A stretch of 64,000 nucleotides of DNA, taken from assembly GCF_002005465.1 (NCBI RefSeq), contig NZ_CP014691.1:2444501-2508500 (forward strand), given 5' to 3'. Below, one piece after another: positions 1-64,000 of this stretch. Source of the stretch: Neoasaia chiangmaiensis (lineage in GTDB: Bacteria; Pseudomonadota; Alphaproteobacteria; Acetobacterales; Acetobacteraceae). The notes beneath the pieces were generated by a model that saw nothing but the letters and a program-made list of their open reading frames with translations, searched no databases and had not been told where the DNA came from. Each line of letters opens with the position of its first letter. The stretch's first letter is position 1. The position numbers and the translations under genes are program-made.

Positions 1-43
1 GGCAACTCTTGCCGGCATTGCGCAGAAGCTGATAAATCATCAG

Positions 44-3000
44 TCAGTGGAAGTTTCGTGACTTTACCACCAGATGTTCGGATCTGGAGTCCTGTAGTTC
101 TAAACCAATGTCTTGCAAGGAGCGGTTCCCGACATCCGCCAGCAATCCCGATAGGTCCCTGATCTCCTTCGCCACCAGATGCACGACCTCGCCCTCCCTC
201 TGCAGCATGCCTTTTACGGCCAGCATCTGTCCGCCCAATATCATCCGTCGGTTCGCATCGAATAGATCCGGCCAGATGATGACGTTCATGTTGGCCGTCT
301 CATCCTCCAGCGTCATGAACACCACGCCTTCGGCTGAGCCGGGGCGTTGCCGAACCAGCACTAGCCCAGCGACAGTCAGGCGCTTTCCATCCTTTGCCGC
401 CAGCGCCTGCCGACAGGTGACGATGCCCTGTGCCAGCAGATCACCCCGCAGAAAAGTCAGCGGATGATCCCGCAGGCTCAGGCCAAGCCGGTTGTAATCG
501 CGCACCACTTCCGCCCCGTCGTGCATGGGCTGCAGCAGCACATCCGGCTCCTCCGCTTCCCGCGTTACCTGGGCTGCCGCGAACAGCGGCAGCGGTTCGT
601 CCCGTAGCGCCTTGATTGCCCACTGCGCCTCGCGCCGTGGCAACCCGAGCGAAGGCCGGAACGCATCCGCTTCTGCCAGATGGGTCAGTGCTGTCGCCTT
701 CACGCCAACCCGACGCCACAGATCATCGATCGAGGTAAACGTGCGCGAGGTCCGTGCGGCAACAATTCGGGCCGCATCGTCATTGGCCAGCCCCTTGACC
801 AGACTCATACCCAGTCGCACGGCGAACATCCCGTCTGGTCTTTCCGGCCCTTCCAGTGTGCTGTCCCAGCGCGAGGCATTCACACAAACTGGCCGGATTT
901 CCACGCCATGTTCCCGCGCATCGCGAACCAGTTGTGCTGGTGCATAAAATCCCATTGGTTGACTGTTCAGAAGCGAGGCCAGAAACACATCCGGATGGGT
1001 GCATTTCATCCAGGACGACGAATAGGCCAGAATGGCGAAACTGGCGGCATGGCTCTCGGGAAATCCGTAAGACCCGAACCCTTCGAGCTGCTGATAGATC
1101 CGTTCTGCAAATTCTTCCGGGTAACCGTTGGCCCGCATGCCTTCGATCAGACGTCTCTGGAACTGTGAGACAGTGCCGGTATTTTTGAACGTCGCCATGG
1201 CCCGACGCAACTGATCGGCCTCAGCGGCAGTAAACCCCGCACAGATCATGGCGACCTGCATCGCCTGCTCCTGAAATAAGGGAATACCCAGTGTTTTCCT
1301 CAGAACCTTTTCCAATTCCCGGGTGGGATAGTTTTCCGGTTCGATCCCTTCGCGCCTTCGGAGATACGGATGCACCATATCGCCCTGAATTGGTCCGGGC
1401 CTTACGATCGCCACTTCAATGACGAGATCGTAGAACACACGCGGTTTGAGCCGTGGTAGCATGGACATCTGGGCGCGGGATTCAATCTGGAAGACGCCAA
1501 TGGTGTCAGCCTTCCTGATCATGGCGTAAGTGCGTGGATCCTCCGCCGGGATGGTCTGAAGGGTGAAGTGCTGATTCTTATGGTCCGCCAGCAGATCCAG
1601 CCCCTTTTTCATGCAAGTCAGCATGCCCATAGCGAGGATATCGACCTTCATGAATTTCAGGACGTCGATATCGTCCTTGTCCCACTCGATGATCTGGCGC
1701 TGCTCCATCGATGCAGGCTCAATGGGCACAAGCTCATCCAGCCGGTCATGCGTCAGCACAAATCCTCCGGGGTGCTGTGACAGGTGACGAGGTACACCAA
1801 TCAGGCAGCGGGCCAGATCAAGGGTCAGACGGATGCGCCGGTCGGACAAATCAATGCTGCTGTCAGTCAGGGCGTCATCGTCCAGCTTGCGCCCCCAGCC
1901 CTGAATCTGGCCCGACAGTGTGCGGATCAGGTCTTCCGGCAAGCCCATGACCTTGCCGACATCGCGTAAGGCCCCCTTGGCGCGATAGCGGATCACCACG
2001 GCTGTCAGGGCTGCCCGGTCACGCCCGTAATGCTCATAGACCCACTGGATGACCTGCTCACGGCGTGCGTGTTCAAAATCCACATCGATATCCGGCGGTT
2101 CGCCGCGCTCTTCAGAGACGAAGCGTTCGAACAGCAGGGAGTTTCGGGCCGGATCAATGGCGGTAATGCCCAGCACATAACAGACGGCACTATTGGCAGC
2201 CGATCCACGTCCCTGACAGAGAATGTCCTGGCTGCGAGCATAGCGGACGATGCTGTTCACCGTCAGAAAATAGGGCGCGTATTCCATGCGCCCGATCAGA
2301 CCCAGTTCATGGTGCAGACTTTTGCGAACCTCGCCCGGAGTCCCTTCGGGGTAGGTGCGGGCTGCGGCCTCCCATGTCAGGGTTTCCAGAGCCTGCTGGG
2401 GCGTCTGACCGGGCGCGGACACTTCATCGGGATACTGGTAGGCCAGATCATCGAGCGAGAAACGGCAGCGCTCCACGATATCCATGGTGCGGGCGACCGC
2501 TTCAGGGTAACGGCTGAACAGCCGGGCCATCTCCTGCGGTGGCTTGAGATAACGGTCGGCATGACGTTCGCGGACGAACCCGGCCTCGTCGATGGTCGTG
2601 TTGTGCCGGATGCAGGTGACGACATCCTGCAGGATACGCCGGTCATGGGTGTGGAACAGCACGTCATTGGTCACGACGGTTGGCACATGTGCCTGATGCG
2701 CCAGGTTGGCAAGATCATACAATCGCATCTGGTCATTGGGACGGCGTAGCAGGGTGAGCGCCATGTAGGCCCTGTCGGCAAAGATGTCCTTCAGCTTGCG
2801 CAGATGCAGCGCGCAGGCCTCGTCCGCCGTGTCCGGGATCATGACGACGATCAGGTCTTCACCCCAGGCGACCAGATCCTCCCAGAGCAGATGGCATTTT
2901 CCTTTCCCGGCACGGGCCTTGCCGAGGCTCAGCAGGCGGCAAAGACGGCCATAGGCGGCCCGGCCCGTAGGGTAGACCAGCACGGGAGGGAAATCCGCCA

Positions 3001-3220
3001 GATCGAGACGGCATCCCACAACAAGGCGGAGCCCGATCTCTTTTGCCGCGACATGGGCCTGCACCATCCCGGCCAGAGAGTTGCGGTCACAGATGCCCAG
3101 TGCCTCGATGCTAAGGGCCTTTGCCTGCGCAAACAGTTCGATCGGGGAAGACGCCCCGCGCAAAAACGAGAAATACGTCGTCACCTGCAGTTCGGCGTAA
3201 TGCGGTGCCGAGGTGCTCAT
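44..3220 (-). CDS. dnaE2: Error-prone DNA polymerase DnaE2 (ImuC)
   Basis: Second C-family replicative-type polymerase; in other bacteria it does damage-induced mutagenic translesion synthesis together with ImuA and ImuB. The 1058-aa protein has an N-terminal PHP domain (about residues 8-200), the catalytic aspartate motif PDIDVDF near residue 375 and a C-terminal OB-fold-like region around residues 950-1030. Length fits DnaE2, which is shorter than the housekeeping DnaE. The start ATG overlaps the imuB stop (ATGA), so it is the last gene of imuA-imuB-dnaE2. Active-site acidic residues look intact. Expression is probably LexA-controlled from the promoter upstream of imuA. Confidence 0.95.
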
Positions 3221-4740
3221 CCGAAAATCCCGTGCAGAAACCAGCCCTGCGAGCCGGTCTCGCCGTGCTCACCATCACCGGCACGGTAAAGCCAGAACCG
3301 CTCGCCGCTCGTGTCCTCCACCCGGAAGTAATCGCGGGCGATGGTCAGCTCGGCGTCATTTTTCCACCACTCGCCAAAGACCCGCTCAGGCCCGTCAGCG
3401 CATTTCACTTTCCGCCGCACGCCCCGCCAGATGAAGAACAAGGGCGGCTGGTCCGGCAGTTCCGCCATGGCCTGCACCGGCTCAGGTCGTGCCAGCAGGC
3501 GGGTGGGACGTGGCCAATGCTCCGGCCAGTCCTTTGTCTCTTCAGGTGCAAGGGCAGGCACACGGCAGAAAGAGCGTTCGGGCAGGTCGCTTTCCACTGG
3601 GGCAAAGCGATAGAGCGCCTGTGTACCGACACGGTTGGCCAGTGTGTCGATCAGGTCGGACACATCGGCTTCTTCTTCGGCGATGAGCGAGGAGACGGTC
3701 TGGCGCCGATCCATGGGCTCCGCCAGAGAGGCGATTAGCACCATGCGCTCGATGCCGAAGCCCGGATTGATCGTTTCGATTTTCTCGCACAGCAGCCGCG
3801 TCAGGCGCTTCACATCGCGTACCGGCATGGCGGTCGCCACGCGGATCGCCTCGGTGCGGTTGTCCACCCGATGCAGCAGCAGATCAAGACGGCGCACGCC
3901 CTGTCCGCGCTCGTCCAGTCCCTGGCAGAGCAGCGGCACCAGCTTGCCGATATATTTGGCGATGGTTTCGGCGGCCCCGATCGGCTCGGCAAAATTACGG
4001 CTGACCTCGACCGGATCCACCGGGCGGACTGGCATGATAGCTTCCCCCATACGCCCGAACGCCTGATCCAGCCTACGGGCGACATCCGGTCCGAAACGCA
4101 GCGCCAGCGGTGCACGTGGCATGGCGGCCAGTGGTCCGATGCGGGATACGCCCAGCGTGGGCAGACCCTCAATGATAGGTGAGGGCAGGCGGAGTGCTTC
4201 AACGGGCAGATCTGCCAGAGCAGAGGTCGTTTTATCTGAAGGGACAACCGCAATCGCTAACCGGCCATAGCGAGCCAGTGCATGGGCCGCCCCCCAGGTG
4301 TCCGCCACCACAGCTTTTGCCCGAAAACCTGCGCCCGCCATGCGATGAACCATGTCCTTGAGCATGGGAAGTTCACCGCCGTGCAGGTGATCCGCCCCCG
4401 TCGTGTCCAGAACCAGCCCGTCCGGTGCATCGACGGCCACGATGGGCGCGATCCGGTGCTGGAACCACAGCGCCAGCTTTTCCAGCCCCAGACGGTCTCC
4501 CTCGGGATCGGCGTCCATCAGCACCAGATCGGGATACAGCGCCTGGGCCTTGGCGATTGGTGTGCCGGGACGCAGTCCCAGCTTGCGGGCGGCCAGATCG
4601 ACCGACAGGACAACTCGTCGTCGTCCTTCACGCCCGGCCAGTGCGAGCGGCGTTTCAGGCGCGGGCGCGTCTGGTCCAAGTCGTTTCCTGATCCGGTCGG
4701 TCGGCCAGAGCGGCAGGTAAAGAGAGACGACCCTTGCCAT
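3217..4740 (-). CDS. imuB: ImuB, catalytically inactive Y-family polymerase-like mutasome adaptor
   Basis: Y-family DNA polymerase homologue (507 aa) that in known systems bridges DnaE2, ImuA and the beta sliding clamp rather than copying DNA. The usual catalytic acidic motifs are missing: the N-terminus reads [11 protein letters not shown] where active enzymes have the first Asp motif, and the SxDE-type motif is replaced near residue 100 ([10 protein letters not shown]). A candidate clamp-binding motif QPPLF lies near residue 429. I chose the ATG at 4740 because a GGAGG ribosome site lies about 7 nt upstream; a longer reading to 4785 is possible but lacks this. It overlaps imuA by 86 nt and dnaE2 by 4 nt. 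Confidence 0.93.
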
Positions 4741-5419
4741 CACAAGCCTCCACTTCAAAATCGGCACATTCGCCTGCGCGGGCACGGATCAGTTCCAGCA
4801 GCCAGCGAGAACGGCCTACACCGGGCACCGGCAACGGTAGGGAAGGCAGGACGGAGACCCGCCAGCGTGTCACACTGGCAGTCGGCTGGCCAAAATCCGC
4901 CGCATCCGTCTGTCGTCGCCAGCGGCGGATCGCGATGCCAAGCGAACCAGACGTTTCAGCCGCCAGTTGCAGGCGACGCGAGGCCGTCATGGACAGGCGG
5001 GATACTTCCGCGACAACAGCTCCGAGGCCGCCATGCCGCAGCCCTTCCTCGAAGCAGGCCAGCACATCGACTTCCGAACTGGCCTCGACATAGATCGTCC
5101 GCCGCGCAGAAAGCCCCACCTGTTTCAGGGAAGGGGCGAACACGTCCTGACGGGTGACGATCCAGAGCACCTTACCGCGCGTACGGGCGGCAATCCCGGC
5201 GCAGAACTGACCGGCGGCGGCACTGTGCAGAGCATCATTCCCGCCTCCTGCCACTTCATGCAACGCACCTAGCGCCAGACCGCCACCGGGCAGGCGACTG
5301 TCGATCTCGCGCACGCCAAAAGGCAGCACCGTGCGGCGTCGGTCGCAGTGCCCTTCGAGACGGCTGATCGCAGCCCGCAGCGTCTCCAGACCGGGTTTTT
5401 TCGCGGTTTCAGCAGTCAT
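4655..5419 (-). CDS. imuA: ImuA, RecA-like mutasome protein
   Basis: 254-aa RecA/SulA-like protein, first gene of the damage-induced mutasome operon. The segment around residues 30-60 (PFGVREIDSRLPGGGL, then ALHEVAG) is typical of ImuA, which is thought to regulate RecA and to recruit ImuB/DnaE2. The 3' end overlaps imuB by 86 nt in another frame, a strong sign of translational coupling. Upstream lies the divergent promoter with two GTTC-N7-GTTC boxes, so LexA repression is expected. Identity rests on the whole operon context as well as on the protein. Confidence 0.9.
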   Translation of the reverse strand: MTAETAKKPGLETLRAAISRLEGHCDRRRTVLPFGVREIDSRLPGGGLALGALHEVAGGGNDALHSAAAGQFCAGIAARTRGKVLWIVTRQDVFAPSLKQVGLSARRTIYVEASSEVDVLACFEEGLRHGGLGAVVAEVSRLSMTASRRLQLAAETSGSLGIAIRRWRRQTDAADFGQPTASVTRWRVSVLPSLPLPVPGVGRSRWLLELIRARAGECADFEVEACDGKGRLSLPAALADRPDQETTWTRRARA

Positions 5420-5464
5420 GTCACGGTTCTATGTCCCTTGTGCAGGTGCATTTCATGATTATAT

Positions 5465-5479
5465 GTTCCTGATTTGTTC
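5465..5479. promoter_or_regulatory. LexA (SOS) box, copy 1
   Basis: Perfect match to the alphaproteobacterial LexA operator GTTC-N7-GTTC (GTTC at 5465-5468, seven bases, GTTC at 5476-5479). It lies 46 bp upstream of the imuA start, in the gap between imuA (minus) and the helicase (plus). Confidence 0.8.
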
Positions 5480-5531
5480 TAATTATGCTACGCAAGTCAA
5501 TGCAAATTCGCTCCGTATCCGGCATGCTGGT

Positions 5532-5546
5532 GTTCGATGTCGGTTC
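5532..5546. promoter_or_regulatory. LexA (SOS) box, copy 2
   Basis: A second perfect GTTC-N7-GTTC element (5532-5535 and 5543-5546), 30 bp before the helicase start. Its position suggests it controls the helicase-yedK pair while copy 1 controls imuA-imuB-dnaE2. Confidence 0.75.
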
Positions 5547-5575
5547 GGTATCGTTGATGAAAGTGCGCTAAGGAA

Positions 5576-7678
5576 TTGAATCCAGAACCTTCTCCCGCTT
5601 CGGGCAGCGACGATTATCTGTCCCGTCTGAATGATGCGCAGCGGCAGGCCGTCACGCACGGGACCGGGGTCTCGCCGGGCAGGGCGGATTCATCCCCGCT
5701 GCTGGTCATCGCCGGCGCCGGTTCGGGCAAGACCAACACACTGGCGCACCGGGTCGCGCATCTGATCGCCTCGGGTGCCGATCCGCGCCGCATCCTGCTG
5801 CTGACCTTCTCGCGGCGGGCCAGTGTCGAGATGACGCGACGGGTAGAGCGGATCTGCAAAACGGCGCTCGGCGACAAGGCCGGTCCTCTGGCCGATGCGC
5901 TGGCCTGGGCCGGGACGTTTCATGCCATCGGCGCCCGGCTGCTGCGGGAGTATGCGCAGCAGATTGGCATGGACCCGGCCTTCTCGATCCATGATCGGGA
6001 GGATTCCGCCGATCTGATGAATCTGATCAGGCATGATCTGGGGTTTTCCAAAACCGAGAAGCGTTTTCCCGGCAAGGGCACGTGCCTTGCCATCTACTCC
6101 CGTGTGGTCAATTCCGGCGCACCGCTCGCCGACGTGTTGTTGAAGCATTATCCGTGGTGCGCGGGCTGGGACGCGCAGCTCAAACAGCTCTTTGCAGGTT
6201 ATGTTACGGCCAAGCAGGAACAGGGTGTGCTGGATTACGACGATCTGCTGCTGTGCTGGGCGCAGATGGTGAGCGATCCGGTGCTGGCCGCCGATATCGG
6301 CGGCAAATGGGATCATATGCTGGTCGACGAGTATCAGGACACCAACCGGCTGCAGGCGGAGATCCTGCTGGGCATGAAGCCCGACGGACGCGGACTGACG
6401 GTGGTGGGCGACGACGCGCAGAGCATATACGCTTTTCGGGCGGCGACCGTGCGCAACATCCTTGATTTCCCGGCGTCCTTCGATCCCCCGGCATGCGTCG
6501 TGACGCTGGACCGGAATTATCGCTCGACAAAGCCCATTCTGGATGCGGCCAACGCCGTCATTGGCGAAGCTGCCGAGCGGTTCACCAAGGATCTGTGGAC
6601 CGAGCGACAGTCCGACGAACTTCCCAGGCTCGTGACAATCTGGGACGACACCGCCCAGGCGAACTATATCGCGGATCGTGTGCTGGAAGAGCGGGAGGCC
6701 GGCACGCCGATGAAGCAGCAGGCGGTGTTGTTCCGGGCCTCGCACCATAGCAGCACGCTGGAGGTGGAACTGACAAGGCGCAACATCCCGTTCGTGAAGT
6801 TCGGCGGCCTGAAGTTTCTCGACAGCGCCCATGTGAAGGACGTGCTGGCTCTGCTGCGCTTTGCCCAGAACCCGCGCGACCGCATCGCGGGCTTCCGGGT
6901 CCTGCAGCTTCTGCCGGGCGTGGGGCCGACCTCAGCTCGGCGCGTGCTGGACACGATGGGTGAGAGTGCCCATCCCTTCGAGGCATTGAAGGATCTGAAA
7001 GCCCCACCGCGCAGTGGCGAGGCCTGGACGGGTTTCGTGAACCTGCTGACAGCCCTTGGCAGTCATCAGGTCGGCTGGCCGGGCGAGATCGCGGTTGTGC
7101 GGTACTGGTATGAGCCGCATCTGGAGCGGCTGCATGAGGACGCCTCCACCCGTCTGGCGGACCTGGTGCAACTGGAGCAGATCGCCGGCGGTTATCCCTC
7201 ACGTGAGAAATTCCTCACCGAACTGACACTCGACCCGCCGGATGCAACGTCCGATCAGGCTGGCGTGCCGTTGCTGGATGAGGATTATCTGATCCTCTCG
7301 ACGATCCATTCCGCCAAGGGGCAGGAATGGAAGAACGTGTTCGTGATGAACGCCGTCGACGGCTGCATTCCGTCCGATCTGGCTACCGGCGAGCAGGATG
7401 ACATCGAGGAGGAACGCCGGCTGCTCTATGTGGCTATGACACGGGCGAAGGACAGTCTCGATATCATGGTGCCGCAGCGTTTTTACGTGCATGGCCAGCA
7501 CAGCCGGGGCGACCGGCATGTCTATGCTTCACGGAGCCGCTTCATCGACCGCGATATGCTGCCCCTGTTTCAGTCTGTATCCTGGCCCGTTGTGAAGCCA
7601 GAGGAGCAGGCCCGGCAGGAGGCGGTGCAGTCCGTGCGGATCGACATGGCCGCCCGTCTGCGCGGCATGTGGTCGTAA
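5576..7678 (+). CDS. UvrD/Rep-family superfamily 1 DNA helicase
   Basis: ATP-dependent 3'-5' type SF1A helicase of 700 aa. Visible motifs in order: Walker A GAGSGKT (about residue 46), Walker B-type VDEYQDT (about 249), GDDAQSIYAFR (about 277), NYRST, STIHSAKGQEW (about 575) and VAMTRAKD (about 619). The likely start is TTG at 5576: an in-frame TGA lies at 5558 and no ATG follows it. It shares a divergent SOS promoter with imuA and is followed after 12 bp by yedK, so both are probably damage-inducible. It may be a dedicated repair helicase rather than the housekeeping UvrD; sequence alone does not decide. Confidence 0.93.
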   Translation: MNPEPSPASGSDDYLSRLNDAQRQAVTHGTGVSPGRADSSPLLVIAGAGSGKTNTLAHRVAHLIASGADPRRILLLTFSRRASVEMTRRVERICKTALGDKAGPLADALAWAGTFHAIGARLLREYAQQIGMDPAFSIHDREDSADLMNLIRHDLGFSKTEKRFPGKGTCLAIYSRVVNSGAPLADVLLKHYPWCAGWDAQLKQLFAGYVTAKQEQGVLDYDDLLLCWAQMVSDPVLAADIGGKWDHMLVDEYQDTNRLQAEILLGMKPDGRGLTVVGDDAQSIYAFRAATVRNILDFPASFDPPACVVTLDRNYRSTKPILDAANAVIGEAAERFTKDLWTERQSDELPRLVTIWDDTAQANYIADRVLEEREAGTPMKQQAVLFRASHHSSTLEVELTRRNIPFVKFGGLKFLDSAHVKDVLALLRFAQNPRDRIAGFRVLQLLPGVGPTSARRVLDTMGESAHPFEALKDLKAPPRSGEAWTGFVNLLTALGSHQVGWPGEIAVVRYWYEPHLERLHEDASTRLADLVQLEQIAGGYPSREKFLTELTLDPPDATSDQAGVPLLDEDYLILSTIHSAKGQEWKNVFVMNAVDGCIPSDLATGEQDDIEEERRLLYVAMTRAKDSLDIMVPQRFYVHGQHSRGDRHVYASRSRFIDRDMLPLFQSVSWPVVKPEEQARQEAVQSVRIDMAARLRGMWS

Positions 7679-7690
7679 GGGAGCAGACAG

Positions 7691-8338
7691 ATGTGCAATC
7701 TCTATTCCATGACTTCCAACCCACAGGCGATCAAGGACGTTGCAAAAGTCCTCGAGGATCGCACGGGGAATCTCCAGCCATTGCCCGAGATTTACCCGAA
7801 CACGATGGCGCCGATTGTGCGGAATGGCACGAACGGTCGTGAACTGGTCATGGGCCGCTGGGGCATGCCGACACCGCCGGGATACCTGAAAGGCCATAAG
7901 GTGGATCGTGGTGTCACCAACATCCGCAATCCGACCTCGACATGGTGGAAGCGATGGGAAGGTGTGGCACATCGCTGTCTGGTGCCGCTGACGGCGTTCT
8001 CGGAGCCGGAGCGTCTGCCTGACGGGAAATTGCAGCCTGTGTGGTTTGCCCGCAGCGACGGTGAGCAGGTGGCTTTCTTTGCCGGTATCTGGTGCCGATG
8101 GACATCCGTGCGGAAACTGGCTGATGGAGAGACAACGGATGACCTGTTTGGATTTCTGACCACCGAGGCGAACCGGGAAGTTGGAGCCATCTATCCGAAA
8201 GCCATGCCGGTTATTCTGACGCAGCCAGATGAACTGGATATATGGATGAATGCGCCTGTCACCGAGGCTCTATGTCTTCAGAAGCCTTTGTCGGATGCCA
8301 TGCTTGCTTGTGTCGATTCTCCGCAGCCTTTGAAATGA
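7691..8338 (+). CDS. yedK: YedK/HMCES-family abasic-site-processing protein (SRAP)
   Basis: 215-aa SOS-response-associated peptidase (SRAP) family protein, which in E. coli and humans forms a protective thiazolidine cross-link with abasic sites in single-stranded DNA through Cys2. Cys2 (MCNLYS) and the catalytic Glu at position 105 (TAFSEPER) are present. The conserved His of the usual IH-P/D-K/R-MPVIL motif is Tyr here (residue 168, codon TAT at 8192-8194, one base from CAT). A GGGAG ribosome site lies between the helicase stop and this ATG, 12 bp apart, so the two genes form an operon under the SOS promoter. Confidence 0.92.
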   Translation: MCNLYSMTSNPQAIKDVAKVLEDRTGNLQPLPEIYPNTMAPIVRNGTNGRELVMGRWGMPTPPGYLKGHKVDRGVTNIRNPTSTWWKRWEGVAHRCLVPLTAFSEPERLPDGKLQPVWFARSDGEQVAFFAGIWCRWTSVRKLADGETTDDLFGFLTTEANREVGAIYPKAMPVILTQPDELDIWMNAPVTEALCLQKPLSDAMLACVDSPQPLK

Positions 8339-8439
8339 CAGTTATGGGGAGCGGGGGGACAGAATGTCGGCTCTGGGACGGCGTAGCTCAGAAGCGGTCA
8401 TACATTGGAGGACTTCCTTCCCTTTCCTCGCAGCTTGGT

Positions 8440-8757
8440 CCGGAAAGTTCGTCTACAAGAGCGAGACCGTCAGCTTCGACTGGGGTAGAACGAAGGCGGC
8501 AACTACGGCTTCGCCGCCATTGATCACCGTTATCAGGTGCTGGCGGCACGCCGGTGCTGGTCGATGACGCCAAGAAATTCGACCTGTCCCGCATCCTCAT
8601 CGATATTTACGGGGTCGCCTATATCGGCCACTCACGGCTCGAAAAGCTGATCGAGAAAAATGAGATACAGTCGCGCGATATGATGACAGGAGGCGAGGAA
8701 GACATAAGAACTGTTCGTGTTACTGCTTACCATCGTTTTTCTAGCAGAGTTTAGGCG
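8440..8757 (+). pseudogene. Decayed ORF of unknown family
   Basis: Between yedK and the next intact gene, protein-like text is spread over shifting frames: a stretch with FVYKSETVSFDWGR near 8450, then GGNYGFAAIDHRYQVLA in a second frame near 8505, then PVLVDDAKKFDLSRILIDIYG in a third frame from about 8550. This pattern suggests one gene broken by at least two frameshifts. The 3' open part (8554-8754) has no convincing start. I do not recognise the family. The remaining bases 8339-8439 and 8758-8807 show nothing clear. Confidence 0.3.
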
Positions 8758-8807
8758 ATGTATCGTCTCGATTTCCGATTGAGATGAACATTTGTTATTG
8801 GGTATGA

Positions 8808-10220
8808 GTGCTGACTGGCAGTGAGCTAAATCTATCTTTGTTGGGGGCGATTTTGAAGAATCCGGCCGTGAGGCTATCTCAGTTGCACGCTTGGCGTCAT
8901 GAAACTGAATTGCGCGGTTTACAACCTCGGCTCGATGCTTATTGGGCAGTCGATAGTAATAGGCCGGAGGGTACCGACGGAGAGCGGGAAAACTATTACC
9001 GACAGGTGGTGGCGCCTCACGAAGACGCCATTCTCGCCGATTTCCCTCAAGGTGTGCCGGAGAGAACCGCCTGGGAGGTTATCCTGCGTGAAGAGAATTG
9101 GCGCTCGGTGCTCCGAAATTGGCGCCACGATGGTCAACAAATATTCGAGTTTGCGCCAGACCTGTTGGCAATGCTGGCCGATACGGACGTGGATGAATTG
9201 CCCATCCAGAACCTGCGGATGCCATACGACACATTCTATGTTGCTCTTGCGCCGGGACATTTTTTGCCTAACTACAAGCGCGACTGGGTAGTCGATGGGT
9301 TCTATGTCACGGCTGAAATTTGCCTGGTTGACTCTCTCCGGATGAGGCCCCGTCCTCCGAACGAACTGATCGCTGAGCAGAGGGAGCAATGGGCGGATCT
9401 TGAGCGAATACCAGGTGCTCTGGAGAATCTATGTAAGGACGGATCCGAAAGTTTTGCAAGCTTTGACAGTTATATTGCGAAGCTATTGGCCGAAAATACG
9501 GCTGCCCAACAGCTTTACGATCGATACCTACTAGATCCCGATGCGGTGATGGATGAAATCACAGAAAAGATGGATATCCGCGGTTTGGGCGAGTGGCGCT
9601 CATACATGATGTTCACGGTGGATTTCACGTTCCGTCGGCGTGATCATGCTACGGCGTCACTTTCATTGACCGATCTTTTGGACCAGCCAACGCTCCGTGC
9701 GCACTACAATTTTGTCTCGCACCGCAATACGGTTGGAGATGGCATCGAACGCGGTCGCCGATCGGCAATTCCAATGGATACCTTTCGAGAAGAAGACGGG
9801 CATCCTGACGATCTTCGCAACGTGATTTCCGACCCGACGGTTCTGGAGGAGGTTACGCGATTGGTGTTCAACCTCGTCTGCTACTTGAATTATCCCAAGC
9901 GCGATCAGGAAAAACGACTAAACGATCCACGTGTCCATGAAAAAGTCGGGCGGGCCAAGGGCAAAGCCAGAAAAATGGCAGAAGCGCGAGCACGTCAGGA
10001 TGGTTGCCGCTGGATCAATTTCTGCGGCTATCGAACGTCATTCCAGCCGCGAAAGACGCTCGGCGGGACGGCCGTTGGTCACTGGCGCCGAGGACACTGG
10101 CGGAATCAACGGTTTGGGAAGGCGCTTGCAGAAAGCAGGTTGCTGTGGATTCGGCCAACGATGGTTGGAGCCGACAAAGATATCATTGACAGCCGTCCGA
10201 CGCTTTACGGAACGTCCTAG
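8808..10220 (+). CDS. Hypothetical protein with resemblance to AcrVA2-like mobile-element proteins
   Basis: 470-aa protein, GTG start at 8808 (a TTG 45 nt downstream after a G-rich stretch is an alternative). No signal peptide or membrane segment is visible. The body is alpha/beta with a conserved-looking segment LVFNLVCYLNYPKRDQEKR (about 365-383) and a basic C-terminus with GHWRRGHWRNQRFG followed by LLWIRPTMVG. From memory, this combination occurs in hypothetical proteins of plasmids, phages and integrative elements grouped as AcrVA2-like; that link is a recollection, not a search result. Intact among decayed genes on an accessory island. Role unknown. Confidence 0.55.
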   Translation: MLTGSELNLSLLGAILKNPAVRLSQLHAWRHETELRGLQPRLDAYWAVDSNRPEGTDGERENYYRQVVAPHEDAILADFPQGVPERTAWEVILREENWRSVLRNWRHDGQQIFEFAPDLLAMLADTDVDELPIQNLRMPYDTFYVALAPGHFLPNYKRDWVVDGFYVTAEICLVDSLRMRPRPPNELIAEQREQWADLERIPGALENLCKDGSESFASFDSYIAKLLAENTAAQQLYDRYLLDPDAVMDEITEKMDIRGLGEWRSYMMFTVDFTFRRRDHATASLSLTDLLDQPTLRAHYNFVSHRNTVGDGIERGRRSAIPMDTFREEDGHPDDLRNVISDPTVLEEVTRLVFNLVCYLNYPKRDQEKRLNDPRVHEKVGRAKGKARKMAEARARQDGCRWINFCGYRTSFQPRKTLGGTAVGHWRRGHWRNQRFGKALAESRLLWIRPTMVGADKDIIDSRPTLYGTS

Positions 10221-10602
10221 ATGATGCTTGGGAGGCCATGATAATGGCCGGGATAGCAAGGCATCCGGCATGAAAGAAGGATTTCTTTTTCAATATTATG
10301 AATGGCTGCTTGACTTTCTCTGCGTGATTTTGGTGCTCTTGGCTATAATCCGTAAAGAGTTCGCCAACAGAGTAAACCGTACCTGGATTGTTAGATAGGT
10401 CTTCAACTGGTTACAGTGCCCCTAAAGTAGACCGCCCCCTATACCTCATAGATGTTCACAGATGGCCATTTAGCATGAACATTTACAGTGTGCTTCGCTA
10501 CATGAAATGCCTTTTCAAGATCGAGAGACTTTTGATGAATGCCCGTACGTGAGAATATTTCCTAGAATTGTCCCCTTAGGGAAAGGGGACAATTCTTTTT
10601 CG
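10221..10602. other. Non-coding gap with small inverted repeats
   Basis: No convincing gene. A 6-bp stem (10234-10239 with 10244-10249) follows the preceding stop codon without a T tract. A strong hairpin at 10564-10596 is listed separately. The rest is moderately AT-rich sequence with no recognised element. Confidence 0.5.
10564..10600 (+). terminator. Strong hairpin, likely rho-independent terminator
   Basis: A perfect 14-bp inverted repeat (10564-10577 with 10583-10596) closes a 5-nt loop and runs into a five-T tract on the plus strand. The minus-strand exit has no T tract, so it should work for plus-strand transcripts; it lies just past the 3' end of the minus-strand uvrB fragment. Confidence 0.65.
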
Positions 10603-11661
10603 TCATACAAAAATGTATCTTTTGTAGAGATTTTGTAGAGATTTTCGAATGTTTTTGGCGTCTTCTTCTCTATTCTCTTGCACGGCATCCAGCATTTCTT
10701 TTTCTTTCCTGGTAATACGCGTGCAGAGCTCGGTTAGATCAGCGCAAAATGCCTCGTCATGAACACTTGGCTCCCGGTTTTCGTTTTCAGATGGTGCTCC
10801 CTTTTCGTTGGTAGAGGAGGGCGTAATGCCGTTTTTCTCATTGAACTGAATCTGTAACGTTCGACGTGCCTCTGTTTCGCTTATCGCCCCGCGCATTGCC
10901 GGTGTTATTGTATCGGCATACAAAATGGCTGTTCCGTTAGGATTACGCGCAACCCTTCCAATCATCTGTATTAACGCGTCTGTTGACCGGAGAAAGCCCG
11001 CCCGATCTGCATCCAGAATTGCGATGAGCGAGGCTTCCGGAATATCGAGTCCTTCTCTAAGAAGGCTGATTCCAATGAGAACGTCGAATTCACCAGCCCG
11101 CAAACCGTCGATGATTTCAGTACGCTCTTCTGTTTTGATATCTGAATGAAGATAGCTGGCTCGAACCCCCTTGCTTTCCAAAAGAGCGTGTAGATCCTCA
11201 GCGGCCGCCTTCGTCAGGGTTGTAACCAGTACGCGCTCTTTCCGATGCTTACGCACTTCAATTTCATCGCAGAGGTTATCAATTGCTCCAGCAGACGGCC
11301 GCAATTCAATTACGGGGTCAAGCAGTCCCGTCGGCCGCACAACCTGAAGCGCAACATGTTCTTTGGAAACTTTCAGCTCATAAGCACCAGGGGTCGCAGA
11401 GACGAAAATGGTCTGTGGTTTTACCTCTTCAAACTGCTTGAAATTTAATGGGTGATTGTCTTTTGAAGACGGTAGGCGAAAGCCATAATCGATCAGCGTG
11501 TCTTTACGGCTTTGATCTCCACGATACATCGCTGAGATTTGCGGGATCATGACGTGAGACTCATCCACGAACAGCAGCCCGTCCTTAGGAAGATAATCAA
11601 GTAGCGTAATGGGAGGAAGAGCTGGGTCACGTCCGTTCAGGTAAGAACTGTAGTTTTCCAT
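10603..11661 (-). pseudogene. uvrB: UvrB C-terminal fragment (N-terminal ATPase half missing)
   Basis: This 352-aa open frame matches the C-terminal half of excinuclease subunit UvrB: FVDESHV with the following [12 protein letters not shown], then [28 protein letters not shown] and a GRVARN motif, ending in a divergent UVR-like helix pair. UvrB-like coding continues upstream of the ATG (GYCSG just before [10 protein letters not shown]) to about 11725, where an in-frame stop sits. The Walker A half and the DNA-binding hairpin region are absent, so nucleotide-excision function is not expected. Base composition is lower in G+C than in the flanking core genes. Most likely a captured or deleted paralogue rather than the chromosomal uvrB. 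Confidence 0.85.
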
Positions 11662-11751
11662 TCCCGAGCAATATCCGGACTGTCTGATCAGGATCTGTCG
11701 CTCGGTTAAGCGTATCGTCCGAAGGCTACGTCCCTTTCTTCATTCATACTC

Positions 11752-11774
11752 AACGGCACCCGATGCCGTTTTTT
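11752..11774 (+). terminator. Short rho-independent terminator
   Basis: A 7-bp perfect stem (11752-11758 with 11764-11770) with a 5-nt loop is followed by a six-T tract on the plus strand. No intact plus-strand gene ends here, so it looks left over from a lost gene. Its position argues against the earliest possible start of the following gene. Confidence 0.6.
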
Positions 11775-11831
11775 CTCATCGCATGGGGTGGGGCGGACGC
11801 CCTGCGTCATGGGTGCATTCAGGATACTCTC

Positions 11832-12491
11832 ATGTCATCAACGTCTTCCTTGTTACACTCTTCGCGTGCCTCTCAAACGCCGGGAAGGAACGCTTTTTTT
11901 CCAGATAACAAAGATCTGGAAATCTATCATGACTTCGCCGTGGAACTGGGGGCACCCCCTAACCATCAGATGTGTCGCTACCGGGGTATTCGTGCCCAGC
12001 ATCTCGTGTTTCTGGGCGAAAGCGGTACGTATGCCTGGGCGCGGATGGATGCCATGGCGCGGCAGCGCTGGCCGGAGCTGCCGGTTGCAGGCAAGGTCGC
12101 TGCGGACGAAACCGTTCTGGCATCGCTGCCAGAGCGGATCATCTATCAGTTTTTGGCAGGTGGTCGGTCTCCAGGTGTGGCAGTCGATCTACACCAGCCC
12201 ATTGACGACACATCGGATGATTTTCGTGCCGACATCGCCCTTCGATGCCGTGATGCAGCACATTTCATTGAGGTGGTAGGGTGTTGTGCCCGTGACCGGG
12301 TCGTGCGGAATGCGGTTGAAAAGCGCGGTCTGATCAGAACGGAGCAGCGTGAGCGGTTTTATGAAGGTCATGGCATTCAGCCGACAATGATTTTTGTCGA
12401 CGATTTTGCGCGGCCACAAGAGTTGAAGGCCCAGTGTAAGGCGTTGATCGAGCGTGTCCTCCGTGACGCTGAAGGCCGAAAAAAGCCCTAG
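11832..12491 (+). CDS. Hypothetical protein, possible restriction-endonuclease-like (PD-(D/E)XK) core
   Basis: 219-aa protein of no recognised family. I start it at the ATG at 11832 rather than 11763, because the upstream option overlaps a terminator hairpin. The C-terminal half has a pattern reminiscent of DUF559/Vsr-like nucleases: an acidic helix (LPERIIYQFL, about residue 100), a strand with Asp (FRADIAL, about 135), a strand FIEVVG (about 150) and a later helix-strand pair YEGHGIQPTMIFVDD. The lysine/aspartate normally following the Glu is Val, so activity is uncertain. It is on the accessory island near a serine recombinase. The fold idea is inference from residue pattern only. Confidence 0.5.
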   Translation: MSSTSSLLHSSRASQTPGRNAFFPDNKDLEIYHDFAVELGAPPNHQMCRYRGIRAQHLVFLGESGTYAWARMDAMARQRWPELPVAGKVAADETVLASLPERIIYQFLAGGRSPGVAVDLHQPIDDTSDDFRADIALRCRDAAHFIEVVGCCARDRVVRNAVEKRGLIRTEQRERFYEGHGIQPTMIFVDDFARPQELKAQCKALIERVLRDAEGRKKP

Positions 12492-12823
12492 GCATCGCAA
12501 GAGGGCCGAACTGAAAAGCCTGGGGTGGACGACAGCAGGCTGCGTTGGGCGCCCCACCCGGCTTGTCGAATCGTTTGGATGTCAGTGCGGCCTGTGTGTG
12601 AGCACATCAGACCGATTCTGGCCTTTAAAATTCGAAATTAGGGCTGTCAAAAATAACGAAATTAGCGACTTGCTTTTTCAGCGAATCGCATTTTTCAAGA
12701 CCCTTCTTAATTTTCTTTTTCATTTAAAAATTCTCTAAAATTTTCTCTAAAAATATTGAATGACAAATTTTGGATACCGGTTCTTTTCTGACTGTGACGA
12801 TGCAAATTTCACGGAGGCCGGCA
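12492..12823. other. AT-rich intergenic stretch
   Basis: No supported gene. From about 12625 the sequence becomes strongly AT-rich up to the start of the next small ORF and contains a short tandem repeat (12731-12752). This could be a promoter or recombination-associated region for the downstream recombinase module; nothing more specific is visible. Confidence 0.4.
12731..12752. repeat. 10-bp direct repeat, two copies
   Basis: The 10-mer TTCTCTAAAA occurs at 12731-12740 and 12743-12752 (12-bp period) in the AT-rich leader upstream of the recombinase module. It could be a regulatory or recombination-related motif. Confidence 0.45.
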
Positions 12824-13021
12824 ATGACCCCTGAAGGTTCAAAACCAGAAATCGCTAACGATAACGGCTCAGCGGGTGCGGAATTAACTCAATTGGTCAC
12901 CGTTCTGGCTCGGGCCGTGGGGCGATCAGTCGCGCAGCAGCAGTTTGAGGCGTGGCTCAAAACAACGGTCGTGGTGGCCAATGATAACCAACCCAAAGAG
13001 CAGCGAGAACAGAAGAGCTAG
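12824..13021 (+). CDS. Small hypothetical protein upstream of serine recombinase
   Basis: 65-aa ORF starting at MTPEGSK; the frame is open from 12770 but this ATG, preceded by a GGAGG-like stretch (ACGGAGGCC), is the better start. It carries two copies of a short ANDN motif (IANDNG near the N-terminus, VANDNQ near the C-terminus) around a predicted helix. It sits 63 bp before the recombinase and could be co-transcribed, for example as an accessory or directionality factor, but there is no sequence evidence for that. Family not recognised. Confidence 0.45.
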   Translation: MTPEGSKPEIANDNGSAGAELTQLVTVLARAVGRSVAQQQFEAWLKTTVVVANDNQPKEQREQKS

Positions 13022-13084
13022 ACAAAACAAGTCGAGTGTTTCCTGCACACCGTGCTGTCACTTTGGATATACTGGAGAAGAGTA

Positions 13085-14788
13085 ATGAAAACTAATAGAC
13101 ACAATCTTCGGATTGCTCTTTATGGTCGTTTTTCGACATCCCGCCAAAATGCAGCGTCCTCGGCCGACCAACTCCATGCGGGCGAGAAATATGCCACGCA
13201 ACACGGTTGGACGGTGGTGGCACGTTTTACGGACGATGCAATATCCGGAGCGTACGAGCATGGCCGAGCAGGTCTGCAAGAGTTAAAACAGCAAGCCATG
13301 CTAGGACAATTTGATGTTGTAGTTGTCGAATCTGTTGATCGCCTTGGCCGGAATGTTTCTGAAGTCACTGCTCTGTATCGGCGGTTGAAATTTCATGGGA
13401 TTGAAGTTCATACATACACCTCTGGAAAACAGACAGACCTTGTGATCGCGATCATGAGTAGTGTTGCGGAAGCGCAGCTGGAGGAAATTGCCCATAAGAC
13501 ACGTCGAGGGGCCAAAGCCAACATCTTGAAAAAACGGAGTGCAGGCGGTCGAGCGTATGGGTATGTGTCTGATCCAAAACTTACTGCTGACGGAAAGCTC
13601 GACAAAGGACATCAGAAGATATGTCCGGCTGAAGCGAAAATCGTGCGTAGAATTTTTGATGAATATGCTTTCGGTAAAAGCCCAATAGAGATAGCGAGAA
13701 AATTGAATCTGGAAGGTATTCCGGGTCCGCGCCGCCCTCGTAAAAAAGGGGAGACTCAAGTTCCTGGATGCTCGCAGTGGCAAGTAAGTACGATTTTGGG
13801 TCATGCGTCGCGCGGCACAGGAATAATTCATAACGAGCTGTATCGCGGATGGAGGGTATGGAACCAGCGCATGTATTTGAAGAATCCAGACACGGGTAAG
13901 CGTGTGGCGCGTCAGAATCCTGAAGAAGATATTGAACGCATCGAGGATCAGGATTTGCGCCTCGTCACCGAGGAGCAGTGGAATGCGATTCGAAAGCGGG
14001 AGGCGGTGATCCGGGCGAACATGAAGAAACGTGCATGTGGGCAGGAGCATAATTTTCGCGACGCACGGCGGCCCACGTCATTTTTGAGTGGAATCATTAA
14101 ATGCGCTGCATGTGGAGGTAATGTCGGACTTGTTCTGCGCGATCGCTGGGGATGTCTGGGGCACCACCGGGGCACAAACTGCACGAACAATCGTACGAAA
14201 AAACGGGATGTCGTGGAGCAACGTATCCTGTCGGGGCTAGCCGGCCCTCTTGTGACAGGCGAATCAATAGAGATTGCTTTGCAGGCGTACAATGAAGAAT
14301 GTCAGGCGCTCTATGCGCAATGGCTTCGGCAATCCGATGCTGGCCGTGAAAAACTTGCGTCGATTGATGCTCAAATAAATAACATAATGAAAGCTATTGA
14401 ATTTGCACCGGACGTTTCTGTGCTCGCCAACCGGCTCACCGAGCTTTCAAAAGAGCGGAAGGCGTTAGCCGAGGCGATAAAGCCCGTGCCTGCACCAATG
14501 CCCAACTTGCAGCGTGACTTTTCGGCGCTCTTTCATGAGCGCGTGAAAAATCTGGGTGCTGTTATCGGGGATCCGAATCATGGCCGCGAGGCTTCCGATA
14601 AGCTACGCAGCCTGATTCAGTCCGTTGAATTCCGACCCGGACAAGCGCGAGGAGAAGTCGGTTTGACGTTGGTAGGGGATATGGCTGGTATTCTGGCGCT
14701 GGCGGCAGGTAATGATAATCTTGAAGTTACGACCGAAGCGGTTGTATGCCCCCGCAACCAGAAACAAGTCCTTGATTGGACAAGATAA
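13085..14788 (+). CDS. Large serine recombinase (integrase/resolvase family)
   Basis: 567-aa site-specific recombinase. The N-terminal resolvase domain has the catalytic serine at about residue 17 (YGRFSTSRQN) and SVDRLGRN near residue 80. A recombinase domain follows (residues about 170-330). A zinc-ribbon with paired cysteines (CAACGG, later C-x7-C) lies at about 340-375, and a coiled-coil region after it, as in phage and ICE integrases. The ATG at 13085 has GGAG 7 nt upstream; 13052 is a weaker alternative. It ends directly at a rho-independent terminator. Lower G+C than the core genes. Probably the enzyme that moved the 8.3-15.6 kb island or part of it. Confidence 0.92.
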   Translation: MKTNRHNLRIALYGRFSTSRQNAASSADQLHAGEKYATQHGWTVVARFTDDAISGAYEHGRAGLQELKQQAMLGQFDVVVVESVDRLGRNVSEVTALYRRLKFHGIEVHTYTSGKQTDLVIAIMSSVAEAQLEEIAHKTRRGAKANILKKRSAGGRAYGYVSDPKLTADGKLDKGHQKICPAEAKIVRRIFDEYAFGKSPIEIARKLNLEGIPGPRRPRKKGETQVPGCSQWQVSTILGHASRGTGIIHNELYRGWRVWNQRMYLKNPDTGKRVARQNPEEDIERIEDQDLRLVTEEQWNAIRKREAVIRANMKKRACGQEHNFRDARRPTSFLSGIIKCAACGGNVGLVLRDRWGCLGHHRGTNCTNNRTKKRDVVEQRILSGLAGPLVTGESIEIALQAYNEECQALYAQWLRQSDAGREKLASIDAQINNIMKAIEFAPDVSVLANRLTELSKERKALAEAIKPVPAPMPNLQRDFSALFHERVKNLGAVIGDPNHGREASDKLRSLIQSVEFRPGQARGEVGLTLVGDMAGILALAAGNDNLEVTTEAVVCPRNQKQVLDWTR

Positions 14789-14815
14789 ACCCGCCCCTCA
14801 AAGGCGGGTTTTTTT
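14788..14815 (+). terminator. Rho-independent terminator of the serine recombinase
   Basis: Perfect 8-bp GC-rich stem (14788-14795 with 14803-14810), 7-nt loop, then a seven-T tract; the stem begins at the last base of the recombinase stop codon. Confidence 0.85.
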
Positions 14816-15071
14816 GTCCAAAATCCATCGCAGGAAACACATAGGAAACAGATGAAAAGGTAGTCCGGCGAGTTTTTGTCCAATGTCACAAGTGTGTGAG
14901 TGTGGCTTGGGACGTCTCCTGACTGAGCCGAAAGGTTCTCTGACGCACATAGAGCGGCCGACATTTGGATGACAGGTTCCGATTAGATTTTTCTGGAGAG
15001 CCGGCGCAGATACGCTTCGAATATATCGGCTATGGCATCGGCATAGGTTGCAATTTCCAGGTTGCTTCGAG
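14816..15071. other. Non-coding remnant sequence after the recombinase
   Basis: No supported gene. An 11-bp direct repeat (TTTTTGTCCAA) occurs right after the terminator (from about 14811) and again near 14874. This is a conceivable place for an attachment-site end of the serine recombinase, but no core site can be proven from one window. Confidence 0.3.
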
Positions 15072-15246
15072 GTGTCTCCGAACCTTGCAAAGTACAAGGC
15101 GAAGCTCGCCAATCGCTATAACAAGCAGCTGGAGCGCCTCAACGGGGAGGACATTGCGACCTCCAGCATCGAGGTAGCCGTCGATGGTGCGATCCAGAAC
15201 CTGACGACCGCAGCCAATGGCGCGCTGGTCATCTATGGCGACCCGC
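15072..15246 (+). pseudogene. Fragment resembling the N-terminus of a Z1-domain ATPase/endonuclease
   Basis: About 58 codons in one frame: LAKYKAKLANRYNKQLERL near the start and ANGALVIYGDP at the end. The last part looks like the entry to a Walker A motif (normally continuing QSGKT), which I associate with Z1-type proteins found in defence gene clusters. The coding stops being recognisable exactly at the Walker A, where a lytic-transglycosylase fragment on the other strand begins. Family assignment is from memory and tentative; the abrupt truncation is seen directly. Confidence 0.4.
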
Positions 15247-15418
15247 ATCGCCATGGCGCTCATGCAGCCAGCGAAGATACGCCGCGCCTGCGACGATATT
15301 GTCGTGCGGATCATAGGGATCGCTCCCCAGATTCAATGCCGTGCGAAGCTCCCGCCATGTGTCTGGCATGATCTGAATGAGACCCATCGCACCCTTCGGT
15401 GATACCGCTGAGGCAGAC
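15243..15418 (-). pseudogene. Fragment of a conjugation-type lytic transglycosylase
   Basis: On the minus strand about 58 codons read SASAVSPKGAMGLIQIMPDTW, then ELRTALNLGSDPYDPHDNIVAGAAYLRWLHERHG. This is the central part of an SLT-domain transglycosylase of the kind carried by type IV secretion/conjugation loci (TrbN/VirB1-like). Both ends are missing; the 3' end abuts the Z1-like fragment. It indicates that a conjugative element was once here. Confidence 0.7.
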
Positions 15419-15615
15419 GCCTATGGAACGCGGCTCGTTCCAACGCGTTATAAAAGACTCAGCAATAAATTATTTCGATTTTCGAAGCGAATTTCATCAG
15501 TCTATAAAATATTTTTTTTAAAATATTAACTTAATGAGAAGCTAAAAAACGAACAAATAAATAATCTTCTGAATCAGAGGTGTATTTACTTAAAATACAA
15601 CATGGACGTCGAAAA
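15419..15615. other. AT-rich leader upstream of the cyclic glucan synthase
   Basis: Sequence from about 15450 is strikingly AT-rich with long A and T runs. It probably carries the promoter of the following gene. No specific operator could be identified. Confidence 0.4.
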
Positions 15616-18600
15616 ATGGACAAAAGCGCTTCATTACCTCCGATGGCGGGTCGTGCGTTTCGACGTTCATGGGTGTCGCAAATTTTCAGACAGGCCCCGC
15701 ACCTGGACTGGCAGAATGACTCCACTTCGGTCAGAAGTGAAATTTTCGGCGTAGAGCGTTTGGAGGCCCATGCGCGGACCCTTGCGCTCGCTCAGGCTCT
15801 CGCTCCTCACACTGTTGGTCGTCATCATCCTCTATCAAAGCGGCTTAAAGAAAATGGGACTTTTCTTCGCTCGGCCGACGTGGAAATTTCAGATGCAATA
15901 CTGGCAGGGCGATCTCAAACGCCCGCAGCCCAGTGGTTGGTAGACAACTACGCGCTAATCGATATGCAGATCCGTGAAACAATTTTGGATCTGCCAGCAC
16001 GTTATTACGCACGCCTCCCCAAGCTGGCCGGCGGACCTTTTGCCGGATTGCCGCGGGTTTTCGGCGTTGCGTGGGCATATGTGGCCCATACAGACAGTCG
16101 TATCCAGACAGAAATTCTCTATGATTATCTGGAGGCCTACCAGAGCGTCGTTCCGCTCATGATTAGAGAACTCTGGGCTGTTCCGATTACCCTGCGCATC
16201 GTCTTGATCGAGAATCTGCGTCGAATTGTCGTGGCAATCATGCGGAGCAATGCCAATCGGCAAGACGCCGATCATCTGGCCGAAAGGCTCGATGCATGTC
16301 GTAAGACGGCACTCGGTTCCATGCCCGCAATTCTCGCCTCGGTCGATCCGAGCAGCCTGACGCCTGCGTTTGTCGCGCAATTTGCCCGTCGTTCTCGAGG
16401 ATTGGATCCCGAGAAGGATCCGGCGCTTCTTTGGCTCGAGCAGCGTTGTGCAGACCGCGGCATGACCATCGATGACGCTGTGCGCGAAGATTTGCACGAG
16501 CAGGGCGCTTTTACCGCCACGATTCGCAACATCATCACGAGCCTTAAATTTATCGCCAGCTTCGACTGGGCAGAAGCTTTTGACCGGGTTTGCCTCATCA
16601 ACCGGATTTTCGCTGATTATGCGAGCTTCACGCAGGCTGATTTCGCAAGTCGCGACCTCTACCACAAAGCCATTGAGGAACTTGCATACAATAGCGAATA
16701 CAGCGAAATGGCCGTTGCGGAACGGGCGCTCACGATGGCGCGTGACGCCAACGCAAGCGACCCATCCGATATGCGTCGAGGTGATCCTGGCTATTATCTC
16801 ATTATGTCGGGACGCCTCAGCCTGGAGGCAGCGATCGGGTTTCGCCCTTCGTTGCCACGCCTGCTGGCACGCCGTTTCTGTGAGCGTGGGATTGCGTCTT
16901 ATAGTCTTGTCGTCAGCTTTCTGACCCTGTTTTTTCTGGCTTTTCCACTCTGGTTCACGAACTTGCCCAGGGATGGCTGGGTCGTGGCTGTGCTGGCCGC
17001 CATTCCGGTCTCAGAAGCGGCGGTGGCTTCGGCAAACCGGTTGGCGCTCAGGGCAATCCGCGCGACAACGTTGCCGGGGATGGAGTTTCTAAGTGGTATC
17101 CCACTAGATCTGCGTACAATGGTGGTCGTGCCCGCATTATTGACGACGCAGCAGACTGTCGACAGCCTGCTTGCACGCCTTGAGATACATTATCTCGCCA
17201 CCCGAGATAAGGCCGTCTATTTCGCACTCCTAACCGATTGGATCGATCACGATACGGCCCATGCGCAGGATGATGAGTCTTTGCTATCGCGCGCGCAGGA
17301 GGGAATGGACAAACTCAATCGCAAATATGGGGCCACACCCGGCGACACGCGCTTCTACCTGCTGCATCGGCAGCGCGTGTGGTCCGAGAGCGAACAGGTT
17401 TGGATGGGATGGGAGCGCAAACGCGGCAAGCTACATGAACTCAATCGACTTCTGCGGGGAGCAAACGATACGACCTTCCTGACTCCGTCTCACGAACTGC
17501 CTCATGACGTCCGATATGTTGTGACGCTCGATGCCGATACGCGCCTGCCGTTGGATACAATCCGCCGTCTCGTGGGTAAAATGGCCCATCCGCTCAATTC
17601 CCCCATCTACGATCCGGTTTCGGGCCGAGTGCTTGAGGGTTATGCCATTTTGCAGCCTCGGATAACGCCATCCTTGCCCGTGGGTCACCAGAGTACGTTG
17701 TTCGAGCGTATTTTTGCCAGCACCAGCGGCATCGATGCCTATTCGGCCGCCGTGTCTGATCTGTATCAGGATATGTTCGGCGAAGGCTCTTATGCTGGAA
17801 AAGGTATCTATAACATAGATGCCTTTGAAGCGGCTCTCTCCCAGCGTGTGCCGGATTCCACACTGCTTAGCCATGATCTCTTTGAGGGGATATTTGCGCG
17901 CGCCGGATTGGTGACTGATGTGGAGGTGGTCGAAGAATTTCCCACAGATTATCTTGTCGCCGCCCAGAGACTGCACCGCTGGACCCGAGGGGACTGGCAA
18001 CTTCTCCCGTGGCTAACGTCTGGTGTGACCGGCCGCACTTTATCGGCGCGCGAGCGCTTCTCCGGCATCGCACGTTGGAAAATGCTGGATAACCTGCGTC
18101 GTACGCTCTGTGCACCCCTGCTGTTGCTGGCTCTGGCCGTGTGCTGGCTTCTGCCTTTTCACACAGCGCTTGTATGGACCGTCTTTCTTTTATTCGCGAT
18201 GGGTATTCCGGCATTTCTGCCCGTGCTGCCGGCACTCGTCCCGCGACGCGAATGGATCACCTGGCACAGCTATCTGAGCGTTATTGATTCGGCGGCATCC
18301 GAGGCCGCGGTTACGATATTCCTCAACATTACATTTTTGGCGCACCATGCCTTTCTCATGGCCGACGCCATATCGCGCACACTGATACGCGTTTTCGTCA
18401 CACGTCGGCATATGCTTCAATGGGTGCCCGCCGCTCAGCTCGTCGCTCAGAAGCATGCAGGGGTTTCCGATTATTATGCCCGGATGCTTCCTGCACCGTT
18501 TCTGTCCGGCTGCCTGACTTTGGCGGTGGCTCTCTGGGCACCGTGGAGCCTGTTCCTGACGGTTCCCCTGGCAGCTCTCTGGGCGCTTTCGCCAGCCGTT

Positions 18601-21600
18601 GCGATGTGGGCCAGTCGTACTCCGGCCATCGCGGCTCGCTCTCGGCCGTCCCGCACCGATATTCGGATGCTTCGTATGACGGCAAGGCGCACATGGCGGT
18701 ATTTCGAGACGTTTACCACCTCAGATGACCATATGCTTCCTCCCGATAATTTTCAGGAGGATCCGGCGCCCGTGCTAGCCAGGCGCACATCGCCGACCAA
18801 TATCGGGCTTTACCTGCTCTGCACGATCAGCGCGCGGGATTTTGGCTGGACTGGATTGATCGATACCGTCTCTCGACTGGAAGCGACCTTTGCAACACTC
18901 GACAAACTGCCGCGATATCGCGGTCATTTCTACAATTGGTATGCAACGAACGATCTTACGCCGCTGGCACCGATCTATGTTTCGAGCGTCGATAGCGGCA
19001 ACCTTGCAGGACATCTGATCGCGTTGGCCAGTGCCTGCCAGTCCTGGTCGGAAACGAGACCGGAGACGAGATCATGGTCCGACGGCATGGTCGACACGAT
19101 CAACATTGCTGTGACGGATCTCACACTCCACATGGGCACTCGACGGGCCAATACGACCGCGGAACGTCAGCTTCTTCGACGTCTGACCGGGCTGAAAAAT
19201 GCGATTTTAGGGGCACCGGCCGAACCGTCCGCAGCGGTGCTGACCGAACTGCACCGCCAGACGTCGCAGATAGTGGGGCATGTTGAGCAGATGGAGGCGG
19301 TTACCGCTACAAACAACAAGGAAGAGCAAGCCGATCGTCTGTTCTGGACCTCCGCACTGCTTCGGACGCTGGAAAGTCACCTGCTTGATCTTGATGATGC
19401 GCTCTATCCAGCACTCGCGTCCCGCCTGGCATCAATTGCCGATAGGGCAAGGACGTTGGCGCTGGAGATGGATTTCCGCTTTCTCTGCAACACTTCGCGT
19501 AAGCTCCTTTCCATCGGCTATCAGGTCGCTGAAGAAAAGCAGGACGCCAGTTGTTATGACCTGCTGGCTTCTGAAGCACGCCTCGGCGTATTTTTCGCCA
19601 TCGCCAAAGGTGATATGGCCGCGCATGACTGGTTTCGGCTGGGGCGTTCGCTGACCTCAGTCGGCAACGGCGCGGCACTGGTTTCCTGGTCAGGATCCAT
19701 GTTCGAATACCTCATGCCCTCGCTCGTCATGAGAGCGCCGATGGGCAGTCTGATGGAGCAAACCAATATCCTGATCGTGCAGCGGCAGATGGCTTACGGT
19801 CAGTTTCGCAACATTCCGTGGGGGATCTCTGAATCTGCCTATAATGCACGCGATATCGACTATACTTATCAATATTCGAATTTCGGCGTCCCGGGCCTTG
19901 GACTTAAACGAGGACTTGGTCTTGATACGGTCGTTGCCCCTTACGCGACTTTGCTGGCGGCTATGGTCGATCCCCAGAAAGCGGTGGCCAATTTATCCGT
20001 TCTGGATAGGATAGGTGCCCTCGGCCGCTATGGATTCCATGAAGCCCTGGATTACACGCCTGATCGTGTCCCTAATCCTGGCGATGTCGTCATCGTTCGT
20101 GCCTATATGGCGCATCATCAAGGCATGTCGATCCTAGCCGTGGCCGATACGGTTTTGAACGGTATCATGCGTAGCCGCTTCCATAATGATCCGCTCATCG
20201 CATCGGCCGAAATACTGTTGCAGGAGCGCGCACCGCATACCGGCGCAGTTGCCAGGCCGCTGCCGTCCGAGGATGATACCAAGACTGGCGTTCACGCTGT
20301 CAGCGCAATATCCGGTCGCTATTTGACCCGTTCGGACACGGCTGAACCCACAACGCATCTACTCTCCAATGGGCGTTACACGGTTATGCTGACGGCGGCG
20401 GGATCTGGTTACAGTCGCTGGAATGGTCAGGCCGTCACACGTTGGCGGGAAGATGCGACCTGCGATAATTACGGCACCTACTTTTATATAAAAAATCGCA
20501 AAACAGGTAATGTCTGGTCCGCCTGCGCGCAGCCTTTGGGCAGGAAGCCAGACGATTACGCCGTCGGCTTTCATGAAGATCGGGCCGAGTTCTCCCGGCG
20601 GGACGACCGCTTGACCACAACGGTGGAAATACGCGTTTCCACCGAAGAGGATGCGGAGGTGCGACAGATTTCGATATTGAACAATAGCGGAGAGACTGTC
20701 GAAATCGACATTACTTCCTACGCCGAATTGGCACTTCTGGCACAGAATGCCGACCTTGCGCATCCGGCTTTTACCAAACTCTTTGTCCAGACCGAATATC
20801 TGCCCGGTCTCCGTGCCCTGATTGCAACGCGTCGACGGCGGGCGCCCGAAGAGCCGGAAATCTGGGTGGCGCATCTTGCTGCGAATGCGACGGAAGTAGA
20901 GATTGAAACCGACCGCGCTCAGTTTGTTGGACGCAACCAGGATGTGCGCCGGCCGTCGGCCATAAGGGAGACGAGACCACTCTCCGGCACAACCGGCACG
21001 GTGCTCGATCCTGCTTTTTCCATACGGGTGCCGATTTCCATCCGGCCGGGAAATATAGCCCGTATCGCCTTCTGGACGATGGCGGCTCCCAGTCGTTCGG
21101 CCCTGCTGGCTATGATCGATACCCATAGGGATCAAGCCGCTTTTGAGCGTGTCCGGACTTTGGCCTGGACACAGGCGCAGGTGCAATTGCGGCATCTCGA
21201 CATCGCGCCGGCCACGGCAGATCTTTTCCAGAAGCTGGCAGGGCATATTCTATTCGCGGGCCCAGCCATGCGTGCGTCTTCGGCCATTATCGCCAAAGGC
21301 GCCGGTGCCCAGCCTCTGCTTTGGGAACAAGGAATATCGGGCGATCTTCCCCTTCTCGTGCTGCGCATAAAGTATGACGTGAATGCGGATGTCGTGCGTA
21401 CTCTCCTGCTGGCCCATGAATATTTGCGGCTCAAGCAACTGGCGGTAGATTTTGTCATTCTTAACGAACATCCGCCTTCCTATCTTCAGGAGTTGCAGAC
21501 ATCACTCGACCAGATCGTGCATGCGACGTCGCGTGGTAGCAGCGAGGTAGGCTCGATACAAATACTACGTGCCGATCTGCTTAGTCCGGCGACACGAAAT

Positions 21601-24168
21601 CTGATCCTTTCCAGCGCACGCGTCGTGCTGCAGGCTGATCGGGAAATTTCTGAACAGCTCGACAATGCGGAACCAGCTCTCGCACGCCTTCTTCCTGCGA
21701 CACAATCTGTTCGCGGTTCTTCATCATCCACTTTCTCCGCACCGGATATCCCTGAACTGGAGTTTTTCAACGGCCACGGCGGCTTCGCTGACAACGGAAA
21801 GGAATATGTGATCGTTCTGGGTCCGCGACAAACAACACCGGCACCATGGATCAATGTGATCGCCAACGATACATTTGGTTTCCAGGTTTCGGCGGAGGGA
21901 AGCGGATACACATGGTCCGGCAATAGTCGGGAGCATCAGATCACGCCCTGGTCGAACGATCCCGTCAGTGACCACGCGGGCGAGATTTTCTACTTGCGAG
22001 ACGAGAATACAGGCACCTTGTGGTGTCCGACCGCTGCTGTCCTCCGTGATCGGGCTGCGACCTATATAACGCGCCATGGTCGCGGCCATACCCAGATCGA
22101 GCGTATCGCGCATGGTATCTCCAGCCGGTTGATTCAGTTCGTGCCGATCGCCGACCCGGTCAAGATTACGCGTATCCAGCTTCATAATCTGTCGGATCAG
22201 CCGCGCACCTTATCGGTCACCGCTTATGTGGAATGGGTTCTGGGCGCCAATCGCAGCACGTCGGCGCCATTTGTTACAACTGAACTCGACAGTGAAACAG
22301 GGACATTATTCGCCCGCAACCGATGGAACGCCACATACGGTCAGCGTGTCGCCTTTGCCGATATCGGCGGTTATCTGACAGCCAGTTCGGGTGATCGACG
22401 TGCATTTATCGGACGCAACGGCAGCCTGGAACATCCTATCGCTTTTGCTGCGCCCGATGGCGTGCAGGGGGCGGTCGGCGCTGGGCTCGACCCCTGTGGC
22501 GTGGTGCAGACCGTTGTGACGCTGCCCGCTGGCGGGAAAGCCGAGATCGTGTTTTTGCTGGGCGATGCCGAAAGCGAGGACGAAGCACATCGTCTGGTTG
22601 CTCATTATCGAACGATAAACCTTGACGATATGCTGGAGGCGGTACGGCAACATTGGGACAGCGTGACCAACGCCATACAGGTCCGCACCCCGGACCGCAG
22701 CATGGATATCATGCTCAATGGATGGTTGCTCTATCAGACGTTGGCCAGCCGTGTGCAAGCGCGTGGCGGTTTTTACCAGGCCAGTGGCGCTTACGGCTTT
22801 CGCGACCAGTTGCAGGACGGGATGGCTCTGGCCACGGCGTCTCCGCATCTCGTGCGTGCGCATCTGCTACGGGCCGCGTCGCGCCAGTTCGTGGAAGGTG
22901 ACGTGCAGCATTGGTGGCTACCGCAAACCGGGGCGGGCGTGCGCACCCATATTTCCGACGATCGTGCATGGCTTGCCTACACGGTTGCTCATTACGTCAC
23001 GACCACGGGCGATGAGAACGTCTTGAATGAGAGCGTCTCATTTCTCCAGGCACCGCCTTTACCGCTTGGCGAGCATGACAGCTTCACCGTGCCTGATCTT
23101 TCGCCGAAAAATGCCTCGTTGTTCGAGCATTGTGCACGCGCGCTGGATCACAGCCTACCTGTTGGCGCGCACGGTCTGCCACTCATGGGAACGGGAGACT
23201 GGAACGATGGCATGAACCGGGTGGGAGAGAAGGGGCGGGGCGAAAGCGTATGGCTCGGGTGGTTCTTGCACGCCGCACTCACGGCCTTCATTCCGCTGGC
23301 TAAAGCGCGAGGAGAACACCGCCGTGCCCAGATCTGGGAAGATCACACACATGCCTTGGCTTCGGCGCTGGAAGCGGCATGGGATGGCGACTGGTATCTG
23401 CGCGCCTGGTACGATGATGGAACCCCACTTGGTTCGCACCTCAATGCAGAATGCCAAATAGACGCCATTGCCCAATCATGGGGCGTGCTATCCGGCGTTG
23501 CATCATTGGAGCGCGCAGAACACGCCATGCGCTCGGTTCTCACCCGCCTCATTCGCCAGAACGCAGGGTTGGTTCTCGTGCTTGCGCCTCCTTTTGATAC
23601 GACAGGGCCCGATCCAGGCTATATTCGGGGTTACCCGCCGGGTATCCGCGAAAATGGCGGGCAGTATACGCATGCTGCTCTCTGGACGGTCATGGCTATG
23701 GCTAAACTTGGCGACGGTGACCGCGCCCATTCGTTGTTCCACACATTGAACCCGATCAATCATGCCCGCACGCCTGAAGAGGTGAACCGCTATAAACTGG
23801 AGCCGTATGTCGTGGCGGCCGACATATATTCCGGCGAACCGCATGCAGGGCGTGGCGGCTGGTCATGGTATACCGGCTCAGCGGGATGGATGCAGCGCGT
23901 CGGCATGGAAAGCATCCTCGGCATCCAGATCCAGGGTACGAGGCTGACGATCAATCCATGTATTCCACACGACTGGCCACAATTCGCAGTGACGATGCGT
24001 TGGCGAAGCGCCACCTATCATGTGACCGTCAGCAATCCTGAGCATGTTTGTCATGGCGTGAGACAGATCGTCCTAGATAACGTTTCTGCCCCGGTTGCTG
24101 ACTCGATTGATTTGGTGGACGATGGAAGTGTGCATGTTGTGTCAGTACTTTTAGGGAGTATTATTTGA
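15616..24168 (+). CDS. ndvB: Cyclic beta-1,2-glucan synthase (NdvB/ChvB type)
   Basis: Giant membrane protein (about 2850 aa) that makes periplasmic cyclic beta-1,2-glucans from UDP-glucose. Order: N-terminal region opening with the family-typical EIFGVERLEAHA; membrane segments near residues 420-470; a GT84 glycosyltransferase core with DxD at LDADTRLP (about 635); further membrane segments (about 830-1000); a glucoamylase-like domain (about 1330-1460, with SWSGSMFEYLMP and GISESAYNARD); carbohydrate-binding regions; and a C-terminal GH94 phosphorylase domain with GDWNDGMN (about 2525) for chain-length control. I prefer the ATG at 15616 over the GTG at 15580, though neither has a strong ribosome site. 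No ndvA-like exporter is adjacent. Confidence 0.93.
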   Translation: MDKSASLPPMAGRAFRRSWVSQIFRQAPHLDWQNDSTSVRSEIFGVERLEAHARTLALAQALAPHTVGRHHPLSKRLKENGTFLRSADVEISDAILAGRSQTPAAQWLVDNYALIDMQIRETILDLPARYYARLPKLAGGPFAGLPRVFGVAWAYVAHTDSRIQTEILYDYLEAYQSVVPLMIRELWAVPITLRIVLIENLRRIVVAIMRSNANRQDADHLAERLDACRKTALGSMPAILASVDPSSLTPAFVAQFARRSRGLDPEKDPALLWLEQRCADRGMTIDDAVREDLHEQGAFTATIRNIITSLKFIASFDWAEAFDRVCLINRIFADYASFTQADFASRDLYHKAIEELAYNSEYSEMAVAERALTMARDANASDPSDMRRGDPGYYLIMSGRLSLEAAIGFRPSLPRLLARRFCERGIASYSLVVSFLTLFFLAFPLWFTNLPRDGWVVAVLAAIPVSEAAVASANRLALRAIRATTLPGMEFLSGIPLDLRTMVVVPALLTTQQTVDSLLARLEIHYLATRDKAVYFALLTDWIDHDTAHAQDDESLLSRAQEGMDKLNRKYGATPGDTRFYLLHRQRVWSESEQVWMGWERKRGKLHELNRLLRGANDTTFLTPSHELPHDVRYVVTLDADTRLPLDTIRRLVGKMAHPLNSPIYDPVSGRVLEGYAILQPRITPSLPVGHQSTLFERIFASTSGIDAYSAAVSDLYQDMFGEGSYAGKGIYNIDAFEAALSQRVPDSTLLSHDLFEGIFARAGLVTDVEVVEEFPTDYLVAAQRLHRWTRGDWQLLPWLTSGVTGRTLSARERFSGIARWKMLDNLRRTLCAPLLLLALAVCWLLPFHTALVWTVFLLFAMGIPAFLPVLPALVPRREWITWHSYLSVIDSAASEAAVTIFLNITFLAHHAFLMADAISRTLIRVFVTRRHMLQWVPAAQLVAQKHAGVSDYYARMLPAPFLSGCLTLAVALWAPWSLFLTVPLAALWALSPAVAMWASRTPAIAARSRPSRTDIRMLRMTARRTWRYFETFTTSDDHMLPPDNFQEDPAPVLARRTSPTNIGLYLLCTISARDFGWTGLIDTVSRLEATFATLDKLPRYRGHFYNWYATNDLTPLAPIYVSSVDSGNLAGHLIALASACQSWSETRPETRSWSDGMVDTINIAVTDLTLHMGTRRANTTAERQLLRRLTGLKNAILGAPAEPSAAVLTELHRQTSQIVGHVEQMEAVTATNNKEEQADRLFWTSALLRTLESHLLDLDDALYPALASRLASIADRARTLALEMDFRFLCNTSRKLLSIGYQVAEEKQDASCYDLLASEARLGVFFAIAKGDMAAHDWFRLGRSLTSVGNGAALVSWSGSMFEYLMPSLVMRAPMGSLMEQTNILIVQRQMAYGQFRNIPWGISESAYNARDIDYTYQYSNFGVPGLGLKRGLGLDTVVAPYATLLAAMVDPQKAVANLSVLDRIGALGRYGFHEALDYTPDRVPNPGDVVIVRAYMAHHQGMSILAVADTVLNGIMRSRFHNDPLIASAEILLQERAPHTGAVARPLPSEDDTKTGVHAVSAISGRYLTRSDTAEPTTHLLSNGRYTVMLTAAGSGYSRWNGQAVTRWREDATCDNYGTYFYIKNRKTGNVWSACAQPLGRKPDDYAVGFHEDRAEFSRRDDRLTTTVEIRVSTEEDAEVRQISILNNSGETVEIDITSYAELALLAQNADLAHPAFTKLFVQTEYLPGLRALIATRRRRAPEEPEIWVAHLAANATEVEIETDRAQFVGRNQDVRRPSAIRETRPLSGTTGTVLDPAFSIRVPISIRPGNIARIAFWTMAAPSRSALLAMIDTHRDQAAFERVRTLAWTQAQVQLRHLDIAPATADLFQKLAGHILFAGPAMRASSAIIAKGAGAQPLLWEQGISGDLPLLVLRIKYDVNADVVRTLLLAHEYLRLKQLAVDFVILNEHPPSYLQELQTSLDQIVHATSRGSSEVGSIQILRADLLSPATRNLILSSARVVLQADREISEQLDNAEPALARLLPATQSVRGSSSSTFSAPDIPELEFFNGHGGFADNGKEYVIVLGPRQTTPAPWINVIANDTFGFQVSAEGSGYTWSGNSREHQITPWSNDPVSDHAGEIFYLRDENTGTLWCPTAAVLRDRAATYITRHGRGHTQIERIAHGISSRLIQFVPIADPVKITRIQLHNLSDQPRTLSVTAYVEWVLGANRSTSAPFVTTELDSETGTLFARNRWNATYGQRVAFADIGGYLTASSGDRRAFIGRNGSLEHPIAFAAPDGVQGAVGAGLDPCGVVQTVVTLPAGGKAEIVFLLGDAESEDEAHRLVAHYRTINLDDMLEAVRQHWDSVTNAIQVRTPDRSMDIMLNGWLLYQTLASRVQARGGFYQASGAYGFRDQLQDGMALATASPHLVRAHLLRAASRQFVEGDVQHWWLPQTGAGVRTHISDDRAWLAYTVAHYVTTTGDENVLNESVSFLQAPPLPLGEHDSFTVPDLSPKNASLFEHCARALDHSLPVGAHGLPLMGTGDWNDGMNRVGEKGRGESVWLGWFLHAALTAFIPLAKARGEHRRAQIWEDHTHALASALEAAWDGDWYLRAWYDDGTPLGSHLNAECQIDAIAQSWGVLSGVASLERAEHAMRSVLTRLIRQNAGLVLVLAPPFDTTGPDPGYIRGYPPGIRENGGQYTHAALWTVMAMAKLGDGDRAHSLFHTLNPINHARTPEEVNRYKLEPYVVAADIYSGEPHAGRGGWSWYTGSAGWMQRVGMESILGIQIQGTRLTINPCIPHDWPQFAVTMRWRSATYHVTVSNPEHVCHGVRQIVLDNVSAPVADSIDLVDDGSVHVVSVLLGSII

Positions 24169-24215
24169 GCGACGCTCATATACGCTGTAATTTTGTCCAC
24201 GTTTGAGAATCTGAA

Positions 24216-24482
24216 TCAGAAAGCGGTTTGGCGGTCATCAACCAGACGGGGGATGGCGGGATTGTTGCCTCGACATCCCTCGTGAGGCGGCGGCAGCGTC
24301 CGAGCCATGCGAAGGTTACGCTCCACGATCCAGCGATTGGGCAGGGCGACGAAGCCTTCGGCTCGATCGCCGCGCTTGACGATCTCGATCGTCCATCGGC
24401 CGAGTTCAGTCGTAAGCTCCCGGCGAAGGGCGCCTTGCTGAATTTTTCTGGCGTGGTTCAGCTTATGAGACAGGAGCGACAC
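24216..24482 (-). pseudogene. IS5-family transposase C-terminal remnant, frameshifted
   Basis: Minus-strand reading gives WTIEIVKRGDRAEGFVALPNRWIVER, the conserved C-terminus of IS5-type (IS427 group) DDE transposases. The expected continuation TFAWLGRCRRLTRD appears in the +1 frame, so one extra base near 24312-24316 broke the gene. The 5' part of the transposase and clear terminal inverted repeats are missing. Related elements are common in acetic acid bacteria. Confidence 0.8.
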
Positions 24483-24661
24483 AAGATATCAGGATTGCCT
24501 TTCGTCGCGTCGGCCAGGAAATCACCGTCCAGAATGTTGTCGGTGAAACCGAGAGCGTGCCCCCCGCAACCAACGACATCAAGAAACGCCGCGTCATTCG
24601 CGTCCAGAAAAGCTCATATCTGCATCGGGAGATTTTTCGGCACTTTCTCGATTGCATGCCT
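24483..24661. other. Remnant sequence between the IS fragment and the ABC cluster
   Basis: A plus-strand frame reads through about 60 codons (beginning with DIRIAFRRVGQEITVQNVVG) to a stop at about 24667 but has no start codon or ribosome site. It may be a scrap of another gene cut by the IS element; I do not recognise it. Confidence 0.3.
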
Positions 24662-25654
24662 CTATGAGGCTGTTCGTCGTTGCCGCGTGAGACCCGATTG
24701 GACCAATACGGCCAGAAGCAGGAAGATACCGCTGGTCAGCCCCTGAAAGGCTGCACTTAGCGAACCAATCTGGTTGATGATATTCTCGATCATCCCAAGC
24801 AGCACGACACCGGAGGCAGCGCCCAGGACGGTCCCGACGCCTCCGGTCAGGAGCACGCCGCCGATCACCGCCGCCGCAATGGATTGCAGTTCATAGCCCG
24901 TGCCCGCCGATGAAAGGCCGGACGACAGATGGGCTGCAAGAAGGGCGCCACTCAAGCCCGCCATGCCGCCGGAGAGGATATATGTTACGATCTTGGTTCT
25001 ATCCACAGGAACGCCGAGCATGCGCGCGGCTTCCTCATTCCCGCCAATGGCAAAAACCCAACTCCCGAAAGATGTGCGGTTCAACACAATGGCTGCGAGG
25101 CCGCAGACAGCCGCAAAAATGACGATCAGATTACCGATCCCCAGAATTGTGCCATTGGCGATATGTCCGAATACGCCGGGTTGCGCGATAATCAGACTCT
25201 CGCCCGCCAGCACAATGGCCAGGCCTTTCAATGCCAGAAGCGCGGCAAGCGTGACGATAAAGGGTGCCATGCGCGCCTTGACGATCAACAGACCATTGAG
25301 CAGCCCCACCAGAAGCCCAGCGACAAGTGGCGTTGCGAATGCGATCGCGGCACCGTAGGGCGCGGCATAGGCTGCCAGAACCGTCCCCAGTCCCACCATG
25401 GATCCGACGGACAGGTCGAAGCCGCCGAGGATGATGACGAAGGTCTGGCCCAACGTCACCAAACCCAGAAAACTCGAGGCAGTCAGAAGGTCAGCAAGAT
25501 TTTGAGCATGCAGGAAGTTCGGAAATATGCCTCCTGCGGCAAGTGTGGCGAGTATGACAACCACAATGGCCCCTCTTGCCTGCATGATCGCGAAAAGGCG
25601 TTGTCGCCGTTCCGAATGGGGCGATGATATGTGAGTCATCGTCGTGACGTTCAT
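24662..25654 (-). CDS. yjfF: Sugar ABC transporter permease (YjfF-like)
   Basis: 330-aa inner-membrane permease of the ribose/galactofuranose (RbsC/YtfT/YjfF) family, with about eight hydrophobic segments and the family motif GGFDLSVGSMVGL. I start it at the ATG at 25654, whose ATGA overlaps the stop of the upstream permease; the open frame reaches 26068 but that extension is only a shadow of the neighbouring gene. Last gene of a four-gene importer operon (binding protein, ATPase, two permeases) in the same order as E. coli ytfQRT-yjfF. Confidence 0.9.
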   Translation of the reverse strand: MNVTTMTHISSPHSERRQRLFAIMQARGAIVVVILATLAAGGIFPNFLHAQNLADLLTASSFLGLVTLGQTFVIILGGFDLSVGSMVGLGTVLAAYAAPYGAAIAFATPLVAGLLVGLLNGLLIVKARMAPFIVTLAALLALKGLAIVLAGESLIIAQPGVFGHIANGTILGIGNLIVIFAAVCGLAAIVLNRTSFGSWVFAIGGNEEAARMLGVPVDRTKIVTYILSGGMAGLSGALLAAHLSSGLSSAGTGYELQSIAAAVIGGVLLTGGVGTVLGAASGVVLLGMIENIINQIGSLSAAFQGLTSGIFLLLAVLVQSGLTRQRRTAS

Positions 25655-26664
25655 GCGCGGCCACGCTGAAGATAAAGGGCGCCGATAATGAAGGCGGCTT
25701 TGAGAATTTGCGCGAAGTTGGCGTTGACGTTGTTCATGATGAACGTCGCATCCAGAATGGTCAGTAAAAGAACGCCGGCAATCGTGCCAGGCACTGAGAC
25801 CTTGCCGCCCGAGAGAGGCGTTCCGCCGATAACAGCTGCGGCGATCGTATCGAGTTCGAACTGGACGCCGATATAGTTGGCGTCTGCCGCACCCAGGCGC
25901 GCTGTCGCGAAAACACCGGCAATCCCGGCCAGAATGCCTGAAAGACCATAAACGAACATGAACGTGGTGCGCACGGGAATGCCGGCCAGCATAGCGGCCT
26001 GAGAACTGGCACCGACAAAAATGGCGAACCGTCCGGGTAACGTCCGCCGCACGAGGAACGCGAAACACAGTGCAGCGATGATCGCCACGAACGCGACAAT
26101 GGGAAAGCCAAGCAAGGTCGTCTGACCAATACCGGCAAGCACGCCGTCAAAGGGCAAATCAATACGCGCGCCGCCCAACATCGCCTGCGCCAACCCACGC
26201 GTGGCGACAAGCAATGCCAGAGAGGAGATCATAGGCGCGATGCGAAACACCGAGATCAGAAAGCCGTTGAAAAGGCCGCAGGCCAGGCCGGCCACGATGC
26301 CCAGCGCCATGCCGCTCGTCTGTCCCCAACCCAATGTACAGCCGATCACGGCACTTGATAGCGCCATGACGGAGCCGACGGACAGGTCGATGCCACGCGT
26401 GCCAATCGCCAGCGCTTCGCCCAGCGCGATCAGAACGATCGGCGATGCTTCGAACAGGAGCGAGCGTACCACGAACGGATTTCGAAAGCCCGGGGTGAAG
26501 ACCAGGTCGAAGACGATCAGCAGGCCGAGCGCCACATAAACGCTTGCGGCACGGATGGCCGAAAGCCGTAGGGTCATTCTCCTATTGGGGCCGGTCATCA
26601 ACGGAGTACGGCGAAGTGATTGGTCGTCAACCCCAACGGCGTGCATGCCAGAAACGAGTTTCAT
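25651..26664 (-). CDS. ytfT: Sugar ABC transporter permease (YtfT-like)
   Basis: 337-aa ribose-type permease with hydrophobic segments throughout and the family motif TRGIDLSVGSVMAL near residue 89. Its start overlaps the ATPase stop and its stop overlaps the next permease start, both by ATGA, so the operon is tightly coupled. The two non-identical permeases probably form a heterodimer, as proposed for YtfT/YjfF. A start about 30 codons further in is possible, because the first residues before NRRMTLRL are not hydrophobic. Confidence 0.9.
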   Translation of the reverse strand: MKLVSGMHAVGVDDQSLRRTPLMTGPNRRMTLRLSAIRAASVYVALGLLIVFDLVFTPGFRNPFVVRSLLFEASPIVLIALGEALAIGTRGIDLSVGSVMALSSAVIGCTLGWGQTSGMALGIVAGLACGLFNGFLISVFRIAPMISSLALLVATRGLAQAMLGGARIDLPFDGVLAGIGQTTLLGFPIVAFVAIIAALCFAFLVRRTLPGRFAIFVGASSQAAMLAGIPVRTTFMFVYGLSGILAGIAGVFATARLGAADANYIGVQFELDTIAAAVIGGTPLSGGKVSVPGTIAGVLLLTILDATFIMNNVNANFAQILKAAFIIGALYLQRGRA

Positions 26665-28208
26665 GTCGTTTCCTTCTCCGGCACCATGACGGCCTCGGAC
26701 GCACGGGCATTTTGCCCGTGGGCAATTTTCGCGAGAATATCTTCGGCCGTATGACCGCTGGTCGTCATTTCACCGATGACATGCCCCTCATCGAGAAGCA
26801 CGATCCGATCGGTCAGTTCGACAAGCTCGGGCAATTCGGACGATGTGACGAGAACACCAAGACCCTGTGCAGCCAGTTCGCGGATCGTACGATGAATTTC
26901 CGCCTTGGCGCCAACATCGATGCCACGCGTAGGATCGTCGAGCATGACAATGGACGGTTCCGTACTCAGGGCACGCCCGATCAATACCTTCTGCTGATTG
27001 CCGCCAGAGAGGGATTCGATTGGCGCGCCACTGCCGCTGCTCTTGATGCCAAGACGCAGCAGATATCGGTCCACCATCTCATTCTGGCTCTTTCGGGAAA
27101 TGACGCCCCATCGGGCGATGCGCGATAACATCGATGCGGAAAGGTTTTCGCTCAGTGACAGGTGAGGAAATATGCCTTCCGAACGTCTGTCTTCGGAAAG
27201 GAATGTCAGGCCGCTGCCAAGACTGCTGGCGGGTGTCGAATGCGGCAATGTGTGCCCCCTAACGGCAACCTGCCCGCGATCCGGCGGTGAAGCACCATAT
27301 ATTGCTTTCATGGTTTCCGTCCGACCGGAGCCCAGCAATCCGGCCAGCCCGACAATTTCGCCACGGCCCACAGTCAGGGAAACGTCCACGACCCTGCCGC
27401 GCCATGACAGACCCCGCACCGTGAGGGCGGCATCTTGTGGCGCGCTGGTTGAAACGGATATGCCAGTCTCAGCGTGCTCGTCGGCGGCAAGTTCGCGACC
27501 CAGCATGGCGGCAACGAGTTTTGCCCGCGGCAGGTCTCTGGTCGGCGCGGTTACCGCCATGACGCCGTCCCTTAATACAGTCATTCGGTCGCATAGCGCG
27601 TAACATTCGGAGAGGCGGTGACTGACATAGATGATGCCGATTCCTTCCTCCCGTAATTTTCGGACGATCCCATACAGAAGTTCGACCTCGTTGCCGGAGA
27701 GCGCGGATGTCGGCTCATCGAGAATGACAACGCGTGCGCCCAGCGAAACGACGCGGATGATGGAGATGAGTTGCTGCGTGCCGAGGCCGAGGGTTCGCAA
27801 CGTTCGTCCGGGATCGATACTCAATCCATAACGCCCAAGCAGCGTCCGTGCGTCCCGGAGCATGGCTTTTCGATCGATGAAATAACGTGCGCGCTTCGGT
27901 GCGCGGTTCAGAAAGAGATTTTCGGCGACGCTCCGTTCCGGAATGAGGTTTATTTCCTGATAGACAGCCGCAATGCCATTTTCCTGTGCCTGTCTCGGGT
28001 TGGCGAAACGTACAAGACGGCCATCCAGGCGAATGTCCCCGGCATCGTGTGTATCCAGCCCCGTCAGTATCTTGATGAGCGTGGACTTGCCGGCGCCGTT
28101 TTCGCCCAGCAAGCCAAGCACTTCGCCGGCATTCAGTTCCAGCGACACGTCACGCAGCGCAGCGACGGCACCGAATGATTTCGCAACATGATGAACGTGC
28201 AGCTGCAT
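26661..28208 (-). CDS. ytfR: Sugar ABC transporter ATPase, double nucleotide-binding domain (YtfR-like)
   Basis: 515-aa protein with two ABC domains in tandem, as in RbsA/MglA/YtfR. The first has Walker A GENGAGKST (about residue 36) and Walker B VVILDEPTSAL. The second has the degenerate Walker A typical of the family, the signature LSGGNQQKVLIGRAL and LDDPTRGIDVG. It energises the two downstream permeases. The gap to the upstream binding-protein gene is 29 bp. Confidence 0.93.
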   Translation of the reverse strand: MQLHVHHVAKSFGAVAALRDVSLELNAGEVLGLLGENGAGKSTLIKILTGLDTHDAGDIRLDGRLVRFANPRQAQENGIAAVYQEINLIPERSVAENLFLNRAPKRARYFIDRKAMLRDARTLLGRYGLSIDPGRTLRTLGLGTQQLISIIRVVSLGARVVILDEPTSALSGNEVELLYGIVRKLREEGIGIIYVSHRLSECYALCDRMTVLRDGVMAVTAPTRDLPRAKLVAAMLGRELAADEHAETGISVSTSAPQDAALTVRGLSWRGRVVDVSLTVGRGEIVGLAGLLGSGRTETMKAIYGASPPDRGQVAVRGHTLPHSTPASSLGSGLTFLSEDRRSEGIFPHLSLSENLSASMLSRIARWGVISRKSQNEMVDRYLLRLGIKSSGSGAPIESLSGGNQQKVLIGRALSTEPSIVMLDDPTRGIDVGAKAEIHRTIRELAAQGLGVLVTSSELPELVELTDRIVLLDEGHVIGEMTTSGHTAEDILAKIAHGQNARASEAVMVPEKETT

Positions 28209-28237
28209 GCGGTTTGTTCCGCTTTTCTGGCGTCAGA

Positions 28238-29302
28238 TCAGTATGGGGCGCCGCTTTTCAGCGCTTCTGCCGCGTTGGCCTTGGTATAGAGCGCATCCGT
28301 CATCGTAATGGTTTGCGGCACTTTCTCTCCGTTGAACCAGGCTTTCAGAGCATCGAACGCCTTGGGTCCGAAGCGCGGGTTCGTTTCGATGTCGGCTTGC
28401 ACCTGACCTTTTGCGATCATCTCGACAATGGCGCGCGTACCGTCGATGGAAACGATCCGGACGTCGTGCCCAGGTTGACGACCGCTTTGTTGAATGGCGC
28501 GAATGGCACCCAGCGCCATGACGTCGGCATGTGTGTAAAGCGCGTTCACGTCTGGATGGGCCAATAATAACTGCTCCATCACACGCTGCGCATCTGTGGC
28601 AGACCAATTACCGGTTTGTGCGGCAAGCAACGTCAGTCCGGCATGTTTTTTCAGACCGGTTGCAAAGCCGTCCGTGCGCTGTGTTTCAACCGAATTGCCG
28701 TAGGCGCCCTGAATTTCGACAATCTTGGCCTTGCCGCCCGTCGCATCGGCCATGGCCTGCGCCGCGCGCTGCCCCTGCTTGACGAAGTCGGAACCCAGAA
28801 ACGAAATGAAGTGCTGGCACGGCGTGCCGGCGGTCGCGCGGTCGATCGTCACCACCGGAATATGGCGGCTGGCGGCTTGCTCCAGCGCGGGTTGCAGCCC
28901 CGTTGCGTTCAGGGGTGCGACGATGATGGCTTTCGCACCCTGGGCGATCATGCTCTGAATATCGGCGACCTGCTTGGCCTGGCTGTCATTTGCATTCGTG
29001 TAAAGCAGGCGTGAGACACCAGCCGCTTTTGCGGCTTCCTTGACGGAAGCGGTTTCGGCAGCGCGAAACGGGTTCTGTTCGTTTTCGGATTGCGAGAAAC
29101 CAACCAGCATCCCCGACAGCGATTCATGTTGCGGATGCGGGTTGACGCATGTCGCCTGTGAACCGACTCCGTTTTGCGCACCGGACGATGTTGATTGTGC
29201 GCTTGCCATCGGTATGCCGATCGTTCCGATCAGAAAGCCTGCGACGCCGTTCAGTATAATTCTGCGAAAACTGCCGCGACAGGCAAATCCAGTAACAGAC
29301 AT
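28238..29302 (-). CDS. ytfQ: Periplasmic sugar-binding protein (YtfQ-like)
   Basis: 354-aa periplasmic-binding protein of the ribose type with an N-terminal signal segment ending near ASAQS. The core begins VGFSQSENEQNPFRAAETAS, followed by ADIQSMIAQGAKAIIVAPL and TIDRATAGTPC, which resemble the galactofuranose-binding YtfQ more than ribose-binding RbsB. GGAG lies about 8 nt before the ATG. First gene of the minus-strand importer; divergent from the DeoR regulator upstream, which may control it. Galactofuranose or another hexose is the likely ligand, but this is by family resemblance only. Confidence 0.85.
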   Translation of the reverse strand: MSVTGFACRGSFRRIILNGVAGFLIGTIGIPMASAQSTSSGAQNGVGSQATCVNPHPQHESLSGMLVGFSQSENEQNPFRAAETASVKEAAKAAGVSRLLYTNANDSQAKQVADIQSMIAQGAKAIIVAPLNATGLQPALEQAASRHIPVVTIDRATAGTPCQHFISFLGSDFVKQGQRAAQAMADATGGKAKIVEIQGAYGNSVETQRTDGFATGLKKHAGLTLLAAQTGNWSATDAQRVMEQLLLAHPDVNALYTHADVMALGAIRAIQQSGRQPGHDVRIVSIDGTRAIVEMIAKGQVQADIETNPRFGPKAFDALKAWFNGEKVPQTITMTDALYTKANAAEALKSGAPY

Positions 29303-29672
29303 GGATGACGACTCCGCGTCGTGCCGGGAAGCATGAACCGAAAATCGCCAGGCGTTTTCAGAGTTTCAGTCGATATCTGGCGCGGTGGAAAACAAAAGGC
29401 GAGGGCCTGTTCCGGCTTATGACGTAACTTCCATGTAATCATACATTAATAAAACCGCAATAAGCTTTAATCTGGCGTCTCATGCCCTGAAGTCATTCTC
29501 TCGCGTTCGATCGGCTGTTTTCGGCATGTGGGGATAATGAATCTGCAAGCATCGAACCGCTATGGCGCGCATCAAGATATTGTGATTTTATGATCGGTAG
29601 ATTGCATAAAGTTAACCGATCGGCTAGTTGTTCGCTCCGAAAGTATTTTCTTTCGCGACGAAAGAATGCCCA
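29303..29672. other. Divergent promoter region between ytfQ-like and deoR-type genes
   Basis: No gene is supported. The sequence is AT-rich around 29430-29480 and should carry promoters for both the minus-strand importer and the plus-strand regulator. I found no clear palindrome to name as operator. Confidence 0.4.
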
Positions 29673-30518
29673 GTGGCCATTGGCGCTCGAAGCACTGTTT
29701 TGCAACGCCGTCTGCAAATTGCCGACAGGATACGGCAAGGAAGTTTCGTGCGTGTCGAAGACCTCGCAGAGCAGATCGGCGTCTCGACGGTAACGATACG
29801 CAGCGACCTGGCCTATCTTGAGGAGCAGGGCCTTATCATGCGCGCCAATGGCGGTGCGCGGGCTGTCAGGCAATTTCATGCCGTCCGGCGCGATCAGCAT
29901 GCGCCGCTCGCGGCATCGCAGAGGCGCGACATGATATCCGCCATCGTTCCCCTCGTCGGGTCGTCGATGACGGTGCTCCTGGGTTCCGGGATATTACCGG
30001 CCCTCCTGCCGCCTTATTTGCCAGCCTCTTCTCAGCTTCGCCTCATCATCACGTCGCTGGAGGCCTTGCCCGCCGCGCGACAATACAGCCTCGGCCCTGT
30101 TTATCTACTTGGCGGGCAGTGTCATTCCGGACGAGCGGAAATTGACGGCCCGACGGCTGTGCAGGCTCTTGCCGCCTACGACATCGATCTTTTCGTGATG
30201 GAAATCGCGGGCATCTCCACGCCGGATGCAGCCCTTCGGACACTGTTCTCACAAGCCCTTCACGCCGAAGCGATACGTGCCGCGCGCCGGACAATCGCTC
30301 TTCTCAATCCGGACGGGGCGAGTGAGGCGGAAGTGCCGGAATTACCTGTATTTCTGCACGATATCGACTACCTCATCACGCCGGAGAATCCCGGGCCGGC
30401 GATATCGCGGACGCTGCATCAAGCCGGCTTCAGCCACAACGCGGAAGCCGATCAAGCGCGCCTTTATCGTAAACATATCCTGGATCAGAAGAACCATCAT
30501 GATGCCATTTCGGCTTAG
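29673..30518 (+). CDS. DeoR-family sugar regulator
   Basis: Transcription factor of about 281 aa. The N-terminal DeoR helix-turn-helix reads RRLQIADRIRQGSFVRVEDLAEQIGVS with the recognition part TVTIRSDLAYLEEQGLIMR; the C-terminal sugar-phosphate-sensing (DeoRC) domain follows, with LGSGILPALLPP. I use the GTG at 29673 because it places the HTH at the usual distance; a TTG at 29628 is an alternative. It overlaps the following truncated binding-protein ORF and is probably the local regulator of the tagatose-kinase operon and/or the divergent importer. Confidence 0.85.
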   Translation: MAIGARSTVLQRRLQIADRIRQGSFVRVEDLAEQIGVSTVTIRSDLAYLEEQGLIMRANGGARAVRQFHAVRRDQHAPLAASQRRDMISAIVPLVGSSMTVLLGSGILPALLPPYLPASSQLRLIITSLEALPAARQYSLGPVYLLGGQCHSGRAEIDGPTAVQALAAYDIDLFVMEIAGISTPDAALRTLFSQALHAEAIRAARRTIALLNPDGASEAEVPELPVFLHDIDYLITPENPGPAISRTLHQAGFSHNAEADQARLYRKHILDQKNHHDAISA

Positions 30519-30654
30519 AAAAATCCTCGCGGCCGGTGCCGCACTGACGTTGCTGGCAGGTGCGCATCAGGCCGCGGCCGCCGGGACGATCGGCGCCTCC
30601 CTCCTGACGCAGCAACATCCGTTCTATATCGAACTCGCCAAAGCCATGCAGTGA
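30499..30654 (+). pseudogene. Truncated ribose-type binding protein (signal peptide plus first strand)
   Basis: A 51-codon ORF encodes a good signal peptide (RLRKILAAGAALTLLAGAHQ, then AAAA) and then GTIGASLLTQQHPFYIELAKAMQ, the first strand and helix of a ribose-type periplasmic binding protein, and ends abruptly at TGA. The ribosome-binding and lobe sequences are otherwise gone: the next gene starts 34 bp later with its own site. Best read as an internal deletion of a roughly 310-aa gene. It overlaps the regulator gene by 20 nt. Confidence 0.75.
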
Positions 30655-30688
30655 AAGCCGATCTGCATACGCGCAAAGGATACGCGTC

Positions 30689-31651
30689 GTGATACAGCAT
30701 ATACGAAAGAAAATCGTGACGATCGGCGAAATCGTCGTGGAAATCATGGCGGAGCAGCCAGGTTTCGGATTTATGGAGCCGTTTGCGTTGCGCGGGCCGT
30801 TTCCCTCCGGCGCGCCGGCGATCTTCATCGATCAGGTGGCGCGGCTGGGCCAGGAATGCGGATTGATCTCCTGCGTCGGGCGCGATGATTTCGGCACCAT
30901 GAACATCGAGCGTCTGAGACAGGACGGCGTGGACGTCTCCGCCATTCAGGTTTCCGCCGATCATGCGACGGGGAGCGCCTTCGTACGCTACCGGCCGGAT
31001 GGCGAGCGCGATTTCGTCTACAATATCCGCAATGCCGCCTGCGGCCAGACCCAATTGACGGATGACGCCTTCCGCCTGCTGGACGATGCGCGACATTTTC
31101 ACGTCATGGGATCATCCCTCTTTTCGTTCCGCATCATCCATGCGGCCACGACGGCACTGCGTCGCGTCAAGGAAAATGGCGGCACGATCTCGTTCGATCC
31201 GAATATCCGCAAGGAGATGCTCGATATCCCCGAAATGCGGGCTGCCATGGAGATGATGCTGCAATACTGCGACATTTTCCTTCCCAGCGGTCCCGAACTG
31301 ATGATGCTGACCGAAGCGAACACGGAAGATGACGCCGTTCGCGAAATTCTGGGTCTCGGCGTCAAGGAAATCGTCGTCAAGCGGGGAAGCCGGGGCGCCA
31401 GTTATTACAGCGCGGACCAGACACTGCACCTGCCGCCCTTCATGGCGGAGGAAATCGACCCGACCGGCGCGGGGGACTGTTTCGGCGCAACCTTCGTGAC
31501 ATGTCGTCTGCAAGGCCATATGCCCGAGCAGAGCCTGCGTTACGCCAATGCCAGCGGCGCCCTCGCGGTATCGGTGCGGGGGCCGATGGAGGGGGTTTCC
31601 ACATTCCAGCAGCTTGACGCCGTCATCGCGCAAGCCGTGGGAGTCGCCTGA
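30689..31651 (+). CDS. PfkB-family sugar kinase, tagatose-kinase-like
   Basis: 320-aa ribokinase-family enzyme. The C-terminal PfkB signature DPTGAGDCFGATFV (with catalytic Asp in GAGD) and the N-terminal GEIVVEIMAEQPG are clear. In detail (FPSGAPAIFIDQVARLG, HVMGSSLFSF, SFDPNIRKEMLDIP) it resembles the D-tagatose kinase described for Agrobacterium galactitol catabolism, rather than ribokinase or KDG kinase. GTG start with AAAGGA 8 nt upstream. It overlaps the GatZ-like gene by 1 nt (TGATG). Predicted reaction: D-tagatose + ATP -> D-tagatose 6-phosphate. Confidence 0.8.
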   Translation: MIQHIRKKIVTIGEIVVEIMAEQPGFGFMEPFALRGPFPSGAPAIFIDQVARLGQECGLISCVGRDDFGTMNIERLRQDGVDVSAIQVSADHATGSAFVRYRPDGERDFVYNIRNAACGQTQLTDDAFRLLDDARHFHVMGSSLFSFRIIHAATTALRRVKENGGTISFDPNIRKEMLDIPEMRAAMEMMLQYCDIFLPSGPELMMLTEANTEDDAVREILGLGVKEIVVKRGSRGASYYSADQTLHLPPFMAEEIDPTGAGDCFGATFVTCRLQGHMPEQSLRYANASGALAVSVRGPMEGVSTFQQLDAVIAQAVGVA

Positions 31652-32919
31652 TGAGCGATGCCATTCTGTCGTCTTTGCGTCCCTGGCTGGATCAGGGCGT
31701 TCCTCGCGGCATCACGTCGGTATGTTCGGCCCATGAGCTGGTGATCGAAGCGGCGCTTCGCCGGTCCCTGGAGACCAACAGCCCCGTTCTCATCGAAGCG
31801 ACCTGCAACCAGGTCAATCAGGATGGTGGCTACACAGGCATGACGCCGTCGGGCTTCCGCGATTTTGTCTTCGGTATCGCGGACCGTGTGGGTGTGGGCG
31901 CCTCGGCCATTATTCTGGGGGGCGATCATCTCGGACCCAATCCCTGGAAACACCTCCCCGCCGCGGAGGCGATGGCCAAGGCTTCCGACATGATCGCTGC
32001 CTATGCCGAGGCTGGCTTCGAGAAGCTTCATCTCGATGCGAGCATGGGCTGTCAGGGCGAACCCGCTCATCTGCCGGATGAGATCGTCGCCGAACGGGCG
32101 GCGCAACTCGCCCTGCGTGCGGAACAAGGCAGCCGTGGAAAGCCCGTTTATATCATCGGCACGGAAATTCCCACGCCCGGCGGTGCCACCGAAGCATTGG
32201 ACCATCTGGCTCCGACCACGCCGGAGGCCGTCATGACGACCTATCGCGTTCATGAACGGGCCTTTGAATCGATTGCGCCAGCCGCCTGGGCACGCGTGCT
32301 GGGCATCGTTGTTCAGCCTGGTGTCGAGTTCGGTCATGAAGCCATTGCCGTCTACCGGCCGGAACGCGCCCGAGGTTTGTCCCGCAGCCTCCGGGACATG
32401 CCCGAACTGGTGTTCGAAGCCCATTCGACCGATTATCAACCGGAAATTGCGCTGGCGCAGTTGGTGGCCGATGGTTTTCCGATCCTGAAAGTTGGGCCGG
32501 AACTGACCTTCGCCCTGCGCGAGGTGCTCTATGGCCTTGATGCCATTAGCAATTTCCTCGACCCGCAAGCCGCATCGCTGCGCGATGTGATGGAAGAGGT
32601 CCTGCTGGCCCAGCCGTCAAACTGGGCTACCCATTATCACGGGACGGCGGACGAGCAACGTCTGCTGCGCCATTTCAGTTACAGTGATCGTATTCGCTAT
32701 TACTGGCCTGTCCCGGCAGCCCGGGATGCCGTCGAAGCCCTTCTGGCGCGCCTGTCGGCGTCTCCGATCCCGCCGACCCTAATCAGCCAGTATCTGCCGC
32801 GTTTCTACGATCGCGTCCTATCCGGCGTGTTGCCGGCCGAACCGCGTATCCTGCTGTTGCAGGCCATACGCGATGTCCTTGATCGCTACGGTCGCGCCGC
32901 AGGCGATCGTCATTCCTGA
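31651..32919 (+). CDS. gatZ: GatZ/KbaZ-family protein, probable tagatose-6-phosphate 4-epimerase
   Basis: 422-aa member of the GatZ/KbaZ family, recognised by GITSVCSAHELVIEAAL, EATCNQVNQDGGYTGM, ILGGDHLGPNPW and HLDASMGCQG. In E. coli these proteins are non-catalytic partners of the class II tagatose-bisphosphate aldolase GatY/KbaY. No GatY/KbaY gene is present here, and the upstream kinase makes tagatose 6-phosphate rather than the bisphosphate. The better match is the Agrobacterium-type role, 4-epimerisation of D-tagatose 6-phosphate to D-fructose 6-phosphate. That choice is inference from context. Confidence 0.82.
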   Translation: MSDAILSSLRPWLDQGVPRGITSVCSAHELVIEAALRRSLETNSPVLIEATCNQVNQDGGYTGMTPSGFRDFVFGIADRVGVGASAIILGGDHLGPNPWKHLPAAEAMAKASDMIAAYAEAGFEKLHLDASMGCQGEPAHLPDEIVAERAAQLALRAEQGSRGKPVYIIGTEIPTPGGATEALDHLAPTTPEAVMTTYRVHERAFESIAPAAWARVLGIVVQPGVEFGHEAIAVYRPERARGLSRSLRDMPELVFEAHSTDYQPEIALAQLVADGFPILKVGPELTFALREVLYGLDAISNFLDPQAASLRDVMEEVLLAQPSNWATHYHGTADEQRLLRHFSYSDRIRYYWPVPAARDAVEALLARLSASPIPPTLISQYLPRFYDRVLSGVLPAEPRILLLQAIRDVLDRYGRAAGDRHS

Positions 32920-32930
32920 AAGCAACGAAC

Positions 32931-33713
32931 ATGGCCAATCCCACCCCACTGGCCGGGAAAGTCGCCCTTATTACCGGTGCCGCGCGCGGCATCGGAAAAG
33001 CCATCGCCGAGCGATACGCCAAGGAAGGCGCGCATGTCGTGATCGGCGATCTGAACGAAGCAGGCGCGATCGCGACCGCGGAGGCACTTGGCGCGGAACA
33101 TACCGGCATCGCGCTGGATGTCACGCGTCAGGAATCGATCGATCAGGCCATGGCGACGATCGTCAGGCGATATGGCCGGATCGATATTCTGGTCAACAAC
33201 GCCGGTATCTTCGATCTCGCGCCGACAGTCGAGATCACGCACGAACGCTACCGGCGCGTGTTCGCGGTCAATGTCGAAGGCCTTCTTTTCACCTTGCAGG
33301 CCGCTGCCAAACAGATGATTGCGCAGGGCAAGGGCGGCAAGATCATCAACTTCGCGTCCCAGGCCGGTCGGCGTGGGGAAGCGTTGGTGGCGCTCTACTG
33401 CGCCTCGAAAGCGGCAGTGATTTCAATCACGCAAAGCACCGGTCTCGACCTCATCAAATACGGCATCAACGTCAACGCGATCGCACCGGGCGTTGTCGAT
33501 AACGAACACTGGGATGATGTGGACCGCCGTTTCGCGGAATACGAACATCTGCAACCCGGCGAGAAAAAGCGGACCGTCGGCGCCTCGGTGCCGTTCGGCC
33601 GAATGGCGCGTCCTGAAGAGATCGGCGGCCTGGCCGTGTTCCTCGCATCAAGCGATGCGGACTACATCGTGTCCCAAACCTACAACATCGATGGCGGTAA
33701 CTGGATGAGCTGA
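32931..33713 (+). CDS. smoS: SDR-family polyol dehydrogenase (SmoS-like sorbitol/galactitol dehydrogenase)
   Basis: 260-aa short-chain dehydrogenase: NAD-binding TGAARGIGKAIAERYA near the N-terminus, NNAGIFDL near 90, catalytic Ser (SQAGRRGEA) and YxxxK (YCASKAAV) around 140-160, C-terminal YNIDGGNWMS. The whole protein closely resembles Rhodobacter SmoS, an NAD-dependent sorbitol dehydrogenase that also oxidises galactitol to tagatose. With the tagatose kinase and GatZ-like protein just upstream it completes a plausible galactitol route. The ATG is preceded by AAAGCAACG, also seen before other genes in this region. Confidence 0.87.
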   Translation: MANPTPLAGKVALITGAARGIGKAIAERYAKEGAHVVIGDLNEAGAIATAEALGAEHTGIALDVTRQESIDQAMATIVRRYGRIDILVNNAGIFDLAPTVEITHERYRRVFAVNVEGLLFTLQAAAKQMIAQGKGGKIINFASQAGRRGEALVALYCASKAAVISITQSTGLDLIKYGINVNAIAPGVVDNEHWDDVDRRFAEYEHLQPGEKKRTVGASVPFGRMARPEEIGGLAVFLASSDADYIVSQTYNIDGGNWMS

Positions 33714-33753
33714 GCCCTGCCTACATGTTTTTCCTTTCATGAAAGCAACGACA

Positions 33754-35067
33754 ATGAGAAAATCATTTTTGCTCGCGACTATTGCCACAAGCCTTTTCGG
33801 TGCGGGTATCGCGCATGCCGATACGACCGTGACGATCGCCACGGTCAACAACGTGCAGATGATTGAGATGCGCAAGCTCTCGCATGTCTTCGAGGCCGCG
33901 CATCCTGACATTCATTTGCAATGGGTCACGCTGGAAGAAAACGTGCTGCGCCAGCGCGTGACGACCGATATCGCCACCCGTGCCGGGCAGTTCGATATCC
34001 TTACGATCGGCAATTACGAGGTGCCTCTCTGGGCCAAGCAGGGCTGGCTTTACAAATTCGATAAATTCTCGCCGTCTTACGATATTGATGACATCATCGG
34101 CACGGTGCGTGAGAGTATCAGCTATCAAGGCAGCATTTACGCCCTGCCATTCTATGCTGAAAGTGCCATGACGCTGTATCGCAAGGACCTGTTGCAAAAA
34201 GCCGGTCTTACGATGTCTGCCGCGCCGACCTACGATCAGATCCGCGAAATCGCGTCCAAGACGACCGATAAAAATGCGGGCGTTTACGGCATCTGTTTGC
34301 GCGGCAAACCCGGCTGGGGCGAAAACATGGCCTATGTCTCGACGCTGGTGACGGCGTTCGGTGGCCAGTGGTTCGACAAGAACTGGAAAGCCACGATCGA
34401 CACGCCTGCCTGGCGGAATGCGATCACATATTACACGGATCTGATGAAGCAATACGGACCACCCGGCGCAACGGCGAATGGCTTTAACGAAAACCTGTCG
34501 CTTTTCACGACCGGTCATTGCGCCGTGTGGATCGACGCGACCAGTGCCGCCGGAACGGTTTTCGACAAGAAACAAAGCACGGTAGCGGATCAGGTCGGCT
34601 TCGCGGCTCTTCCCACCGGCAGTTTCAAGGGCGGACCCACCTGGTTGTGGTCCTGGAATCTGGCGATCCCGGCATCATCCAGTCATGCGGAGGCTGCGCG
34701 AAAATTTATCGAGTGGGCGACGTCGAAGGACTATATCCAGCTCGTCGCGAAAACCGATGGCTGGGTGAATATTCCGCCGGGAACACGTACGTCTTCCTAT
34801 AAAGCCCCGGAATACAAGCAGGTCGCACCTTTTGCAGACTTCGTATTGCAGGCCATCGAGAACTCCAATCCGTCTGGGGCCACTGCGCAGCCGCGTCCCT
34901 ATATCGGCGCGCAGTTCGTCGATATAGCGCCATTCCAGGGGATCGGCACGCAGGTTGGACAGACAATTGCCGCAATCCTTTCCGGTTCGGTGACAGTCGA
35001 TGCCGGTCTGGCGGCTGCCAATGCTGCTGCGAATCGTGCCATCCGGCAGGCGGGATATCAAAAATAG
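33754..35067 (+). CDS. smoE: Periplasmic polyol-binding protein (SmoE/MtlE-like), orphan
   Basis: 437-aa extracellular solute-binding protein family 1 protein, with signal peptide MRKSFLLATIATSLFGAGIA. Core motifs such as FDILTIGNYEVPLWAKQGWL, YALPFYAESAMTLYRKDLL and TWLWSWNLAIP match sorbitol/mannitol-binding SmoE/MtlE. I use the second ATG (33754) because it has the same GAAAGCAACG leader as the gene upstream; 33739 is the alternative. In known loci SmoE is followed by two MalF/MalG-type permeases and an ATPase. None is present here: the next ABC genes belong to the unrelated ribose-type class. Confidence 0.88.
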   Translation: MRKSFLLATIATSLFGAGIAHADTTVTIATVNNVQMIEMRKLSHVFEAAHPDIHLQWVTLEENVLRQRVTTDIATRAGQFDILTIGNYEVPLWAKQGWLYKFDKFSPSYDIDDIIGTVRESISYQGSIYALPFYAESAMTLYRKDLLQKAGLTMSAAPTYDQIREIASKTTDKNAGVYGICLRGKPGWGENMAYVSTLVTAFGGQWFDKNWKATIDTPAWRNAITYYTDLMKQYGPPGATANGFNENLSLFTTGHCAVWIDATSAAGTVFDKKQSTVADQVGFAALPTGSFKGGPTWLWSWNLAIPASSSHAEAARKFIEWATSKDYIQLVAKTDGWVNIPPGTRTSSYKAPEYKQVAPFADFVLQAIENSNPSGATAQPRPYIGAQFVDIAPFQGIGTQVGQTIAAILSGSVTVDAGLAAANAAANRAIRQAGYQK

Positions 35068-35084
35068 TGTGCAATCCGGCAACT

Positions 35085-35114
35085 GACATGCGGCGGAAAA
35101 TTTCGACGCATGTC
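35085..35114. terminator. Imperfect hairpin after the smoE-like gene
   Basis: An 8-bp perfect stem (35085-35092 with 35107-35114), extended by further inner pairs, starts 17 nt past the stop codon. There is no T tract, so it may be a processing or stabilising hairpin, or a weak terminator. Confidence 0.45.
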
Positions 35115-35412
35115 TGAAAGGAGAAAAGGCAGTTCAGTTTTGGGGGGCGGAGTTGTGCAATTCGATGAAGAGTCTACCCGCCCTCCGGCAATTCCGTCCT
35201 GTGTTTATGTTCCGCTGGAAAAGGGCGACCTCAATAATCCAGATCACGGTTCATTCCAGCTTTCGATACGGGCGATATGCTGGGAGGAAGACGATACTGG
35301 GGAGCGTTCTGAAGTCCGTGTGACGGTGCTCATGGTGCGTTGCCGAATGGGCCAGATGCGGGATGCTCGCCTGAGGGGTGGTGATGTCCATTATCCCTGG
35401 GCAGACGCGTAA
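35110..35412 (+). CDS. Doubtful small ORF, hypothetical
   Basis: An open frame of 100 codons whose ATG lies inside the preceding hairpin and lacks an upstream ribosome site. The translation (for example PSCVYVPLEKGDLNNPDHGS) has no family I recognise. It may be chance or a decayed gene. Confidence 0.2.
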   Translation: MSERRKGSSVLGGGVVQFDEESTRPPAIPSCVYVPLEKGDLNNPDHGSFQLSIRAICWEEDDTGERSEVRVTVLMVRCRMGQMRDARLRGGDVHYPWADA

Positions 35413-35774
35413 CGATTGAAAGCATTGGCCCAGGCCATTTTTCCATTGCGGGTCGTGCTTTCAACTGTGATTTCATGGCCGTTTTTCCGCATCCCGGCCA
35501 TCAAGGGAAACGGGCGCAGGCTTGCGCTGTGGTCTGTCCGTCAACGGATGGTCGCTTTCTGCCCCGCCGCAACATCGTGACATTTTTCACTCAAATCATG
35601 ATTACTCTACCCATAGAGCATCATAAAAAAGATCAAAAGATATCATATAGAGGTGATAATCGGTCATTCGAACTATGATGTGATTGACCGCAATCTGTAT
35701 CTATCATTAACATACGTTCATATCGGGCGGCTGATGGCAGATGTCCGAAGCGACTATTGTCGGAGAGATCGATC
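35413..35774. other. Intergenic region upstream of the RhaS/LsrB-like operon
   Basis: No gene seen. The last 200 bases are AT-rich and probably contain the promoter of the following importer; GGAGAG lies just before its GTG start. No clear operator identified. Confidence 0.4.
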
Positions 35775-36773
35775 GTGAAAAAAACTGTTTCGGCCAGAAA
35801 GTGCGTTCTTGCTGCGCAAGTGGCGGCTCTTGCGCTTCTCGCCATGACGCCGTTCCAGGCGAAAGCGGATGATGCGCGGATCGCTTTCGTGCCGAAGCTG
35901 GTGGGTATTCCGTATTTCAGCGCCATGCAAAAAGGTTTCGAGAAAGGTGGCGCGGCTTTTGGCGCGAAAATCATCTATCAGGGCCCCACGACGAGTTCCG
36001 TGGCGGCTCAGGCGCAGATTATCCAGGGCCTTATCAATCGCAAGCTGGATGCCGTGGCGGTAGCTGCCAATAGCCCGACCGCCCTGCAGGCGCAGGCCGT
36101 GCATGCGAAGGAACATGGCGTCGTCTTCGCCTCGACGGACAGCCAGGTCGATGGGGACGCGGTGTCCTTACGCGTGATGCAGGCGACGGATGCCGATATC
36201 GCGCATACTCTGGTCGATCAACTGACGATGCAGATCGGAACGGAAGGGCAGATTGCTTTCGTGTCCGGCGGACCGACGGCTACCAATCTGAATATCTGGA
36301 TTTTGCTGATGAAATCCTACCTTGCATCGAAATATCCGAAAATCGAGCTGGTCAGCGTGCAATATGCCGGCGAGGATATCAGCAAGGCGACGGAAATCAC
36401 CTCGCAGATCCTTTCCGCCTACCCGAAAATCAAGGGCTTCATCGGTGTCAACACAACGGCGACGCCGGGCATCGCGCAGGCCGTTCTTCAGGGCGGGTTG
36501 AGCGGCAAGATCGCCATTTCCGGCATCGACGATCCGAACACGATCCGTTCCTATGTGCTCAACGGGACCGTCAAGAGCGCCACGCTGTGGAATCCGATCG
36601 ATCTCGGTTATCTGACGGTCTGGGGCATCAAGCAGATTCTGGATCACAAGGAGATCAAGGCGCAGAACGACGTGCCGGGCCTCGGATCCGTTTCATACGA
36701 TGCGAAAACCAGAACGCTTCTGCTCGGGAAACCGATGGTTTTCACGAAAGAGAATATTTCCCTCGATTTCTGA
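35775..36773 (+). CDS. Ribose-type sugar-binding protein (RhaS/LsrB-like)
   Basis: 332-aa periplasmic binding protein starting at GTG 35775, with GGAGAG 7 nt upstream (a TTG at 35757 would precede that site). Signal peptide, then ARIAFVPKLVGIPYFSAMQ, YQGPTTSSVAAQAQI, GPTATNLNIW and LWNPIDLGY. These motifs are shared by rhamnose-binding RhaS and autoinducer-2-binding LsrB; LWNPIDLGY favours RhaS-like. It heads an operon with a double ATPase and two permeases. No lsrK, lsrF or lsrG is nearby, so a sugar ligand is more likely than AI-2. Confidence 0.85.
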   Translation: MKKTVSARKCVLAAQVAALALLAMTPFQAKADDARIAFVPKLVGIPYFSAMQKGFEKGGAAFGAKIIYQGPTTSSVAAQAQIIQGLINRKLDAVAVAANSPTALQAQAVHAKEHGVVFASTDSQVDGDAVSLRVMQATDADIAHTLVDQLTMQIGTEGQIAFVSGGPTATNLNIWILLMKSYLASKYPKIELVSVQYAGEDISKATEITSQILSAYPKIKGFIGVNTTATPGIAQAVLQGGLSGKIAISGIDDPNTIRSYVLNGTVKSATLWNPIDLGYLTVWGIKQILDHKEIKAQNDVPGLGSVSYDAKTRTLLLGKPMVFTKENISLDF

Positions 36774-36781
36774 GGTGCGCG

Positions 36782-38314
36782 ATGCGTCGTCTCGAACTAC
36801 GCGGAATCGTCAAATCCTTTGGTGGCGTTCACGCGCTCAAAGGCGTGGATGCTGTCGTCGAAGCCGGAAAAACCCTTGTTCTCCTCGGGGAAAACGGCGC
36901 AGGCAAATCCACGCTCATCAAAACGCTGACCGGCGCCATCCAGCCGGATCGGGGTGATATAGAAATCGATGGCGAGCGGGTCGTGTTGCGCGATCCGCTG
37001 CATGCGCGTGCACTGGGTATCACGGCGGTCTATCAGGAGCCGATGATTTTTCCGCATCTGACGGTGCTGGAAAACATTTTCGCGGGATGTGAAATCGTCG
37101 ACGGGATGCGGCGTATCCGACGCCAGAGCATGGTCGATATCGCGCGTCCGCACCTGCAGTCGCTCGATCTGCCTGAGACGGTCCTGTTTCGACCGATGGG
37201 TGAATTGGGGCTGGGTCACCAGCAGCTCGTGCTGATTGGCCAGGCACTGGTGCAGGATGCGCGGGTCATCGTTTTCGACGAGCCGACATCCATCCTCTCG
37301 CGGGCGGAGACCGATCGGCTCGTCTCCATTATCCATCGGCTCCGGCTCGACGAGCGCGCCATCGTCTATATCACGCATCGTATCGAGGAGATCCATCGCG
37401 TCGGCGACCATGTCACGGTGCTGACGGATGGACGCGTAACGGGGAATTATCCGGTCAGTGAGGTTTCCGAAGGAAAACTCCTGCAATTGATGATGGGCAA
37501 GAACCGATCTGCCCAGGCACAGGAAAATAATCTCACGCACGCGGCTCCACCGCATGACGACGATGTCGTGCTCTCCATCAGGGGACTCTCGCACCCGCGC
37601 TATTTTCGCGATGTGGACTGGACGATACCGGCCGGGACCGTAACCGGCATCTACGGACTTGTCGGCGCGGGCCGTTCCGAAGTGGCCATGACGGCATTCG
37701 GGGCCTTAAAATCCAGCGGTGGCGAGATTTTTCTGAAAGGAAAAAGAATTTCGCCCAGAACACCGGCCGAGGCCATGGCACTCGGTATCGGCTACCTGCC
37801 TGAAGATCGGAAACGGCAAGGAATTTTCGCGCCGCTGGGCGTGGAGAACAATCTGACCTGCGTGGAGCTTGCCCGTTTCTCGGGTTTTGGCGGCGCGCTC
37901 GATTTTCGTGCGCTTCTGACGCGGACGCAACGCGTCATGGCGCGTTTCGCGATCAAGGCGAACGCGCCGACGACCCCGATCGCAACGCTTTCGGGTGGCA
38001 ACCAGCAAAAAGCATTGTTTGCGCGATGGGCGGGACAGAATCTCCAGGTTCTCATTCTGGACGAACCGACGCGCGGCATCGATCTGGCCACGAAAGAGGA
38101 GATTCACGGCTATATCCGTGAACTGGCGAATAACGGTCTGGCCGTTGTGGTCATCTCATCCGATCTGGCGGAGCTCATGGCGGTCAGCCAGCGCGTGATC
38201 GTCATGCGGCATGGCCAGGTGGTGGATCGTTGCGAAGGCGACGCATTGCGGGCAGAGCGCATTCTTGCCGCCGCCATCGGCGCGGGCAGCCAGTCCGAGG
38301 AGCATGCGGCATGA
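36782..38314 (+). CDS. Sugar ABC transporter ATPase, double nucleotide-binding domain
   Basis: 510-aa tandem ABC ATPase of the RbsA/RhaT/LsrA class: Walker A GENGAGKST near residue 38 and VIVFDEPTSIL in the first half; LSGGNQQKALFARW and LILDEPTRGID in the second. The ATG at 36782 follows the binding-protein stop by 8 bp. A longer open frame from 36587 is only a shadow of the upstream gene. The stop overlaps the next permease start by ATGA. Confidence 0.92.
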   Translation: MRRLELRGIVKSFGGVHALKGVDAVVEAGKTLVLLGENGAGKSTLIKTLTGAIQPDRGDIEIDGERVVLRDPLHARALGITAVYQEPMIFPHLTVLENIFAGCEIVDGMRRIRRQSMVDIARPHLQSLDLPETVLFRPMGELGLGHQQLVLIGQALVQDARVIVFDEPTSILSRAETDRLVSIIHRLRLDERAIVYITHRIEEIHRVGDHVTVLTDGRVTGNYPVSEVSEGKLLQLMMGKNRSAQAQENNLTHAAPPHDDDVVLSIRGLSHPRYFRDVDWTIPAGTVTGIYGLVGAGRSEVAMTAFGALKSSGGEIFLKGKRISPRTPAEAMALGIGYLPEDRKRQGIFAPLGVENNLTCVELARFSGFGGALDFRALLTRTQRVMARFAIKANAPTTPIATLSGGNQQKALFARWAGQNLQVLILDEPTRGIDLATKEEIHGYIRELANNGLAVVVISSDLAELMAVSQRVIVMRHGQVVDRCEGDALRAERILAAAIGAGSQSEEHAA

Positions 38315-39330
38315 GCATTCATACGTTGTCGGCGCCCGCCGTATCGCGGCCGCCGCCCTTGAATTATCATCCCCGTCTCGACTGGCGTGAGATTGTCCTG
38401 CGACGGGAGACAATGTTGATTGTCGTTCTGGCGACGGTGGTGGTTGCGGTGAGTATCGTGTCGCATGGCGGTTTCTGGAACCGTGTGAACATCGACAGCT
38501 TCCTGGTTTCATCGGCGATTACGGCTGTGCCGGCTGCCGGGATGACGCTGGTCATTCTCAATGGCGGCATCGATGTGTCAATCGGGTCGATGCTGGGGCT
38601 GATTTCGGCGACCGGTGGCCTGATGTTCGCCGCCGGATGGTCGGCGGCGCTGGTCGTGCCGGTTTTCCTGCTGACCGGACTGGCACTGGGCTGGATCAAC
38701 GGGCTGCTGGTGCTTGCCGGGCGCATCCCACCGGTCGTGGCGACGCTTGGGACATTGAGCGTCTTCCGGATGGGCGTTTTCCTGATGATGGGCAGTAGCT
38801 GGATCACGGCCATTCCGCCGGGGCTGACGCGTTTCTTCGTGTCGACGCATGTCGGCCCGTTGCCCGTCGCCAGTGTTCTGGCGCTGGCCGTGACGGGCGC
38901 GATGGCCGTTTTCCTGCGCTATCATCGCGAGGGGCGGCGTTTGTATGCCATCGGCAATAATGACGAGGCCGCCCGGCTGGTGGGTATTCCCGTGCGCCGC
39001 CTACGCTGGGCAACCTACATGGTGTTGGGCGTGTGCGTTGGGTTGGGCGCGCTGATGCAACTGGGGCAGACGCCTATCGTCCAGACGACGAGCGGCACGG
39101 GCTTCGAACTGAACGTGATCGCCGCCGTCGTGCTCGGCGGCACGGAGCTGTCGGGTGGGCGGGGCGGCATGCTGGGGACGGTCCTTGGTACGCTGGTTGT
39201 CGCGCTCATCAACGATGCGATCGTCCTGATGCATATCCAGCCGTTCTGGAGCGGCGTCGTGCTCGGTTTCGTCATTCTCGTGGCCATCGGTGTCAATGAG
39301 TCCCGTCGGGCCGGAAAGGCGATGTCATGA
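38311..39330 (+). CDS. Sugar ABC transporter permease 1 (RhaP/LsrC-like)
   Basis: 339-aa ribose-type permease with multiple hydrophobic segments and the motif NGGIDVSIGSMLGL near residue 85. Starts at the ATG at 38311 (ATGA overlap with the ATPase stop); the frame is open from 38230 but that part lies inside the ATPase gene. Its stop overlaps the second permease, again by ATGA. Confidence 0.9.
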   Translation: MSIHTLSAPAVSRPPPLNYHPRLDWREIVLRRETMLIVVLATVVVAVSIVSHGGFWNRVNIDSFLVSSAITAVPAAGMTLVILNGGIDVSIGSMLGLISATGGLMFAAGWSAALVVPVFLLTGLALGWINGLLVLAGRIPPVVATLGTLSVFRMGVFLMMGSSWITAIPPGLTRFFVSTHVGPLPVASVLALAVTGAMAVFLRYHREGRRLYAIGNNDEAARLVGIPVRRLRWATYMVLGVCVGLGALMQLGQTPIVQTTSGTGFELNVIAAVVLGGTELSGGRGGMLGTVLGTLVVALINDAIVLMHIQPFWSGVVLGFVILVAIGVNESRRAGKAMS

Positions 39331-40319
39331 GCGGTTTTCATATCGGGCGCGTCCTGCTGCTTCTGGTCTTCGCGCTGATTGTCCTGGGCGGCTTCGCCAT
39401 CGGCAGCCCGAGCATTCTTTCGGTGGACAATCTGTCCAGCATGGCTGTTTTCGCCGTCGAGGTCGGCATTATCGCCTTTGGACAGGCACTGGTCATCGAA
39501 GGTGGCGACGGGGCGATCGACCTCAGCGTGGGCGCGGTATCGGGCCTGGCGCAGATCCTCGCGGCGCAATGGCTCGCGCGTGGATTGCCCTGGCCTGTCG
39601 GGGTCGGCATTGCCGTCGTCTCCGGTGCGCTCATGGGGATGGTGAATGCCGTCGCCATCACGCGTTTTCGTATTCCCGCCATCATCGCGACGCTGGGTTC
39701 CATGTTCGCGATTTCGGGTCTGGCGCTGGTCGTCTCGGAGGGGAACACGATCGATCTGACAGCCGCGCCAGCAGCATTCCTTGCCATCGGGCAGGGCAGC
39801 GTCGGCGGCGTGCCGTTTCAGATCCTGTGCATCTACCTGCCGTTGCTGGCGCTGCTGGCCTTCATGCAGCATCGCTCGCGTCTTGGGCGGGCACTTTATC
39901 TGACCGGGACCAACGCGACGGCGGCCTATCTGGCGGGATTGCCGGTCGTGCGCCTGCGCGCGGCCACCTATGTCCTTTCCGGGGCCCTGGCCGGACTGGC
40001 CGGTGTGATCGCGGCCAGTCGGCTGGGGACCGCGACGCCGGATGGCGTGCCGGAAGCCAACCTCATCAGCATCGCAATCGTCGTTTTGGGCGGGGCCAGT
40101 ATTTTCGGCGGAGACGGTTCGCCCATCGGCACGGCGATTGCGACCGCCACCATCGCCATCGCCAATTACGGCCTGAACTACAACGATTTCAACCCGACGC
40201 TCCAGGCAGGATTGTTGGGCCTGATCCTCATCAGCGTCGTGCTGATCGAGAATCTGCTGCGCGGCCGGATGCCGCATTTTCTTTCCACTCTGCGGATCAA
40301 AGGAAAAGCAACGTCATGA
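39327..40319 (+). CDS. Sugar ABC transporter permease 2 (RhaQ/LsrD-like)
   Basis: 330-aa ribose-type permease; hydrophobic throughout, with the family motif GAIDLSVGAVSGLAQIL near residue 65 and VLGGASIFGGDGS near 255. Overlaps both neighbours by 4 nt (ATGA). Presumably pairs with permease 1 to form the channel for the RhaS/LsrB-like binding protein. Confidence 0.9.
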   Translation: MSGFHIGRVLLLLVFALIVLGGFAIGSPSILSVDNLSSMAVFAVEVGIIAFGQALVIEGGDGAIDLSVGAVSGLAQILAAQWLARGLPWPVGVGIAVVSGALMGMVNAVAITRFRIPAIIATLGSMFAISGLALVVSEGNTIDLTAAPAAFLAIGQGSVGGVPFQILCIYLPLLALLAFMQHRSRLGRALYLTGTNATAAYLAGLPVVRLRAATYVLSGALAGLAGVIAASRLGTATPDGVPEANLISIAIVVLGGASIFGGDGSPIGTAIATATIAIANYGLNYNDFNPTLQAGLLGLILISVVLIENLLRGRMPHFLSTLRIKGKATS

Positions 40320-41191
40320 ACAGGATCGGCATTCACGGCTCCGTCTGGAGTGGTCGCTGGGACGGTGAGGAAGGCGTTCGCGCGGTCCACCGGACGGCGG
40401 AGGCGGGGTATGATTTTCTGGAACTGCCGCTTTCGGATCCCAAGGGGATTGCGGTCGAAAATCTTCGGCATGCGCTGGAGAAAAGCCATGTCGGCGTGAC
40501 CGCCTCACTGGGGCTGACGGCGGAGACGGATATATCGTCACCCGACGAGAGCATCGTCCAGCGTGGTATTGCGCATCTGGAAGAGGCGATCGGCGTCTTG
40601 CGCGATCTGGGTGGGCAGGACCTGGCCGGCGTGATTTTTTCGGCGATGCGCAAATATACCGCGCCTGCCGATCCGCGTGGTATCGCACACGCGAAGGAAG
40701 CGTTGCGTGTGCTGGCCGGTCAGGCGCATCGCGCGGGTATCCGGCTGCATCTGGAGGTCGTCAACCGCTACGAAAGCAATGTGATCAACACAGGCGATCA
40801 GGCCGTCGCGTTTCTTCAGGACGTTGCATCTCCCGTGCCGTTGGGTGTGCATCTGGACACGTATCATATGAATATCGAGGAAGGCATTCCCGGTCGCGCC
40901 ATCGAGCGCTGCGGCGGGAATATCGGCTATTTTCATGTCGGGGAGAGCCATCGCGGCTATCTGGGCACCGGCACGGTGAACTGGGGCGAGATTTTTCGCG
41001 CTCTCCGGCGGATCGATTACCGGGGACCGATAGCCTTCGAGTCCTTTTCCTCCGCCGTCGTGGATGCCAATCTTTCCAATACGTTGGGCGTATGGCGCAA
41101 TCTCTGGAGCGAAGGAGAAAATCTGGCGCGGCACGCACGCGGCTTCATTGCCGCGCAAATGGAGGCGGCCGCACGCGCGGAAGTGAACTGA
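40316..41191 (+). CDS. Sugar-phosphate isomerase/epimerase-family TIM barrel (tagatose/allulose 3-epimerase-like)
   Basis: 291-aa AP-endonuclease-2-like TIM barrel of the ketose 3-epimerase type. Metal ligands are visible: Glu in HLEVVNRYES (about 144), Asp in HLDTYHMNIEE (about 177), His in FHVGESHRGYLG (about 203) and Glu in AFESFSS (about 240). GESHRGYLGTG is typical of D-tagatose/D-allulose 3-epimerases. It starts at 40316, overlapping the permease stop; the longer frame from 39290 is a shadow. Last gene of the importer operon, so it probably converts the imported sugar into a form usable by the kinases of the adjacent divergent units. Confidence 0.85.
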   Translation: MNRIGIHGSVWSGRWDGEEGVRAVHRTAEAGYDFLELPLSDPKGIAVENLRHALEKSHVGVTASLGLTAETDISSPDESIVQRGIAHLEEAIGVLRDLGGQDLAGVIFSAMRKYTAPADPRGIAHAKEALRVLAGQAHRAGIRLHLEVVNRYESNVINTGDQAVAFLQDVASPVPLGVHLDTYHMNIEEGIPGRAIERCGGNIGYFHVGESHRGYLGTGTVNWGEIFRALRRIDYRGPIAFESFSSAVVDANLSNTLGVWRNLWSEGENLARHARGFIAAQMEAAARAEVN

Positions 41192-41195
41192 AGTG

Positions 41196-42035
41196 CTACC
41201 AGATCAGGCCGGGGAGGACGAAATCCGGCCTGACACCATAGCGTTCATATAATCCGGCACGCTCCCCATCCGTTATCGTGTCGAGTATGCCGGTACGCAC
41301 CAGGGCACTATCGGCGCCGAAATTGCGCGCGCCCGCGATATCGTGCTCGATGCTGTCGCCGACGCAAAGAACACGGTCCGGTCGCACATCTGCGCGCCGT
41401 GCGGCGTAGTCATACATGGCCGGATAAGGTTTGCCGATCCACAATACCTTACCACCGAGATCCTGGTAGATTTCCGCGATCCGTCCGGCACCGAAGGCCG
41501 TTCCGCCTGCCGTCAGCATGTGCTTGTCCGGATTGGTGCACACGGCGTTGACCGCCCGCTCGGCAAGAGGGGCGAGAATGGCGGCGTAGTCCGCCTCCGT
41601 CATCGTGCCGCCCCGGCTGCCGGCAATCAGGAGCAGTTCGGCGCGCGCAGGATCGGCTTCCGGAAGAAGACCCAGCGCGTCGCAGAAACCCGGATGACCG
41701 CTGCCACTGTCGATGATGAAGCAGTGCGTTCCCGGTGCAGCGGCAAATCGTTTCTCCTGCGCCAGAGCCAGTGCCGTATCGCCGGAGGTGATGAACAGGT
41801 CGTATAGCGTTTCCGGCACGCCGATGGCTGCCAGTCGCCGTGCGTTGAACGCGCCCGATTGCCCGGAATTGCTGAGCAGCACGATCTGGCGACCGGCTGC
41901 CTTCAATTTCGTCAGGGTCTCGACAACACTTGGATACAGCACTTTCCCATTATGCAGCACGCCGTACTGATCGAGGAAAAAGCTGTCGTAACGGTGTGCG
42001 ATCCCGGCAAGGCCTGAAATGTCGGTGACGGTCAT
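41196..42035 (-). CDS. HAD-superfamily IIA phosphatase (NagD-like)
   Basis: 279-aa HAD hydrolase with a class IIA cap: motif I LDQYGVLHNG (about residue 22), motif II LLSNSG (about 54), motif III Lys region and motif IV VGDSIEHDIAGA (about 215). In motif I the second catalytic Asp is Tyr; some IIA subfamilies have D-x-W/Y-G here, so this is a lineage trait rather than certain loss. Last gene of the aldolase-kinase-HAD operon, ATGA-overlapping the kinase. It ends 5 bp from the convergent epimerase gene. Substrate unknown, possibly a short sugar phosphate. Confidence 0.82.
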   Translation of the reverse strand: MTVTDISGLAGIAHRYDSFFLDQYGVLHNGKVLYPSVVETLTKLKAAGRQIVLLSNSGQSGAFNARRLAAIGVPETLYDLFITSGDTALALAQEKRFAAAPGTHCFIIDSGSGHPGFCDALGLLPEADPARAELLLIAGSRGGTMTEADYAAILAPLAERAVNAVCTNPDKHMLTAGGTAFGAGRIAEIYQDLGGKVLWIGKPYPAMYDYAARRADVRPDRVLCVGDSIEHDIAGARNFGADSALVRTGILDTITDGERAGLYERYGVRPDFVLPGLIW

Positions 42036-43351
42036 CGGGTGCTTCCATTCGCTGCGACGGGATCGTGTGCGCGTGTTTCGATGGTGCGGTCAGCCTGGCG
42101 CAGGGCCAGACCGGCGACGCCCACGCAGGCATCCGCCGACCGGCTTGGCAGAAAAGGAACGTTCAGGCGCTGCTGTCTTATGGCGGTCCATGCATGATTG
42201 GTGGCCCCGCCGCCCACGCTGCGCAGCGAGCGCAATGGGGTGGCGCCGAGGTCGCCGAGGCGTGCGTAACCGGCTGCCTCGATGGTGGCGATGCCTTCGA
42301 GAACGCCCTGAAAAAACAGGGCATCGTCGGTTGGGCGTGGTTCAAGACGCGGCGGGAGGGCGGGGTCGCTGATCGGGAAGCGTTCGCCGGGGTGCAGGAG
42401 AGGATAGTAATCCAGACCGGAAGGTCGATCGGGATGCAGTGCCGCGCTCAATGCCGCCAGCCTGTCCGCGCCGAACAGGCCAAGAAGAACCTCACCGCCG
42501 GTATTGGATGCGCCGCCTACCAGATAATGGTCGTCGATACGATGGCTATAAATGCCGTATTGCGGCGCATCGACACGCACGGCGGAGAGAAGTTTGACGA
42601 CCAGGGTCGATCCGAGGGCCGTAACAGCGTCTCCCGGCTGGTCCGCGCCGGTGGCGAGGAAAGACGCGCAGCCGTCCGTCGTGCCGGCATGAACCCGTGC
42701 TGTGCGTGGTAGTCCGAGCGCCACGCCGTCGTCACCGACGAACCCGAGCGGCGCGCCCGGCGCATGAATGCGCGGCAACAGGCGCCGGTCGAGACCCAGC
42801 CTTTCGATCCAGTCCGGCCAGCAAAGACGATCGGGGTCTCCGCCGGTTTTCAGCGCATTGTTTGCGTCCGTCGCATCGAACACGCCGCGCAGACGACCGG
42901 CGATCCAGTCGGCCTGATGCAGGATCGTCGCCACATCTGCGCCGCGTGCCAGGACAATCGCGCGGCCGAGTGGCGATGATGCGCCGCGCGCCGCGCTTTC
43001 AGGCGGTGCGATCTCGTCCAGACGGGTGTGCAGTGCCGGATCGTGGACGACATCGCGATACATCGACGGCGCGCCGAGCGGCTGGCCGTTCGCATCGACC
43101 GCCAGCATCGTGCCGGAGGTGCCGTCGACGCCGATTGAAGCGATATCGTGCAGGGAGATCGTCTTGCGCAAGGCCGCAATCGCTTCGCCCACCAGTTGCC
43201 ACCACGTTGCCGGATCCGTGGCGGCAAGGGCGTCCACGAAGCGGCGACCGGCCATGCCGACCGGATTACCGTTCCGGTCGATGGCGGCGACGCGCACACC
43301 GGATGTGCCGATATCGATGCCGAGCGCCACGGCATGCCACGGATCAGGCAT
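42032..43351 (-). CDS. FGGY-family carbohydrate kinase (xylulokinase-like)
   Basis: 439-aa FGGY kinase: ATP-binding GIDIGTSGVRVAAIDRNG at the N-terminus, GVDGTSGTMLAVD near 80 and a C-terminal GGGATNHAWTAIRQQ motif. It is shorter than typical xylulokinases (about 480-500 aa). It overlaps the upstream aldolase by 8 nt and the downstream phosphatase by 4 nt. With a class II aldolase as partner, the likely reaction is phosphorylation of a ketose at C1 before cleavage; the sugar is not evident. Confidence 0.85.
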   Translation of the reverse strand: MPDPWHAVALGIDIGTSGVRVAAIDRNGNPVGMAGRRFVDALAATDPATWWQLVGEAIAALRKTISLHDIASIGVDGTSGTMLAVDANGQPLGAPSMYRDVVHDPALHTRLDEIAPPESAARGASSPLGRAIVLARGADVATILHQADWIAGRLRGVFDATDANNALKTGGDPDRLCWPDWIERLGLDRRLLPRIHAPGAPLGFVGDDGVALGLPRTARVHAGTTDGCASFLATGADQPGDAVTALGSTLVVKLLSAVRVDAPQYGIYSHRIDDHYLVGGASNTGGEVLLGLFGADRLAALSAALHPDRPSGLDYYPLLHPGERFPISDPALPPRLEPRPTDDALFFQGVLEGIATIEAAGYARLGDLGATPLRSLRSVGGGATNHAWTAIRQQRLNVPFLPSRSADACVGVAGLALRQADRTIETRAHDPVAANGSTR

Positions 43352-44447
43352 GTGTCGCCGCCTTGTGGAGGGATTGGCGGTAGGTTTCGGCCTCCCAATG
43401 GGTCAGGGCATAAATTTCGTCGGCCGTCAGCCGTCGTAACGGATCGGATATGTCCAGACGCCGCGCGACATCCGCCAGGCAGCGCGCCATGACGTCTGTC
43501 CCCGCATCCGACGCCGCTCCGCGCACCAGCACCCCGCAGCCCGGCACGATCACGAGCATCGGCGCATCCGCTGCCTGGGCATCGAGCGATTGTCCCGCTT
43601 GCAGGACACCGATGCGATCGCCGAGGAAGATGACCTGATCGGGATACATCGGCGCGCCCTGCGCCACGGCCTGCGTTTTGGGATCGGTGCCGGTAGCGTG
43701 GGCATGCGGATCGCTCGGCAGGCGGTATCCCGACGCTGCCGCCAGTTCCTCGAGGCGGGCAAGATCGGCTTGGGGTGCCGGTCGTGGTGTTATGGCAAGT
43801 GCCGCGCATACCATGTTCAGCCGCGTCTCTACTTCAGCCACCGTATCGCCCGAGACGATCAGGCCGTGATTGGCCAGGATATGAACATTGGCATCAGGAA
43901 CCGCGGATTGTGCGGTTTCGATGGCGCGGGCCAGGGGCACGCCGGGACGATGATAAGCGACGAATGCCCATGCCACGCCTGCCAGCGGGTCCAGCAAGGC
44001 CTTCAGGCGCTCGCGTGCATCCTTGCGAACAGCATGAGCGATTGTCTCCACGCAATGGATATGCACCACCACGCGGTAGGGAATGACGGCATGCACGGCC
44101 GTTTCGATCGACGGCCGAAGCGTCACGCCCGATGGGAGCCCGTCGGGTTGCGATAAAATGAAGGCCTTGGCTGTTTCGGCCTCCGGCTCACGTCGATGAT
44201 AAGCGGCGATCAGGGGCGGCAAGGCCACGCGGATCATGATGGAGCGATCCTGCGCCTGCGCCAGCCATGTGCCGGAGGCCTTGATCCACATCGAGTCGCC
44301 ATCCTTGATCGACGTGTTGCCCCCCGCGCCCTGGGTTCGCAACGGGTTGGCGCCGAGCCGCGCGGAGAGGCTCATCAGCGCGGCGAGCTGATCCGGCTCC
44401 GTTTCACGGGCGATATCGTGCGCCTCGGTAAATGGCAGGATCGACAT
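43344..44447 (-). CDS. Class II aldolase/adducin-family protein, long form
   Basis: 367-aa zinc-dependent aldolase-type protein. GAGGNTSIKDGD (about 42) matches the phosphate-binding GGN-S motif; PSIETAVHAVIP and VHIHCVE supply the Glu and His-x-His metal site; ILANHGLIVSG supplies the third His. It is far longer than FucA/AraD (about 215-230 aa). The extra C-terminal domain (VPGCGVLVRGA onwards) recalls the aldolase part of RhaD-type rhamnulose-1-phosphate aldolase/dehydrogenase fusions. A near-perfect Shine-Dalgarno (AAGGAGGT) lies 5 nt before the ATG. First gene of the minus-strand aldolase-kinase-HAD operon. Confidence 0.85.
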   Translation of the reverse strand: MSILPFTEAHDIARETEPDQLAALMSLSARLGANPLRTQGAGGNTSIKDGDSMWIKASGTWLAQAQDRSIMIRVALPPLIAAYHRREPEAETAKAFILSQPDGLPSGVTLRPSIETAVHAVIPYRVVVHIHCVETIAHAVRKDARERLKALLDPLAGVAWAFVAYHRPGVPLARAIETAQSAVPDANVHILANHGLIVSGDTVAEVETRLNMVCAALAITPRPAPQADLARLEELAAASGYRLPSDPHAHATGTDPKTQAVAQGAPMYPDQVIFLGDRIGVLQAGQSLDAQAADAPMLVIVPGCGVLVRGAASDAGTDVMARCLADVARRLDISDPLRRLTADEIYALTHWEAETYRQSLHKAATHA

Positions 44448-44470
44448 GCGTGACCTCCTTCATGAATAAT

Positions 44471-44482
44471 CGTCATATGACG
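44471..44482. promoter_or_regulatory. 12-bp perfect palindrome, candidate operator
   Basis: CGTCATATGACG, flanked symmetrically by AATAAT (left) and ATTATT (right), lies 24 bp upstream of the aldolase start in the divergent gap. Likely a site for the adjacent DeoR-type regulator. Confidence 0.5.
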
Positions 44483-44515
44483 GAAATTATTCGGGCTCTC
44501 AACGATATTCGCATG

Positions 44516-44544
44516 GATCACGATGTATGTGATCGTGGACGATC
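44516..44544. promoter_or_regulatory. Cluster of GATC-containing inverted repeats, candidate operators
   Basis: Two overlapping perfect inverted repeats: GATCAC (44516-44521) with GTGATC (44529-44534), and GATCGT (44531-44536) with ACGATC (44539-44544). A further CGATCA follows at about 44561. Repeated half-sites of this kind are typical of DeoR operators. Confidence 0.45.
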
Positions 44545-44615
44545 ATATTATGCTTGACGACGATCAAAGCGGACGTCAGAACCAAACATGACAAAAAGGA
44601 AAGGATCGATTGTCC

Positions 44616-45392
44616 GTGACAGAGGCCGAACGCCACCAGCAGATTGTTTCCATGCTCGAAACGCGCCCGTTTGCAACGGTGCGTGAGTTGATCGACGCAC
44701 TTTCGGTATCCCCCGCGACGGTTCGGCGTGACATTGAGAAACTTCATGACGCCGGTGAGGCGCGGAAGGTCTTCGGCGGCGTGGCGTCCATTTCTCATGC
44801 GGCCCGCGCGCATGCCTTGCCCTTCGAGCAGAGCAGCGATCTCGCCGTCGATGCCAAGCGCGCCATCGCGGCGCGCGCCGAAATGCTATGCCGCGACGGG
44901 GACATGATCATGATCGGCGGCGGATCGACCTGCCACCAGCTGGGCCTGCGCCTCGCCGCGCGCCCCTTGTCGATCTACACCAATTCCATGCCTTTGGCGG
45001 CGGCGCTGGGAACGTATGGTGCGTGCCAGATCACGCTGGCCGGGGGCACCCTGCATCGTGAACCCGGCATTTTGCATGATGCCCATATCCCGGCACCTGA
45101 CTTCTTTGCGTCGCGCCTGTTTCTCGGCGCGCAGGGCGTCGGCGCCGAGGGCGTGATGGAATCGCATCCGCTGTTGCCGAAAGCGACGCGGCCGATGCTC
45201 GAACGGGCGGATGACGTGATCGTGCTGGCCGACAGCCGGAAACTGTCGGTTCGCGCGCGCTTCGTGAACTGTCCTATCGAACGCATTTCAACCCTTATCA
45301 CGGACGATGCCGTAGCGGAGGAAGACGTGCGCATACTTGAGGACGCTGGCGTGGAGGTGCTGATCGCCTCCGCGTCCGGCGAGAAAACATGA
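44616..45392 (+). CDS. DeoR-family sugar regulator
   Basis: 258-aa DeoR regulator: helix-turn-helix ELIDALSVSPATVRRDIEKL at residues about 28-47 and a DeoRC sensing domain with MIGGGSTCHQLGLRL (about 90), TLAGGTLH and VLADSRKLSVRA. GTG at 44616 has AGGAAAGGA about 10 nt upstream; TTG at 44610 is too close to it. It is coupled to the following kinase gene by ATGA and divergent from the aldolase operon, so it probably represses both units until a sugar phosphate appears. Confidence 0.88.
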   Translation: MTEAERHQQIVSMLETRPFATVRELIDALSVSPATVRRDIEKLHDAGEARKVFGGVASISHAARAHALPFEQSSDLAVDAKRAIAARAEMLCRDGDMIMIGGGSTCHQLGLRLAARPLSIYTNSMPLAAALGTYGACQITLAGGTLHREPGILHDAHIPAPDFFASRLFLGAQGVGAEGVMESHPLLPKATRPMLERADDVIVLADSRKLSVRARFVNCPIERISTLITDDAVAEEDVRILEDAGVEVLIASASGEKT

Positions 45393-46903
45393 CACGCGCC
45401 GTCGCCGCTGAAGAAGGTTCTCCCGCGAATATCCGTCGCAATCTGGCGGTGTTCGATTTCGGGAAAACCAACGCCAAGATGCTGGTATTCAATGCCGATG
45501 GCGCAATTCTTCGGGAACGGCGAACGCATGCGACATGGCCGGTCGATGACGGCCTGCGCGTGCTGGATGATGTCGCACTTCTGCGGTGGATGCAGGAGAT
45601 GCTGGTCGAGGCGGTAATCGCCTTCGATATTTGCGGCGTGATGATTACGACGCATGGCTGCACTTTCGCCATGCTGGGCGAGACCGAACTTGCCGTGCCG
45701 ATCCTCGATTATGAGGAACCGGTCCCAGCCGATATCGAGGCGGCATTCGATGCCATCCGACCGCCATTTTCGGAAACGGCCACACCTGCGATGGACCGGG
45801 GTTTCGCTTTCGGCAAACATATCGTCTGGCGTGAAATGCGCGATCCCGGACTGGCCGCGCGGACGCGCGATATTGTCGCCTACCCGCAATTCTGGGTCTG
45901 GCGGCTTTGCGGCGCGCGCGTTTCGGAGATTTCTTCCCTCGGTTGCCACACGCATTTGTGGTCGCCGGCACGTAACGATTTTTCATCACTCGTCGATCGG
46001 CGTGGATGGCGTGGGAAAATGCCGCCGTTCCAGCCCGCGGGCGCGATTGTCGGGCAAATGGCGATTCCGATCGACGGCCAGGCGCCCGCGACGATCAACG
46101 TCCATAACGGCGTGCACGACAGCAATGCCGCCCTGTATCATTATCGCCAGATCGTTCGCGGTCGCATGACGCTGGTTTCGACCGGCACGTGGGTCATCGT
46201 CATGAATCCCGTGTGTCCCCTGACGGCCCTGCAGCCCGAACGCGACATGCTGGCCAATGTATCCGTCGGGCGGGACCCAGTGCCAACCGCGCGCTTCATG
46301 GGCGGACGGGAGTTCGACATCATTCGGGCGGATCACCCTGTGACCATCGAACCCGCCGATATCGCGGCGGTAATCGGCGCGCAGATATACGCCGTGCCGT
46401 CTTTTGCGAGTGGCGGCCCGTTTCCCCATCAGGAAGGAGCGTTCGTCGATGCGGCGGGGCAGCCATGCGCCGTGCCGGATGCGCTGAGAACGGCGCTGGC
46501 GGCTGTCTATGTCGCGGCGATGATCGATTTCAGTCTGGATCTGCTGCAAAGTACGGATGCCGTCGTGCTTGACGGGGGGCTGGCAAAAGTATCGGTCATC
46601 CCCGCCTTACTGGCCGCGTTGCGGCCTCAACAGGACATCCTGCTGGGCGCCAATACCGAGGGCACGGCCTGCGGTGCGGCGGCGCTTGCCTATGCCACAT
46701 ATGGCGTCATGCCCTTCCAGCAGGAAAAGCCAGCACGGGTCCCGCCATTCGATCCCGCGGGCTGGCGCGACTACGTGCAGCGATGGCGCTCCCTTTCGCA
46801 AGTTCACCAACCCAACGACAATCATGCAGCCGCCCATCCGGCGCCAGTTGGAGACAGTCACGATGCGTCAAAAATCAAAACTGCCCCCGTTATTCCGGCG
46901 TAA
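45389..46903 (+). CDS. FGGY-family carbohydrate kinase (RhaK/FucK-like)
   Basis: 504-aa FGGY kinase with the N-terminal FDFGKTNAKMLVFN typical of the Rhizobium RhaK/L-fuculokinase branch, INVHNGVHDSNAALYHY near 230 and GGLAKVSVIPALLAA plus GTACGAAALA near the C-terminus. Second FGGY kinase within 4 kb, from a different branch than the minus-strand one. It starts inside the regulator stop codon (ATGA) and overlaps the next binding-protein gene by 41 nt. Substrate is probably a 6-deoxy-ketose or similar, not proven. Confidence 0.87.
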   Translation: MTRAVAAEEGSPANIRRNLAVFDFGKTNAKMLVFNADGAILRERRTHATWPVDDGLRVLDDVALLRWMQEMLVEAVIAFDICGVMITTHGCTFAMLGETELAVPILDYEEPVPADIEAAFDAIRPPFSETATPAMDRGFAFGKHIVWREMRDPGLAARTRDIVAYPQFWVWRLCGARVSEISSLGCHTHLWSPARNDFSSLVDRRGWRGKMPPFQPAGAIVGQMAIPIDGQAPATINVHNGVHDSNAALYHYRQIVRGRMTLVSTGTWVIVMNPVCPLTALQPERDMLANVSVGRDPVPTARFMGGREFDIIRADHPVTIEPADIAAVIGAQIYAVPSFASGGPFPHQEGAFVDAAGQPCAVPDALRTALAAVYVAAMIDFSLDLLQSTDAVVLDGGLAKVSVIPALLAALRPQQDILLGANTEGTACGAAALAYATYGVMPFQQEKPARVPPFDPAGWRDYVQRWRSLSQVHQPNDNHAAAHPAPVGDSHDASKIKTAPVIPA

Positions 46904-47852
46904 ATTACGGAAGCGATTTGTTCTGGGTGCCCTGACCGCCACCATGGGGCTCGCCGGGCTTGCCCACGCTGCCGATGATTCATCGGTTCATAAAATCGGC
47001 ATCACGGTCGGGAGCATGGGCAATCCATTTTTTCTCGCGACCATCAGGGGCATCACGCAGCAGGCGTCGAGCCAGGCGCCGAATGCGTCAGTCCAGAGTG
47101 TCTCGGCTGACTACGATATTGGCAAACAGGCATCTCAGGTCGATTCATTCATCGCCGCCGGTGTGGATCTCGTGATGTTCAATGCCGTCGATCATGCTGC
47201 GGCCGGGCCGCTCGTCAAACGCATGCACGATAACAGGATGACGGTCATTGCGTTCGATGTCGGCGCACCCGGTGCGGACGGCACCGTTACGACGAATAAC
47301 GTCAAAGCGGGCGAATTGTCGTGCCAGTATATTGTCGATCGCCTGAAGGGGAAGGGAGACGTCGTCATCGTCAATGGACCGCCGGTGACGGCCCTGATCG
47401 ACCGCGTCACCGGATGCATGGGCGTTTTTGCAAAGGCCCCGGGCATCCATGTCCTGTCGTCGAATCAGGACGGTCACGGTTCGCGTGAAGGCGGTCTGGC
47501 GGTGGCGCAAAGCACCTTCGTGCGTTTTCCGAAAATCGATGCGATTTTTGCGGTGAACGACCCTACGGCTGTGGGCGTGGAACTTGCGGCAAGGCAGGCC
47601 GGACGGAAGGATTTTTTCATCACGGCGGTCGATGGGTCGCCGGAGGTTGAGCAGTCCCTGCGCCAGGGCGGTGGACTGATCGCGGCCACGGCTTCGCAGG
47701 ACCCGTTCAGGATCGCGACGACCGCAACGCAACTCGGCATCGATATCCGTGCAGGTCGCGCCAAGACCGGTACGGTGCAACTGCTGGATCCCCACCTCAT
47801 CACGGCGGACAATATTGCTTCGTACCGAGGGTGGAACGCTTCCAGATCGTAA
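46863..47852 (+). CDS. Ribose-type periplasmic binding protein, orphan
   Basis: 329-aa ribose/xylose-type binding protein. The signal region is unusually basic at the start (KLPPLFRRKLRKRFVLGAL) and ends near GLAHAAD; the core begins HKIGITVGSMGNPFFLATI and includes ITAVDGSPEVEQSLRQGG. Start ATG 46863 has GGAGA upstream and lies inside the kinase 3' end; the frame from 46557 is a shadow. No ATPase or permease follows. It either serves one of the two complete importers in this region or acts in sensing. Confidence 0.85.
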   Translation: MRQKSKLPPLFRRKLRKRFVLGALTATMGLAGLAHAADDSSVHKIGITVGSMGNPFFLATIRGITQQASSQAPNASVQSVSADYDIGKQASQVDSFIAAGVDLVMFNAVDHAAAGPLVKRMHDNRMTVIAFDVGAPGADGTVTTNNVKAGELSCQYIVDRLKGKGDVVIVNGPPVTALIDRVTGCMGVFAKAPGIHVLSSNQDGHGSREGGLAVAQSTFVRFPKIDAIFAVNDPTAVGVELAARQAGRKDFFITAVDGSPEVEQSLRQGGGLIAATASQDPFRIATTATQLGIDIRAGRAKTGTVQLLDPHLITADNIASYRGWNASRS

Positions 47853-47885
47853 CTTACTTCATTGAATAAACAGAGGATAATCGTC

Positions 47886-48197
47886 ATGGCCACACCACGT
47901 TGCACGCTGACAGCCACCCTGCATGCCAGGCCCGAAAAACGGGAGGAGCTGCAAGCACTTCTGGAGACGTTCATCGACAAGTCCAGAAGCGAGCCAGGTT
48001 GTCTGGAATATCATCTGCAAGTCAGCAGCGATGACCCCCTGGTCTTCATGTTTTACGAGAACTGGGTCGAACGCGGCGATCTCGATCGGCACATGGCGCT
48101 CGACTACCAGCAGGCCTGGTTCAAGCGGCAGCCTGAACTACTGGCCAAGCCGGCCGAGATGAGGTTTTTCGACATGGTCAGCCAATACGATCGGTAA
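47886..48197 (+). CDS. ABM-domain protein (YgiN/antibiotic biosynthesis monooxygenase-like)
   Basis: 103-aa ferredoxin-like small protein: LTATLHARPEKREELQALL at the start, SEPGCLEYHLQ and VFMFYENW in the middle, the standard ABM pattern. GAGG lies about 10 nt before the ATG at 47886. Members range from quinol monooxygenases to sugar-metabolism accessory proteins. In size and position it recalls the mutarotase RhaU of rhizobial rhamnose loci, but the sequence pattern is ABM, not RhaU. Located between binding protein and aldo/keto reductase. Confidence 0.85.
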   Translation: MATPRCTLTATLHARPEKREELQALLETFIDKSRSEPGCLEYHLQVSSDDPLVFMFYENWVERGDLDRHMALDYQQAWFKRQPELLAKPAEMRFFDMVSQYDR

Positions 48198-48232
48198 TTA
48201 TTTTCGCGCTTTTTCAGAAGAGAATTTCGACA

Positions 48233-49285
48233 ATGGAATATCGCACACTGGGGCGTTCCGGTCTCAAGGTTTCGGTGTTGACGCTCGGAACGATGACGTT
48301 CGGCGGGAGCGGCGCGTTTGCAAAAGTAGGCGCGATCGGTCTGGACGTCGCGCGCAGGCAGATCGACTTATGCATCGATGCGGGGGTCAATCTTTTCGAC
48401 ACGGCCGATATTTATTCGGACGGTCTTTCCGAGGAAATTCTGGGACAGGCGCTGGGTGACAAGCGCAAGAACGTTCTTGTGACGACCAAGGCCCGTTTCC
48501 CGACCGGTGACGGGCCGAACGATCGTGGTTCCTCCCGTCATCATCTCATTGCCGCATGCGAGGCAAGTTTGCGGCGTCTCGGCACGGATTACGTCGATCT
48601 TTACCAGCTTCATGAATGGGATGGCCTGACGCCGCTTGAAGAGACAATGGCGGCGATGGATACGCTCGTGCGCGACGGAAAGGTGCGTTACGTCGGTATC
48701 TCGAATTTCTCCGGCTGGCAGACGATGAAAACCATGAATGTGTGTCGGGAAGGGGGACTCACACGGCCGATCAGCCATCAGATTCATTACACGCTTCAGG
48801 CGCGGGAAGCCGAATACGAATTACTGCCCAGCGCGGTCGATCAAGGGCTTGGCCTGATGATCTGGAGCCCGCTGGCTGGCGGGCTTCTGTCGGGGAAACA
48901 TCGTCGTGGGCATGCGACGCCTGAGGGCACGCGCCAACTGGCGCAATGGACCGAACCGCCGATCTACGACACGGAAGCACTCTTCGATCTTGTCGAGGTG
49001 ATCGTCTCTGTTGCGGAACGGAACAGCATCACGCCGGCTCAGGTGGCGCTGGCATGGTTGCTCACCCGCGACGCCGTCAGCACGGTTGTCGTCGGCGCGC
49101 GTACGGAAGCGCAACTGACGGATAACCTGAAGGCGGCTTCCGTCACATTGACACCGGAGGATCGGGCCGAGCTGGAACGGGCCAGCCAGAAACCGTTGCC
49201 TTATCCGTTCTGGCATCAGCGGGATACGGCATCCGACCGGCTTGGCGCGGCGGATCTGGCTCTTTTGCGACCGTTTCTTTCGTAA
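48233..49285 (+). CDS. Aldo/keto reductase
   Basis: 350-aa NAD(P)H-dependent oxidoreductase. Motifs: LTLGTMTFGG near the N-terminus, catalytic Asp/Tyr in FDTADIYSDG (about 52-58), Lys in VTTKARF (about 87), His in YQLHEWDG (about 126), and cofactor-binding VVVGARTEAQL near the C-terminus. Similar to the YajO/Tas-type AKRs. It ends the DeoR-kinase-binding-protein series and may reduce the aldehyde released by the aldolase or oxidise the incoming sugar. No clear terminator follows apart from a 6-bp stem near 49326-49349 without a T run. Confidence 0.9.
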   Translation: MEYRTLGRSGLKVSVLTLGTMTFGGSGAFAKVGAIGLDVARRQIDLCIDAGVNLFDTADIYSDGLSEEILGQALGDKRKNVLVTTKARFPTGDGPNDRGSSRHHLIAACEASLRRLGTDYVDLYQLHEWDGLTPLEETMAAMDTLVRDGKVRYVGISNFSGWQTMKTMNVCREGGLTRPISHQIHYTLQAREAEYELLPSAVDQGLGLMIWSPLAGGLLSGKHRRGHATPEGTRQLAQWTEPPIYDTEALFDLVEVIVSVAERNSITPAQVALAWLLTRDAVSTVVVGARTEAQLTDNLKAASVTLTPEDRAELERASQKPLPYPFWHQRDTASDRLGAADLALLRPFLS

Positions 49286-49962
49286 GGAGGGTCTTTCTGC
49301 GGCAGGATAGATTCATGCTCGATACCCCGCCCGATAATTTCAGGCGGGAGTTCTGATGCATCCGCAGAATAAGACCTTTTCGCGGAAGGATCGCGGAATG
49401 GTTTCTTCATTACAGAGTATGCATGGAAGTAATAAATCAGTTGCCGACGTCGGCTGGCGTTTTGAGAGGGGAGTCGGGCAAGGCGCGAAAATTCCTCGAT
49501 CAGTATTATGATTGAAGAATATACGCCCTTATCGCTATCTGCATGGGCACTGGTCTAATGCTTCTCTGGCGCTTCCATGAAGCGTGGCATGATGGATTTC
49601 CGACGACAACATTTCTCAAGAATGTTGTCTTTTCTTTAATGTATCGTGTGCGCATATTCCAAAAAAAACAAAAATATTAGTTGATAATGTCGTGAAGGCG
49701 GAATGATGGGCAACCTATTCGCGAAACGATGCCGGCGTAAAAGCCACGTGTATACCTTATGAAGGCAGTCGATTTTTCCTAAAAACGCATTCGGTATTTG
49801 TATAATTTTTATTTGTAGCGTGGATATTATCAAAGGCAACTTATTTTAACGGTTATAAACGTTCTTATAACATAATGCTGGACTAAATTGACGATGTGTG
49901 GTGAATGATGAAGCGTGTAAACCACACAGCCACTCTTACTTAAAAGTTCCGGACGGGCAGCT
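49286..49962. other. Long intergenic region upstream of the cellulose operon
   Basis: No gene found in 677 bp. It becomes AT-rich from about 49640, which suits the bcs operon promoter. A weak GC stem occurs near 49326-49349. No riboswitch-like structure was recognised by eye. Confidence 0.45.
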
Positions 49963-51000
49963 ATGAAGATGACGCGGCGGAGCATGGCCGCCGGTTTGGC
50001 AGTCAGTGGCGCATCGTCGCTGATTACGCTGCCGGCTCAAGGTGCCGATATCGCCGACGAGTGGAGGGGCTTTCGCCACCGCTATGTCAGCGATGACGGG
50101 CGTGTGATCGATACCGGGAACGGTAATATTTCACATAGCGAAGGGCAGGGCTATGGGATGTTGTTCGCGCAAAGTGCCGGCGACCGCTCGAATTTCGACC
50201 TGATATGGGGCTGGACCAGGGCCAATCTGACCCGTGAGAATGATTCCCTCCATGCCTGGAAGTGGCAACCCGCCGCGCCACATGTGACCGATACCAATAC
50301 GGCAACCGACGGCGATCTGCTGATCGCATGGGCGTTGTCGCGTGCCGGTCTATCCTGGTCGGAGCCTGACTACACCCGGCAGGCGCGCATGATCTTCGAT
50401 GCGTTGTCGCAACGGGCGACCCAATCCACCGCTGAATATAAGCTGCTGTTGCCGGGCCTGCATGGTTTTACCCATGCGCATCGCACCGTGGTCAATCCGT
50501 CCTATTATATCTTCCCGGCACTTAAGGCCGCGGCAGCGCAGGCTCCCACGGGAATTTGGCCGACCGTTCTGCGCGACGGGGTGAGGCTCATTGAGCGCGG
50601 CGTCTTTGGAAAATACAACCTGCCCCCGGATTGGCTTGCCGTGCCGATCGCCGGCGGCGCGCCGCGGCTCGCCAAAAACTGGCCGCCGCGTTTCTCCTAC
50701 GACGCGATACGCATCCCTCTTTATATGGCGTGGGGCGGTGTTCTTGCTGACCCCTTGCGGGCGGCCCTGGATCGTTTCTGGGGGGTGTGGGGATTGCAGG
50801 CGCTGCCGGGGTGGGTCGACCTCACCACGGGAGAGCGTTCGTCCTATAATGCGCCCCCGGGTTTCCAGGCGGTCGCTATTGTTTCCGATCCGGATCGCTG
50901 GGGGCAGCACCCGCTTCCCGGCGTGCGGGAGAGTGGGGATTATTACTCTGCGGCCCTTACATTGCTGGCCCATATAGCTGCCACGGAGATCGCACGATGA
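49963..51000 (+). CDS. bcsZ: Endo-beta-1,4-glucanase GH8 (BcsZ/CMCax)
   Basis: 345-aa periplasmic cellulase needed for normal cellulose fibre formation in acetic acid bacteria. GH8 motifs: catalytic acid in SHSEGQGYGMLFA (about residue 60), TATDGDLLIAWAL (about 112) and NPSYYIFPAL (about 180). The N-terminus reads MTRRSMAAGLAV, a twin-arginine-like signal, which is unusual and suggests Tat export. It overlaps the next gene by ATGA. First gene of the bcs operon. Confidence 0.94.
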   Translation: MKMTRRSMAAGLAVSGASSLITLPAQGADIADEWRGFRHRYVSDDGRVIDTGNGNISHSEGQGYGMLFAQSAGDRSNFDLIWGWTRANLTRENDSLHAWKWQPAAPHVTDTNTATDGDLLIAWALSRAGLSWSEPDYTRQARMIFDALSQRATQSTAEYKLLLPGLHGFTHAHRTVVNPSYYIFPALKAAAAQAPTGIWPTVLRDGVRLIERGVFGKYNLPPDWLAVPIAGGAPRLAKNWPPRFSYDAIRIPLYMAWGGVLADPLRAALDRFWGVWGLQALPGWVDLTTGERSSYNAPPGFQAVAIVSDPDRWGQHPLPGVRESGDYYSAALTLLAHIAATEIAR

Positions 51001-51455
51001 ACGAGTTTGCGAATTTTCCGCTGATGCGCGATGCCCTTGTAACCGCCCAGCCAGATCAGCCAGCGCCCGTGGCTGCTCCTGGAGAAGGCGTCAACCCGGG
51101 CTATCAAAGCTTCGATATGTTGGCGCGGCTTGAGGAGATCGAGCGGGCCGGCGCGGGGCAGGCATCCACACATGGACGGATGCCAGGGGACGATTCCTTC
51201 GGTGTTCTGCAGGCGAGTGATCCGGCGCCTGCCGCAGCGGTCGAACCTTCGATGCGGGCAGGGCAGGCGGCATCGCCTCCTGTTCGAGTGCCTTCAAACA
51301 GCGTGAAGGACAGCGTTGGTGATGGGCAGCACGCGAACAGGGATATCCCGGATGTCTGGCGCCGCCGACCGTTATCTGCCCTGTTTGCGTATCTGCGGGG
51401 GGAGGCTGTCGAGGCAGCCGCTTCCGAGCGCAGCCTGCGCGACATCTTCGGCTGA
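50997..51455 (+). CDS. Short BcsP-like cellulose accessory protein
   Basis: 152-aa, mostly low-complexity, Ala/Pro-rich protein. N-terminus LMRDALVTAQ, middle GYQSFDMLARLEEIERAG, C-terminus PLSALFAYLRGE followed by SLRDIFG. The short conserved ends around a disordered centre resemble BcsP/BcsO-type proteins that accompany BcsQ in other Proteobacteria. It occupies the position of CcpAx in Komagataeibacter but does not look like it. Coupled to bcsZ by ATGA; 69 bp before bcsQ. Likely a positioning or assembly factor. Confidence 0.6.
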   Translation: MNEFANFPLMRDALVTAQPDQPAPVAAPGEGVNPGYQSFDMLARLEEIERAGAGQASTHGRMPGDDSFGVLQASDPAPAAAVEPSMRAGQAASPPVRVPSNSVKDSVGDGQHANRDIPDVWRRRPLSALFAYLRGEAVEAAASERSLRDIFG

Positions 51456-51524
51456 AATGGGCTTTGCGCGGCACAGCGGCGCGGCACCGGTTCGATCGTT
51501 AATTTCACTGCTAGGTTATTTCGC

Positions 51525-52304
51525 ATGCCTCTAATTTGCTTTGCCTCGCCGAAAGGCGGCGTGGGCAAAACAATGCTGGCCGCCAATGTCGCCGGGCAAC
51601 TGGTGCGTGCCGGTGCACGCCAGGTGATTGCGCTCGATCTGGACCCGCAGAACACGTTGCGGCTGCATTTCGGCGTGCCGCTGGGGCAGCGTGACGGGAT
51701 GATGTTGCGGCTGGAGCAGCCGGCGGAATGGCGGAACGTCGTCGTCAACAGCCGAAGCGGCGTGTTGATGATGCCGTATGGAGCTGCATCCTTCGACACC
51801 GTGTTGCAGCATAATGCGAAACTTGCGGCGCATCCGGAGCTTCTGACCCAGCCGCTTCGGCAATTGGCGGCAGACCCCTCGACAACCGTCATCGTCGATA
51901 CGGTGCCGGGCCCGTCCTCATCGCTGGCTGCGGTCCTGCCGGCGACGGATATGCTGATCAGCGTGCTCGCGGCCGATGCGGCATCGCTGGCGCTGCTGGC
52001 CGATGTTAGGTCGGCGGCCTGCTACGGGTCGACGACCGCATCGGCACTCGATGGCCAGCGGATTCAGCATCGTGTCGTCATCAATCAGTTCGATCCGCTC
52101 AGCCGCCTGTCCACGTCCCTGATGAAGGGCGTCAGCGGCGTGCTCTCCCAGGATCTGCTGGGCATGGTGTTTCGTGACGAACACGTGGCGGAGGCCCTGG
52201 TCGCGCAGCAGCTGGTGAGCGATTACGCGCCATATTCACGTGCCGCGGCTGATCTGAGCGCCGCCACACAACGTATCGTTTCGAGCCTGAAAGTCGCTCG
52301 ATGA
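51525..52304 (+). CDS. bcsQ: BcsQ, ParA/MinD-like ATPase of the cellulose operon
   Basis: 259-aa P-loop ATPase with the deviant Walker A SPKGGVGKTMLAANVA at the N-terminus, VIALDLDPQN (about 37) and VIVDTVPGPSSS (about 125). BcsQ/YhjQ proteins localise cellulose synthase to the cell pole in enterobacteria. Overlap of its stop with the bcsAB start (ATGA) places it firmly in the operon. Classical Komagataeibacter bcs operons do not carry bcsQ, so this locus is of a different type. No ParB partner is adjacent. Confidence 0.9.
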   Translation: MPLICFASPKGGVGKTMLAANVAGQLVRAGARQVIALDLDPQNTLRLHFGVPLGQRDGMMLRLEQPAEWRNVVVNSRSGVLMMPYGAASFDTVLQHNAKLAAHPELLTQPLRQLAADPSTTVIVDTVPGPSSSLAAVLPATDMLISVLAADAASLALLADVRSAACYGSTTASALDGQRIQHRVVINQFDPLSRLSTSLMKGVSGVLSQDLLGMVFRDEHVAEALVAQQLVSDYAPYSRAAADLSAATQRIVSSLKVAR

Positions 52305-55300
52305 GGATCGGGAATGCCCTGCGGCAATGGCTTTTTCGCATGCTTCGCCGTCTCGATCTCTGGATTTCATCGACGTTATCGGGGCGCCATCGTTATCTGC
52401 TCGGCGGGCTGATGGGGATTGGTGGCTTTTCCCTGCTGGTTCTGGGCGCGTCGGCCTATCTGGACGTTCAGGAACAAAGTGTCGTCGCCGTGGCCGGCAT
52501 CGTGCTCTTCTTCCTCATCAATCGTTCGCCAAGCCCGCGTGCGTCGCTGATGTTGAAGTTCCTGTCGCTGCTGGTGTCGATGCGCTATCTCTCCTGGCGC
52601 CTCACCGAGACCCTGGTGTTCCAGACATGGACGCAGGCGATCCTCGGCTTCACGCTCGGACTGGCCGAACTCTACGCGCTGGTGATGCTGCTGCTGAGTT
52701 ATTTCCAGACCCTTCATCCGCTCGGTCGTAAAATCGTGGCCATGCCGGAGAATATCGACGATTGGCCGAGCGTCGATGTTTACGTGCCGACCTATAACGA
52801 GGACCTCAGGATTGTCCGCCTTTCGGTGCTGGCGGCCCTGACGATGGACTGGCCGGCCGACCGGCTGAATGTCTACATCCTGGACGACGGGCATCGACCG
52901 GAATTCATGGAATTCGCGCAGTCATGCGGCGCGGGATACATCACGCGCGCGAACAACAGCCATGCCAAGGCCGGTAATCTCAACCACGCCATGGCGGAAA
53001 CGAATGGCGACCTCATCGCCATCTTCGACTGCGATCATGTGCCGACGCGTTCGTTTCTGCAGAATATCGTCGGCTGGTTCACCAAGGATCCGAATCTCGC
53101 GCTGCTCCAGACGCCGCATCATTTCTATTCTCCCGACCCCTTTCAACGAAACCTTTCGCCCGGCGAAGTCGTGCCACCGGAAGGCAACCTGTTCTACGGC
53201 CTGATCCAGGACGGCAACGACTTCTGGAATGCCACCTTCTTCTGCGGTTCCTGTGCCGTGCTGCGCCGGACAGCCCTTGAGGAAGTCGGCGGCATCGCAA
53301 CGGAGACGGTGACCGAGGACATGCACACGGCGCTGAAGCTTCAGCGCCGTGGATGGGCGACGGCCTATCTGCGCGTGCCGATGGCGGCCGGTCTGGCGAC
53401 GGAACGGCTCATCCTGCATATCGGCCAGCGGATGCGATGGGCACGTGGCATGTTGCAGATCCTGCGCCTCGATAATCCGCTGATCGGGCCAGGCCTCAGC
53501 TTTGCCCAGCGTTTGTGCTATTTTTCCGCCATTGCCGGTTTCGGCTATGCAATTCCCCGGATTATCTTTCTCGGATCGCCGCTCGTTTACCTGTTTTTCA
53601 GCCAGACGCTGATCGCCGCGTCGCCGATGGCCATCGCGGTCTATGCGCTGCCGCACCTTGTGCACAGCATTGCAACATCGGCCCGCGTCAACCGCAACTG
53701 GCGCTATTCGTTCTGGAGCGAGATCTACGAGACGACGCTTGCGCTGTTTCTTGTGCGCGTCACGATCGTGACCCTGCTTTTTCCCCGACGCGGAAAGTTC
53801 AACGTGACGGATAAGGGCGGATTGCTGGAGCGATCGTATCTGGACTGGACGGCGATTTACCCAAACGTTGTCTTTGCCACCATTCTTGGGTCGGGTGCGC
53901 TGTTTGGCGTGTGGCGACTGGTCATGCAGAACAACAGCGCAATTGTCGTCAACGCATTATGGACGAACCTGCTCTGGATTTCGATCAGCCTCATCATCGT
54001 GCTGGCCTCGATTTCGGTCGGTCGCGAGAGCCGTCAGATTCGCCAGAGTCCGCGTGTGAATGTTCGTATGCCGGTGATGATCCGCTTTCCGGACGGTCGC
54101 CTGCTGACCGGACACAGCACGAATATGTCGAATGGCGGCCTATCGTTCGTTGCGTCGGATGTGCTGGACCCGATCGATGCAGGACAACAGATTCAGGTGC
54201 TGGCGGACGATGGCGGCACCATGCTTGCCATTCCGGCGGAAATTCTGCGCAAGACCGATGCGCACGTGCTTTCGGTAAAGTGGCGCAATTCAACCCTTCT
54301 GGAGGAAGCCCAGATTATCCGTCTCGTGTTTGGTCGTCCGAATGCCTGGGTCAACTGGGCGAACTATCCGCCGGATCGTCTGGCCCATTCGGCGTGGCTC
54401 GTCCTGCAAAGTATCCATTCCCTTTTCCGGGCACCGAAAAAGATTGCTGCGACCCCACCGGGACCACGCGCGGCGCCGGGTCGAGCGGAGAAGCGCGCGA
54501 TCATGCTGCGACCGCAAAGATCTTCGCTTCTGAAAATCGTCGTGGCGGCCCTGGCTCTTGGCTACGGAACCGACACACTGGCGCAGACGCCTCCTGTGGT
54601 ATCCTCACCACCGGCGACAGCCGGCGAACCGCCGCTACCGGACCTGCCGACGGGGAATGCGTCGCCAGACAATGGCGCATTATCGGCGCATGAGGCCGCA
54701 CCCGTCCCTGGTCTGGACATGGCCGACGGGCAGACGATGCTGCGCAGTTTTACCCAGCTCGGAAGCGCTGACATATTGCCCATGACACCGTGGATTCCGA
54801 TCCAGGGGCTGGAATTCGGCGTTCCTTCGACCCAACTGGTAACGGGTGCCACGCTGAATGTTTTCGGCGCGCTGTCGCCGAACATGCTGCCGGCCGCCAG
54901 TGGCGTTACGATTTTTCTCAACGACCAGTATGTTGGCACGATTCACGTGGATCGCGAGCATCCGGCCTTCGGCCCGCTCGCATTTCCCGTCAATCCGCTC
55001 TTTTTCAAGAACCGCAACGTTCTGACGTTTCATTTTGCCGGTCAGTACACCGAGACATGTGGCAATCAGGTCAGCGAGACGCTCTGGGCCCGCATCATGG
55101 GCAAATCGACCCTGTCGATCAGCACCGCGCCATTACCGCCAACGCATGACCTTTCAGGCCTTCCTTCGCCGTTCTTCGATCCGGCCGTTCGCGAAAAGGC
55201 CCGCATTCCGCTGGTTCTGGCAGCAGATGCCGATCGCGTAACGCTCAAGGCCGCCGCTATTCTTGCGTCGTGGTTCGGCAGTCTTACCGATTATCGCGGC

Positions 55301-56860
55301 GTGACATTTCCCGTGCTGCAGGATGCCCCCCCGAATGGCAATGCGGTGGTGGTAGGTACCGCGCAGCAGGTGCGAAGATTTCTGACGAACAGTTCGCCCA
55401 TCGAAGGTCCGACGCTGCTGGAGGTGAACAATCCGAACGATGCGTTCGGCACCCTGCTGCTGGTCACAGGACGCTCCGCCGCCGAAGTGACGACGGCCGC
55501 GCGGGGGCTGGCTTTTACCGCCGACGATCTGGCCCATGCCGCGCGTCAGACGGTTGTGCCGGTCAATACGCCGCCACGCCGCCCCTACGATGCGCCCGCC
55601 TTCATCAATCTGACCCGGCCGGTACGGTTCGGCGAACTGGTGGATCTGGGGCGTCTGGAAGGGAACGGCTACGTGCCGGGAACGCTTTCCGTTCCGTTCA
55701 AGGCACTGCCGGACCTGTATACATGGCGAAACCGGCCATTCCTCGCCAGCGTCAGTTTCCGTGGTCCCCTCGGCACGGAAATCGAGCGGTCCCGGTCGCA
55801 TGTCGATATCAGCATGAACGATATCTACCTGCGCAGTTACGCGCTGGCGCCCCCGCACCGTCTGCCGGCATGGTTGCGAAGCTTCTGGCCGGCTGCCTCG
55901 GCGGTACAACAGGGGCATGTTTCCATCCCGCTCTGGACCTTGTACGGCCAGAACGACTTCCGTTTTTACTTCGAAACGAGACCGATCGGGCAGCGTGATT
56001 GCAGCGGCATGACGCAGGATCTCCGGAGCAGCATCGATGCTGATTCGACGATCGACCTCAGTCGCGCCTACCATTTCACGTCCCTGCCGAATCTGGCTTT
56101 TTTCGCCAATAGCGGGTTTCCCTATACCCGCATGGCCGGCCTGCACGATACGGCTGTCGTTTTGCCGCAAGTTCCGTCCCCCAGTCTGTTGACAGGATTT
56201 TTCGATCTGATGGGCAGTTTCGGGGCGATGACGCATTATCCTGTCGTCAACATGGGCTTGCTGGCGCCAAACGAGGTGAACGATCAGGAGACGCGCGACC
56301 TGATCGTCATCGACAGCCTGCCCGGCAGCGACTGGCTGCGTGGTCTGCTGGCAGACACGCCCTATAGCCTCGATGGCCGCAGCCTGGTGTATTCGGCGGG
56401 CAGCTTGCTCGACGGCATTCATTTCGCCTGGCCCGCCGCGTCGGATGAGCGTGTCCAGACGCAGTCTTTCCGGAGCAGCACCCTTCTGGCGGAAGGGGGT
56501 GCCCTGTTCCAGCGCCAGTCTCCCTATGCCGCCCATCGCACGGTGACGGTATTGCTGGGCGGAGCGCCGCAGGGCGTCGATCGTCTGGTGCAGGCCATGC
56601 GCGACCAGCACCTGCAACCCGCCATTCAGGGCGATCTTGCGATCGTCAACGGGCAGAAGGTGATGGCCACGCGTAATCTGCCGACATACACGGTGGGCAA
56701 GCTGCCACTCTGGTTGTGGCCGGATTTCTTCATGCGCAACCATCCGGGGCGTGTCGTCATCGCCGGCCTGGTGGGTGCGCTGCTGTGCGCGCTCGTGCTA
56801 TACAAAATCCTGACATTGCATGCCGCCATCCGTCATCGGGATCTCGACGATGCGCCGTAG
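52301..56860 (+). CDS. bcsAB: Fused cellulose synthase BcsA-BcsB
   Basis: 1519-aa fusion of the catalytic and periplasmic subunits, like AcsAB of Komagataeibacter. BcsA half: N-terminal membrane helices, GT2 motifs VPTYNED (about 160), DDGHRPE (195), DCDHVP (242), TED (337) and QRMRW (375), more helices, then a PilZ domain with RQSPR (about 580) and NMSNGG (about 607), the c-di-GMP-binding RxxxR and N-x-S-x-x-G. BcsB half from about 735: a hydrophobic crossing segment, two carbohydrate-binding/flavodoxin-like repeats and a C-terminal anchor helix (VIAGLVGALLCALVLY). Activity should need c-di-GMP. All key residues appear intact. Confidence 0.96.
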   Translation: MRIGNALRQWLFRMLRRLDLWISSTLSGRHRYLLGGLMGIGGFSLLVLGASAYLDVQEQSVVAVAGIVLFFLINRSPSPRASLMLKFLSLLVSMRYLSWRLTETLVFQTWTQAILGFTLGLAELYALVMLLLSYFQTLHPLGRKIVAMPENIDDWPSVDVYVPTYNEDLRIVRLSVLAALTMDWPADRLNVYILDDGHRPEFMEFAQSCGAGYITRANNSHAKAGNLNHAMAETNGDLIAIFDCDHVPTRSFLQNIVGWFTKDPNLALLQTPHHFYSPDPFQRNLSPGEVVPPEGNLFYGLIQDGNDFWNATFFCGSCAVLRRTALEEVGGIATETVTEDMHTALKLQRRGWATAYLRVPMAAGLATERLILHIGQRMRWARGMLQILRLDNPLIGPGLSFAQRLCYFSAIAGFGYAIPRIIFLGSPLVYLFFSQTLIAASPMAIAVYALPHLVHSIATSARVNRNWRYSFWSEIYETTLALFLVRVTIVTLLFPRRGKFNVTDKGGLLERSYLDWTAIYPNVVFATILGSGALFGVWRLVMQNNSAIVVNALWTNLLWISISLIIVLASISVGRESRQIRQSPRVNVRMPVMIRFPDGRLLTGHSTNMSNGGLSFVASDVLDPIDAGQQIQVLADDGGTMLAIPAEILRKTDAHVLSVKWRNSTLLEEAQIIRLVFGRPNAWVNWANYPPDRLAHSAWLVLQSIHSLFRAPKKIAATPPGPRAAPGRAEKRAIMLRPQRSSLLKIVVAALALGYGTDTLAQTPPVVSSPPATAGEPPLPDLPTGNASPDNGALSAHEAAPVPGLDMADGQTMLRSFTQLGSADILPMTPWIPIQGLEFGVPSTQLVTGATLNVFGALSPNMLPAASGVTIFLNDQYVGTIHVDREHPAFGPLAFPVNPLFFKNRNVLTFHFAGQYTETCGNQVSETLWARIMGKSTLSISTAPLPPTHDLSGLPSPFFDPAVREKARIPLVLAADADRVTLKAAAILASWFGSLTDYRGVTFPVLQDAPPNGNAVVVGTAQQVRRFLTNSSPIEGPTLLEVNNPNDAFGTLLLVTGRSAAEVTTAARGLAFTADDLAHAARQTVVPVNTPPRRPYDAPAFINLTRPVRFGELVDLGRLEGNGYVPGTLSVPFKALPDLYTWRNRPFLASVSFRGPLGTEIERSRSHVDISMNDIYLRSYALAPPHRLPAWLRSFWPAASAVQQGHVSIPLWTLYGQNDFRFYFETRPIGQRDCSGMTQDLRSSIDADSTIDLSRAYHFTSLPNLAFFANSGFPYTRMAGLHDTAVVLPQVPSPSLLTGFFDLMGSFGAMTHYPVVNMGLLAPNEVNDQETRDLIVIDSLPGSDWLRGLLADTPYSLDGRSLVYSAGSLLDGIHFAWPAASDERVQTQSFRSSTLLAEGGALFQRQSPYAAHRTVTVLLGGAPQGVDRLVQAMRDQHLQPAIQGDLAIVNGQKVMATRNLPTYTVGKLPLWLWPDFFMRNHPGRVVIAGLVGALLCALVLYKILTLHAAIRHRDLDDAP

Positions 56861-59800
56861 ATTTCTCACATGGCATGGCGAACGATCATGCTTCATCGTC
56901 CTGCATGGCGGCCTTGCCGCCATGCTGCTGATGGGCGCGGCAACTCCGGCTCAAGGTGCGCCGCCGGCGTCTCCTGCCGCGGCACCGGCGAGTTCGACGG
57001 CCTTCCTGCTGGCACGCGCACGTTACTGGTATGAGCGGCGGGCGTTCAGCGATGCGCGTGCGGCGCTTGAGCAGGTCCAGCGCATGGCGCCCGATGATCC
57101 GGACGTGATCGAATTCACCGGGGAATGGGCCCTGAACGACGGCCGGCCCGCAGAAGCCACGGCGGCCTTGCGGCGTCTTCAGCAGATTGCGCCGGATAGT
57201 CCGGCATTGCAGCATCTCTCGTCGATCATCCGGCTCCATCGGATTTCGCCGGAGGAGCTGGAGCAGATCCGTTCGCAGGCAAGAAGTGGGGAAACGGCCG
57301 AAGCGGCACGGCGCTATCAGGCGCTTTTCCCGCAGGGACCACCACCGCAATACGCGCTGGAATATTACACCACATTGGCCGGCGTCCCCAGCCAGCGCGC
57401 AGCGGCACAGGCCGGTCTTGCCCGGATTCTGACCGCGTCGCCGAACAACATGGCGGCCCAGATCGCCTATGCGCAGAGCCTCACATGGACCGAGGGCACG
57501 CGCGTCGCCGGCATTCAACGTTTGCAGCGGCTTGGCGACAACGCGGCCACAACGGCTGAACAACGTGAGCAGATCCTCCGGCTGGAGCGTCAGGCGATCC
57601 TCTGGTTGCCGGCAACGCCCCAGAATGCGCCGGTCATGTCAGACTGGCTGCGGACGCATCCGGATGACACGGACGTTCTGGCGTTGCAGAAACGCGCGCA
57701 GACCGACAATGTCGATCAGGGCAGCCTTGCGCGGATGCAAGGCTATCACGACCTCGACAGCGGCAATCTGGATGCAGCCGCAGCTAGTTTCGAAAAGCGT
57801 CTGGCGACGGCGCCACAGGATGCGGACGCGCTCGGTGGCCTTGGCGTGGTGCGTCTGCGCCAGAAGCGCAATGCCGAGGCTGTCAGGCTGCTCAACGAGG
57901 CGATTGCCGCCGATCCGGCCCATGCCGACCACTGGCGTCAGGCGCGCGATGGTGCGCAGGTCGGCAGCCGCTACGAGGATGTGCGTAACATGGTCTCCGC
58001 GGGGAATTTCCATGGCGCCGAGCAGGCGCTGGCCCCCATTATCGCCGGCTCTCCGGGCGAGACAGGTGCGCTGCTGATGCAGGCCGATATCGCGCGTCGG
58101 GCAGGGGAGTACGATCATGCGATCGCCCTGTATCGCCGTTTGCTGGCCAGTCATCCCTCGCTGGCTCTCGCGCAGGCCGGTCTGGTGCGCACGCTTCTGG
58201 CCAGCGGCCAGACCGATGCGGCGGCGCGGGCGTTAAACGATTCCTCAATTTCCGACCCTCGTTTGAGGGCATCGATCGATATCGCGCGCGCAGACCGCAG
58301 CACGAGCCTGCCGGACAGGATCCAGCTTTTGCGTCAGGCCGTTTCCAACAACGGCAGCGATCCCTGGGTCCGCCTGCATCTCGCGCAGGCTCTGGTTGCG
58401 CAGGGCACGCCGGACGAAGCCCGTGAGGTCATGGCGCCGCTGCTCGCACCCGGCGCTCGCCTGTCCACCGAACAGCTTCAGGCCGTATTGTTCTATGCCG
58501 GACAGACCGGCGATTCCGCGACCATCGAGCGCCTGCGGTCGCGACTTCCGGCGCATGCCTATACGCCGGAAATCCGGGCACTCTTTCGGCAGGCGGAAGT
58601 GCGGGAGGCGGTTCGCAACGCGCCGGAGGATCCGATTGAGGCGCGGCTCTACTTCATGGGTCTGGTGCGGGATGGCGACCCGGATGGTGCATTGGGTGCA
58701 TTGATCGGCAATGCCTTGCTGGATCGGAACGACCGGGCTGGCGCGTCGGAAGTGCTCAATGCGCTCTGGCGTCAGAGCGGCACCCTGTCGGCCGGGCAGC
58801 GTCTTGCCTATGCGGGGATCGAGATGCGGATGGGTGATCTGGGGCGCGCACGCCGTCTGATCGCGCCGCTTCGGGAAGTCGAGCTATCGTCTGCGCAGGC
58901 CTCCTCGCTGCAACAATTGCAGACCGGTCTCGCCGTGGCGGCGGCCGACGCCTACAACGCACATGGCGAGCGGGCCAAAGCCTACGATGTTCTGGCACCG
59001 GCGCTCAATTCGGCTACTGCCCCGGTTTCGGCACGGCTCGCGTTGGCGCGCCTTTACCAGTCGGACGGTCAGTTGGCGGAGGCTTACCAGATCAACGCGG
59101 CGGCCGTGGAGCGCGATCCTTCCGATCTCGATGCGCGTCTCGCTCTGGTCGAGACGGCGGTGGCGATGCATCGTTTCGACGATGCCCAGAATCTGGTCGA
59201 GGAGATGAACGGCGTGGGTCCCTCGGACCCGCGTAGCTGGATCGCCGCGGCGACGCTGGAACGGGCGCGCGGCAACTGGACAACTGCCGTTCAGGATCTT
59301 GCACAGGCGCGCACGCTGCGGAGCCAGCAGATCGGGCAAACGGGCGTTCAGCCGGTCATGGACCAAAATCCGTTTCGGCAGCACGACACAGACGTATCGG
59401 ACGGCGCGACGTCCGGTGATCCGATGTTGCAGCAGATCGATACCCGTCTGAATGACGTGACGCAGGCTTTCGCGCCGACGATCAATATCACGCCGGGGAT
59501 CGACAGCCGGTCCGGCTCCGGCCTGAACGGGCTTACCGCGCTTTCGGTCAAGGCGGATGGCAGCCTGCCACTCGGGACGGGGCGTCTGACGCTGTCGGCG
59601 ACCCCGACGGTTCTGAACAGCCGCGCCTATAGCGCCGATGATGCGGTCGGACTGCGTTCGATCGGCTCGACGATACTAACGCCGGGGGTAAATCAGGGAG
59701 GCCGGATGAACGCGACCGGCGTCGCGCTGGGCGTTGTCTATGCATGGCGCTGGCTGACGATGGATGTCGGTACGTCGCCGCTGGGTTTCCGCGTCAATAA

Positions 59801-60545
59801 TATCCTTGGCGGTGTCGAGGTGGCTCCGAAGCTTGGACCTTATACGGTCCTGCGCTTGCAGGCGGAGCGACGGTCGATTGCCGACAGCATCCTTTCCTAC
59901 GGCGGTATAAGGGATGTCGGGACCGGCGCGACGTGGGGCGGCGTGACGCGAAACCGCGCCAATATGCAGATCGAGTATGGAACGGATGCCGTGGCCGTTT
60001 ATGGGCGGGCGGCTGTCTCGGCCATCGAGGGGCGAAATACCAAGGGGAATACCGAATACGGGGCTGGCGCGGGCGGCAGCATCCCGGTCTATGACGCTGA
60101 TAACCAGCATGTGCGTGTCGGGACCGATCTGACCTGGTTCCGGTACGATCGCAACGAATACCAGTTCAGCTATGGCAACGGCGGGTATTTCTCGCCGCAA
60201 TCGTTCTTTGCCCTGACCTTTCCGGTCAACTACACGGGCCAGCAGGATCAATGGTCGTGGAAGCTGGGCGGCCGTATCGGCTATCAGACGTATCATTCCA
60301 ATCCGTCGCAATATTTTCCCAGGAACCCGGCGATGCAAAGCGTCCTGGTATCGCGGGACCCCGTCAACAGCATGTTGCCCGGCCAGTCGACGTCAGGTCT
60401 GACCGGTGGCGTCGATGGCTATCTGCATTATCAGCTGACATCCGCGCTGCGACTGGGCGCCGAATTCAGTTATCAGAAAGCCGGTCCCTGGAATGAACTC
60501 GGTGCTCAGCTGTCCGCTCATTATGTCTTTTCGAAAGCCCCGTAA
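56850..60545 (+). CDS. bcsC: BcsC, TPR-rich outer-membrane cellulose exporter
   Basis: 1231-aa protein: signal peptide (HGGLAAMLLMGAATPAQGAPP), a long periplasmic array of TPR-like repeats (about residues 50-840), then a C-terminal BcsC beta-barrel domain (about 870-1231) ending in the aromatic-rich LSAHYVFSKAP. I use the ATG at 56850 (MRRRFL), overlapping the bcsAB stop by 11 nt; 56820 is an open-frame extension only. It carries the glucan chain through periplasm and outer membrane. Its stop overlaps the bcsD start (TAATG). Confidence 0.94.
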   Translation: MRRRFLTWHGERSCFIVLHGGLAAMLLMGAATPAQGAPPASPAAAPASSTAFLLARARYWYERRAFSDARAALEQVQRMAPDDPDVIEFTGEWALNDGRPAEATAALRRLQQIAPDSPALQHLSSIIRLHRISPEELEQIRSQARSGETAEAARRYQALFPQGPPPQYALEYYTTLAGVPSQRAAAQAGLARILTASPNNMAAQIAYAQSLTWTEGTRVAGIQRLQRLGDNAATTAEQREQILRLERQAILWLPATPQNAPVMSDWLRTHPDDTDVLALQKRAQTDNVDQGSLARMQGYHDLDSGNLDAAAASFEKRLATAPQDADALGGLGVVRLRQKRNAEAVRLLNEAIAADPAHADHWRQARDGAQVGSRYEDVRNMVSAGNFHGAEQALAPIIAGSPGETGALLMQADIARRAGEYDHAIALYRRLLASHPSLALAQAGLVRTLLASGQTDAAARALNDSSISDPRLRASIDIARADRSTSLPDRIQLLRQAVSNNGSDPWVRLHLAQALVAQGTPDEAREVMAPLLAPGARLSTEQLQAVLFYAGQTGDSATIERLRSRLPAHAYTPEIRALFRQAEVREAVRNAPEDPIEARLYFMGLVRDGDPDGALGALIGNALLDRNDRAGASEVLNALWRQSGTLSAGQRLAYAGIEMRMGDLGRARRLIAPLREVELSSAQASSLQQLQTGLAVAAADAYNAHGERAKAYDVLAPALNSATAPVSARLALARLYQSDGQLAEAYQINAAAVERDPSDLDARLALVETAVAMHRFDDAQNLVEEMNGVGPSDPRSWIAAATLERARGNWTTAVQDLAQARTLRSQQIGQTGVQPVMDQNPFRQHDTDVSDGATSGDPMLQQIDTRLNDVTQAFAPTINITPGIDSRSGSGLNGLTALSVKADGSLPLGTGRLTLSATPTVLNSRAYSADDAVGLRSIGSTILTPGVNQGGRMNATGVALGVVYAWRWLTMDVGTSPLGFRVNNILGGVEVAPKLGPYTVLRLQAERRSIADSILSYGGIRDVGTGATWGGVTRNRANMQIEYGTDAVAVYGRAAVSAIEGRNTKGNTEYGAGAGGSIPVYDADNQHVRVGTDLTWFRYDRNEYQFSYGNGGYFSPQSFFALTFPVNYTGQQDQWSWKLGGRIGYQTYHSNPSQYFPRNPAMQSVLVSRDPVNSMLPGQSTSGLTGGVDGYLHYQLTSALRLGAEFSYQKAGPWNELGAQLSAHYVFSKAP

Positions 60546-60991
60546 TGTCCGCTGATTTCTCCTTCTTCCTGCATGCGCTTGCGACGGAATTCGATGCCCA
60601 GGCCGGCGTGAAGGCGCGTGACCACCTGTTGCGCGCGGTGGGTCATCGCATGGCGCAGCGTCTGCCGCTTCCCGAGTGCCGGACGCTGGAGGCTCTGGAG
60701 ATGGAGAGCAATGCGTTGCTGGCGTTTCTCGGATGGGGCAAGGCGCGCATCACGGTATCGACGCAACCGCGCGGACTGATTGTGTCGCTCGTGGACTGTC
60801 CCACGGTCGGCGCTCTCGGGGAACCTGCCGGTTACTGGCTCGGATGCAGTATTGGCGGGCTTTACGAGATCTGGCTGAAAAATGCCGAACACGATCAGGA
60901 AGTCGACTGGACGTCAAAAATCCAGAAGGGTGTGGATGCTTCCGCATCGGGCGCGTTGTCGATTCTCCTTGAGGCACAGCGCCGCGAATGA
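60545..60991 (+). CDS. bcsD: BcsD, cellulose crystallinity subunit
   Basis: 148-aa homologue of AxCeSD, the periplasmic/cytoplasmic ring protein that bundles glucan chains into ordered ribbons. The N-terminus (SADFSFFLHALATEFDAQAG) and C-terminal (ASGALSILLEAQ) helices that form the octamer are recognisable. Length fits the family (about 156 aa). Last gene of the operon; no bglxA beta-glucosidase follows, the next gene being a DnaJ homologue 91 bp away. Confidence 0.92.
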   Translation: MSADFSFFLHALATEFDAQAGVKARDHLLRAVGHRMAQRLPLPECRTLEALEMESNALLAFLGWGKARITVSTQPRGLIVSLVDCPTVGALGEPAGYWLGCSIGGLYEIWLKNAEHDQEVDWTSKIQKGVDASASGALSILLEAQRRE

Positions 60992-61082
60992 TGCGGCCTG
61001 CGTTTCCGCATTGTCACGCATGATGTAGACGCCTCCTGCCGATGCCCGTTAAAAATCAGGTGCAGAGCATGGAGAAGGATGT

Positions 61083-62045
61083 ATGGCGCAAGATCCCTAT
61101 GAGATCCTGGGACTGACGCGGCAGGCGAGCGCCGATGATATCAAGCGGGCCTATCGTGGTCTGGCGCGGAAATATCATCCGGATCTCAACCCTGACGACA
61201 CCGAAGCGGAGGCCCGTTTCAAGGCCGCGAACGCCGCGCATGGATTGCTGTCCGATCCGGAAAAGCGCGCGCGCTATGACCGTGGCGAGATCGATGCCGA
61301 CGAGCAGGAGCGGGGACCGCCGCCCGGATCGGGTGGCGGTTCGTGGCGGACGCATGCGGAAGGCGCGCATGGCGACCGCTATCGCTGGCAGGGTGGGGGC
61401 GAGTCGTTCGACGCCGGCGGCTTCGAGGATTTTTTCGGCGACTATTTCCGTCATGGCGCGGCACAAGATCAGGCGCCTGGGCGCGGTCGGGACGCGCAAT
61501 ATGTCCTGACGGTGCGCTTCATCGATACGGTGCGCGGCGCGACCAATCGCCTGACCCTGCCGGACGGCCGGACGCTCGATGTCAGGATTCCGCCCGGCAT
61601 TGAAACGGGACAGGTCCTGCGTCTGCGAGGCCGGGGAAACCCCGGTCGCAACGGTGGGCCGGACGGCGACGCGCTGGTCGAAATCTCCGTGGCGCCCGAC
61701 CCCGTCTATACCAGGAACGGTCAGGATATCCTGCTCGATCTACCCGTTGATCTGCGGGAGGTCGTTCTGGGCGAGCGTGTGACGGTGCCGACGCCGCATG
61801 GCAATGTCGCGATGAAGATCCCGGACGGGGCCGATACAGGGCGGGTCATGCGGCTCCGTGGAAAAGGAATGCCGGCGCGGGGATCGACGCCGGCAAGCGA
61901 TCTGCTGGTCACGCTGCGCGTTCAGGTTGGCGCGCGCGACGCGAAGCTGGCGGACTTCCTGCGCGACTGGAAGCCTGACGGCAATGTGCAGGATCCGCGC
62001 GCGTCCCTCTGGGCCGCCCTCAAGCAGGCAGGAGATGAAGCATGA
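61083..62045 (+). CDS. cbpA: CbpA-type J-domain co-chaperone
   Basis: 320-aa class B DnaJ protein: J domain with HPD ([10 protein letters not shown], about residue 35), a Gly-rich linker with FEDFFGDYF, and two C-terminal substrate-binding barrels ([29 protein letters not shown]). It lacks the zinc-finger region of DnaJ. AGGA lies 5-6 nt before the ATG. The ATGA overlap with the next gene matches the E. coli cbpA-cbpM pair. Confidence 0.93.
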
Positions 62046-62368
62046 GCCAGATCGTTACCATCGAAATCATCTGCCGCCGTCATCAACTCGAACAACAGGT
62101 GATCCAGCAATGGATTGCGCGTGACTGGCTGCGTCCGGACCCGCTGGGCGAGGACGATTACGCGTTTCAGGACATCGATCAGGCGCGTGTCAGCCTGCTG
62201 GTCGAACTGCGCGATCTGGAGATCGGGGATTCGGCGATGCCGGTTGTCCTGTCATTGCTTGACCAGTTGTATGATGCGCGGCGTCTTCTGGGTCGGCTTC
62301 GCGAAACGTTGGCGACGGCACCTGCTCCGGTGCGGGAAATGCTTGGCGCAAATCGTCACGAAGGCTGA
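62042..62368 (+). CDS. cbpM: CbpM-like chaperone modulator
   Basis: 108-aa MerR-HTH-like small protein that in E. coli binds the J domain of CbpA and inhibits it. Pattern [23 protein letters not shown] followed by a helical C-terminus ([17 protein letters not shown]) fits. It starts within the cbpA stop codon, so the inhibitor is made in step with its target. Confidence 0.87.
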
Positions 62369-62380
62369 AAGTCCTGTTGG

Positions 62381-62404
62381 CGAGCAGGGGAACGGGCCTG
62401 CTCG
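62381..62404. terminator. GC-rich hairpin downstream of cbpM
   Basis: Perfect 8-bp stem CGAGCAGG (62381-62388) with CCTGCTCG (62397-62404), 8-nt loop, 12 bp past the cbpM stop. No T tract on either side, so termination strength is uncertain. Confidence 0.45.
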
Positions 62405-62420
62405 TCAGGGTATAATCATT

Positions 62421-62459
62421 CCGGTCCAGGCATATGTTTCACGTGAAATGCCGGACCGG
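62421..62459. promoter_or_regulatory. parS-like palindrome inside a larger inverted repeat
   Basis: TGTTTCACGTGAAA at 62435-62448 matches 14 of the 16 bases of the bacterial centromere consensus TGTTTCACGTGAAACA; the last two differ (TG). Outer arms CCGGTCC (62421-62427) and GGACCGG (62453-62459), plus GGCAT/ATGCC, extend the symmetry to about 39 bp. It lies between convergent genes, which suits either a parS site or a bidirectional terminator. Confidence 0.5.
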
Positions 62460-62473
62460 TTTGACGTGAAGCG

Positions 62474-62803
62474 TTACCCTTCCAGGTCTTCGCTTTCTTC
62501 CTTGCGGGTGGCGAACGGCACTTCCCGTTTGTTATCGAGTTCGTTCATGTCCCCGCCGGAATTCCCGAGATTTTCCTCCAGCCAGGCTTCCTCGATCGGC
62601 TGACCGTTGGCGGCAAGGCGCACGGGGGACTGCACCGGCTTCTGCCCCGCATCGGGGTTGCTTTCCATGCCGACCAGATCGGTGGCGGCTTCCCTGTAGC
62701 CCTCCGGTCCGCATGCCGGCTTGCTATCCGCGGCCCATAGTTCCCTGGCCTTGGCGAGGATGCGTGCCGCGCGCTGCGGGGAGTCTTCGAGAGGGTTATC
62801 CAT
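62474..62803 (-). CDS. Small DUF2934-like hypothetical protein
   Basis: 109-aa protein starting MDNPLEDSP; the frame is open to 62839 but this ATG fits better, with GGAAAG upstream. The segment AARILAKARELWAADSKPA, then GPEGYREAATDL, resembles the DUF2934 domain found in small proteins of alphaproteobacteria. The rest is acidic and probably disordered (SEDLEG at the end). Second of two small genes downstream of the encapsulin gene on the same strand, so perhaps co-transcribed. Function unknown. Confidence 0.6.
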   Translation of the reverse strand: MDNPLEDSPQRAARILAKARELWAADSKPACGPEGYREAATDLVGMESNPDAGQKPVQSPVRLAANGQPIEEAWLEENLGNSGGDMNELDNKREVPFATRKEESEDLEG

Positions 62804-62881
62804 TTTGCCGACTTTCCAGTTTCTGACGTGATGAAACAATTTCGGAGAAGGATGGCTGGCGCCATGCGGTGAGGCGTTCGC

Positions 62882-63124
62882 TTATTTGTCCAGCAGGCTT
62901 CGTTCACCCAGTTTGACCAGTTGATCCGCCTCGACACCTTCGGGGTTATGTTTCGCTTTCCGGGCGATCTCGCGTTCCTCCTCCGTGGCATGCTCGCCGC
63001 CTTTCAGCACGTGTTCGGCCAGGCGAATGACTTCCTCTTTCGTCAGCAGTTTCGGCGTATGCGTTGCCTTGCGACCGAGGTCCCGAAGCGAACTTGCGGC
63101 ATGAGGCACACGATCATGAGGCAT
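62882..63124 (-). CDS. Small hypothetical protein next to encapsulin
   Basis: 80-aa, highly charged helical protein (KLLTKEEVIRLAEHVLKGGE and EEEREIARKAKHN are helical-looking stretches). GGAGAA lies about 6 nt before the ATG. It lies 56 bp downstream of the encapsulin stop on the same strand. The C-terminus LGERSLLDK is vaguely like an encapsulin cargo tail but does not match the known GSL pattern. Family not recognised. Confidence 0.55.
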   Translation of the reverse strand: MPHDRVPHAASSLRDLGRKATHTPKLLTKEEVIRLAEHVLKGGEHATEEEREIARKAKHNPEGVEADQLVKLGERSLLDK

Positions 63125-63180
63125 GGTGTTCTCCTTATCCTGCTGTCTGACAAGATAACGGCCACTATGCGCAGTCCTGA

Positions 63181-64000
63181 TTATGAGGCCGTGGGTGCTG
63201 CTTCTGCCGCCCTGTTGATGGCGACTGTTGCTTCGCTTGTCAGCACACGGAAAACAAAGCTCTCCGTCAGGTAAAGTTCCACCGTCTCGGCCGTATGGCT
63301 GGCATAGCCGATCGAGAAATCCTGCCCGATATCGAGCGCCAGATCACCGCCGCGCATGGAGACGACAAAGCCGCCCTCGATGGCGGGCGCCCAGATGAGC
63401 TTGCCGTCGATCATGCTTTCGATGTGCCTGCGCACAGGGTAGCCGTCGTCATCGCCGCTGCTTATGGCACGGTAGGCCTGCGCGCCCAGCACGATCGAAT
63501 ATGGACCGTTCACGCCGGCCAGGCGCAGGGTATTGAGTGCCTCGGCGATGACGCGGGGATAATCCTGAACGGAGGGCGGCAAGGCCAGATGGGCATTCGA
63601 TGTTGCTTCCCGCACGCCCTGAATGCCGGCGGCGGCGTAACCGTCGAAGATGGCCCGGTCTTCCGCGAAGGCAATCTTGCGCGCCGCATCCTTGACCGGC
63701 TGCCAGTCCGAGTCCTGCGAGCCGTTGTCCACGGCATCGATTTCCTCGCGGGATAAGGTGAAGGGCACGCGCAGTTCCACCGGTGCCAGAACCTGGCGCC
63801 GCAATGCCTGTATGCCGTCGCCCGGCGCATCGATCTTCTGGCCGCGACCGGTGCCCACGCCGGCAAAGGCACTTCCCTTGGGCTCGGATGTATCCACGAC
63901 GCGCCGACCGGCGAGATGGCGACGGATGGTGCGTGCGGCTTCGTCTTCGATCTGTGCCCATGCCGCGCTGGAGATCGGGGCCAGATGCCGATGGAGATTG
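63181..64000 (-). CDS. Encapsulin shell protein (family 1), 5' end beyond window
   Basis: HK97-fold nanocompartment shell protein. The frame runs off the window: upstream of 63897 it continues with NLHRHLAPISSAAWAQIEDE, the typical N-terminus, so only a few residues are missing. Further motifs: RVPFTLSREEIDAVDNGSQD, FAEDRAIFDGY, GVNGPYSIVLGAQAY, SMRGGDLALDIGQDFSIGY and YLTESFVFRV at the end, all matching Thermotoga/Brevibacterium-type encapsulins. The cargo gene normally lies just upstream in such operons, which here is outside the window. Confidence 0.93.
   Translation of the reverse strand, partial: NLHRHLAPISSAAWAQIEDEAARTIRRHLAGRRVVDTSEPKGSAFAGVGTGRGQKIDAPGDGIQALRRQVLAPVELRVPFTLSREEIDAVDNGSQDSDWQPVKDAARKIAFAEDRAIFDGYAAAGIQGVREATSNAHLALPPSVQDYPRVIAEALNTLRLAGVNGPYSIVLGAQAYRAISSGDDDGYPVRRHIESMIDGKLIWAPAIEGGFVVSMRGGDLALDIGQDFSIGYASHTAETVELYLTESFVFRVLTSEATVAINRAAEAAPTAS

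What the first reader, a model, noticed from the sequence alone, without database searches (positions are those of the whole stretch)
5420..8338. Two LexA boxes drive a divergent mutasome / helicase-YedK damage locus
The 156-bp gap between imuA and the UvrD-family helicase holds two perfect GTTC-N7-GTTC sites, one near each start. This places an SF1 helicase and an abasic-site cross-linking protein under the same SOS switch as imuA-imuB-dnaE2. A joint function (unwinding plus shielding of abasic single-stranded DNA during DnaE2 synthesis) would be new.
Basis: partly seen in the sequence, partly recalled or inferred. Interest (0 to 1): 0.6.

Follow-up and report, generated by a model that had tools for sequence, protein, structure and literature searches.

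The report
Mobile SOS mutagenesis and helicase cassette
Next to a known DNA-damage mutation machine, apparently sharing one damage switch with it, sits a dedicated DNA-unwinding enzyme plus an often-decaying abasic-site protein; the pairing recurs, often on plasmids, in many alphaproteobacteria, and although its parts are known I found no description of the whole.

Summary
Genes and 156-bp gap are as described, but the two boxes are unequal. Box 1 (5465-5479) is an excellent LexA site: rank 1 in the window with a matrix from 27 other imuA boxes, exact in 28 of 28 aligned loci. Box 2 (5532-5546) ranks 86 and is exact in 1 of 28, the window; most likely chance. So one shared operator.

SOS control of the helicase is still well supported: 41 of 41 loci with helicase divergent from imuA have an exact box; of 26 without divergent imuA, 17 have a LexA-like site scoring 8 bits or more (267 control segments: at most 5.5). 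56 Bradyrhizobium-type loci have none.

The helicase is a rare UvrD/PcrA-like subfamily, often on plasmids, linked to or parted from imuA at least 8 times on one partly unresolved tree. SRAP (YedK family) and DinB are optional partners. SRAP looks weakest: interrupted in five relatives (drafts), and its catalytic His is Tyr in the window.

The joint function is untested. SRAP beside imuAB-dnaE2 was published in 2013 (PMC3765255); I found no paper on this helicase cassette.

The parts
44..3220 (-). dnaE2 (imuC), error-prone DNA polymerase
   Evidence: NCBIfam NF004225 error-prone DNA polymerase 1387 bits, cut-off 939; the only such match of the genome, the second match is a 30% DnaE-like protein
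3217..4785 (-). imuB, Y-family-like mutasome subunit with DUF6504 C-terminus
   Evidence: Pfam IMS, IMS_C, DUF6504
4655..5419 (-). imuA
   Evidence: NCBIfam ImuA_translesion NF033429 E=2.2e-18 but 66.8 bits, below its cut-off of 150, and no Pfam family; order of genes and about 90-96% identity to the imuA of most acetic-acid-bacterial loci
5465..5479 (+). box 1, the one credible LexA operator, shared by both divergent transcripts
   Evidence: 35.9 bits, rank 1 of the window; exact in 28 of 28 aligned loci
5532..5546 (+). box 2, an exact GTTC-N7-GTTC string that is most likely a chance match
   Evidence: -4.4 bits, rank 86; exact in 1 of 28 loci
5576..7678 (+). UvrD/PcrA-like SF1 helicase of a distinct subfamily
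   Evidence: Pfam UvrD-helicase and UvrD_C; about 35% to housekeeping UvrD/PcrA, mostly 56-96% inside the subfamily with one 46% outlier; one clade apart from eight housekeeping rows
7691..8338 (+). SRAP (YedK/HMCES-like) protein, 12 bp after the helicase
   Evidence: Pfam SRAP E=1.7e-23; nearest solved structure 2AEG, AGR_pAT_140
8192..8194 (+). SRAP codon 168, TAT (Tyr) at the catalytic-His position
   Evidence: His in 23 of 24 cassette-type SRAPs, Tyr only in the window; the column aligns with a His of 2AEG and of human HMCES

Best explanation
This is a copy of a mobile SOS lesion-tolerance cassette of alphaproteobacteria: imuA-imuB-dnaE2 on one side and a dedicated UvrD/PcrA-like helicase (with optional SRAP and, elsewhere, DinB) on the other, both repressed by LexA through one operator (box 1). 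After damage, RecA-driven LexA cleavage would release both transcripts together. The helicase is the constant partner. Most likely it prepares or clears single-stranded substrate for DnaE2, by displacing strands or RecA/SSB at gaps; SRAP would cap abasic sites in that single-stranded DNA. SHOWN by sequence: gene identities, one conserved operator, recurrent linkage, LexA-like sites at many helicases without divergent imuA, purifying selection on the helicase. INFERRED: LexA binding, induction, the helicase's substrate, and any physical or functional link to the mutasome.
For: Box 1 conserved and top-scoring. In this genome an exact box lies before lexA (12.5 bits) and a near-match beside recA (22.4 bits). 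Of the 30 best-scoring imuA loci of a class-wide search, 29 hold an exact box. 41 of 41 divergent loci have an exact box; of 26 helicase loci without divergent imuA 17 score 8 bits or more and 11 have an exact box; 267 control segments inside helicase genes reach at most 5.5. Divergent arrangement in Acetobacter, Komagataeibacter, Gluconobacter, Gluconacetobacter, Methylocapsa, Methylocella, Ancylobacter, Rhizobium, Shinella, Chelativorans, Nitratireductor, Roseibium and Acidiphilium. SF1 motif patterns present in 94 to 101 of 101 full-length members. dN/dS of the helicase 0.05-0.12, like imuA, imuB and dnaE2 (0.04-0.12). 152 plasmid records hold the subfamily at E 1e-100, 88 of them typed conjugative.
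Against: No LexA-binding or expression data. The sigma-70 consensus scan found no promoter for either direction in 5380-5640. The pairing is not obligatory: only 2 of the 30 best imuA loci have this helicase divergent within 1.5 kb (some loci end at contig edges), and of 27 plasmid regions fetched with the helicase 12 have divergent imuA, an overestimate if anything because the first six came from a search with the whole locus. 56 Bradyrhizobium-type loci, and L152 which groups with them, have neither box nor partners in the fetched stretch, so the helicase can work outside SOS. 9 of the 26 score under 8 bits; four of these have imu genes nearby in another arrangement. Many of the 41 loci are close relatives, so 41 of 41 is not 41 independent events.
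Confidence: 0.68

Rival explanations
1. Box 1 is the operator of imuA only; helicase and SRAP are bystanders of a mobile island that happen to start on the other side.
For: Box 1 is 46 bp from imuA and 111 bp from the helicase start; 27 of the 30 best imuA loci have an exact box and no helicase in the fetched stretch. In L041 the imuABC half (bins mostly 61-84% to the window) and the helicase-SRAP half (mostly 81-94%) have different histories.
Against: 17 of 26 helicases without divergent imuA carry LexA-like sites of 8 bits or more; counting only the 22 with no imu gene detected, 17 of 22. Linkage changes at least 8 times on the tree, yet all 41 divergent loci keep an exact box.
Confidence: 0.15
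2. Both boxes are functional and act as separate operators.
For: Two exact strings within 67 bp; the genome-wide density (117 in 3.41 Mb) predicts about 0.005 per 156 bp. A helicase copy elsewhere (L156) does have two exact boxes.
Against: Box 2 scores -4.4 bits, rank 86, and is exact only in the window.
Confidence: 0.06
3. The cassette is decaying cargo: a mobile SOS module passing through acetic acid bacteria, with SRAP and sometimes the helicase losing function.
For: SRAP reading frame interrupted in L033 (at a contig end), L037, L041, L042 and L045, and not found in L116, where the next annotated gene is an IS5 transposase; window SRAP Tyr168; SRAP dN/dS 0.07-0.22. Helicase incomplete or interrupted in G059, G078 and G022.
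Against: In the window all five frames are open, and helicase, imuA, imuB and dnaE2 are under strong purifying selection. The interrupted frames are in draft assemblies and may partly be sequencing errors.
Confidence: 0.11

Closest known systems
LexA-regulated imuA-imuB-dnaE2 (imuABC) mutagenesis cassette, including plasmid-borne copies (PMC4151985, abstract and passages)
   Same: Same three genes, LexA box upstream of imuA, plasmid spread in alpha- and betaproteobacteria
   Different: Here the box is shared with a divergent UvrD-like helicase and SRAP; the main text of that paper has 0 occurrences of helicase, YedK and dinB
SRAP-containing SOS operons (PMC3765255, passages and section 5)
   Same: SRAP genes beside ImuB/ImuA/DnaE2 or DinB; also SRAP with a superfamily-I helicase in operons that may carry LexA and UmuCD
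UvrD/PcrA (DNA helicase II)
   Same: SF1 motifs and about 35% identity over some 630 residues
   Different: Distinct clade, scores far below the PcrA and UvrD equivalog cut-offs (362 of 911 and 308 of 1144 bits), beside a housekeeping-like copy in the same genome
E. coli YedK / human HMCES
   Same: SRAP domain with Cys2, Asn and Glu at the catalytic positions
   Different: Nearest solved relative is 2AEG; the catalytic His is Tyr168 in the window

Membership tests
LexA-regulated imuABC cassette | imuA, imuB and dnaE2 adjacent and co-directional | tested here: met
   the ImuA model hit is below its curated cut-off, but gene order and homologues agree
LexA-regulated imuABC cassette | Alphaproteobacterial LexA box upstream of imuA | tested here: met
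   box 1:
LexA-regulated imuABC cassette | LexA binding and damage induction | not testable with these tools
   no experiment available
SRAP/YedK abasic-site cross-linker | SRAP domain with N-terminal Cys2 | tested here: met
SRAP/YedK abasic-site cross-linker | Catalytic Asn and Glu (YedK residues 75 and 105) | tested here: met
   aligned columns kept: N77 nearly invariant, E105 invariant in A2
SRAP/YedK abasic-site cross-linker | Catalytic His (YedK His160) | tested here: not met
   Tyr168 in the window, His in 23 of 24 cassette-type SRAPs. In YedK, H160A and H160Q slow cross-linking about 10-fold (PMC9436759, passages), so reduced rather than absent activity is possible; I therefore do not file the window protein as an active cross-linker
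UvrD/PcrA housekeeping helicase | Equivalog score cut-off | tested here: not met
   pcrA 362 of 911, uvrD 308 of 1144 bits
UvrD/PcrA-like SF1 helicases | SF1 motifs I to VI | tested here: met
   motif patterns in 94 to 101 of 101 members

The most novel reading that the evidence does not exclude
Probability: 0.27. Interest if true: 0.72.

Novelty: new variant of a known kind. Interest (0 to 1): 0.47.

Why it matters
DnaE2 mutagenesis is a route of damage-induced mutation in many bacteria, and how single-stranded substrate reaches DnaE2 is not settled (my own knowledge). In non-replicating Caulobacter the gaps come from nucleotide excision repair (PMC8102061, abstract). A helicase that seems to share the mutasome's switch, is conserved, and occurs on plasmids, many typed conjugative, is a concrete, deletable candidate. 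If it acts with DnaE2, some plasmids carry a more complete mutation-and-tolerance kit than imuABC alone.

Tried and rejected
Two-box model: rejected for box 2. Beta-clamp motif in the helicase tail (MLPLF in acetic acid bacteria): LF is mostly kept but the rest varies (LVYLF in Bradyrhizobium), so no claim (first 46 distinct rows seen). AlphaFold model of the window SRAP from 14 close relatives: mean pLDDT 37, useless, not searched further. Sigma-70 scan of the gap: nothing found. Anti-phage reading of the helicase: PADLOC GajB and RTasHel hits were taken as general UvrD similarity; their partner genes were not looked for. Literature for a described helicase-SRAP-imuABC cassette: none seen in the listings of full-text searches; the library lacks most subscription journals, and one LexA-regulon paper that I looked for (10.1093/nar/gkh996) is not held. 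Two Dinoroseobacter papers (PMC9426580, PMC6473078; passages) gave nothing on the helicase.

Rows dropped and choices: one search dropped L157, L164 and L166 (no 5' end of the helicase). One search dropped L119, L167, L168 and L175 (best aligned piece too short) and left out Bradyrhizobium-type loci L064-L110; it is a quick tree with 33 of 76 inner branches under 80 support, so the change counts may be inflated by tree error. The matrix used 27 sites: of the 30 loci it left out the window, L200 (no box) and L193 (same box as L190); one search also left out L179. One search returned the best 80 of 129 loci. The 30 imuA loci are the best-scoring ones, not a random draw from the 164 of 385 genomes with a match. 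The 27 plasmid regions were chosen by hand, the first six from a search with the whole locus, the rest for variety of genus. L152 (G477), which groups with Bradyrhizobium, was counted among the 26. One search missed the SRAP annotated in L121, a distant one, so SRAP counts are lower bounds.

Full report
WHAT IS THERE. The gap between imuA and the helicase is 156 bp and holds the only two exact GTTC-N7-GTTC strings of the window. The genome has one LexA-type protein by Pfam, with an exact box before its gene, and a near-match beside recA, so this is a plausible LexA motif for the organism. It has one DnaE2 and two SRAP genes.

ONE BOX, NOT TWO. I built a weight matrix from 27 imuA boxes of other alphaproteobacteria, taken from the 30 best-scoring imuA loci of a class-wide search. 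Box 1 (5465-5479) scores 35.9 bits, first of the whole window; the next best place scores 7.7. Box 2 (5532-5546) scores -4.4 and ranks 86th. In an alignment of 28 loci of the acetic-acid-bacterial group box 1 is exact in 28 and box 2 in 1, the window itself. The bare string is expected about twice per 64 kb by chance. Box 2 is most likely a chance string; I cannot exclude a weak private site.

IS THE HELICASE UNDER SOS CONTROL? A box beside imuA could belong to imuA alone, so I looked at helicases elsewhere. Among 67 helicase loci outside the Bradyrhizobium-type set, 41 have imuA divergent and all 41 have an exact box between (lowest score 15.2). Four of those nine have imu genes nearby in another arrangement (L153, L163, L172, L210); among the 22 with no imu gene detected, 17 reach 8. 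Inside helicase genes, 267 control segments reached at most 5.5 bits. The 56 Bradyrhizobium-type loci reach at most 4.7 and show no imu, SRAP or dinB match in the fetched stretch. Loci are related to each other, so these are not independent counts.

A MOBILE, MODULAR CASSETTE. The subfamily is rare and patchy: by score, 10 of 120 family genomes and 9 of 385 class genomes (one of the nine only 46% identical) carry it, against near-universal UvrD/PcrA-type matches at about 35% identity. It forms one clade apart from eight housekeeping rows (support 100; the separating branch is long and some members have long branches). It is found in 152 plasmid records, 88 typed conjugative; the window's own copy lies in the single 3.4-Mb contig of the genome. 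Identity of 93-96% to loci L031-L049 of Acetobacter, Komagataeibacter and Gluconobacter (L055: 85%) suggests transfer between genera (inference). On the helicase tree the imuA linkage changes at least 8 times, the box (8-bit threshold) at least 6, SRAP at least 9; 33 of 76 inner branches are weakly supported, so these counts may be inflated, but well-supported groups do mix linked and unlinked copies (for example L117 with L212 and L173). In Gluconobacter potus (L041) the imuABC half is mostly 61-84% identical to the window while the helicase-SRAP half is mostly 81-94% (250-bp bins; L031, as comparison, shows no such step): the halves seem to have been exchanged near the divergent promoter. 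In 12 divergent cassettes outside the Acetobacter/Komagataeibacter/Gluconobacter/Gluconacetobacter group, dinB is detected in 10 and SRAP in 7 (8 with the one annotated in L121), at least one of them in 11. Among the 30 best imuA loci only 2, the window and G364, have the helicase within 1.5 kb; some loci end at contig edges. Of 27 plasmid regions with the helicase, chosen by hand, 12 have divergent imuA.

SRAP IS THE WEAK PART. SRAP is detected in 27 of 41 divergent loci, but of these L033 (at a contig end), L037, L041, L042 and L045 are interrupted; they are drafts, so sequencing errors are possible. In A. pasteurianus 386B no SRAP was found and the next annotated gene is an IS5 transposase. 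dN/dS against eight relatives is 0.07-0.22 for SRAP and 0.05-0.12 for the helicase. In the window, Cys2, Asn and Glu of the SRAP active site are kept, but the His is Tyr168; 23 of 24 cassette-type SRAPs in the alignment have His, and the column aligns with a His of 2AEG and of human HMCES (that this is HMCES His210 is recalled). YedK H160A and H160Q cross-link about ten times more slowly (PMC9436759, passages). Abasic shielding by this particular protein may thus be slow.

MECHANISM. Best reading: LexA on box 1 represses both directions; damage releases both; the helicase makes or clears single-stranded DNA on which DnaE2 works, SRAP caps abasic sites there, and DinB, where present, offers another bypass. 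In non-replicating Caulobacter DnaE2 fills gaps made by nucleotide excision repair (PMC8102061, abstract), which fits a UvrD-like partner; that paper's main text does not mention UvrD. Shared control is supported by comparison; the rest is inference. No promoter consensus was found and no usable structure was obtained.

WHAT IS KNOWN. Plasmid imuABC under LexA is established (PMC4151985, abstract and passages). SRAP next to ImuA/ImuB/DnaE2 or DinB, and SRAP with a RecD-related superfamily-I helicase in operons that may include LexA and UmuCD, were described in 2013 (PMC3765255, passages and section 5). A 2026 polymerase survey links SRAP-like proteins to UmuC-like polymerases in the passages seen (PMC12926913). 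I saw no paper on this UvrD-like helicase cassette in the listings of searches. Hence: new variant of a known kind.

Noticed in passing
window 10603-11661 (-): C-terminal part of a UvrB-like gene (UvrB profile positions 279-657 of 658); a full-length UvrB lies elsewhere in the genome at G000:C1:839498-841453.
   Followed up: partly
window 13052-14788 (+): Large serine recombinase (resolvase, recombinase and zinc-ribbon domains), consistent with a mobile island beside the cassette.
   Followed up: no
L221:6560-8302 (+) and L221:8641-10173 (-), just left of the window: Reverse transcriptase matching PADLOC RT-Toprim_I-C (717 bits) and a DUF3732 protein matching LmuB (295 bits): candidate defence genes about 2 to 5.5 kb from dnaE2.
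   Followed up: partly
G000:C1:1466276-1466830 (L111): The genome's second SRAP reads Thr where Cys2 is expected and lacks the catalytic His in the alignment; its start codon was not checked. With Tyr168 in the cassette copy, neither SRAP of this genome shows the full catalytic set.
   Followed up: partly
window 15580-24168 (+): 2862-aa open frame with glycosyl hydrolase 94, glucoamylase-like and glycosyltransferase domains, resembling cyclic beta-glucan synthase (that name is recalled).
   Followed up: no
L167 (G059), L168 (G078), L166 (G022): Helicase copies in the same family that are interrupted or only partly matched, suggesting cassette decay.
   Followed up: partly
L156, about -51 and -133 before the helicase: A helicase copy without imuA nearby that has two exact GTTC-N7-GTTC boxes; the better one scores 25.7 bits, a better candidate for two-box control than the window.
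   Followed up: no
L118 3992-4719 (Methylocapsa plasmid): imuA matches in three pieces and is not annotated there, as if interrupted.
   Followed up: no
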